The translations under genes were made by a program, and so were the position numbers. From IMG/VR virus record IMGVR_UViG_3300028025_003173, positions 1-33,020 of that record: DNA of 33,020 bases; one strand, 5' to 3'. The stretch is from a virus. Of this stretch, positions 1 to 33,020 are shown in pieces. Under the pieces are notes generated by a model. The model was not told the DNA's origin and ran no database searches. It was given only the letters and a program-made list of their open reading frames with translations. Each line of letters opens with the position of its first letter. The first letter of the stretch is position 1.

Positions 1-1014
1 ATTTGGATAACCAAATAATTGAGTTAACCACGATGATGTATTAGTAATACTTTCACCTAATTTATCATTGTGATACAACTGCAAGAATATAGGTATATTC
101 AATTCATATGAATTATTAAATGCGTCTTTAACTAATTGTTTATTCTCTGGTGATAAGAAGCTACCATTTAAAGACATCAGCTGTTGATTAATTAGTAGTT
201 GATGTCTTCTTTCTACAACTGACAGATATAGTTTATTTTCATCTACTTTATCTGCTGATGTGCTGATGATTTCATCTAATTCTACTTTAGTATCACTTAT
301 TAATTCAGGAAATAACTTAATTAGTTTTTTAGGGCCTAAGCCAGTAATACCAGGAATATTATCAGATGTATCTCCCATTAGTATTTTATAGTTAAGAAAA
401 TTACTACTACTAACACCATATTCTTCTAATACCTCTTTTGGAGTGTATATTTTCTTTTTAGTAGGAGAATAACAATGAACTTTATCTGATACTAATTGTA
501 GGAAGTCTTTATCAGCAGACATAATAGTTACCTTTTGGGTTTCATCATGTGCCTGGAATTTATTGGCTAAGTAGCCAATGATGTCATCTGCTTCTAAACC
601 ATCAATACTAATAACTGTAACAGGTAAGCACTGTAAGTATTGAATCAAACGTGATATTTGATTATTAATACTTTCACTCTCCTCATCTTTAGATGAGAAT
701 ATATTGTGATTAGTTATACGGCTAGAATTACGATTTGCCTTATATTCAGGATATAAATTTCGTCTTGCGTTTGACCCTCCAATACCATCAAATATTACAA
801 CCACTTTAGTTGGATCAGACATGCGTATAGCATAACCGATAGATTTAAGAAATCCTGTTAGACCACCAATATGATGGCCATCAGGATTTAAATGATTAAT
901 CATAGTAAACGACCTCAAAAATGTATTGAGGCCGTCTATGATTAAAATCGAACTTAGTTCTTTGCGAAAGTCTGGTTGTACATTGGAGAGTAATTGTTCA
1001 TATTTACTCTTCAT
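1..1014 (-). CDS. 5'-3' exonuclease / flap endonuclease (FEN family), 3' end cut by window
   Basis: My translation from the ATG at 1014 stays open for 338 codons to the window edge, so the C-terminus is missing. It reads as a FEN/PolI-type 5' nuclease, like T4 RNase H, which removes RNA primers and 5' flaps during lagging-strand synthesis. The expected acidic metal ligands are all visible: D27 in IIDGLNTF, D76 in VIFDG, E141/D143/D144 in LEADDIIG, D168/D170 in SADKDF, and D215/D218 in MGDTSDNIPG. The last runs into a helix-hairpin-helix DNA-binding segment (GITGLGPKK, about 222-230). A basic stretch after D76 (NARRNLYPEYKANR) matches the usual helical arch. It starts 5 nt after the uvsX stop, so it belongs to the replication/recombination unit. 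The family is confident; whether it is a stand-alone RNase H or has further domains is hidden by the edge. Confidence 0.9.
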   Translation of the reverse strand, partial: MKSKYEQLLSNVQPDFRKELSSILIIDGLNTFLRSFTMINHLNPDGHHIGGLTGFLKSIGYAIRMSDPTKVVVIFDGIGGSNARRNLYPEYKANRNSSRITNHNIFSSKDEESESINNQISRLIQYLQCLPVTVISIDGLEADDIIGYLANKFQAHDETQKVTIMSADKDFLQLVSDKVHCYSPTKKKIYTPKEVLEEYGVSSSNFLNYKILMGDTSDNIPGITGLGPKKLIKLFPELISDTKVELDEIISTSADKVDENKLYLSVVERRHQLLINQQLMSLNGSFLSPENKQLVKDAFNNSYELNIPIFLQLYHNDKLGESITNTSSWLTQLFGYPN

Positions 1015-1019
1015 TTTGT

Positions 1020-2129
1020 TTATTTAACTTCTACCTCATCGTTGTCTATTTCTATCATCGGAGATATACTTCTACTTTCTTCCCATTCACTATTATCTTC
1101 TGTAATTTGGATTTCATCTACATTAACGTTAGTTCCAAACCATTCAGATGCATGAGCTGCTTTATATGCTTTTTCTTCATCCTTATCATCGGGGATAAAA
1201 CCATGAGGTGTTACAATTACAGTTGAAGTAGTTGCTACTCCACAATCAGCATGGATTTTATCAATTGATATTTTGGTACGCTTAGCGAATTCTACTTTCT
1301 TGCCTTTATGCTGTGCATGGATTTTAGAAGTACCGCTGTTAGTTACGTTACCAAATGTAATTACAATTGAAGCATCCCAATACATTGCATTACCACCTTT
1401 ATTTGTCATACGAGGTTGACTCATAGGAGTAAGTGCTGGTTGTACACCTGTTTTATTAATTACAAAGAATGTATTTGTATATGGGTATGTTTCCTTACGA
1501 GACATTGGGAATTTCTGATTGATGAAATTACCAAACTGCGTAGCCATAGCTCCTGCATTCCACATTGGATTGTTGTTATTTTGTTTAACACTCATATCAC
1601 ATGGAATAGATCCTACTGAATCCCAAAGGAATAATAGGTCATATGGTAGTTTACCTTTTGATTGTTCGTTGAGGATATCTGCAATGAAGGCAGATACATC
1701 TTCAATTGTATTGAGAGATGATCTATCAACATATAGGAAGAATCCTTTATAATTCACTACTTCACCTGATTCTTCATCTGGGACTGCATCGAGTTGAAAT
1801 CCCATTTTTTGAGCATGATCGAAATCCCATTTCATCTCAGTGATGATGAAGACGGGTAGTACACCCATCTTCTGAGCAGCTACTGCTGTCTCAATCATCA
1901 ATGTGGTTTTTCCGGTATCAGATCCTCCACGGGCAATGGAAACATGTCCCATTGGAATTCCAGGAATGGATAGAGCATCAGCTACAGCAGATGAAAATGG
2001 AATCCATCTTTGCTTTTTAAACTTTGATGCTTGATCTAGAAATTTGGATTTCTTAAAGGCATCAATGTCAAAAGACTTTTTAAGTGATTCAGATACTACT
2101 GACGTTAAACTGTCTTTACTTTTTGCCAT
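1020..2129 (-). CDS. uvsX: UvsX/RecA-like recombinase
   Basis: A strand-exchange ATPase of the RecA/UvsX family, 369 residues (T4 UvsX is of similar size). The Walker A motif is GGSDTGKT at 68-75, a glutamate follows beta-strand 2 in FIITEMKW (E98, the position of RecA's catalytic Glu), and Walker B is YDLLFLWDS ending at D170. The C-terminus is strongly acidic, as in UvsX proteins. In T4-like phages UvsX loads onto gp32-coated ssDNA to start recombination-dependent replication, and here the gp32-like gene ends only 2 nt upstream of the start codon. There is no Shine-Dalgarno sequence before the ATG, only an AT-rich tract. The assignment rests on motifs and context and is strong. Confidence 0.93.
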   Translation of the reverse strand: MAKSKDSLTSVVSESLKKSFDIDAFKKSKFLDQASKFKKQRWIPFSSAVADALSIPGIPMGHVSIARGGSDTGKTTLMIETAVAAQKMGVLPVFIITEMKWDFDHAQKMGFQLDAVPDEESGEVVNYKGFFLYVDRSSLNTIEDVSAFIADILNEQSKGKLPYDLLFLWDSVGSIPCDMSVKQNNNNPMWNAGAMATQFGNFINQKFPMSRKETYPYTNTFFVINKTGVQPALTPMSQPRMTNKGGNAMYWDASIVITFGNVTNSGTSKIHAQHKGKKVEFAKRTKISIDKIHADCGVATTSTVIVTPHGFIPDDKDEEKAYKAAHASEWFGTNVNVDEIQITEDNSEWEESRSISPMIEIDNDEVEVK

Positions 2130-2131
2130 TA

Positions 2132-2962
2132 TTAATCGTTAAATAGGTCATTAAATTTGTCTGCATTGCTAGTTTTAGCAGCAGGCGTTTCGAGTGAGTA
2201 AGCTGGTGTTACTGGTTTGTTAATTTCAGTAATGAAATCATCTTCATCCTCATCTTTTGATGCAATTGGAGTCTCAGTTGCAGCAGCTTCTTCTTCAGGG
2301 TTCAGCCATTTAGCCAATACGTCCTTAAGTTGATCATAAGAATACTTACGATTAATACCTAAGATGTCTGGTTGCTCTTCAAGCAATTTAGTTACCAAAG
2401 CACCGTCTTCTGAAATTGGAGTGGTTTTAGGTTTAATACGAAGATTACACTTAATACCTTTTCTACCAGCAATAACGTCTTCAGTTGCTTCAATTGTAAA
2501 ATCCCTACCATCTGTGATGTCTGTAAAATCACCATAATCATCATCAGCAGCAATACCAAGAAGTTGATCATGAGTCAATTTACCAAATTCCCATAAACGA
2601 GCACCTAGATGCTCTTCACCACGTACGATTACAGCTGCAAAGAAACGTGATTTAGGAGAAATTTTGTTTGCTAATTGCCAATCTTCCTTATCACCTGATT
2701 TGCGAAGTTGTTTTGCAAAGTCAGCAATCGGATCAGCTTCATTCCAGTTTGTTAATGACAAGATTGGTCCTTTAGCAAACCCATAATGGAATTGTACTTC
2801 ACGGATAGGCCATGCTTTGTCAAATTTGCTTGGTAGAATACGTACTTGGTACTTACCAGCTTTAGGTTTAAAGAAAATTTTGGTGTAATCAATCTTCTCG
2901 CGTTGTTGACCACCTTTGTTTTGTGAAGCAGCAAGCTTCTGTTTTGCGATGTTTAAATCCAT
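2132..2962 (-). CDS. 32: gp32-like single-stranded DNA-binding protein
   Basis: A 276-residue protein with the layout of T4 gp32. There is a short basic N-terminal segment (AKQKLAASQNKGGQQREK) suited to cooperative self-contact. A central region follows with FFKPKAGKYQVRILPS, typical of phage ssDNA-binding OB-fold proteins. The tail is low-complexity and acidic (DEDEDDF near 240, then NADKFNDLFND at the end), the type of tail that recruits replication partners. I see no CxxC cluster, so the zinc site of T4 gp32 appears to be absent. It lies directly before uvsX and after a 138-residue unknown gene. A 15-mer shared with the polymerase gene stands 15 nt before its ATG, so it probably has its own promoter. 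Confidence 0.85.
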   Translation of the reverse strand: MDLNIAKQKLAASQNKGGQQREKIDYTKIFFKPKAGKYQVRILPSKFDKAWPIREVQFHYGFAKGPILSLTNWNEADPIADFAKQLRKSGDKEDWQLANKISPKSRFFAAVIVRGEEHLGARLWEFGKLTHDQLLGIAADDDYGDFTDITDGRDFTIEATEDVIAGRKGIKCNLRIKPKTTPISEDGALVTKLLEEQPDILGINRKYSYDQLKDVLAKWLNPEEEAAATETPIASKDEDEDDFITEINKPVTPAYSLETPAAKTSNADKFNDLFND

Positions 2963-2977
2963 AACTTATTTATTTTA

Positions 2978-2992
2978 GAATTAAATATAAGA
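2978..2992 (-). promoter_or_regulatory. Candidate replication-module promoter (before the gp32-like gene)
   Basis: The coding strand reads TCTTATATTTAATTC, 15 nt before the ATG at 2962. The identical 15-mer occurs 14 nt before the polymerase gene. Identity over 15 bases at the same spacing before two functionally linked genes is the evidence. It shares the core ATATTTA with the late motif but differs in the last base (A instead of T) and in its flanks, so it may be an earlier-class promoter. Confidence 0.5.
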
Positions 2993-3013
2993 ACCTTTAT
3001 TTAGACTACCAAA

Positions 3014-3430
3014 CTATTTATTGAGATCTATAATTTTATAAATAGCAGTGTCTAAACGACGCAATTCAGGACCGTTATTAAGTAATATACAATTTTTATA
3101 ATCAGACCAATTAACAATAAATCTAGTATCTAACATACCATTGTTTAATTCTCTAATCAATGCGTTAAGAGCATTAATTGTATATAATGTATTTGATTCC
3201 TTCTTACGGTGAAGTAATATTGTATTAGGTAGAGGAGTATCGGATGTATTACCCATATCAATATTATATGTACACATTAATTCTTTACTTTGAGGTGACT
3301 CAAGCACGAATATTTTGTTATACATTATTGTATATCGGCGATTGATATCGGCAAGAACCGTATCTAATTCGTCTGGAGTGGTAAATGTACAGAATAGCTT
3401 ATTCAAATCGAAAAATATATTGTCTGTCAT
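3014..3430 (-). CDS. Unknown 138-residue protein in the replication module
   Basis: I do not recognise this protein. It is a soluble-looking 138-residue product without signal peptide, membrane segment or cysteine cluster, with a mix of predicted strands (NKIFVLESP, TRFIVNWSDY) and helices (LYTINALNALIRELNN). It starts 6 nt after the polymerase-like gene stops and ends about 50 nt before the gp32-like gene, so it is probably co-transcribed with the polymerase. A replication accessory role is only a guess from position. Its start codon lies directly inside an AT-rich ATATTTATG string, so a late-motif-like sequence there cannot serve this gene as a normal promoter. Confidence 0.7.
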   Translation of the reverse strand: MTDNIFFDLNKLFCTFTTPDELDTVLADINRRYTIMYNKIFVLESPQSKELMCTYNIDMGNTSDTPLPNTILLHRKKESNTLYTINALNALIRELNNGMLDTRFIVNWSDYKNCILLNNGPELRRLDTAIYKIIDLNK

Positions 3431-3436
3431 AAATAT

Positions 3437-4744
3437 TTATATTTTAGTTAAACCATGATATGATGTTCCTTGTTTGATACTTACCGGATATTCTAGTATA
3501 TTTATTAATTCTGGCAATATATTTCCATCTTCTTTAGCATAATCAAACAGAAATGCATCATAGGTATATAGTACTATTTTGGTTTTTTTGTCTTTTAAAT
3601 AATTTAATACTAGTTCTAATAATTCAACATTAGTTGATGTTTCTTTACTTTGAACTATATAATTAAATAGTTTTTGTGGTGTTATTTTGTCAAGTTGATC
3701 ACGTATAAATATTTTATTTTCAGTTTTAATGTGTCTATCATGTTGATATGTATCCCACATATCATCAACATACATAGCTACTTCTTTAAAGAATGGTTTA
3801 TCCTGATATTCAGACCAAACGCCACCATATAATTGTTTGAATGTTAATTCTTTGGCTTCTTGTTGAGATACACCTAATAATTCACCTAATAATTCATATG
3901 TGTTGCGATCTTTAGGAAATTCAAACCCAATCATTTCACCTATTAAACGTGGGTGGTACCCCTGAAAGTCAATTTCAATGAATTTATCATTTTCGGGTTT
4001 GTAGCAGTTACGTTCACCATCGTCTTTATTTAGTGCTGCAAAGTTAATGCTGTTATATGTGTTAGATGGGCGTGAAGTGGTATTATATAAATTATATTGA
4101 GAATATATTCTGCTCTTAGATAAATTAAATTCGGGATACTGTAATTTACCTTTATAGTAGTTTATAAAGCAGTCTTTATCTAATTTAATGCCGTTTTTTT
4201 CAATTTCATAAAATATATCTGTTGTTCTAAAATTCTGGAATTGGAATTGTGTGTTTGTTAATGTGTATTTTTGTATTATTGGGAGAGATGCTTTGAATAT
4301 TGCTTCACATTCTTCATAATGTTTACTAATTGGGATTAGACAATTTATATTAGGTAAATTAGTATGTTTACTATAGTAATAGTCAATGCAGGGTGAATTA
4401 CTTAATGCTTCAATTAAATTAACAAATTCTATTAAATGTACATCAAATAATTTCTCAGATAGTGGATATACCCAATGTAGTGCTTCTTTTTTATCAAGCA
4501 AGAATAATTTACCAGTGTTGGTATGTAACCAATTAATTACTTCAATTTGATTTAAACTAAATGATTCGTTGTGATCTAAACACAACATATAACCTTTTTT
4601 CCCATTAATGGGTCTAATGTAGATTAAACTTAATGATGTAAGTGATGGATGGTAGTTATTGTTTTTAGGAATAAAACTAACAAAACAATCATCAAACGGT
4701 TTTAGTTGTTGTAGTTGATCGGATCTTTCTATAATATAAAACAT
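3437..4744 (-). CDS. Compact family-A DNA polymerase-like protein
   Basis: A 435-residue protein whose C-terminal 250 residues follow the order of family-A (Pol I/T7) polymerase motifs. A thumb/palm-like segment (EIEKNGIKLDKD, 180-191) is followed by TTSRPSNTYNSINF (222-235), equivalent to the TGRLSS..NLQNIP region. Motif A is IEIDFQGYHPRL with D259. Motif B is AKELTFKQLYGG with K298, F302 and Y306. A helix with NYIVQ (361-365) is followed by motif C, VLYTYDAFLFDY, with D396. Both metal-binding Asp residues remain. The usual His and Glu around the second one are Tyr395 and Ala397, and the O-helix Arg is replaced by Gln294. No exonuclease motifs are evident in the N-terminal 170 residues. It is far shorter than normal family-A enzymes. 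It could be a working minimal polymerase or a specialised repair/accessory form. It leads the replication unit. Confidence 0.78.
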   Translation of the reverse strand: MFYIIERSDQLQQLKPFDDCFVSFIPKNNNYHPSLTSLSLIYIRPINGKKGYMLCLDHNESFSLNQIEVINWLHTNTGKLFLLDKKEALHWVYPLSEKLFDVHLIEFVNLIEALSNSPCIDYYYSKHTNLPNINCLIPISKHYEECEAIFKASLPIIQKYTLTNTQFQFQNFRTTDIFYEIEKNGIKLDKDCFINYYKGKLQYPEFNLSKSRIYSQYNLYNTTSRPSNTYNSINFAALNKDDGERNCYKPENDKFIEIDFQGYHPRLIGEMIGFEFPKDRNTYELLGELLGVSQQEAKELTFKQLYGGVWSEYQDKPFFKEVAMYVDDMWDTYQHDRHIKTENKIFIRDQLDKITPQKLFNYIVQSKETSTNVELLELVLNYLKDKKTKIVLYTYDAFLFDYAKEDGNILPELINILEYPVSIKQGTSYHGLTKI

Positions 4745-4758
4745 ATTTCATAACCTTT

Positions 4759-4773
4759 GAATTAAATATAAGA
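4759..4773 (-). promoter_or_regulatory. Candidate replication-module promoter (before the polymerase gene)
   Basis: An exact copy of the 15-mer TCTTATATTTAATTC on the coding strand, 14 nt before the polymerase ATG at 4744. It lies in the 42-nt gap after the 183-residue gene. No conserved -35-like element is shared between this copy and the one at 2978. Confidence 0.5.
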
Positions 4774-4786
4774 TAAAATCTTTGAC

Positions 4787-5338
4787 TTAAAAAATTAAAT
4801 TTTCATTAGATTCATCACTAGATGTGTTTGGTTCATCTGAAGCTAGATATGCTCCGAGACCAGGCATTATTTTATCTAAATTATTAAGTTCTTTGTCAGA
4901 TAAGTTATATCTAAAATTAACTTTTAAGGTTTGATAAAGAGAATTAGATTTAAGTTCATCAAAATTATCTTTAGTTACTTCTTTAATAATAGGAGTATTA
5001 TTTAAATTTTTAACAAAGTATCTTACTATAACATTTTTTGATAAATCCTCAGGTGTAGGAATAAAGGGAATAGATTTTACTTTTGTACTATTTGGTTTTA
5101 ATTTTGATAAGCTAATATATGTTCTAATATTGGGGTTATTTAGTAAAGAATTAAATTTATTAGAAGTAACTTTTATTATTTCGGGGGCATCAGAATTAAA
5201 TTCCTTGCCAGCAAATGTTTTATCATTGAGTTCATAATAATAACCTTGATAAGGAAGTTGTGAGGATAATAATACATATTCTTTTCCTATAGTGTATTTA
5301 CCTGTTGTTATTGTATTTTTTGGTACTCTTATCCCCAT
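4787..5338 (-). CDS. Unknown 183-residue protein downstream of the baseplate hub
   Basis: I do not recognise this protein. The N-terminal half reads like small beta-rich modules (KYTIGKEYVLLSSQ, GYYYELNDKTFAG). The C-terminal quarter turns acidic and Ser/Asn-rich (DEPNTSSDESNENL), a likely disordered tail. There is no signal peptide or membrane helix. It starts about 11 nt after the hub gene stops and is followed by the replication promoter, so it is the last gene of the tail unit and could be a small virion or baseplate component. That is inferred from position only. Confidence 0.7.
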   Translation of the reverse strand: MGIRVPKNTITTGKYTIGKEYVLLSSQLPYQGYYYELNDKTFAGKEFNSDAPEIIKVTSNKFNSLLNNPNIRTYISLSKLKPNSTKVKSIPFIPTPEDLSKNVIVRYFVKNLNNTPIIKEVTKDNFDELKSNSLYQTLKVNFRYNLSDKELNNLDKIMPGLGAYLASDEPNTSSDESNENLIF

Positions 5339-5349
5339 AGTTTTATTAT

Positions 5350-8202
5350 TTAAACTGGTGCTCTAAATACATATGTTTCCCATGGGCCTTCTGCTCTATA
5401 TACTAGAGAGGTACCATAGTTTGCAGGAACACTTGATGTCCATCTTACGTTATTTCCTTTGTTTTGTATTCCTGCTGTAAATATTTGAGTATGGCCATAT
5501 CTTTTAGAGCTATCACTTCCTTGTGTTCCTTTATTACAATAATTAATTATATCCCCATACCCCCAATCATCACTATTTATTAATTTTTGTAAATCTGCCC
5601 TAGATAGAGTACCTAGGTATGTCATAGAATATCCTAATTGTTGTAATCTATTACGATAACCAACATCATTAGCGTTTCCACCAGCAGCTTCAGATAATCC
5701 TCTAGTTGGTTGTCCTTTAGCAGCAAGTACATAGTCTCTAGCTATATTATACGTGTATTGAGCACACCTACCTGACTTTCCATCACCCCCTCCATACACT
5801 GCATTAGTAGCCTGCAGCATAGCATTTCCGTTGCCTGCTTTAGCCTTAGTTAATACTGTTAGTACAGTCTCAGTTGCTCTCTCTACAGGATTATTTATTA
5901 CAGCCTCAATAACAACTTTAATATTGCTCATATCAACTAAGGAAATACCTCCTCTAGGTTCATCCAAAATTATAAATTGAGAATCAACATTAGTTACCCA
6001 ATCATTACCTTGAAGTGAATGTCCCAATCCATTAACAGTATATGCTACTTTAGCAGGTCCAGCACCACCGCCTCTGTATCCTCTAGGTAGTAATTCATTA
6101 GGGATTCTAAATAAATTTCCTATTACCATTCCTCCAATACCATCCATTTCAAGAGATAATTTAGTAGGAATAATTGCTCTGTTTGTATTATCGTTTTTTA
6201 TAAATGTCTTAAAAAAATTAATTAAATCTTTTAAAGCATTATTGTATTTACTAGCATTGCTAAGATCATAATTTCCACTACCTAAACCAAATTTATACCA
6301 AGCAGGGTCAATTTCATTAATAAAACTAACTATAACATTAATATTGTCTTTTAGATTTTTAACTTTTTCTTCAAGTTCTTTTGTAGAGTCTGTACTTGAA
6401 GGAGTATCAGGAGCGTCTTTTTTAGGAATAACCCTATCAAATAGATTTTGATTAAAATCAATTAAAGTATTAACATCTGCTCCTAATGCGCCTCCTTTAG
6501 CTTGAGCTCCAATAGCAACAATAGTTGTTTGATCTTGGAATATTTGGGATTCAAATTTGTAGTTTCGGATTACAGATTTAGTATTTTGTAATTCAAACAT
6601 AAAAGCATCATTATATGCTTTTTCTCTATTTTGATCATCTGCATAATTTACATCTATTATTCTAGCAGCTGAGTCAATTGGGTCTGAGAATATATCAAAT
6701 GTGGCTACATTTCCAGTTGCATTAGAGATACCAGACATTAGACTTTTAAGAAAATCAAATAACACAATGTCATTTTTTTCTTTTTTATCTTGAGTGGCTA
6801 AATTATTATTATTAACTAATGAATATATATAACCTAAATTAACATATATATTTCCTATAACTCCTAGTTGTTGTTTAGTATAATCATTATTATACCAGTA
6901 ACTAGTTTTTAACCCTTCCATTATACTTTTTAGTGTACTAAAATCATCAGAAAATCCTTCTGCAAATCCTAAACTTGAAGGATTAAGCCAAGCATCATTT
7001 TTAATTAAACAAGTAGAAGGATCTATAGATAATTGTAGTATATGTCCTAAACATAATAGGGGTTTATTTTCTCCACCCATATGATCACCTTCATTTACTG
7101 AAACTTTTATTACAGGAGTTTCACTTTTTATATCTTTTAATAAAACATGTTTATTTAATATATCAACAAAATCTTTTAATAGAATATATATTTGAGCTTC
7201 ATCATCAAAGTCACTATCTGTATTTGGGGAACCTTTTACATCTACATCAAATCTAAAAAATGTCCAACCATTAAATATTTTTTCTTCTTTATCTGCTATT
7301 CCTTCTCCTAATAAAGTAAGATATAATTCATTACATATTCCTGCAATTTTATTTTGTGAATATGATTTTTGCACATTTGAATCTTTTGCAAAAGGAGTAG
7401 GTAATTTTTTAAAAACACCATTTGTAGCTACATCTGTATCATAAGCTCCATAATTTACTTTTAAAGATTCAAGAATTTCACCTATAGAAATAATATCAGA
7501 AGTACAATCATACCCACCATCAGGGCGGGCAGACCAACTAAAGTTTTTTATAAATCCATAATGGGCATCATAATTACCATCTTTAGAAGCTTTTGTAAAT
7601 ATGTTTTTCCATATTTGTTCTTTAGATACTCCACCTTTTAAAACATCATCTGTAAAAGAAATATTGCTTTGTAATTTTCCATTATTATCAAGATAAGGAG
7701 CCCAACCCCACTCTACCAATACACTATAACCAGGGCGCATATAGAGAAGTTCTAATTCTTCTAGTTGTCTAATATCCCAACATTGAAAATTTACTACTAC
7801 TTCTCTTAAGGAGCCATATGCTGATTTTGATTTAACATTGATAGATGTAATACCAGGCATTGGTCGTATTCCTAGTCTATTTTTTTCTTGTTTTACAGTA
7901 CCATCAGGATTTACTGTAGTAGAATTTAAGCTATAAGCTTTATTATCAGTTCCTACTCCTGATCTTAATTTACCATTATATAGTATTCCTCCTAATAAAA
8001 CATAACTATTAGCTAAAGTAGATGATCCCGGTGTTAAACTACCATCATCTACTCCCACATTAACACTAGATGTCATTCTAATCCACGAGTTACGAGCATT
8101 AAAATACTGAATAGCATCAGGGGTACGTTCAAATATGGCTTTTTGTCTAGCCTTTAATTGATTTTTAACTCCTTCTTTAAACGTATCTTTAAATATAGAC
8201 AT
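5350..8202 (-). CDS. Baseplate hub protein with C-terminal CHAP/NlpC-like peptidoglycan hydrolase
   Basis: A 950-residue hub-type protein. Around residue 135-165 it has LREVVVNFQCWDIRQLEELE followed by MRPGYSVLVEWGW, a pattern I associate with gp27-like hub proteins of T4-like phages. Near 700-750, VNGLGHSLQGNDWVT looks like the second hub tube-like domain. The last 150 residues form a separate domain. C813 lies in GKSGRCAQYTYN, H904 and Q906 lie in RYGHTQIF, and WGYGDIINY stands between them. That Cys...His order is expected for a CHAP or NlpC/P60 amidase/endopeptidase. So the tip that enters the cell probably carries its own cell-wall enzyme, doing the job of the T4 gp5 lysozyme with a different fold. 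It is followed by a 183-residue gene and preceded, 5 nt away, by the LysM-like gene. Confidence 0.75.
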   Translation of the reverse strand: MSIFKDTFKEGVKNQLKARQKAIFERTPDAIQYFNARNSWIRMTSSVNVGVDDGSLTPGSSTLANSYVLLGGILYNGKLRSGVGTDNKAYSLNSTTVNPDGTVKQEKNRLGIRPMPGITSINVKSKSAYGSLREVVVNFQCWDIRQLEELELLYMRPGYSVLVEWGWAPYLDNNGKLQSNISFTDDVLKGGVSKEQIWKNIFTKASKDGNYDAHYGFIKNFSWSARPDGGYDCTSDIISIGEILESLKVNYGAYDTDVATNGVFKKLPTPFAKDSNVQKSYSQNKIAGICNELYLTLLGEGIADKEEKIFNGWTFFRFDVDVKGSPNTDSDFDDEAQIYILLKDFVDILNKHVLLKDIKSETPVIKVSVNEGDHMGGENKPLLCLGHILQLSIDPSTCLIKNDAWLNPSSLGFAEGFSDDFSTLKSIMEGLKTSYWYNNDYTKQQLGVIGNIYVNLGYIYSLVNNNNLATQDKKEKNDIVLFDFLKSLMSGISNATGNVATFDIFSDPIDSAARIIDVNYADDQNREKAYNDAFMFELQNTKSVIRNYKFESQIFQDQTTIVAIGAQAKGGALGADVNTLIDFNQNLFDRVIPKKDAPDTPSSTDSTKELEEKVKNLKDNINVIVSFINEIDPAWYKFGLGSGNYDLSNASKYNNALKDLINFFKTFIKNDNTNRAIIPTKLSLEMDGIGGMVIGNLFRIPNELLPRGYRGGGAGPAKVAYTVNGLGHSLQGNDWVTNVDSQFIILDEPRGGISLVDMSNIKVVIEAVINNPVERATETVLTVLTKAKAGNGNAMLQATNAVYGGGDGKSGRCAQYTYNIARDYVLAAKGQPTRGLSEAAGGNANDVGYRNRLQQLGYSMTYLGTLSRADLQKLINSDDWGYGDIINYCNKGTQGSDSSKRYGHTQIFTAGIQNKGNNVRWTSSVPANYGTSLVYRAEGPWETYVFRAPV

Positions 8203-8207
8203 AACAT

Positions 8208-8516
8208 TTATCTTGCTTTATTAAATTGATCAAATTGTTGTAAAACACTATTCACATTTGTTGGTATTCTTAATTGAGTACCGGGGATGGGAAATAAAGC
8301 ACCTTTAGTAGCATTGTTATTTGCTGCTGCTATAATCCACCATAATGTAGAGTCACCATAATAACTATACGCTAATGAATCTAATCTATCACCCACAGTA
8401 GTAATAACATACACATCAGACTCTGACAAAGGAATATTTGGATATTGTTTTCCTTTGTAGTAGGGTCTATCTGTAAATTCTGTTTTTAATATTGTTGCGT
8501 TATCGTAGCGATCCAT
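8208..8516 (-). CDS. LysM-like baseplate wedge protein (gp53-like)
   Basis: A 102-residue protein whose core reads as a LysM module: VYVITTVGDRLDSLAYSYYG, then STLWWIIAAANN and a terminal IPGTQLRIP. The N-terminal PYYKGKQYPNIPLS resembles the start of T4 gp53-type wedge proteins, which use a LysM-like fold to bind other baseplate subunits rather than peptidoglycan. It sits between the hub gene and the large baseplate gene with gaps of only 5-6 nt, which supports a baseplate role. There is no signal peptide, so a secreted wall-binding protein is unlikely. Confidence 0.78.
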   Translation of the reverse strand: MDRYDNATILKTEFTDRPYYKGKQYPNIPLSESDVYVITTVGDRLDSLAYSYYGDSTLWWIIAAANNNATKGALFPIPGTQLRIPTNVNSVLQQFDQFNKAR

Positions 8517-8522
8517 ATTATT

Positions 8523-10949
8523 TTAATTAGAAAACTTTAAACTATTAAACTTCTTTCTTGCCGCCTCAGTTTGAGCTTTTGTTTGAGGTAAAATTTTATC
8601 TTTTTCAAACTCAGCTCTTTGTCTAGTTGCTTCTAGATTAGCATTACGTGTATTATCTATACGAGTTGGAGGAATATCTTCAATTGTTATAGTTGTAGTA
8701 GTTCTTCTATCATCCTCTTCTGGGGTAGTGTCAGTTTCTTCAGGAACTGTTTCTGGGATTGGATCGGGTTGTCTATCAATAAATCCACATTTACCATATT
8801 GAGGTAAGAAATTATGAATTAGAGTAAATCCGAAACTAACCTTTAAATAAAAAGCTAATTCTCTATCTAAATCCCAAGATGATCCTTCAATAGGAGAAAA
8901 ACTTAAATTAGTTATTATACCGGGTTGATCATTAATATACCTTCCTACTTTTAATCTAGTTATAATTCCACCCAATAGAAGATTATCCTGGTATTTACCT
9001 GCTAGCACAGATGCTAGCTCACTCATATCGCAATGTTTTTGTTCTAATTCATCTGGGTTGAAGCAAGGAATATTAAAGCCTACAGTTGCGGTACGTTTAA
9101 AATCATTAAATATATAAAATTTTTCATTCCTACCTGCATATTTTACATCGCCCCAACTACTATCATAATTTTCACTATAATCAGTTATATATCCTAGAAA
9201 ACTTAATGTACGTAATACATTACCGGTAAACGGATCTAAAGGCATAAATTTTAAAGCTAATGTATCGTCATCAACATTAGTATCATTAGTTCTTCTAAAA
9301 GCAAGTTTTGTTAATCTATTATAAATTAAAGAAGGATCATTTCTAGATATATTAACATTAAAAGTTTTAAAAGTTTCAGTTTTACTTCCTCCCTGTCTTG
9401 ATATTTCTGTAATATAAGTTTTATCTATTGATGTTCCTTCATCTACTTTTTTTCTTAATTCAGCATACTTTTTTAAAGTAGGTGTAGTATAAGGAATAGC
9501 ATTATTATCTATATTAATAGAACCCGTAGGTATACTAGTATCTAATTTTGATAATCCTAAGTCAGCACTTACTATTAAACTGCCTTCTGGTTTTCCTCCA
9601 TCATATGTAACTGAGTTATTAATTAGTGAAGTTGGTTTTGGTAATCTAAATCTTTGAGAAGATAAAGATGAAGAAGTACGATTAGATAATTCTATATCAT
9701 TACTTGATGTTAAAGCCCCAACCCAAACTCCTCCTTTATATAATTTAGAAGTAGTATCATTTAATGTTGTACGCTCATTAGCAACTGATTTTAAATCTGG
9801 GAAATATGAATCAGATAATGAGGAGGTAGAACGACGAGATGCTTGAATATAATATAATCTATCATTTCGTAGCATTGCGCTAGCACTAGCATATGATGAT
9901 CCTTGTTTATCTTTTGCTAATCTAAATGCATTGTAATCAGTAACATCATAGTTTAAAAGAGAACCGTTAAGTGTTTGTTGGTTATCTTTTGTTAGATTAA
10001 ATTCTCTATTAGTTAAATTAGTTGAAGTGTTAGTTAGTAAAGATAATCCATAATCAAAACTACTACTAATTTTTACATCAGGAATATGTTGAGCATTATA
10101 GTTTCTATTTTTAGCAGCATCTATTTTTAATTTATCATTAGTACGCTCTGGAGTTCTAGGAATTAATGTTCTTCCAATACCATATACTGAGCTAGGTCCT
10201 CCTATATAGTCAGCTATTCTACTATTTTGTATATCGTTGTATACTGAATTAGCAAATGGAACTCCTCCCTCAAATGTAGCTGCTATAACATTTAATGTCT
10301 TTAATTCTTTTTTCCTTAACTTAATATTTCCCTTATAAAGATCATAATTAGCACCTAATCCAAATCTATTTCTTAATCCAGCTAATCTATTATTTTCTTC
10401 GTTATTATTGTTTTGAGCAACTGCTAAGTACTTAGTTTGATCATCTTGAACAGGTAGTAAACCATGTCTATTAAAATGAATACCGAAAGCTCCAACAGGA
10501 ACTTGTGCTATTGTATTAATACCTAAATTATAGATACGAGTAGGTCCTACAGCATTTACTAATTTATTTGCTGTGTTTAAAGCAAAATTACCTACATTTC
10601 TTAATAATCCACCCCCTTTAGTAGGATTATCTGTTTTTAATTTTTTAGTTTCTAATTGAGGGTTAGATAACTGTAAACCGATTTGTTTTACTATGAATAG
10701 TGGTCCTTTAGGAAAATCTTTAAGAAATTTCCCTATACGAAATGTATCAACAATAGCGGCATTAGCAGCGCCTACAACCCCACCTCTAACTAAACCATCA
10801 TCGAACTTAGTCATTCGAAAACGATTAAAGCCACTATCAACAGTGTTGATATCGACTTTTTGATATGGTTGGCCGCTGTCACCTCCGCCTGGTCGATCAC
10901 TTCCGTACTTAAGTGATTTTAAGTCGGTTTTTAGATCAAGTAATGACAT
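8523..10949 (-). CDS. Large baseplate protein with a tube-initiator-like C-terminal region
   Basis: An 808-residue protein that I cannot assign to a named family with certainty. The region about 590-735 resembles the tail-tube-like fold of T4 gp48/gp54 junction proteins: FLGYITDYSENYDSSWGDVK, then NEKFYIFNDFKRTATVGFNI, then NPDELEQKHCDMSELASVLA, and a later GRYINDQPGIITNLSF. In that family such a domain nucleates tube polymerisation on the baseplate. The first 250 residues are Gly/Asn-rich and basic. The C-terminal 70 residues are Pro/Glu/Thr-rich and then helical, probably a flexible tail. It lies between the LysM-like gene and the 99-residue gene, separated from the latter by 1 nt. The baseplate placement is good; the tube-initiator reading is inference from pattern. 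Confidence 0.65.
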   Translation of the reverse strand: MSLLDLKTDLKSLKYGSDRPGGGDSGQPYQKVDINTVDSGFNRFRMTKFDDGLVRGGVVGAANAAIVDTFRIGKFLKDFPKGPLFIVKQIGLQLSNPQLETKKLKTDNPTKGGGLLRNVGNFALNTANKLVNAVGPTRIYNLGINTIAQVPVGAFGIHFNRHGLLPVQDDQTKYLAVAQNNNNEENNRLAGLRNRFGLGANYDLYKGNIKLRKKELKTLNVIAATFEGGVPFANSVYNDIQNSRIADYIGGPSSVYGIGRTLIPRTPERTNDKLKIDAAKNRNYNAQHIPDVKISSSFDYGLSLLTNTSTNLTNREFNLTKDNQQTLNGSLLNYDVTDYNAFRLAKDKQGSSYASASAMLRNDRLYYIQASRRSTSSLSDSYFPDLKSVANERTTLNDTTSKLYKGGVWVGALTSSNDIELSNRTSSSLSSQRFRLPKPTSLINNSVTYDGGKPEGSLIVSADLGLSKLDTSIPTGSINIDNNAIPYTTPTLKKYAELRKKVDEGTSIDKTYITEISRQGGSKTETFKTFNVNISRNDPSLIYNRLTKLAFRRTNDTNVDDDTLALKFMPLDPFTGNVLRTLSFLGYITDYSENYDSSWGDVKYAGRNEKFYIFNDFKRTATVGFNIPCFNPDELEQKHCDMSELASVLAGKYQDNLLLGGIITRLKVGRYINDQPGIITNLSFSPIEGSSWDLDRELAFYLKVSFGFTLIHNFLPQYGKCGFIDRQPDPIPETVPEETDTTPEEDDRRTTTTITIEDIPPTRIDNTRNANLEATRQRAEFEKDKILPQTKAQTEAARKKFNSLKFSN

Positions 10950-10950
10950 G

Positions 10951-11250
10951 TTAGTAACGTCCTTCTGTTGGTCCTAAGTCTTTGTATCTACGACCTTGTT
11001 TGGATTTGTATACTTGTGATACAATGCCAACAGGGTTTAGATTAGGTGCTTGAGTATCTAACTCATCTAATTTAGATGGTTGTGGTTTAAATCCAGAGCC
11101 GTTACTTGGTCTCCAGGTTACGTTAGGTTGACCATCAACTGAATACAAATTATGTAATGAGTTTGGTGGTACAGGGTTAACTCCAAAATTTTGTGGTTTA
11201 TTTCCACCCAATCCTAAGATGCTGTCTTTTAATTTGTCTAATAATCCCAT
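10951..11250 (-). CDS. Small 99-residue protein between tape measure and baseplate genes
   Basis: Not recognised. It starts with an amphipathic segment (GLLDKLKDSILGLGG) and continues as a Pro/Asn/Ser-rich chain without cysteines (PNSLHNLYSVDGQPNVTW), ending in a basic RRYKDLGPTEGRY. It is tightly linked to the following baseplate gene (1-nt gap), and a late-promoter motif stands 15 nt before its ATG, so it opens the baseplate transcription unit. A minor tail or baseplate assembly component is plausible from position only. Confidence 0.65.
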   Translation of the reverse strand: MGLLDKLKDSILGLGGNKPQNFGVNPVPPNSLHNLYSVDGQPNVTWRPSNGSGFKPQPSKLDELDTQAPNLNPVGIVSQVYKSKQGRRYKDLGPTEGRY

Positions 11251-11265
11251 GGTTTATTGTTTAGT

Positions 11266-11273
11266 ATAAATAT
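11266..11273 (-). promoter_or_regulatory. Late-promoter-like motif ATATTTAT (before the baseplate unit)
   Basis: Coding strand AATATTTATACT, 15 nt upstream of the ATG at 11250, in the 30-nt gap after the tape measure gene. It is one of nine copies placed only before transcription-unit starts in this window. Confidence 0.6.
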
Positions 11274-11280
11274 TTAATTG

Positions 11281-14208
11281 TTATGCTACTTTATATGAGC
11301 CTTGCACTAGTGTGTTACCTACTTTTTTACCATCCATGTTAATAGATGTGTCTTTATTATATAATCTATCAATAGCTGTTTTAACTTCATTAATTGCTGA
11401 TATCATTGGTGTGAGATCAATACCAGCATTTATTTCTTCTTTACCTCCACCTCCTATTGATTCACCAATAGTTTTAATAGGAGCTGTGATAAAATCTGTA
11501 ATTCCTTTAACTGCTGAGTTAGTAGCTTGGGTTGATGAAAATTCATCTAATGCTTCTAATTTAGATACATCAATTGAAGCAAGTGCTGCTGACACTCCAA
11601 TTAAAGCTCCTGCTATTGCTTGTAAAGCGGTAGCTGTTTGTGTTAAACCATCACCACTAGCAGCTAGAGCTTGTAATTTTTCAATAGGATCACCTCCTAA
11701 AAAGGCACCAATAGCACCTATTACCCCACCAGCACCAAGTGATGCTAATCCAACACCTATTCCTATAAGTGCAGGACCTATTGCTAATAATTTCATTACA
11801 TCTACATTTTGTAATGATCCAAATATAGTAGCAATACCATTAGCGGCTGAGGTGATTATTGTTCCTATTCCTTCAAAAGCAGATTTAATAGCTTTACCAA
11901 AAGCTTCTATACCAGGAGCAGCTAAATTTAAAGCATATCCTAATCCTATCATTGCTCCTGTAAGTACAGCTATACCTAGTATAACTTGTCCCCCTGATAG
12001 AGCTTTTCCTAAAGCAGCTAATCCGTCCCCTAACCCAGTTAAAGCACCTTTAATTAAATCACCATTTACAAGTTGTAATAATAATAAAGCAGGTATTGCG
12101 GGAGTAAGTAATACTAAAGCAACTGATGCTCCTATTAGCTTAAGTATATCTGCAGGTTTTACTTCACTAAAAGATTTAATACCATCTGATATTCCTGTTA
12201 AAGTATTTTTAATTCCGTCACCTGCTCCTGGTCCTCCTGCTCCTGTTTTTCCACCAGCATCTGCTGTTGTTTCTGCTGTTTCTTTTACTTTATCCCCACC
12301 ACCTAATAATGAAGCTCTTCCTTCTTTACTAAATAATTTTTTGGCATTAAGTGCTGTTTCTTTAACACTATCTCCCATTCCTTTAAAACCTTTAGCTATT
12401 GCTGGAAGTCTAGATAGTGCAATTAGTCCTAAAGTTGTGTATAAAACAAAAGCATTATCAGCAAGAAAAGTTATACCTTGTATTATAGGAGCAAATAAAG
12501 CACCTATAGTGCCTATTAAATTTTGTAGTTTTTCAACTATATCATTAAACTTTTGTTGTATTTCTTTTCTTTTTTGAGCTTCAAGTGCTTCATCCTTAGT
12601 AAATTCAGCTAAAGATTTACCAGCTTCTCTAGCTAATTTTTGTTTTTCTAGTTGATTTGCTAATTGGTCTGCTGTTAATCCTACAGCGTCAGCTAATGCT
12701 TTTTGTTGAAGAACATTCATTTTAGTGAAGTCTTCATATGATCCAATATTTTTATTTAACTCTTCAGCTAGTGCTACTTGATCACCAGCTAAAGCTGCTG
12801 CTCTAGCTCTTTCTAAATTTAATTGCTTACCGGTTAATAATTCTGCATTTAATTCACTTTCAATTGATGATGCAAAGTTAAGAAGTTTTTCACCTTGAGC
12901 TGCTGTTTGTTCAAGTGAAGTACCTAATGCTGTAGTTGCTACTACTGCTTTAACAATACCTGCAGGATCAGCTTGTAGATTTGCTTTTAATTGGCCTGAT
13001 ACTTTAGCAGCAGTTGCTATTGATTCTTTAAAAGGAATTCCAGCTTTAGATGCATTCCTAGTAGCAACAAAAGCACCAACCATTTCATCATTTACTTTTT
13101 CTGATGATTTTCCTGTTAGTACTGATAGTTTATATATTCCAGAGGCTTCTTCACCTGTTAAACCAAATTGTTTGGTTAACATGATTTGAGTTTCAAGGGT
13201 GTCTTTTGAATAATCAGCTACAAATCCAGTAGCAGTATTCAATTGACCCATAGCCTCAGTCATGTTTTTCATTGTGAGGTTAGTAGCATTAGAGAACACA
13301 CTAGTAAGCTGCATTTTTGCAGCCATTACATTAGCCTGTGTGGCTCCATAACCTATATTTTTGCTTATAGCTACAGAAGTTTTATCAAATTGAAACATTC
13401 CATCTACTATAGCTTTGGTAATACCAGATATTGTAAGTAAATCTGTTATTTGTTTTGTATTAAATTTTTCTTTTAATGCATTTAATACTTCTTCTTGTTT
13501 TTTTATTTTAACGGCTTGTTGTAATAAGGCAAGTTCTTCTGCAAGTTGTTCTTTAGTTTTTTCATTTGCCTTAATAGTTTTATTTATTTGTTCAGCAAGA
13601 TTATACTGTTCATCAGCTCGTTTTTTTGCTAATTCAACTTCTTTTTCTTTTTCATCTACTGCTTCCTTTGCTTCTTTTATTATAATATTTGATAAATCCC
13701 TTTCAGACTTTAATATGTTAATTCTATCTCTATCTGCTTGATTTCTACTTCCTGCTAATTCAGCTAATTCTCTTGCAATTTGACGTTGTGCTTGAAGTTC
13801 AGTTTCTAGGGTTCCTTGTAAAGCTTGTAATTGATTAGCTTTTTCTATTCTAATATTATCAAGTTGTTGAGCTTTTTGTTGAGCTTGTAATTTTGCTTGG
13901 GATAATTTAATAGCATTATCTTCAAAATTAATATTTTCTTTCTTTAATTTTTTTAATTGATCTTCTAAATCTTTTAATGATGAAGTTCCACTTAAACGTT
14001 TTTGAGTAGAACTTTCAAGTTCTTTAGATAAATTATTTAAATCCCTAGTTAAATTTAATATGTCTTTTTCATCATCAGTTAAAGCACCTGTTACTTTTTT
14101 CTGTTTTTCATAGGTACTAAGCAAATCTTTAGCCGCCTCATTCTGCTCTTGAATGAGCCTTAAACGTTCCTGTTCTCTTTTTATTTCTTCTGGTGTTAAT
14201 TTAGCCAT
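11281..14208 (-). CDS. Tail tape measure protein
   Basis: A 975-residue protein with the classical tape-measure layout. Residues 1 to about 240 are a long charged coiled coil rich in Lys, Glu and Gln (KELESSTQKRL, LQAQRQIARELAELAG). Helical repeats follow. Several hydrophobic, Gly/Ala-rich segments lie between about 560 and 840 (IGTIGALFAPIIQGITFLA, LIGASVALVLLTPAIPALLL, VILGIAVLTGAMIGLGYAL). These are thought to help DNA cross the inner membrane. It lies after the gp26-like pair, the standard place for a tape measure gene, and ahead of baseplate genes. In this family protein length sets tail length. It has its own late motif 17 nt upstream and no Shine-Dalgarno. Confidence 0.92.
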   Translation of the reverse strand: MAKLTPEEIKREQERLRLIQEQNEAAKDLLSTYEKQKKVTGALTDDEKDILNLTRDLNNLSKELESSTQKRLSGTSSLKDLEDQLKKLKKENINFEDNAIKLSQAKLQAQQKAQQLDNIRIEKANQLQALQGTLETELQAQRQIARELAELAGSRNQADRDRINILKSERDLSNIIIKEAKEAVDEKEKEVELAKKRADEQYNLAEQINKTIKANEKTKEQLAEELALLQQAVKIKKQEEVLNALKEKFNTKQITDLLTISGITKAIVDGMFQFDKTSVAISKNIGYGATQANVMAAKMQLTSVFSNATNLTMKNMTEAMGQLNTATGFVADYSKDTLETQIMLTKQFGLTGEEASGIYKLSVLTGKSSEKVNDEMVGAFVATRNASKAGIPFKESIATAAKVSGQLKANLQADPAGIVKAVVATTALGTSLEQTAAQGEKLLNFASSIESELNAELLTGKQLNLERARAAALAGDQVALAEELNKNIGSYEDFTKMNVLQQKALADAVGLTADQLANQLEKQKLAREAGKSLAEFTKDEALEAQKRKEIQQKFNDIVEKLQNLIGTIGALFAPIIQGITFLADNAFVLYTTLGLIALSRLPAIAKGFKGMGDSVKETALNAKKLFSKEGRASLLGGGDKVKETAETTADAGGKTGAGGPGAGDGIKNTLTGISDGIKSFSEVKPADILKLIGASVALVLLTPAIPALLLLQLVNGDLIKGALTGLGDGLAALGKALSGGQVILGIAVLTGAMIGLGYALNLAAPGIEAFGKAIKSAFEGIGTIITSAANGIATIFGSLQNVDVMKLLAIGPALIGIGVGLASLGAGGVIGAIGAFLGGDPIEKLQALAASGDGLTQTATALQAIAGALIGVSAALASIDVSKLEALDEFSSTQATNSAVKGITDFITAPIKTIGESIGGGGKEEINAGIDLTPMISAINEVKTAIDRLYNKDTSINMDGKKVGNTLVQGSYKVA

Positions 14209-14225
14209 TATACCATATTATGGGT

Positions 14226-14233
14226 ATAAATAT
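14226..14233 (-). promoter_or_regulatory. Late-promoter-like motif ATATTTAT (before the tape measure gene)
   Basis: Coding strand TTTAATATTTATACCC, 17 nt upstream of the tape measure ATG at 14208. It directly follows the hairpin at 14236-14260, leaving no room for an independent -35 element. Confidence 0.6.
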
Positions 14234-14235
14234 TA

Positions 14236-14260
14236 AAGGCGCCTATTTTTTAGGCGCCTT
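14236..14260 (-). terminator. Hairpin terminator overlapping the stop of the 81-residue frame
   Basis: A perfect 10-bp inverted repeat, AAGGCGCCTA / TAGGCGCCTT, with a 5-nt loop that is AAAAA on the coding strand. The TAG stop of the upstream reading frame lies inside the first arm. The tract after the stem is only TTTAATA, so intrinsic termination may be partial, or the hairpin may protect the 3' end of the transcript. The late motif for the tape measure gene begins 2 nt further on. Confidence 0.65.
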
Positions 14261-14488
14261 AGTTGTATATGTCGGTTGCTTTGAAGCTATGTTAGGTCGT
14301 GATATACCCTGTTTACCTTTATTATTCATCATATTTTGCTGCTTCTCTGACTCTTCGCGTTCTTTATCATAGAATTCTTTAATTTTTTCAAATGTAAATC
14401 TACGAAGCCAAATAGGCATACTATATACTGTATCCCAATCATATCCACCCTTACCATGAAATATTATTTCATGTATTTGAGAAAACAA
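14243..14488 (-). CDS. Short frame before the tape measure, probably translated by +1 frameshift from the gp26-like gene
   Basis: The frame gives 81 residues if begun at the TTG at 14488, and there is no ATG or GTG before residue 30. It contains IHEIIFHGKGGYDWDTVYSMPIWLRRF and a charged helical end; I associate this block with gp51/tail-assembly-chaperone-like proteins. The frame is open upstream of the TTG across the end of the gp26-like gene (GLTREYRLY precedes it), and that extension looks like real coding sequence. Both frames meet at a 7-T run. The simplest reading is that the ribosome shifts +1 there and makes a fusion of about 336 residues, as in other tail-assembly chaperone pairs before a tape measure gene. 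Independent initiation at TTG is the alternative. Confidence 0.65.
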   Translation of the reverse strand: MFSQIHEIIFHGKGGYDWDTVYSMPIWLRRFTFEKIKEFYDKEREESEKQQNMMNNKGKQGISRPNIASKQPTYTTKAPKK

Positions 14489-14495
14489 ATATAAT

Positions 14496-15254
14496 CTATA
14501 TTCCCGCGTCAGGCCAAAAAAAGTTAAGAGAAATAGGTACGTTTATACCCTCCCCTGTATAATCTTCATCCTCGGGCTTGTATACTATATTAATATCTGG
14601 GGATACTTTATTATAATATTCACGTAGTGCTCTTGCATCTTTTGCAATAAGATAATTATCAACAAAATCACGAATTTCTTTTTGATCACGTTTGCCTTCA
14701 ACTGAAGTAATGGTGTATTTTAAACGGGTTGTAATATCGTAAGATAAATTTGGATTAATTTTTTTAAATCCTTTAATTTCAGCATCTATTTTTTGTTCAT
14801 CACCATGTGTTAGTAGTTTAAAAGTAATTTCATTATCTGAATGGGGTAAAGTAAATGAAAATTCGTTTGAGCTACGTTTAAATAGTTTTTCATCTATTAC
14901 TTTATCCTCTAATTTAGATAAATCAACTGTTGCTTCAACTTCTTGTCCGTTTGAATTAGTATACTTAAAAGAATAATCTTTACCATAACCTAATACACGA
15001 GCTGCAATTAGGATTGCATTTTTATCACCTACTAATAATTCATTGTAATCAATAGGAGTGATAATCAGCGCTTGAAGTAGTTTATCAATTACGGTTCCGT
15101 TTTTGATATAGTTACTGTTAGTAAGAATGTCTTCTTCCTTAGCGGTCATATACTTCATTTCAATTTCACCTTTAGCTAGTGGTGATGTCTCGGGATACAG
15201 TAAGCCTTTTGATGGTAATGTAACTGTTTCTGTTGGGATTTTTAATTCTGCCAT
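14496..15254 (-). CDS. gp26-like baseplate / tail assembly chaperone protein
   Basis: A 252-residue protein that fits the T4 gp26 (T4_baseplate) family. The N-terminus IPTETVTLPSKGLLYPETSP, followed by GEIEMKYMTAKEEDILTNSN, is characteristic. T4 gp26 is a baseplate hub assembly protein, and relatives just upstream of tape measure genes are usually thought to act as tail assembly chaperones. The C-terminus is SLNFFWPDAGI. A 7-T run encodes the FF before TGG at 14514-14522, with the shifted frame open downstream. A late motif lies 22 nt before the ATG and a strong terminator precedes that. The frame-0 product should be the main form and the shifted fusion a minor one. Confidence 0.8.
   Translation of the reverse strand: MAELKIPTETVTLPSKGLLYPETSPLAKGEIEMKYMTAKEEDILTNSNYIKNGTVIDKLLQALIITPIDYNELLVGDKNAILIAARVLGYGKDYSFKYTNSNGQEVEATVDLSKLEDKVIDEKLFKRSSNEFSFTLPHSDNEITFKLLTHGDEQKIDAEIKGFKKINPNLSYDITTRLKYTITSVEGKRDQKEIRDFVDNYLIAKDARALREYYNKVSPDINIVYKPEDEDYTGEGINVPISLNFFWPDAGI
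14513..14522 (-). other. Putative +1 programmed frameshift site (T7 run followed by TGG)
   Basis: The coding strand in frame 0 reads AAC TTT TTT TGG CCT. When the Phe-tRNA on the second TTT slips forward one base it still pairs with TTT, and the next codon becomes GGC. The new frame runs GLTREYRLYLFSQIHE into the 81-residue frame with no stop. A -1 slip would reach a stop after two codons, so +1 is the productive direction. The Trp codon after the run may be slow to decode. Confidence 0.55.
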
Positions 15255-15276
15255 AAACTATTTTATTTGTGTATAT

Positions 15277-15284
15277 ATAAATAT
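15277..15284 (-). promoter_or_regulatory. Late-promoter-like motif ATATTTAT (before the gp26-like gene)
   Basis: Coding strand GCATATATTTATATAT, 22 nt before the ATG at 15254 and 4 nt after the T-tract of the terminator that ends the tube gene transcript. Confidence 0.6.
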
Positions 15285-15288
15285 ATGC

Positions 15289-15318
15289 AAAAAAAAGGTG
15301 TCTGCAAAAGCAGACACC
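15289..15318 (-). terminator. Rho-independent terminator after the tail tube gene
   Basis: The coding strand forms a perfect 9-bp stem, GGTGTCTGC / GCAGACACC, with a TTTT loop, followed at once by eight T residues. This is a textbook intrinsic terminator on the minus strand, about 25 nt after the tube stop codon. It would isolate the highly expressed tube transcript from the downstream chaperone gene. Confidence 0.9.
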
Positions 15319-15343
15319 AAAGGAAAAAAATATGAAGGATTTT

Positions 15344-15832
15344 TTAGAAGTTGAGTACACAATAATCCATAGCAACTGTTACAGATAAGCTAATTGCAGC
15401 ATCGCCTGAAGACCAATCATAGTCTCCAAACTTAGCGGTTTTGCAATAAGCACCTTTAATAATCCATTCACCTACTACATCACCTACTGGTCCTAAAATA
15501 TCTAATGTTAAATCTTTCTTGTAAAAATCTGAGTAGCCATCACGGCCTGTTACTGATTCGTGTGCTAAACGAGCCCATTCCATTACTGCTTGTGCACCAG
15601 ATGGAGTTACAGGATCGTATAGTTCTAAAGTCATATCATCCCATTTAACTTTACCTTTAACTTTGCGGTAAACGTTGATGTGGTCTAATATAATCTCACC
15701 AGCTTCAAATCCAGGAGCTGAGGCTTTTTTAATGAGGTATGATGGAATACCATCAATATACATGATAAAGCGATTTGGAACTTTGGGTTCAAATGCTGTG
15801 AACATTATTTCATTTGCGTCTAATACAGCCAT
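15344..15832 (-). CDS. 19: Tail tube protein (gp19-like)
   Basis: A 162-residue protein of the size of T4 gp19, with the family pattern. It begins near PNRFIMYIDGIPSYLIKKA, has a central KWDDMTLELYDPVTPSGAQA, and a later LTLDILGPVGDVVGEWIIKG followed by KFGDYDWSSGDAAISLSVTV. Subunits stack as hexamers to form the inner tube through which DNA passes. It lies directly after the sheath gene, the conserved order in contractile-tailed phages. It has its own late motif 24 nt upstream and a strong terminator downstream, so it can be transcribed as a single gene at high level. There is no Shine-Dalgarno, only an A-rich leader. Confidence 0.92.
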   Translation of the reverse strand: MAVLDANEIMFTAFEPKVPNRFIMYIDGIPSYLIKKASAPGFEAGEIILDHINVYRKVKGKVKWDDMTLELYDPVTPSGAQAVMEWARLAHESVTGRDGYSDFYKKDLTLDILGPVGDVVGEWIIKGAYCKTAKFGDYDWSSGDAAISLSVTVAMDYCVLNF

Positions 15833-15856
15833 TTTATGTTTATTTTATTGCTATTA

Positions 15857-15864
15857 ATAAATAT
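15857..15864 (-). promoter_or_regulatory. Late-promoter-like motif ATATTTAT (before the tail tube gene)
   Basis: Coding strand CTAATATTTATTAATAG, 24 nt upstream of the tube ATG at 15832, in the 47-nt gap between sheath and tube genes. Confidence 0.6.
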
Positions 15865-15879
15865 TAGCAACTACATCCC

Positions 15880-18003
15880 CTATGCAGGGAATGTAGCGCC
15901 AGTTGGTAATACGTTGAAATTCAATATGATAAACTCAGCTGTTTTGGTTGGTTGGATATAAATCTGACCTACTAACTGATTTCTATCAATTACATCAGGA
16001 GTATTATTTGTTTCATCCATTACAACTTTATAAGCATATAAGCCTTGACGTTGTACTACTGATTCAAGATATGGATTAACTTGAGATAAGAAACGATTGC
16101 GAGTTACGTTGGTATTTTGTTCAAATACTAAGTTATTAGCAACTTGACCAATATATCCTTTAAGAGCAATCAACAAACGACGAACGTTTACACGGTCGAG
16201 AGCGGTTGCTTTACGCTGCAATGTTTTTTGACCAAATACTACAACACCTTCTCCAGGGAATGTAGCTAATGGGTTAACATTTGCTTGATATAATACATCA
16301 CGATCGTTTTGGGTTAATTTACGCTCAGCACGTAATACTGATGGAACACCACCACGATTTAAACCTGCAGGGGCAAACCATTCAGCACCAACTTGGTCGT
16401 TAAATGCGAATACACCACCCATTACTGTAGAGGCAGGAGCCCATACGGCTTTACCTAATGCGCTTGAAAATAATTGAATCCAAGGCCAATAAGTAGCAGC
16501 GTAGTTGCTTGATTGACCAGCAGCAGCATTTGCAGCAGCTGTTACTACATTACCATATAATTTAGTATCTACAACTGCAATAGCATCACCTCTACCTTCG
16601 CAAGTAGAAATCATGGTTGTTGAAGCAGCATTATCTAAAGTAACACCAGGTGCTAACAATACGTTGAATTGATATTCATCGCTATTTGCTAATAAATTAA
16701 ATGCAGCTTGGTAATCAGCAACACCAAATCCTTGAACGTTTGTTGCTGTGATATTTTCGTTCATTAATTGAACTGCATTTGTTGCAGCAACACCACCAGC
16801 AAATGAACCACCATAAGATCCACTTCCAACCAAAGGCATTGATGAAGCATAAGAACTTGTTTTAAAATTACCATTATTGTCAATAGAATCTACTTGAGGA
16901 GTAGTTATTGATTTAATACGAATGTATTGTGAAGCATTAGCATATGATCCAGTAATATCAATATAAGGAGCACCATCACTATCTACACGATAAATAGGTT
17001 TAATATCACCAATTACACGAGATATAAAGTTAGGTAATGCTGGGTCTAATGATAGGTTAGGCCATGTTTCGAGATAGTTAGGTTGTGCATTATTATCATT
17101 ACCAGCACGAACTGCTAAATTAAATGTACCACTTCCTGTGTTTACATTTGTAATTTCCCAACGAACGTTAATTGAACTACCACTTGCTAAAGCACCAGCA
17201 CTCATGCTAGAGGTATTATTCATTTGATCACCCCAAGCTATAGTTTCAAGAGTAAATGAAGTTGCTTGAGTAGATATATTAGTACCACCAGTTAAAGTAA
17301 CTAAAGTTGAAAAATCTGAAGCAGATCCTGTTTGGAAAAGAAATCCGTTTACTGCTGTACCGGCTACAGAACCAGATAATATAATTGTAGTTGCTGTGTT
17401 TGTTGCTTTGATTAAATTATAACTTGAAGAAGCAGCAGAACCTGATAAAGCACCATTAATAGATCCAGTTAAGTTATCTAAAGTAGCTTGTAAAGTAGAA
17501 CCAGATGCAAAATAATATAAATTACCATCAACATCATTTGCTGGGATTGGAGTAGCAGCAGAGATAAATCTAAATGTTGGATATCCGCTACCTACAATTC
17601 TAAATTCATTGTTGGCTGCTATTGAAGTTGCTAATACAGTACCACTGCCTGTAGCGAATTTATCACCAACAGCAGCTTGACTAATTACATCAGCATTAGC
17701 ATAAGTAGATACATTACCACTACCACTAATTACTTTAGTAACCAATAATGTTTGACCACCATTGTTAAAATAATCTTTAGCGGCTAATGATGTAAGATAT
17801 TCGTAGTAGTAACTACCACTTTTAAAAGTTTCACCAAACTTAGATACAAACTCGCTATACGAGGTAACATAAGTAGGAACAAGGGGTTGACCTAATACGG
17901 TAGGACCAACGATTGCGGTTGATGTCCCTTGAATACCCCTTTGAACTAACGATTGGTCAGATTCATTTTGGAATACGCCAGGACTTAAAATTTTTTCTGC
18001 CAT
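15880..18003 (-). CDS. 18: Contractile tail sheath protein (gp18-like)
   Basis: A 707-residue protein matching the T4-like sheath family. The N-terminus MAEKILSPGVFQNESDQSLV is followed by GIQGTSTAIVGPTVLGQPL. The conserved C-terminal half contains WFAPAGLNRGGVPSVLRAE, then NVNPLATFPGEGVVVFGQKT, and NVRRLLIALKGYIGQ, ending in IYIQPTKTAEFIILNF. Residues about 100-400 form a variable Ser/Thr/Gly-rich insertion, the part that usually faces outward on the contracted tail. It precedes the tube gene. A late motif lies 44 nt upstream, and the leader between them contains a small stem-loop. The assignment is firm. Confidence 0.95.
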   Translation of the reverse strand: MAEKILSPGVFQNESDQSLVQRGIQGTSTAIVGPTVLGQPLVPTYVTSYSEFVSKFGETFKSGSYYYEYLTSLAAKDYFNNGGQTLLVTKVISGSGNVSTYANADVISQAAVGDKFATGSGTVLATSIAANNEFRIVGSGYPTFRFISAATPIPANDVDGNLYYFASGSTLQATLDNLTGSINGALSGSAASSSYNLIKATNTATTIILSGSVAGTAVNGFLFQTGSASDFSTLVTLTGGTNISTQATSFTLETIAWGDQMNNTSSMSAGALASGSSINVRWEITNVNTGSGTFNLAVRAGNDNNAQPNYLETWPNLSLDPALPNFISRVIGDIKPIYRVDSDGAPYIDITGSYANASQYIRIKSITTPQVDSIDNNGNFKTSSYASSMPLVGSGSYGGSFAGGVAATNAVQLMNENITATNVQGFGVADYQAAFNLLANSDEYQFNVLLAPGVTLDNAASTTMISTCEGRGDAIAVVDTKLYGNVVTAAANAAAGQSSNYAATYWPWIQLFSSALGKAVWAPASTVMGGVFAFNDQVGAEWFAPAGLNRGGVPSVLRAERKLTQNDRDVLYQANVNPLATFPGEGVVVFGQKTLQRKATALDRVNVRRLLIALKGYIGQVANNLVFEQNTNVTRNRFLSQVNPYLESVVQRQGLYAYKVVMDETNNTPDVIDRNQLVGQIYIQPTKTAEFIILNFNVLPTGATFPA

Positions 18004-18030
18004 TTTGTATAATTGTTTTTAAAAAATTTA

Positions 18031-18045
18031 ATAGGATTAACCTAT
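18031..18045 (-). other. Small leader hairpin before the sheath gene
   Basis: ATAGG / CCTAT, a 5-bp stem with a 5-nt loop, lies between the late motif and the sheath ATG, and would be at or near the 5' end of the mRNA. The coding strand after it is T-rich. It may stabilise the transcript, but the stem is short and could be chance. Confidence 0.3.
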
Positions 18046-18047
18046 CG

Positions 18048-18055
18048 ATAAATAT
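18048..18055 (-). promoter_or_regulatory. Late-promoter-like motif ATATTTAT (before the sheath gene)
   Basis: Coding strand TAGATATTTATCGATAGG, 44 nt upstream of the sheath ATG at 18003 and about 25 nt after the stop of the coiled-coil gene. Confidence 0.6.
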
Positions 18056-18080
18056 CTAAAAACAGTTATAAACCGCAGTA

Positions 18081-18347
18081 TTACTGAACAGGTGTTATCT
18101 CTCCAGTTTCTGCATTAATAGCACCAGTGCCATATTTGGTTTGAAGCGATGTTATTAGGTCTGATTCTTGCTTTTCAATTGTAGCAAGATCATTCACTAA
18201 TGCTACTTTATTGCTTTGAAGTTTTTCGATTTGCTCATTCAAGGCAATGCGTTGTGCTTCAGCTACACCAATTTCAAATATGGTTTGGTTGTACTTAGAT
18301 TGGAGATCTTTAATTGACTGTAATTCTTCTGTTGTTAATTTTGCCAT
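18081..18347 (-). CDS. Small coiled-coil protein before the sheath gene
   Basis: An 88-residue protein, almost entirely one amphipathic helix (EELQSIKDLQSKYNQ, QRIALNEQIEKLQSNKVAL, NDLATIEKQESDL), then a short Gly/Thr tail (KYGTGAINAETGEITPVQ). The heptad pattern predicts a coiled-coil dimer or trimer. There is no signal or membrane segment and no enzyme motif. It starts 9 nt after the zinc-ribbon gene stops and is the last gene of its unit before the sheath promoter. A structural or assembly-scaffold role is possible; the function is unknown. Confidence 0.75.
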   Translation of the reverse strand: MAKLTTEELQSIKDLQSKYNQTIFEIGVAEAQRIALNEQIEKLQSNKVALVNDLATIEKQESDLITSLQTKYGTGAINAETGEITPVQ

Positions 18348-18356
18348 AACATTGTT

Positions 18357-18590
18357 TTATTTTTCCCATTTAGCTAATGGGCAAGCTTCTTTACCTGGTT
18401 TAGGACTAAATACTTTTTTACTTAGTGGACACCCACATGCACCGCAAACAAATGAATTAATTGCGACAACATGGGTTTTTTTCTCACATGAATCACAAAC
18501 GTTAGCTCTATATTGAGCTATCGCTTGTTCTTCATCTGATGGATTAGCCGCAGTTACCCACGACTTAAATATTTCGGATATTTTATTCAC
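18357..18590 (-). CDS. Small zinc-ribbon protein
   Basis: A 77-residue protein with two Cys pairs typical of a zinc ribbon: CDSC followed after 17 residues by CGAC, with CP two residues on and a last Cys near the end (EACPLAKW). The N-terminal 25 residues form an acidic helix. It overlaps the end of the preceding 153-residue gene by 8 nt, so translation is probably coupled. The fold suggests zinc binding and perhaps nucleic-acid or protein contact. I cannot name a function, and its place among virion genes could mean a structural rather than a regulatory role. Confidence 0.75.
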   Translation of the reverse strand: MNKISEIFKSWVTAANPSDEEQAIAQYRANVCDSCEKKTHVVAINSFVCGACGCPLSKKVFSPKPGKEACPLAKWEK

Positions 18591-19044
18591 CTACTTGAAT
18601 TAATTTAAAGAATGTAACATAAACACCATCGGTCTCTACATTTTCAAATTCTTCTAATTTAAATGGATGATATTCTAATTCGCGTTCTTCTTGAAGTAAG
18701 GTATTAAAATCATTTTGGAATGAAATAAAATTAGGGTTTACTTCACGAGAAACTACTTCCTTGGTTTCATCATCAATTACTTCATTGATGTAGATAGGAA
18801 TACTAACGCTGCCGTTTTCTTCTACGCCATACTTTTTAACGAGTTCTTCTCTAAGTTTATCAATTGATTCTTTTTCAACTGCTATTTTTTTAGCCAAATC
18901 AGCCAACCAATACTTAGTGGTTAATTTTACTCGCTCCGTTAATAGGCCTGGAGATACTGTTTCCCCGGTTTGTTGATTTACAAAACCGTTTAATTCAGAA
19001 TTTAATTGGTAGAATTCTTGTAACTTTAACGTAACTTTTTCCAT
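18583..19044 (-). CDS. Unknown 153-residue helical protein
   Basis: Not recognised. Residues 1-75 are mostly helical and charged (LQEFYQLNSELNGFVN, KKIAVEKESIDKLREELVKK). A beta segment follows (VSIPIYINEVIDDETKEVV) and an acidic end (LQEERELEYHPFKLEEFE). It is cytosolic-looking. It starts 3 nt after the one-helix membrane protein gene and overlaps the zinc-ribbon gene by 8 nt, so these three are one transcript. It may be an assembly factor for tail or fibre parts, but this is position only. Confidence 0.7.
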   Translation of the reverse strand: MEKVTLKLQEFYQLNSELNGFVNQQTGETVSPGLLTERVKLTTKYWLADLAKKIAVEKESIDKLREELVKKYGVEENGSVSIPIYINEVIDDETKEVVSREVNPNFISFQNDFNTLLQEERELEYHPFKLEEFENVETDGVYVTFFKLIQVGE

Positions 19045-19047
19045 ATA

Positions 19048-19293
19048 TTATTTAGCTTTTTTTACTGGTTTTTTAACGGCGCTTTGTTTAACAACACTTT
19101 GTTTAACAGCGTTTGTTTTTCTAGTTGCTTTTTGTTCAGGAGTAGCTACTGGTTCGATTACTTCTACTACTTTTTCTACTTCTGGTACAACGGGAGCAGC
19201 AGGTTGTTCTGCAGGTGATTGGTCTTGTTTTTTAAGCAATAGAAAAGCAGCAACAGCGGAAATAATAACGATTGAAAAGATAAGAAATGCCAT
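19048..19293 (-). CDS. Single-pass membrane protein with basic tail
   Basis: An 81-residue protein. Residues 2-20 are a hydrophobic helix (AFLIFSIVIISAVAAFLLL), followed by KK and a low-complexity Pro/Val/Glu section (AEQPAAPVVPEVEKVVEVIE). The C-terminus is Lys-rich (VKQSAVKKPVKKAK) and repetitive. The absence of a cleavage motif suggests an anchor rather than a signal peptide. Such small anchors in phages can be lysis-related (holin- or spanin-like) or can tether assembly, but no lysis enzyme lies next to it, so I leave the function open. It has its own late motif 27 nt upstream. Confidence 0.7.
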   Translation of the reverse strand: MAFLIFSIVIISAVAAFLLLKKQDQSPAEQPAAPVVPEVEKVVEVIEPVATPEQKATRKTNAVKQSVVKQSAVKKPVKKAK

Positions 19294-19320
19294 AAAATTT
19301 ATTTTTGTTATTTGATATAT

Positions 19321-19328
19321 ATAAATAT
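19321..19328 (-). promoter_or_regulatory. Late-promoter-like motif ATATTTAT (before the membrane protein unit)
   Basis: Coding strand TTATATATTTATATATATC, 27 nt upstream of the ATG at 19293. The surroundings are extremely AT-rich, so this is the least distinctive copy. Confidence 0.5.
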
Positions 19329-19346
19329 ATAAAGAAAAATTAAAAA

Positions 19347-19586
19347 TTAATTTAGTTCACTTAAATAATTTAAAACTTCTGTTTTACTGTTATTAAAATC
19401 TAATTGAGTTGATGTAGGCCAATTTAAATTAATAGCGTCTGTTGATATTTTGTTATAATAATCAGAATTTCCAGTAATATAACTAATGATTTTTTGATTA
19501 TTATTGTTTACAACATTGATTACAGTTTGATCATTTCCGTTTATTTTAATTATAGCTCCATCGGGTCTTATATAATAATTAATCAT
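19347..19586 (-). CDS. Unknown 79-residue protein
   Basis: Not recognised. The N-terminal 25 residues look like two short strands (MINYYIRPDGAIIKINGND), followed by an Asn-rich linker and a helical end (FNNSKTEVLNYLSELN). It has no cysteines and no membrane segment. It lies about 60 nt after the Cys-rich 121-residue gene in the small appendage cluster downstream of the fibres. It is probably a minor virion or accessory protein. Confidence that it is coding rests on its clean ORF, an AT-rich leader typical of this phage, and its place in a gene-dense run. Confidence 0.6.
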   Translation of the reverse strand: MINYYIRPDGAIIKINGNDQTVINVVNNNNQKIISYITGNSDYYNKISTDAINLNWPTSTQLDFNNSKTEVLNYLSELN

Positions 19587-19645
19587 ATTTTATATTTTAT
19601 ACGTAAATGTAATAAGAAAAGATAGAATTTCCAAATTTTTATCTA

Positions 19646-20011
19646 TTAGCATGAACATAATCCTGTTGAAGTTGAACCTACTGAGTAGAATTGCCAGCCA
19701 AAATTAAAAGGACTAACACTTACACTATCATAGCTATAATATTCTCCGCCACAATCAACATTAGTAGCTGGTTCATAGCTGGAATCGCAGTTTGTACCTG
19801 ATGCTATTACTAAGGGGAAGTATATATACCCCCCTAAATCACCATAAAAATAAGCATCTACAGTTACATTAGTATTAACATTTGCTGGAGTACCACTTAT
19901 ATAAGATTTAGCAGTAGCATAATAAGATCCATAACAATCAGCAAATGGAGGGAAGCAAACGTTAATATCTATATATTCATCATTAGCAACTACCCATATT
20001 TTAAAAGCCAT
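19646..20011 (-). CDS. Cys-rich putative virion appendage protein
   Basis: A 121-residue, Tyr/Ser/Gly-rich, probably all-beta protein. Six cysteines are spread through it, ending in CSC (NVCFPPFADCYG, TNCDSSYEP, VDCGGEYY, TGLCSC). There is no signal peptide. The composition resembles surface-exposed phage adhesin domains. It starts 11 nt after the 188-residue putative virion gene stops, within the run that follows the large fibre. The Cys content is unusual for a cytosolic phage product and could mean metal binding or disulfides formed after lysis. No family is recognised. Confidence 0.62.
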   Translation of the reverse strand: MAFKIWVVANDEYIDINVCFPPFADCYGSYYATAKSYISGTPANVNTNVTVDAYFYGDLGGYIYFPLVIASGTNCDSSYEPATNVDCGGEYYSYDSVSVSPFNFGWQFYSVGSTSTGLCSC

Positions 20012-20022
20012 AATTTAATATT

Positions 20023-20589
20023 TTAAGGACAAGCACCTAATAAAACACAATATATTTTACTACCAACGGCTGAGTCATAAGTATAATTAAATGTATAAGT
20101 AGTATTAATATCAGTACCAATATTAGCTATAACTTGTGATGCAAAAGGCCCTGTAGCATCGTTTCTCCAGGGTTTACCATAGAAAATTGTTAAACGTTCA
20201 TTTGTAGTTAGAGTTCCAGATACGTTTATACTAAAAGTAGCATTAGTAGTTCCTAATTCAATAGGTAACATTGATGTAGGAAAACATTGGCTCCCAGCAT
20301 TAGCATGTTGATATAAAGTTCCTGTTACTCCGGTAGGAATATAGAGGTTGCGATCATAATTATACCAAGCAGACATTGATAAATTAGATAATTGAAGAGG
20401 ATTAGATTCTGAGAATATAGATCCAGATGATAAGACATTTATAGGAGTATATCTTATTCCATAACCAGCACAGTCGTTTTCCCCTAATCCCCAAGTCCAT
20501 TCACCCATTGCATATGAGTTTTTAGCACTTTGGGACATTTCTGTCCTTACATCATTAAATGTTATTATTCCACTAGATGGTAATGCCAT
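20023..20589 (-). CDS. Putative virion appendage protein
   Basis: A 188-residue protein. The N-terminus MALPSSGIITFNDVRTEMSQ resembles a segment seen at the start of many small phage virion proteins, perhaps an attachment module. The rest is predicted beta (FSINVSGTLTTNERLTIFYG, TYTFNYTYDSAVGSKIYCVL), with Trp/Gly/Tyr-rich loops (MGEWTWGLGENDCAGYG). It starts 3 nt after the 115-residue gene stops and is followed at 11 nt by the Cys-rich protein. A role as a fibre-associated or capsid/tail-decorating protein is inferred from the N-terminus and context. Confidence 0.65.
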   Translation of the reverse strand: MALPSSGIITFNDVRTEMSQSAKNSYAMGEWTWGLGENDCAGYGIRYTPINVLSSGSIFSESNPLQLSNLSMSAWYNYDRNLYIPTGVTGTLYQHANAGSQCFPTSMLPIELGTTNATFSINVSGTLTTNERLTIFYGKPWRNDATGPFASQVIANIGTDINTTYTFNYTYDSAVGSKIYCVLLGACP

Positions 20590-20592
20590 ATA

Positions 20593-20940
20593 CTATATTG
20601 AACCTGAACTTGTTAACCAAGGTGCTTGTTGTACTAATACAGGAGGATTAATTTGATTTTCAATACTTGCCGATAATGAAGCATACATTCTGTCTATACT
20701 TTCAGAACCCATAGATGAAGTAACCCAACCATATACAATGTCTTTGGTTAATTCATTAAATGGAATAAATGTAGATCCAGATTGGAAAGGACCAACGTAT
20801 TGTGTTCCAATATTAGAGGCAGTATATGAACCTGTGGTAGCATATAACTGCCAATGCACTAAAAATACTACATCTGTTTCTTCAGATGCTGTGGGGTAAG
20901 ATTCTAAGGGATTAAAATTCCAATTGTAAGTAATGTCCAT
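20593..20940 (-). CDS. Unknown 115-residue protein downstream of the large fibre
   Basis: A 115-residue protein starting MDITYNWNFNPLESYPTASE, with a strand-rich centre (DVVFLVHWQLYATTGSYTAS, GTQYVGPFQSGSTFIPF) and a short helix near the end (ESIDRMYASLSASIENQ). I recall similar small proteins beside fibre genes in marine T4-like phages but cannot name a function. It lies 8 nt after the large fibre gene's stop and 3 nt before the next gene. It may be a fibre assembly partner or a virion component. Confidence 0.65.
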   Translation of the reverse strand: MDITYNWNFNPLESYPTASEETDVVFLVHWQLYATTGSYTASNIGTQYVGPFQSGSTFIPFNELTKDIVYGWVTSSMGSESIDRMYASLSASIENQINPPVLVQQAPWLTSSGSI

Positions 20941-20948
20941 TTGTTAAT

Positions 20949-23900
20949 TTATTTATTTTTTAAAATATCTATTTCAGCTTTTAATTCTTTAATTGCTCCT
21001 ACAAGAAGAGGTATAATTCCTCTTTCTCTTAAAGATAATGTACCATCATTGTTTTCCCTAACAAGTTCAGGTAATACTTCTTGTACTTGTTGAGCTATAA
21101 ACCCTAAATCATCTTTAATATTTGCCAATTTATTTGATTCAGTTCCTTCTTTCCAAGTAAATAATACTGGTTTTAACTTTTGTATTTTGTCAAGTGATCC
21201 TTGAATAGGTACTATGTTAGTTTTAAAAGATACATCTGAAGGTGTACCATAGGCAACTATATCTCCAGCAGCTGTAATTGTACCCGTTGAGCTAAAGGAT
21301 ACTCTTGTAGTAGTACCAGCTCTAAAGTATAAATCTCCAGAAGCAAAATCAATATAGCCATATATTCCGCTTTGATGTAATCGTAATCTATCTCCTGAAT
21401 CAGCATTATTCCCTAACCACACACTACGGCCACTTCCAGATAAAAATATATTGCCATTAACTGTTAGTTTATCAGTAGGAGATGTAGTACCTATACCAAC
21501 ACTACCACTTACTAATACATTATTTTGAAAATATCTATTTCCAGGATTATTTACTTTTATTAATCTCCAACCTGATATATAACATCTTCTTGTACCACTA
21601 TCATTATAATAATTAAATAATGCTTGGGGGCCAAAATATTTTGTATTGTTTACCCAGTTATTAGTATTACCAGTGCCACTATTGCCTGAAGAACTGCCAT
21701 ATCCATTCCAATATCCAAATACTTTTGTCCAGGTAGTTCCTGGATCGTAACCAAGCATTACATTATAGGTGTAAGATCCTGGGTTTCCCCCTAGGTTTCC
21801 AAAAGATGCATCGTAGTCTATACCTCCCATATAATGTCTATTTGCAGAACCGGCTTCATTTCTAATCCAGCATTCCATATAATACCAATCATTAGATCCT
21901 GTATCTACTGGGATAAAAGGAAAGCCTGAAGAATAAACAACATTTCCTACATTTAAAGCTCCATCAACTTGTATAGAGTATCCGCCGGGTGCGGTAGAAT
22001 CTGTATTCCAAGTAAACCCAGTACTACCAAAATAATCTTGTAATTGAGCTTGTGTCCAAGTTGGATCTATTTCAAATACTGTTTCTCCTGAGCTATAATG
22101 TCCTATAGGATACTTTTTTGTTGCGTCTACTCTTGTATTTCTTGAATTAATTCCCCCTTCTACATCTAATTTAGCATTAGGTTCTGTAAGACCTATACCA
22201 ACATTACCTGATGACCTTATTATCATGTAATTTGTAGTGGCAAGTCTACTTCTAAAGGTATGAGTTGTATTATCATAGTAATTGCCAGGGTCGGTAGCAT
22301 TACCAAGATACATTGCTATATTTCCTGCAGGTTCGTATATCCTATGATAAAGACTATCTCTATCTGCAAAAGGAGAATCTATAGAAGCAGATTCAAATCC
22401 TAATATTCCGTTAACAGTTAGTTTATAGGAAGGGGATATAGTACCAATACCTAAGTTATCACCAGTACCAAATAATGTTGGACCCCCACTACCTAATTTA
22501 ATAGCACCTACAGCTGAATTTTGTACGCCATAGACACCCAGTGTATTAGCTACATTTATGTCATATAATGCGGAATCATCACCGCCTTGAAAAGTTAAAG
22601 CGTTATTTACTGTAGTTTTAATTGGAAGTGATGTTTGGACAGTAGTACCATCATCAGTAATTGAGCTATTACCAATAGTAGTATTAGAAGCAAACTTAAC
22701 AACTGTATTTGTAGTACCAGATACTGATACTGAAGTACCGGAGGTGCCGCTTGTGCCTGTAGTTCCACTTGTACCTGAGGTGCCTGTAGTTCCACTTGTT
22801 CCTGTAGTACCTGATGTACCTGTTGTGCCTGATGTACCGGAAGTTCCTGTAGTACCTGAAGTACCCCGTGTGCCTGATGTACCGGAAGTACCTGTGGTAC
22901 CTGATGTACCTGTTGTGCCGCTTGTGCCTGAAGTACCTGTTGTGCCTGAAGTACCTGTTGTGCCTGATGTACCTGTAGTACCTGATGTACCTGTTGTGCC
23001 TGATGTACCTGTTGTGCCTGATGTACCTGAAGTGCCTGTAGTACCTGAAGTGCCTGTAGTACCTGAGGTACCACGTGTACCTGATGTACCGGAAGTACCA
23101 CCAGTTCCATTAGTTCCACTAGTACCTGATGTACCGGAAGTACCTGTAGTACCGCTAGTTCCTGTTGTGCCTGAGGTGCCGCTTGTGCCTGTAGTTCCAC
23201 TTGTGCCTGTAGTACCTGAAGTACCGGCTGTGCCACTTGTACCTGTTGTACCTGAAGTGCCTGTTGTACCACTTGTGCCGGTTGTACCGCTGGTTCCAGT
23301 TGTACCTGAGGTGCCACTTGTGCCAGAAGTAGCAGCGGTAAATGAAGATCCGTTTATTGTGAGAGAACCTGTTATGTTAACTGATCCTGTAAATTGATGA
23401 GTATTAGATGATAAACTGCCGAATTTTGTTGATCCAGTTATAAAGCTTACACTTGATGTTATTGTTTGTACTACTAATGTTTGAGCAGTTATCTGGTTGG
23501 AAACTATTAGAGAACCAGTAATGTTAGTGCTTCCGGATACATTAAAATTACCCCCAACAAATGTCAAACCAGCAGATGCTGTTGCGGCATTAGTTGTACC
23601 GTCGGATAGTAATACTCTACCAACAGCAGCGTTATTAATCGTATTAAAGCCAGTTCCGCTTGTACCTGCAGTGCCTGATGTGCCTGATGTGCCGCTGGTG
23701 CCTGTAGTTCCTGATGTACCTGTTGTACCGCTAGTACCAGTAGTACCTGATGTACCGCTTGTGCCTGTTGTACCTGAAGTTCCGGTTGTACCACTTGTAC
23801 CTGATGTTCCAGTAGTACCTGAAGTTCCGGTTGTACCACTTGTACCTGTGGTTCCTGAGGTACCATTAGTACCATTTATACCAGAAGTACCAGAGGTTCC

Positions 23901-25229
23901 GGTTGTACCGCTTGTTCCTGATGTACCTGTTGTGCCTGATGTGCCTGTTGTGCCTGATGTGCCTGTAGTACCCGAAGTTCCACTTGTACCAGATGTACCG
24001 CTTGTGCCTGTAGTTCCTGAAGTACCGGTTGTGCCACTTGTGCCTGAAGTTCCACTTGTGCCTGTAGTACCAGAAGTACCACTTGTTCCAGTTGTACCTG
24101 ATGTACCTGTTGTACCAGATGTACCAGTTGTGCCACTTGTGCCTGAAGTTCCGGTAGTACCTGATGTACCTGTTGTGCCGCTTGTACCTGATGTACCATT
24201 AGTACCTGCAGCTCCAGATGTACTATAATATAATTGTCCTGTTGTTGGATCAACTACAACAAATCTAGATAGATTGTTTAATGTTAAATCTCTAACAGTT
24301 AAAGATCCTGTTATGCTTACTGAACCAGTAATAGTCATATTACTAGCAAACCTACTAGAGCCAGAAACATCTAGTTTAGCTATTGGTGATGTAGTACCTA
24401 TACCAACATTACCATTAGAAAGTATACGCATTCTTTCAGTACTATTAGTCTGAAAAGCTAAATCTGGGTTTGAACCTATTGCCCCAACAATACCCATTGT
24501 TACAAGTCCATTTACAGACTTGATTTGGAATATATCTTGATATGTCTGAGTACCTAAAGAAAGTAAGTATGGGGTACTAGCGTCTGAGTATCCTTTAAAT
24601 CTAAATCCAGATGTAGCACCACTTGCCAATGAGGCATCAAGTATAGATGTTGGCGTACTAGTTCCTATGCCAACATTACCATCATATAATATAGTCATTC
24701 TGGTATAAGAACCTATATCAGAAGCAGTTACGTTTAATCCTTGTTCGGTTGCTGGTCTTGCTATAAATTGTAAAGCACTTGTTCCTGATCCTAAAACTCT
24801 AATTCCAGCTACTGTTCCCCATAAAGAAGAAGCATTTGTTGATGAATATATATAATTAGATCCACTATAATATAAACTTCTACCAAAAAATCCATCCCAT
24901 CCAAGACTAGCATTTTGTGTACCCCACATAGAAACACCAGCTTGAGCGGAGCCATTACCTCCTGCAGATATAATTTTATCTGGTGTTACATTAATATTTC
25001 CATCCATCGCCAGACTACCAGTAATACTAACACTACCGGTAAACTGGTGTGTATTGCTAAGTAATGTACCAGATCTAGTAGACCCTGTTACAAAACTAGT
25101 TGATGATGTTATAGTTTGAGCTATAATTGTTTGACCTAAAAATATACTTGCTGTTACTGCATTTGTAACAAACAGAGAACTAAGAGAGGCGTCAGAACCT
25201 GACGTGATAAGTTTTTTCCAATTCGGCAT
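20949..25229 (-). CDS. Large tail fibre with collagen-like repeats and C-terminal S74 chaperone
   Basis: A 1426-residue fibre. The N-terminus MPNWKKLITSGSDASLSSLF is related to that of the 564-residue fibre and may attach to the virion. Beta modules with NVGIGTSTP-type repeats follow. Two long Gly-Thr-Ser repeat blocks (about 335-525 and 632-832) are separated by a module with GFNTINNAAVGRVLLSDG. Near 1090-1240 is a Trp/Tyr-rich region (DWYYMECWIRNEAG ... RRCYISGWRLIKV) that looks like a carbohydrate-binding jelly roll. The end, from about S1331 (SDVSFKTNIVP) through DDLGFIAQQVQEVLPELV and a C-terminal helix, is a peptidase S74 intramolecular chaperone. It trimerises the fibre and then cleaves itself off before the Ser of the SD motif. 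The leader has a late motif 79 nt upstream. Confidence 0.88.
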   Translation of the reverse strand: MPNWKKLITSGSDASLSSLFVTNAVTASIFLGQTIIAQTITSSTSFVTGSTRSGTLLSNTHQFTGSVSITGSLAMDGNINVTPDKIISAGGNGSAQAGVSMWGTQNASLGWDGFFGRSLYYSGSNYIYSSTNASSLWGTVAGIRVLGSGTSALQFIARPATEQGLNVTASDIGSYTRMTILYDGNVGIGTSTPTSILDASLASGATSGFRFKGYSDASTPYLLSLGTQTYQDIFQIKSVNGLVTMGIVGAIGSNPDLAFQTNSTERMRILSNGNVGIGTTSPIAKLDVSGSSRFASNMTITGSVSITGSLTVRDLTLNNLSRFVVVDPTTGQLYYSTSGAAGTNGTSGTSGTTGTSGTTGTSGTSGTTGTSGTTGTSGTTGTSGTSGTTGTSGTSGTSGTTGTSGTTGTSGTSGTSGTSGTTGTSGTTGTSGTTGTSGTSGTTGTSGTSGINGTNGTSGTTGTSGTTGTSGTTGTSGTSGTTGTSGTTGTSGTSGTTGTSGTTGTSGTTGTSGTSGTSGTAGTSGTGFNTINNAAVGRVLLSDGTTNAATASAGLTFVGGNFNVSGSTNITGSLIVSNQITAQTLVVQTITSSVSFITGSTKFGSLSSNTHQFTGSVNITGSLTINGSSFTAATSGTSGTSGTTGTSGTTGTSGTTGTSGTTGTSGTAGTSGTTGTSGTTGTSGTSGTTGTSGTTGTSGTSGTSGTNGTGGTSGTSGTRGTSGTTGTSGTTGTSGTSGTTGTSGTTGTSGTTGTSGTTGTSGTTGTSGTSGTTGTSGTTGTSGTSGTRGTSGTTGTSGTSGTTGTSGTTGTSGTTGTSGTSGTTGTSGTSGTSVSVSGTTNTVVKFASNTTIGNSSITDDGTTVQTSLPIKTTVNNALTFQGGDDSALYDINVANTLGVYGVQNSAVGAIKLGSGGPTLFGTGDNLGIGTISPSYKLTVNGILGFESASIDSPFADRDSLYHRIYEPAGNIAMYLGNATDPGNYYDNTTHTFRSRLATTNYMIIRSSGNVGIGLTEPNAKLDVEGGINSRNTRVDATKKYPIGHYSSGETVFEIDPTWTQAQLQDYFGSTGFTWNTDSTAPGGYSIQVDGALNVGNVVYSSGFPFIPVDTGSNDWYYMECWIRNEAGSANRHYMGGIDYDASFGNLGGNPGSYTYNVMLGYDPGTTWTKVFGYWNGYGSSSGNSGTGNTNNWVNNTKYFGPQALFNYYNDSGTRRCYISGWRLIKVNNPGNRYFQNNVLVSGSVGIGTTSPTDKLTVNGNIFLSGSGRSVWLGNNADSGDRLRLHQSGIYGYIDFASGDLYFRAGTTTRVSFSSTGTITAAGDIVAYGTPSDVSFKTNIVPIQGSLDKIQKLKPVLFTWKEGTESNKLANIKDDLGFIAQQVQEVLPELVRENNDGTLSLRERGIIPLLVGAIKELKAEIDILKNK
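22735..23335 (-). repeat. Collagen-like Gly-Thr-Ser coding repeat, block 2
   Basis: About 600 bp of degenerate 9- and 18-bp units that encode GTSGTTGTSGTS strings, with a few substitutions (GTR, GTN, GTA, GTG). Every third residue is Gly, as in collagen, but the other positions are Thr/Ser rather than Pro. Codon choice varies, so the repeat is maintained at protein level. It produces long artefact ORFs on the plus strand. Confidence 0.95.
23655..24225 (-). repeat. Collagen-like Gly-Thr-Ser coding repeat, block 1
   Basis: About 570 bp encoding Gly-X-X triplets (GTSGTTGTS) in the same fibre gene, interrupted once by GINGTNGTSG. The flanking modules before it (GQLYYSTSG) and after it (GFNTINNAAVGR) have counterparts around the shorter repeat in the 285-residue fibre. 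Confidence 0.95.
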
Positions 25230-25256
25230 TATATGTTTACATTTTGTGGTTAGATA

Positions 25257-25273
25257 CTTAACACCGCGTTAAG
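25257..25273 (-). other. Leader hairpin before the large fibre gene
   Basis: CTTAAC / GTTAAG, a 6-bp stem with a 5-nt loop, in the 79-nt stretch between the late motif and the fibre ATG. A second weak element, CCC-AAAA-GGG, lies between it and the motif. It is the longest leader among the late units, so it could carry translational control or mRNA stabilisation. Confidence 0.35.
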
Positions 25274-25308
25274 CCTACTTCCCTTTTGGGGCCTACAAAC
25301 TTGTGATA

Positions 25309-25316
25309 ATAAATAT
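25309..25316 (-). promoter_or_regulatory. Late-promoter-like motif ATATTTAT (before the large fibre gene)
   Basis: Coding strand TTAATATTTATTATCAC, overlapping the last base of the preceding stop codon and 79 nt upstream of the ATG at 25229. It has the longest spacing of the nine copies. Confidence 0.55.
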
Positions 25317-25552
25317 TAACTAGACTTTTTAACCGCTTTTTCTTCTTCTAGAGCTAGAATTTGTTGCAAACTTTCTATTTTTTTTTGCTCTTCTGCTGCT
25401 TTCATCTGTTCAATCTGCATTAATTCATTTTCTAATTTAATTTGCAAATTAGCTAAGAACTTAGCATCTTTCCCAGATATAGTAACTAGATCTAGTGATT
25501 GTCTCATGAATGCTATCTCGTTATGAGTAACATCAATTGAAAATATATCCAT
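25316..25552 (-). CDS. Small helical protein, paralogue of the next gene upstream
   Basis: A 78-residue protein. Residues 8-50 (HNEIAFMRQSLDLVTISGKD, then LANLQIKLENELMQ) can be aligned with the C-terminal half of the 68-residue neighbour (QELEYILNLLKNTDLKG, then LAIKLQNQ). The rest is a charged helix (EEQKKIESLQQILALEEEK). It is tightly linked to the neighbour (5-nt gap) and lies between two fibre genes. It might be a fibre-assembly chaperone or a small virion protein. I recognise no named family. Confidence 0.65.
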   Translation of the reverse strand: MDIFSIDVTHNEIAFMRQSLDLVTISGKDAKFLANLQIKLENELMQIEQMKAAEEQKKIESLQQILALEEEKAVKKSS

Positions 25553-25557
25553 AACAT

Positions 25558-25764
25558 TTATTTAGTTGTCTTTTTTAGGTATTGGTTTTGTAATTTAATT
25601 GCTAAACCATAAAATAATTCAATTTGAAATCCTTTTAAATCAGTATTCTTAAGTAGATTAAGAATATATTCTAATTCTTGAGGATTTAACTCATTAGAAT
25701 TAACAGATGCTTGAACAGAGTTTGATTCTCCTGCTATAATTAATTGGTTCGATGTAAATGCCAT
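25558..25764 (-). CDS. Small helical protein between two fibre genes
   Basis: A 68-residue protein. The first 25 residues look like strands (NQLIIAGESNSVQASVNSNE) and the rest is two helices (NPQELEYILNLLKNTD, LFYGLAIKLQNQYLKK). The helical half resembles the neighbouring 78-residue protein, suggesting an old tandem duplication. It starts about 22 nt after the 564-residue fibre gene ends, without its own late motif, so it is probably co-transcribed with that fibre. A fibre chaperone or connector role is inferred from position alone. Confidence 0.65.
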   Translation of the reverse strand: MAFTSNQLIIAGESNSVQASVNSNELNPQELEYILNLLKNTDLKGFQIELFYGLAIKLQNQYLKKTTK

Positions 25765-25786
25765 AACTCTATTTTTATATTATATA

Positions 25787-27481
25787 TTATCCGTAAATGA
25801 AAATATCACCCGCGTTAGTAATCCACATATTACCTGATCCATTAGATCCAGTACCCCATGTTGGAGGTACAGTATTTGATGGATTTGATGCTTGGTTGAT
25901 TTTTGCTGTTACTACATATTCACTAGGAGTTAATGAAGTTGAAGTACCTACCACATCAAATGCTACAGCAAAACGACCATAAGGTCCATGATCATTAGTA
26001 GCGCCTGCTTCAAGATAAAATGCAGAACCAGAACCAGCAGCATTATATTGAGTTATCCATCCTGAATCAGCAAGTACTGAGGAACCACTATTAATTAGGA
26101 TAAATTTATCTCTAACGTTTAGATTATCTGTATTAGTAAATGATGCAGTACCTGCTACTGATAAATCACCAGTTACAGTTAAGCTATTTTGGAATGTCGA
26201 AGCACCTGTTACATTAATACCACCAGCAGCTATTGTTACACCACTTGATGCGCCGGCTCCAATTTGTACTTGGGTACCAGTATCTACAATATTACTATTG
26301 ACAAATCCTGTACCTGACCATTTAGTACTATTATTAGTTGTTAAAGTAGCTGAACCTGATATTGCTACATTTACAGCTGCAGAGCCATTATAAGTTGAAA
26401 CACTACCTGATAAACCAGTTCCAAATGTTAAGGCATTAGCTACTTGAGTTGCTGAAGCAGCAGTTGTAGCAAATGATGCAGTTGTAGCAAATGATGCACT
26501 AGTAGCAAATGAAGCAGTTGTGGTAAATGAAGCACTTGTTGCGAACGAAGCACTAGTAGCGAATGAAGCACTTGTTGCAAACGAAGCAGTTGTTGCAAAT
26601 GATGAACTTAGTGATTGACTAGCAAAAGAAGCAGTAACAGTTAATACATTTGTAGTTGCATTAAAAGTTAATGTTGTACTATCTACTCTTGCAGCTTGGT
26701 TACCTGTAGAACCTGTTGTAAATACTAGGTAATAAGGACCAACACCTGTAGTTGTATCAGTAACAGTTATTGTAGAAGCTGAAGCGGCATTAGTTGTATT
26801 AGTAGCAAAAGCAGATGATATAGCAGATGATGCACTTACAGCCCAAGAAGAAGTAGCACTTAAAGTATTTGTACTTACATTATATTGGAAACTAGAACTG
26901 TTTACATATAATGATTGAGTACCAGAACCAGAAATAGCAAAAGTAGGATAATAAATACCACTAGAGGTATTATTCATCGTTACAGTAGCAGCAGATGATG
27001 CTATTCCTTGTGCTACCGTTATATCAAATGTAGAGCTATCACCTTTTGTAAAGGTAATTGTAGATGCATTTACACTAGCTGTAATTAAACCTCTAAGAGG
27101 AAGAGAAGAAGTTAATGCAAAAGATGCACTAGTAGCAAATGATGCAGTTGTAGCAAATGAAGCACTTGTTGCAAATGAAGCACTAGTAGCAAATGAAGCA
27201 CTTGTGGCGAACGAAGCACTAGTTGCAAAAGATGCAGTTGTTGCAAAGGAAGCAGTACCTGTCAGAGATCCAGCAAACGAACCACTAAATGAACCAGAAT
27301 GTACTAAACCAGTTGCATTTGTTGTTGCTACTATATTTCCAGTTCCATTAATTGCTGTAGTAGATAAGTTAGCTGCTGACCCCCCACCAATTACTACTTG
27401 TCCTGATGTTAGGTTATCTACTTTTAATTGAGCTAATTCAGCGTTACTGCCTGAAACTATGACTTTTTTCCAAGTTGCCAT
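25787..27481 (-). CDS. Tail fibre/virion protein with SASFATS heptad repeats
   Basis: A 564-residue protein whose N-terminus MATWKKVIVSGSNAELAQLK is related to that of the 1426-residue fibre. It contains two arrays of a 7-residue repeat, S-A-S-F-A-T-(S/T), at about 73-124 and 290-344, with Phe every seventh residue. Such regularity suggests a fibrous trimeric shaft. Between and after them are beta modules (SITVTDTTTGVGPYY; SLTVTGDLSVAGTASF). The C-terminal domain includes YGRFAVAFDVVGTSTSL and ends in GNMWITNAGDIFIYG. It has no S74 domain. Ser and Thr content is very high, making it a candidate acceptor for the nearby glycosyltransferases. A late motif lies 26 nt upstream. Confidence 0.82.
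   Translation of the reverse strand: MATWKKVIVSGSNAELAQLKVDNLTSGQVVIGGGSAANLSTTAINGTGNIVATTNATGLVHSGSFSGSFAGSLTGTASFATTASFATSASFATSASFATSASFATSASFATTASFATSASFALTSSLPLRGLITASVNASTITFTKGDSSTFDITVAQGIASSAATVTMNNTSSGIYYPTFAISGSGTQSLYVNSSSFQYNVSTNTLSATSSWAVSASSAISSAFATNTTNAASASTITVTDTTTGVGPYYLVFTTGSTGNQAARVDSTTLTFNATTNVLTVTASFASQSLSSSFATTASFATSASFATSASFATSASFTTTASFATSASFATTASFATTAASATQVANALTFGTGLSGSVSTYNGSAAVNVAISGSATLTTNNSTKWSGTGFVNSNIVDTGTQVQIGAGASSGVTIAAGGINVTGASTFQNSLTVTGDLSVAGTASFTNTDNLNVRDKFILINSGSSVLADSGWITQYNAAGSGSAFYLEAGATNDHGPYGRFAVAFDVVGTSTSLTPSEYVVTAKINQASNPSNTVPPTWGTGSNGSGNMWITNAGDIFIYG
26449..26610 (-). repeat. Coding repeat of SASFATS heptads, distal array
   Basis: About seven to eight 21-bp units with strong nucleotide similarity, encoding (S/T)ASFAT(S/T). 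They match the array at 27110-27262 in the same gene and could recombine with it. Confidence 0.85.
27110..27262 (-). repeat. Coding repeat of SASFATS heptads, proximal array
   Basis: About seven 21-bp units encoding (S/T)ASFAT(S/T), ending with SASFALTS. Third-base variation shows selection on the protein repeat. A degenerate form (SASYATTASYA) occurs in the 285-residue fibre. Confidence 0.85.
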
Positions 27482-27507
27482 TTAATATTTTTTGGTGTTA
27501 TCTATTA

Positions 27508-27515
27508 ATAAATAT
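27508..27515 (-). promoter_or_regulatory. Late-promoter-like motif ATATTTAT (before the 564-residue fibre)
   Basis: Coding strand TCAATATTTATTAATAG, 26 nt before the ATG at 27481 and 3 nt after the stop codon of the 285-residue fibre. Confidence 0.6.
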
Positions 27516-27518
27516 TGA

Positions 27519-28376
27519 TTATTCTAGCCCTACATAAAAAGATGAAGAAGTAAACCATATACTTCCTGCATTAGTTGTTCCTATTGGGTTAAGAGATTGT
27601 GTTTGAATTTGTACTATACTTTGACTTACAATTAAAACTGGTTGTTGTGTTGTAAAGTTTCTTATTATAAATAAATTACTATATAAATCAGTATCACCAC
27701 TACTTGATATATTAAAATATTGTGTGCTGCCTGATTTGATTAAGAATAAATTAGTAGGATTTGTATTTACACTAGCAGTAACACTACCTGTTGCTATTTG
27801 AAATAAGGTTAAATTTAAATTAGCAGGATCAATATAGGAAGCAGTAGCTGCTAATGCAGCAAATAAAGCATATGATGCTGTTGTAGCATAAGAAGCAGAT
27901 ACTGCATGACTAGCAGTTCCAAATAAAGATCCGGTAAATGAGGATGCAGATACATGTCCTATAACAGTTAATGATCCTGTAATTATAGTACTACCTGATA
28001 TTGTAAGTTCATTATTATTGTATACTAAAGCAGAGGATGCAGTAGCTGCATTTACAGTACCATCAGATAGTAGTATTCTACCTGTTCCTGCGTTATTAAT
28101 CGTGTTAAAACCAGCTCCAGATACACCGGATGTTCCGGAAGTGCCTGTTGTACCTGAAGTGCCATTAGTACCATTTGCTCCATTAATACCTGAGGTGCCT
28201 GAGGTGCCATTAGTACCAGTAGTTCCTCCACCACCCCCAGAGGTGCTATAATAAAACTTACCATTGTTATCAGCTACTACTGTTCTTATTAGAGAACTGC
28301 TTTCAATGAGTTTTACTTGTAAAGTATCAAACCTAGCATTACCGTCTTGCCTAGGTATGTTAATAGACTGCCCCAT
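27519..28376 (-). CDS. Short tail fibre-like protein with a collagen-like segment
   Basis: A 285-residue fibre-like protein. Residues 1-55 (INIPRQDGNARFDTLQVKLI ... GKFYYSTSG) are followed by a Gly-X-X stretch with GTNGTSGTSGINGANG, then GFNTINNAGTGRILLSDG. The same module order surrounds the first repeat block of the 1426-residue fibre, so the two share an exchanged or duplicated cassette. SASYATTASYA heptad-like repeats lie near 160-185, and the C-terminal beta domain ends SIWFTSSSFYVGLE. It has no S74 domain or hydrolase motif. It is the first structural gene after the glycan cassette, with a late motif 20 nt upstream. Confidence 0.8.
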   Translation of the reverse strand: MGQSINIPRQDGNARFDTLQVKLIESSSLIRTVVADNNGKFYYSTSGGGGGTTGTNGTSGTSGINGANGTNGTSGTTGTSGTSGVSGAGFNTINNAGTGRILLSDGTVNAATASSALVYNNNELTISGSTIITGSLTVIGHVSASSFTGSLFGTASHAVSASYATTASYALFAALAATASYIDPANLNLTLFQIATGSVTASVNTNPTNLFLIKSGSTQYFNISSSGDTDLYSNLFIIRNFTTQQPVLIVSQSIVQIQTQSLNPIGTTNAGSIWFTSSSFYVGLE

Positions 28377-28396
28377 TATTAAGTATTAGTTCTCGT

Positions 28397-28404
28397 ATAA
28401 ATAT
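28397..28404 (-). promoter_or_regulatory. Late-promoter-like motif ATATTTAT (start of the fibre region)
   Basis: Coding strand GCAATATTTATACGAG, 20 nt before the ATG at 28376 and 2 nt after the stop of the heptosyltransferase-like gene. Confidence 0.6.
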
Positions 28405-28406
28405 TG

Positions 28407-29555
28407 CTATAACGGGGGTAGTATATATTTTAGTTTTTCTATTACAGATTCTGGTGTTATTGTTTTAGAGCATTCAAATTGTCTGGCTGTTCCTTTATGG
28501 ATGGGACACCAATTCCAATCACCAGCATCTAACTTGTGAGAATTGAAGCAACCTTTGCATTTACCCTCAGGAGATCCTAGACGATAACAGCTAGAGGGTT
28601 CAGTATATGTTTCGGAAAAGCCAGAAATTAATACAGTTGGAGTATCAGTAGCCCAACTTAACCAACTTAATCCACTACTTATACCAATAAATGCTTCGGA
28701 TTCGTGTAGTGTTTGAATAGTTGTTTCTATATTGTATGATGAAAGATATTTAATTCCTGTTGGATGATTATTACCCATATATGTGTCTCCTTCTCTAGAT
28801 AATAATATTACCTCATAATCTTGTTCAGCACACCAATCAACTACTTGTTGCCATCCTGTAGGATTATTCCAATACTTTGCTTGTGCTGTAGCATGAATTG
28901 CAATTGCAATTTGTTTTTTCTTTAATACTGTTGGTTTTTTTAATTTTGGTTTAAGTTCTATAAAATCTAATCCTAAAATGTCAGAAGCTGTTTTCTGTAG
29001 TTCTTGAGATTTTATTTCATTAGGATGTCTAAATTCATTTAATTCATCATTCTCTTTATAATACCACCCTATCGTATACATTGCGTATATATTATGAGCT
29101 GCTTCTCCAGGATTGATAAATTCAATTTCTGGGTACTGGTTTTGAAATAGATGGTTATGAAAGGTAGAGCATATGATTTGGCATTTATGTTTTTTTCTAA
29201 AAGCTTCTATATAAGGAAACCAAGCTAAAGTATCGCCTAAGGCTTTTGAATCTAAAGCAATATATACTTTTTTATTAAGAGCATTAAAATAATCTTCCTC
29301 TATTAATCTAAAATTGTCATTTTCTTTTTGGTAAATTTTTATATACCAATCTATAAAATATTCATATAAACATTTAGTCCAATGATCATTTTGAATGATA
29401 GAGGAATGAATTAATTGGTTTGTTTTTCTATTATAAAATTCAACTAAGTATTCTGCTTTAATAGGAGAACGAATTTCTACTTTAGGACCTTGTACATAAT
29501 TAATACTTAAAGTAGAAATAATATTATTTGTATTTTTAATCAAATTAGAGTACAT
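28407..29555 (-). CDS. Autotransporter-type O-heptosyltransferase homologue (TibC/Aah-like)
   Basis: A 382-residue protein with the layout of bacterial autotransporter heptosyltransferases. An N-terminal beta domain (YVQGPKVEIRSP ... FIDWYIKIY, about 18-75) is followed by a GT-B catalytic region. That region begins VYIALDSKALGDTLAWFPYI (98-116), with D108 in the family GDT motif, and includes KYWNNPTGWQQVVDW (228-241) and IGISSGLSWLSWATDTPTV (290-308). A four-Cys element near the end, KCKGC (C333, C336), C350 and C362, matches the iron finger described for TibC. Known members move heptose from ADP-heptose onto Ser of short beta-strand-loop repeats in adhesins. Here the gene ends 30 nt before the Ser/Thr-rich fibre genes. 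The acceptor and the sugar are inference. It overlaps the upstream glycosyltransferase by 16 nt. Confidence 0.82.
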   Translation of the reverse strand: MYSNLIKNTNNIISTLSINYVQGPKVEIRSPIKAEYLVEFYNRKTNQLIHSSIIQNDHWTKCLYEYFIDWYIKIYQKENDNFRLIEEDYFNALNKKVYIALDSKALGDTLAWFPYIEAFRKKHKCQIICSTFHNHLFQNQYPEIEFINPGEAAHNIYAMYTIGWYYKENDELNEFRHPNEIKSQELQKTASDILGLDFIELKPKLKKPTVLKKKQIAIAIHATAQAKYWNNPTGWQQVVDWCAEQDYEVILLSREGDTYMGNNHPTGIKYLSSYNIETTIQTLHESEAFIGISSGLSWLSWATDTPTVLISGFSETYTEPSSCYRLGSPEGKCKGCFNSHKLDAGDWNWCPIHKGTARQFECSKTITPESVIEKLKYILPPL

Positions 29556-31387
29556 AATATTTCTTTTGTTTTATTTAAATTATCGTCTATATAGTGTACT
29601 AGAGAATTATTGTCATAAGAATCCATATACGTTTCCAAACGCCTAAATAGACAAGGTAAACCATAGGATAATGCTTCTTTAATAGATAAAGGCATTAATT
29701 CAAATTTAGAACTAAAATAGAATACATCACATGCCTGATAGAAATTAGACACATCATCTCTTTCACCCCAAACAATACAGTTATCTGGTTTGTTTTTCAT
29801 TAATGGTTCCCAATATTCAGCAAAATTAGGTGCTTGATTACCTACAAAATGAAATTGTACTTCGGGTAGTTGTTTTGCTATTTCAAATATTTCACCTTGA
29901 TTTTTACCAGGAGTAAATAAACCAACCATCAAAACATGTTTATGTTTTGGATCTAATTTTAAAAATTCTTGTGCTAATCTTTGATCTTTATAATAATTTT
30001 CGATTGGATATTCCCAAATATCATTTGGGATTTGTGATAATTGTTCTGTAAATTTTTGTTGTATCCATTTACTAGGCAATATAAATTTATCTGGGTGGAA
30101 TAATAAATTTGAAGGTACTGTTAATGAAGAGTGTGTTGATTCTACTATAAAGTAATCTCTATATGTATTTCCAAATATTAGAAATGAAACCTCACTATCC
30201 ATAAAAGATTCAGGTGTGTCTTCTAAATGTATTACATCTGGTTGTATTTGATCTATTATGTCTAATAGTTTAAGTTTATTTTCTTCTAGTGTATAGAATT
30301 TATCTCCTAATATCCATCTAAGTTGTTCACGTTGAACTACATACTCACCAGATACACAAGCATATTCAACTAAATGAATATCATATTGATCTTTTATTGA
30401 TTGAATTTTTTTAAGAAGATATTGTGGCATTCCTCCTGTAGATAGGTGAGGAGCTATACATAGTATTTTTTGATTTTCTTTTACAGGATTGTACTGTTTT
30501 ATTTTATCAATCATTTCTTGCATTATTTCTAATCTTTTTTCACCATGAAAAAAACATATATCTTCTTTCTTACCAGGAATTTTAAACCAATCTCCTAACA
30601 TTTGTTGTTCGCCCGTATACTTAATTTTAAATGTTATGTCTACTTTATTAGCATCTCCATTTACATACACATAAGGAAGACCTCTTTGATAGTTATATTT
30701 CCATAAAAGAACATTAACAATAGTTTCTTCATGGTATGGAGCATAATATTTAAAATTTTTAAGAATTTTAGGATGGGTACATGTCCAATACCATTCTTCT
30801 AAGAAATCTATTGTATTTTGTCCACAAACAAATACATTAGTAGTTCTATATATATTCCTATTATCTTGATTAGTTCTAAGTAATTTACAAAGATTATATT
30901 CTAGAGTTTCTTCATATTCTATTCCTCCTCTACCATCTGCTAAAAGGTGATTATATATTCCTTCTGTAATATAAGGGTGTACTGAATTTCTATCGTATAA
31001 AGAAAATAATCTATCAACGTATGGTGTAGCTATAGAATCACAATCTACATAAACTACAATATCAGCATAATTTAATAGGGCATCTTTAACAACTAATGGA
31101 CGTTGAATTAGAAGATTATATATTTTATCATTTGATCTATTGATGTAAAAATTTTCATTGGGTGCATGTGCCTCATACATCCCTCTATCCGAGAATTCAT
31201 CTATATTGCAGTTCCATCTAATACTTTTTGTATTTGAAATGTTTACTTGCTTATCTGAATTAAGCATGTATACAATAATAGGGATATTACTAAATTCTCT
31301 TATTGATTTAGCACACATTGATACAATATCAAAGTATGTTTCGTTTGCATAGAGAACATATGCTTTATCAAATATATTCGTAGCCAT
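29540..31387 (-). CDS. Two-domain glycosyltransferase (GT-A plus GT-B/GT4 fusion)
   Basis: A 615-residue protein with two catalytic modules. Residues 1 to about 295 form a GT-A fold, with ADIVVYVDCDSIATPY carrying the metal-binding DCD at 115-117 and the closing DICFFHGEKR near 276-285. From about 307, KILCIAPHLSTGGMPQYLL starts a GT4-type GT-B domain with HVLMVGLFTPGKNQGEIFEI and the acidic pair FELMPLSIKEAL, E-x7-E. Two sequential sugar transfers by one chain are plausible. It overlaps the genes on both sides (20 nt upstream, 16 nt downstream), which suggests coupled translation of the glycan cassette. The sugars used cannot be read from sequence. Confidence 0.82.
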   Translation of the reverse strand: MATNIFDKAYVLYANETYFDIVSMCAKSIREFSNIPIIVYMLNSDKQVNISNTKSIRWNCNIDEFSDRGMYEAHAPNENFYINRSNDKIYNLLIQRPLVVKDALLNYADIVVYVDCDSIATPYVDRLFSLYDRNSVHPYITEGIYNHLLADGRGGIEYEETLEYNLCKLLRTNQDNRNIYRTTNVFVCGQNTIDFLEEWYWTCTHPKILKNFKYYAPYHEETIVNVLLWKYNYQRGLPYVYVNGDANKVDITFKIKYTGEQQMLGDWFKIPGKKEDICFFHGEKRLEIMQEMIDKIKQYNPVKENQKILCIAPHLSTGGMPQYLLKKIQSIKDQYDIHLVEYACVSGEYVVQREQLRWILGDKFYTLEENKLKLLDIIDQIQPDVIHLEDTPESFMDSEVSFLIFGNTYRDYFIVESTHSSLTVPSNLLFHPDKFILPSKWIQQKFTEQLSQIPNDIWEYPIENYYKDQRLAQEFLKLDPKHKHVLMVGLFTPGKNQGEIFEIAKQLPEVQFHFVGNQAPNFAEYWEPLMKNKPDNCIVWGERDDVSNFYQACDVFYFSSKFELMPLSIKEALSYGLPCLFRRLETYMDSYDNNSLVHYIDDNLNKTKEILCTLI

Positions 31388-32108
31388 TGTGTAAATTTGA
31401 GAAGTAATTTAAATCACTTAATATTCTAACTCTGTCTTCTTTTGGGTAACCAGTAACATGAACAATAAAATCTCCAGGTTGCCAAACATGATTATTTATT
31501 CCTTTAAAATGCATAACCATAAAAGGATTATTAAAATACCAAAAACAATTTAATAATTTTTCTTCAATTATTTTAATTTTATCTTTAAATTTTAAACTGT
31601 TTATTACTATTCTTGTTTGTCTTCCTTCATAATCAAAAGTAGATAAGTCTAATCCATCAGGCCACCCTTCTACATCCCATATTGCTTGCAATATATCTAA
31701 TCCCGATTGGTCATTTTTAACTAAAAATTGAGATGTAATTATGTTATTAATACCTTCAATATTAGTAATAGGATTATCCTCAGCTGGTATATTGTGTTGA
31801 GGTACAATAAAAGAATACTCATCATCAATTAAAGATTCTAATTTAATATCAGAATTCATTATTAAACAATCAACATCCATAAAAAATAACCACTTAAAAT
31901 TGTGGTTTTTTAAAATATTAATTGATGTTTTAATTTTTTGCCATGCTGAGTATCTATTATTATCTAGGTTGTGTTGAATATCAACCCATAAAGTATAGTT
32001 ATGTTTTTCACAATATAATTTAATATTATGGTCTACAGTAAGTTCAGCTAATTTAGCATAGTTATCATTATATGAAACTAGAACACAAATATCTTTAGGA
32101 TCTATCAT
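31368..32108 (-). CDS. GT-A glycosyltransferase, GT34 (GMA12/MNN10)-like
   Basis: A 246-residue protein with a GT-A pattern. SAWQKIKTSINILKNH (54-69) is followed by FKWLFFMDVDCLIMNSD, with the DVD metal motif at 78-80, and later by GIDNxITSQF-like and GPD-like stretches, seen here as INNIITSQFLVKND and WPDGLD. GDFIVHVTGYPKEDR lies near the end and supplies a His for metal binding. This order resembles GT34 galactosyl/mannosyltransferases, though other GT-A families cannot be excluded. Its ATG overlaps the methyltransferase stop (ATGA), and it overlaps the next gene by 20 nt, so it is a coupled member of the glycan cassette. Confidence 0.78.
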   Translation of the reverse strand: MIDPKDICVLVSYNDNYAKLAELTVDHNIKLYCEKHNYTLWVDIQHNLDNNRYSAWQKIKTSINILKNHNFKWLFFMDVDCLIMNSDIKLESLIDDEYSFIVPQHNIPAEDNPITNIEGINNIITSQFLVKNDQSGLDILQAIWDVEGWPDGLDLSTFDYEGRQTRIVINSLKFKDKIKIIEEKLLNCFWYFNNPFMVMHFKGINNHVWQPGDFIVHVTGYPKEDRVRILSDLNYFSNLHNGYEYI

Positions 32109-32701
32109 TTTTTATTTATTATCCAAGTCCCAAACCATTCAGAGGTTACTTTAAGTTCATAATCATATTTAGTGCAAAATTCATCCACTGCTGGATTTAC
32201 TCCAAACACACCATGGTAAAAACTTCCGTTCCATATATGTTTGTCTTTTTTATTTTCTAAGAAGTTAGGATCTTTATACCAATCAATACCAATATAATCA
32301 TGTCCACATAAATATCCTCCATTTTTTACCTTAGGATACCACAATTCAATATCTTCTACTACAAAGTCATAAGCGTGGTTAGCATCAATATAAACAAAAT
32401 CTAAAGAATTATCATTAAACATTTTAGATGATTCTGCAGATGCTGCTCTAATCATTATTGCTCTATCTTCATATCCACTTATATTATTCATTGTGTCTGA
32501 GTAGGCAGTAGTATGAGCAGCATGATTGCTTGCGTCAAGGTATTCTTCTCCTAGTGGTCTCCAGACATCAATCATATATAGAGTTCCTTTCCAATTCTGT
32601 AATATTTCTTTTGAAAATTCTCCTTTAAAAGTACCTATTTCAGCACCCCTTCCTAAAGGAAATTCAGATCCAATCTCTTTTAATAACTCTATTCTGTTCA
32701 T
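32105..32701 (-). CDS. Class I SAM-dependent methyltransferase
   Basis: A 198-residue protein of the Methyltransf_24 type. GAEIGTFKGEFSKEIL (19-34) is the SAM-binding loop, LYMIDVWRP the acidic strand 2, and FVYIDANHAYDFVVEDIELW followed by VKNGGYLCGHDY the catalytic/metal end. Relatives methylate sugars or small molecules, and within this cassette methylation of a glycan is the likely role. The ATG overlaps the stop of the upstream gene, and its own stop overlaps the next start by 4 nt. DNA methylation is unlikely, since no DNA-target motif (such as DPPY) is visible. Confidence 0.82.
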   Translation of the reverse strand: MNRIELLKEIGSEFPLGRGAEIGTFKGEFSKEILQNWKGTLYMIDVWRPLGEEYLDASNHAAHTTAYSDTMNNISGYEDRAIMIRAASAESSKMFNDNSLDFVYIDANHAYDFVVEDIELWYPKVKNGGYLCGHDYIGIDWYKDPNFLENKKDKHIWNGSFYHGVFGVNPAVDEFCTKYDYELKVTSEWFGTWIINKK

Positions 32702-33020
32702 TTAAATGTTATTTTACCTTTATTATAATATTTATCTTTATTTTCTTCTGTTATTTTAAAACTCTTTCTAGTATGATATCCATTTTCTTCAACATCAACA
32801 TAAAATTCATCTCCTACATTTTTAGGAATAAGAATCCAACTTCCTTTAGATAGAATTACTTCTTCTCCAGAATTGATACTTATTTTTATATTGCTTGAAT
32901 TTTTATAATCATTGGCTATCCATAGGAATAATTGGTCTTTGGTATTGTTACCTATTACTTCAATAAAATATTCATGTGTTATAACATTTATTTTACTATG
33001 AGCAAAGCATGATTTAACAC
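32698..33020 (-). CDS. C-terminal end of an unrecognised gene, 5' end beyond the window
   Basis: The frame that ends with the TGA at 32698-32700 is open for 106 codons to the right edge. It reads ...HEYFIEVIGNNTKDQFLW, IKISINSGEEVILSKGSWIL, and ends ITEENKDKYYNKGKITFK. It appears to be a small beta-rich C-terminal domain. I do not recognise the family, and the start is missing. Its stop codon overlaps the methyltransferase ATG (ATGA), so it is the first visible member of the same operon and may be another glycan enzyme. Confidence 0.65.
   Translation of the reverse strand, partial: VKSCFAHSKINVITHEYFIEVIGNNTKDQLFLWIANDYKNSSNIKISINSGEEVILSKGSWILIPKNVGDEFYVDVEENGYHTRKSFKITEENKDKYYNKGKITFK

Follow-up and report, generated by a model that had tools for sequence, protein, structure and literature searches.

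A T4 gp26-like tail gene of a T4-like phage and the reading frame behind it are probably joined by +1 frameshifting

Introduction

Frameshifting in tail assembly chaperone genes of the lambda gpG/gpGT type was reportedly described by Xu et al. in 2004. A +1 frame can be reached by either a +1 or a −2 shift. Among myoviruses, phage Mu (−2) and Halorubrum virus HSTV-2 (probably +1) reach this frame in their chaperone gene, and Atkins et al. describe T4 as an exception to the conserved G-T frameshifting (PMC5009743). The roles of the T4 proteins gp26 and gp51, listed as chaperones of hub assembly, have been unclear; gp51 is needed for assembly yet absent from the particle (PMC3004832). A two-gene tail chaperonin was proposed earlier for Bacillus phage 0305phi8-36 (PMC2147016). 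The +1 site of prfB, the gene of RF2, generally contains CTTT, although poly-T versions also occur (PMC12421855).

Here, we analyzed a stretch of 33,020 nt (IMG/VR record IMGVR_UViG_3300028025_003173, positions 1 to 33,020; hereafter called the window), a 33-kb piece of a T4-like myovirus genome. A preliminary description of this DNA had proposed that a +1 programmed frameshift joins its gp26-like gene to a following ORF lacking an ATG. Comparison with relatives indicates that the two very probably form one recoded tail-assembly-chaperone gene. Our search of the openly accessible literature found no earlier report of frameshifting in the gp26 family.

Results

Organization of the locus

Nearly all genes of the window lie on the minus strand, in the order sheath, tube, gp26-like gene, small ORF, tape measure candidate and then more tail genes (Table 1). 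The gp26-like protein matched PF12322 (T4_baseplate) with 29.5 bits, above the Pfam cut-off of 24.5, and phrog_150 with an E value of 1.3e-13, the best family name being 'baseplate hub'. The 'baseplate hub subunit' of Flavobacterium phage immuto is 57.7% identical to it. The tape measure candidate was identified by its 25% identity over 807 columns (E 7e-35) to the annotated 'tail tape measure protein' of immuto. As in G/GT-type chaperone loci, two overlapping ORFs are located between the tube and tape measure genes.

Table 1. Positions of the features discussed in the text (numbering of the window).
Feature	Position	Strand	Remarks
Gp26-like gene, 252 aa	14496..15254	minus	predicted short product (G-like part); 0-frame stop TAG 14498-14496
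Slip site AAC TTT TTT TGG CCT	14511..14525	minus	site also given as TTTTTTTGG
+1-frame C-terminal domain, 90 aa, GLTREYR...KAPKK	14243..14515	minus	coding 14515-14246, stop 14245-14243
TTG codon	14486..14488	minus	sole ATG/GTG/TTG ahead of +1 codon +32; not conserved
GGGGAGGG with Shine-Dalgarno core GGAGG (14553-14549)	14548..14555	minus	26 nt before first slip codon
Probable tape measure protein, 975 aa	11281..14208	minus	directly downstream of +1 extension
Tail tube protein (gp19-like)	15344..15832	minus	phrog_4542 tail tube, E 8.2e-21; directly upstream of gp26-like gene
Tail sheath protein	15880..18003	minus	PF04984 and PF17482; phrog_23, E 4.4e-73

In the 0 frame, the gp26-like gene ends with AAC TTT TTT TGG CCT GAC GCG GGA ATA TAG, so that its product has the C-terminus LNFFWPDAGI*. 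When one T is dropped, reading continues as TTT TTT GGC CTG ACG CGG GAA and stays open until the stop at 14245-14243. Re-reading of the minus strand confirmed AAC TTT TTT TGG as the place where the preliminary description had let the two frames meet, and the frames give both lengths named there, a 336-residue predicted fusion (246 + 90 aa) beside the 252-residue product. That the frame before the tape measure gene has no ATG near its start, only a TTG, was likewise borne out: between the upstream stop (codon −10) and codon +8 the +1 frame contains no ATG, GTG or TTG, and the TTG at 14488 is the first. All larger minus-strand genes of the window that were checked start with ATG.

Elsewhere in the window, the region 20949-28376 (minus strand) encodes tail-fibre-like proteins with long GTSGTSGTT repeats and SFATSASFATSA repeats, and the large plus-strand ORFs facing these genes are by-products of the repeats. 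At the window end (28407-32701, minus strand), the encoded proteins resemble, by eye, glycosyltransferases and a methyltransferase.

Conservation of the slip site and of the +1 frame

Using the gp26-like protein as query, we recovered 368 relatives from viral contigs and kept the best 80. In these 80 and in immuto, the extension always lies in the +1 frame right after TTT[T/C]TTTGGCCTGA and opens with the motif GL(T/I/M)..(Y/H)R, with no conserved start codon. After added scans with the Mel-JY01 and LR756508 homologues, the +1 group comprised 181 loci. The window group has 81 loci (61 unique sequences). Many loci are nearly identical to one another, which makes the raw counts look more independent than they are.

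An alignment of homologues had been suggested in the preliminary description as a check of slip-site conservation. In our set the signature, YTT-T(GG/AC) followed by CCT, was kept in 179 of the 181 loci. CCT occupies this place in 180 of 181 loci compared to about 29% of the proline codons elsewhere in these genes, and TTC accounts for 21% of the Phe codons elsewhere in the gene of the +1-group loci. The window and 147 of the 181 loci have a T7 tract; variants of the site are TTCTTTTGG (14 loci), TTTCTTTGG (12), CTTTTTTGG (3) and TTTTTTTAC (3).

Selection on the +1 frame was measured over codons 7-30. For most loci of the window group this stretch is beyond the gp26 stop, and it ends ahead of the first conserved ATG (codon 32). 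In the window group (61 unique sequences), dN/dS was 0.139/0.823 = 0.17, with heterozygosity of 0.18/0.07/0.36 at the three codon positions, and the other two groups gave 0.24 (64) and 0.06 (10). No such pattern was seen in either of the other two frames. At the sequence level, then, the slip site is conserved and the +1 frame is under selection. With GLTxEYR conserved right after the slip site, these values also uphold the earlier reading of the extension GLTREYRLY as real protein.

Could the downstream ORF be a separate gene with an internal start (TTG 14488 or another) and no frameshift? An ATG in the +1 frame upstream of the slip site is found in 48 of 176 loci, mostly of the Mel-JY01 group, public records annotate pieces of the extension as separate genes, and two relatives (L285 and L291, see below) read the domain from an ATG of their own. 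However, the window group shares no conserved start codon: ATG, GTG and TTG are all absent between the upstream +1 stop and codon 25 in 61 of its 81 loci (and in 83 of 176 loci overall). A conserved ATG in place of the TTG, behind a random upstream frame, was the pattern that the preliminary description had named as speaking against a frameshift; the codon at this position (+9) is a start codon in only 4 of the 81 loci, each time TTG. Moreover, protein conservation opens at GLT, immediately past the slip site, and the slip-site nucleotides are fixed, the signature being lost only where an ATG was gained. We therefore regard an internal start as very unlikely. What is found is a conserved slippery site followed by a conserved protein frame without its own start, as in G/GT-type genes. 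In 28 loci, just 3 codons of the +1 frame are open before GGC, so that the slip must fall within AAC TTT YTT TGG.

Isolates with a +1 extension at the same place are immuto, Mel-JY01, SP-15, LIS04, GXN1 and RM378. The site reads TTT CTT TGG in immuto, where the shifted frame would run on into GLTPEYR. The last four isolates are more distant; their site is TTT TTT TGG in RM378, and TTT TTT CAC, TTT TTT AGT and TTC TTT CGT are found among SP-15, LIS04 and GXN1. When SP-15 gp26 was used as query in viral contigs, SP-15 itself was the sole match. In immuto (L001), an annotated 36-aa hypothetical protein (5339-5449) corresponds to the tail end of the 80-aa +1 extension (5207-5446).

Loss of the signature in two relatives

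Among the 181 loci, loss of the signature is confined to the two that gained a start codon, L285 and L291, where the site reads TTC TTG TAT CCT and TTC CTT TGG CCA, respectively. In both, the domain starts from its own ATG just past the gp26 stop and has a new N-terminus (about 2160-2230 in L285, about 2157-2230 in L291), indicating that the domain can exist unfused. The two form a pair in the tree (100/100), beside immuto (99/98). The expectation that relatives might carry one fused ORF held in part: the only whole in-frame fusions seen were gp51 of T4 and of its close relatives, and L285 and L291 have a split gene instead.

Proposed direction and mechanism of the shift

A −2 ribosomal frameshift on the T-run, as in phage Mu, would reach the same frame and add one Phe, and TTTTTTT does permit P-site re-pairing two bases back (PMC5009743). 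Two variants that keep the frame break this re-pairing: a −2 slip of the second codon would face TCT in TTC TTT TGG (14 loci, L276-L290), and a −2 slip would face TTC in TTT CTT TGG (12 loci). A codon able to re-pair two bases back, the mark of a Mu-type shift, is thus not found in all members, and a −2 shift is very unlikely. Re-pairing by +1 is allowed in both variants (TTT on TTT, or CTT on TTT in the manner of prfB). Since both keep the +1 relation, they support a model in which the P-site tRNA slips by +1 on YTT-T while TGG or TAC occupies the A site, in agreement with the direction assigned previously.

The T7 tract of the window and of the 147 loci would also lend itself to transcriptional slippage or to a homopolymer indel from sequencing or assembly. 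Yet the 29 loci without T7 (TTCTTTTGG, TTTCTTTGG, CTTTTTTGG) share the same frame relation, so polymerase slippage and homopolymer error do not explain it; independent assemblies and isolate genomes concur, and there is selection on both frames. Either artefact or slippage is hardly credible.

We strongly infer +1 slipping by ribosomes at YTT-T. The majority of ribosomes would stay in the 0 frame and produce the 252-aa short protein. In a minority, peptidyl-tRNA-Phe would occupy TTT in the P site (14519-14517) while TGG (Trp) is still unread in the A site; tRNA-Phe would re-pair one base forward (TTT T), and GGC (14515-14513) would be the next codon read. These ribosomes would produce the long protein of 336 aa, whose C-terminal 90 aa would form a helical domain.

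The textbook +1 stimulators, a stop codon in the A site and a Shine-Dalgarno (SD) sequence 3 nt upstream, are absent at the slip site. RNAalifold on 16 loci revealed no covarying downstream stimulatory structure (15 pairs, none with a two-sided change). A hairpin between the upstream GGAGG and the slip site was also considered. Compared with synonymous shuffles, its energy was lower in the Mel-JY01 group (mean z −1.1) and in the L276 group (z −2.5, from only 7 unique, related sequences); we do not claim this hairpin because the window group gave a z of 0.03 and the register differs between loci.

A GGAGG element upstream of the slip site

GGAGG is located at exactly 26 nt from the slip site in 80 of the 81 window-group loci and at 25 nt in the remaining one; in the L276 group the distance is 23 nt (14/14). 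The predicted anti-SD pairing at this place is −11.0 kcal/mol compared to −5.9 kcal/mol for synonymous shuffles. The element uses rare codons (GGG is 3% of the Gly and GAG 9% of the Glu codons elsewhere in the gene) and is kept despite residue changes (GEG, EEG, REG, EGG). Gene starts in the window are mostly without SD sequences. Known SD spacings are 3 nt in prfB and about 10 nt for −1 sites, and 26 nt is too far for either. L291, which has lost the shift, still has the element, and we therefore treat its tie to frameshifting as a candidate only.

GGAGG was also considered as initiator of an internal ORF and rejected: no conserved start follows it, and the +1 frame closes right behind it in most window-group loci.

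The nearest cultured relative of the window phage infects Flavobacterium, whose ribosomes have an occluded anti-SD, and yet a prfB frameshift site is present there (PMC8710568). If the tie is real, GGAGG 26 nt upstream may represent a new long-range stimulator suited to such ribosomes.

Protein models and putative function

The model of the short protein had a pLDDT of 89.7, and AlphaFold2 predicted a three-helix core for the +1 extension (pLDDT 76). For the short protein, the HK97 chaperone 2ob9_B was the highest-probability PDB match listed (0.30, TMt 0.49); with an E value of 2.2, this match is only suggestive. The extension alone gave no match in Foldseek. It matched phrog_32580, a 'tail assembly chaperone' family, weakly in 23 of 45 members (best E 0.011).

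The extension (14246-14515, minus strand) and its relatives also show weak similarity to DUF6760 (best E 0.0028) and to Phage_TAC_13, which may point to a connection with contractile injection systems.

Position and the relationship to T4 gp26/gp51 point to a chaperone function, and a G/GT-type tail-assembly chaperone pair, encoded between tail tube and tape measure, is our best reading of the locus. By analogy to lambda gpG/gpGT, the tape measure protein would be coated by many copies of the short form and few of the long one, whose extra C-terminal domain would recruit the tail tube subunit. Alternatively, the fusion may be real but serve baseplate-hub assembly proper, in the style of T4 gp26/gp51, which the hub chaperone listing of these two proteins, the requirement for gp51 despite its absence from the particle (PMC3004832) and the family name 'baseplate hub' would favor. 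We consider this unlikely, as both the gene order (tube, gp26-like gene, extension, tape measure) and the conservation of a short and a long form fit tail-assembly chaperones. The roles are not fully distinct, since gp29, the tape measure of T4, also carries a hub-subunit annotation. Position, the short/long pair and homology to T4 gp51 via the −1 group described below all speak for the tail-assembly-chaperone reading already put forward in the preliminary description.

Relatives with a −1 extension, and T4 gp26 and gp51

Other relatives encode the corresponding extension in the −1 frame at the end of gp26: T4-like cyanophages, phiM12, RL2RES, PhiW-14, phi-Grn1 and the jumbo phages Atu_ph07, CBB, Cassandra and XacN1. 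The −1 users thus span cyanophages, rhizobiophages, schizoT4 phages and several jumbo phages. Their sites follow T TTT TTN (T TTT TTC, TTG, TTA or TTT). We scored 79 cyanophage-type contigs: a long −1 extension is present in 78, the extension of the remaining one is cut off by the contig edge, and all 79 carry an SD-like GAGG, GGAGG or AAGG 8-10 nt upstream of the site, which is the textbook SD spacing for −1 stimulation. Part of the −1 extension is annotated in some records as gp51, 'baseplate hub assembly catalyst'.

An unannotated −1 frameshift at the gp26 end was seen in L093 to L098 and L100 to L103. In the Ackermannviridae phage Mooltan (L099, 1900-2060), an open −1 frame encodes a similar extension after gp26, at a weaker slip motif (GAA ATT TTC ATT TAA).

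Profile comparison with hhalign related the +1 extension to the −1 extension (P 4e-9) and the −1 extension to the C-terminus of T4-family gp51 (P 1e-8); in both cases 0 of 100 column shuffles came near. For the whole proteins, the +1 fusion matched the −1 fusion (P 6e-23), and the −1 fusion matched full T4 gp51 (P 6e-21, columns 6-259 of 259). Reversed-sequence controls of the profile comparisons were not significant. The direct comparison of the +1 extension with the T4 gp51 C-terminus was not significant either (7 of 100 shuffles scored equally high), and the link to gp51 therefore runs through the −1 group.

T4 gp26 ends where the short form ends (EFFELL*), with no slip site at its end (GAG TTC TTT GAG TTA CTA TAA), and gp26 and gp51 are encoded separately, in opposite orientation. 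A tree was built from the shared part, though its long branches make exact placements unsure. In it, T4 gp26 and gp51 form a cluster (98/93) nested in a supported group (100/99) of otherwise −1 users, and a second −1 group of four jumbo phages falls among +1 lineages. T4 gp26 thus appears to be the short form, with frameshifting replaced in T4 by gene duplication. A wider scenario is offered only tentatively: the gp26-family chaperone of the T4 superfamily might have frameshifted ancestrally, switched between −1 and +1 more than once and been duplicated into gp26 and gp51 in T4, with GGAGG as a possible stimulator. If so, the duplication into gp26 (short) and gp51 (long) would explain the T4 exception among long-tailed phages.

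Discussion

The distribution of sites suggests that the T4 superfamily is not an exception, the gp26 family frameshifting in most sampled lineages, in either direction and on the same T-run. T4 gp26 and gp51 would then be the short and the long tail chaperone, a role that can be put to the test. Annotation can be corrected in many phage genomes where the extension was missed, truncated or called a separate gene, and the +1 set represents a natural series for +1 slipping without a stop codon.

Like lambda gpG/gpGT, the locus has overlapping ORFs for a short and a frameshifted long product between the major tail or tube gene and the tape measure gene (PMC5009743), and neither product would be expected in the virion. 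Unlike lambda, which shifts −1, the window phage would shift +1, and its short protein is a 252-aa relative of T4 gp26 (PF12322) rather than a small G-type protein; we found no sequence homology between the gp26-like protein and lambda gpG. Phage Mu shifts −2, which the slip-site variants exclude here.

The site resembles the RF2 (prfB) site CTT-TGA-C in its predicted P-site slip on YTT-T, which 179 of the 181 loci would allow, and in having both CTTT and poly-T variants. It differs from prfB in its A-site codon, TGG or TAC instead of a stop, in having no SD 3 nt upstream, and in that there is no release-factor autoregulation here.

The closest relationship is to T4 gp26/gp51. PF12322 holds both proteins as well as the gp26-like part, and the −1 fusions match gp51 end to end, whereas T4 itself has two separate genes and no slip site at the gp26 end. 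Bacillus phage 0305phi8-36, of a different lineage from the window phage, likewise has a paralogous pair without a frameshift (PMC2147016), as we infer for T4 gp26 and gp51.
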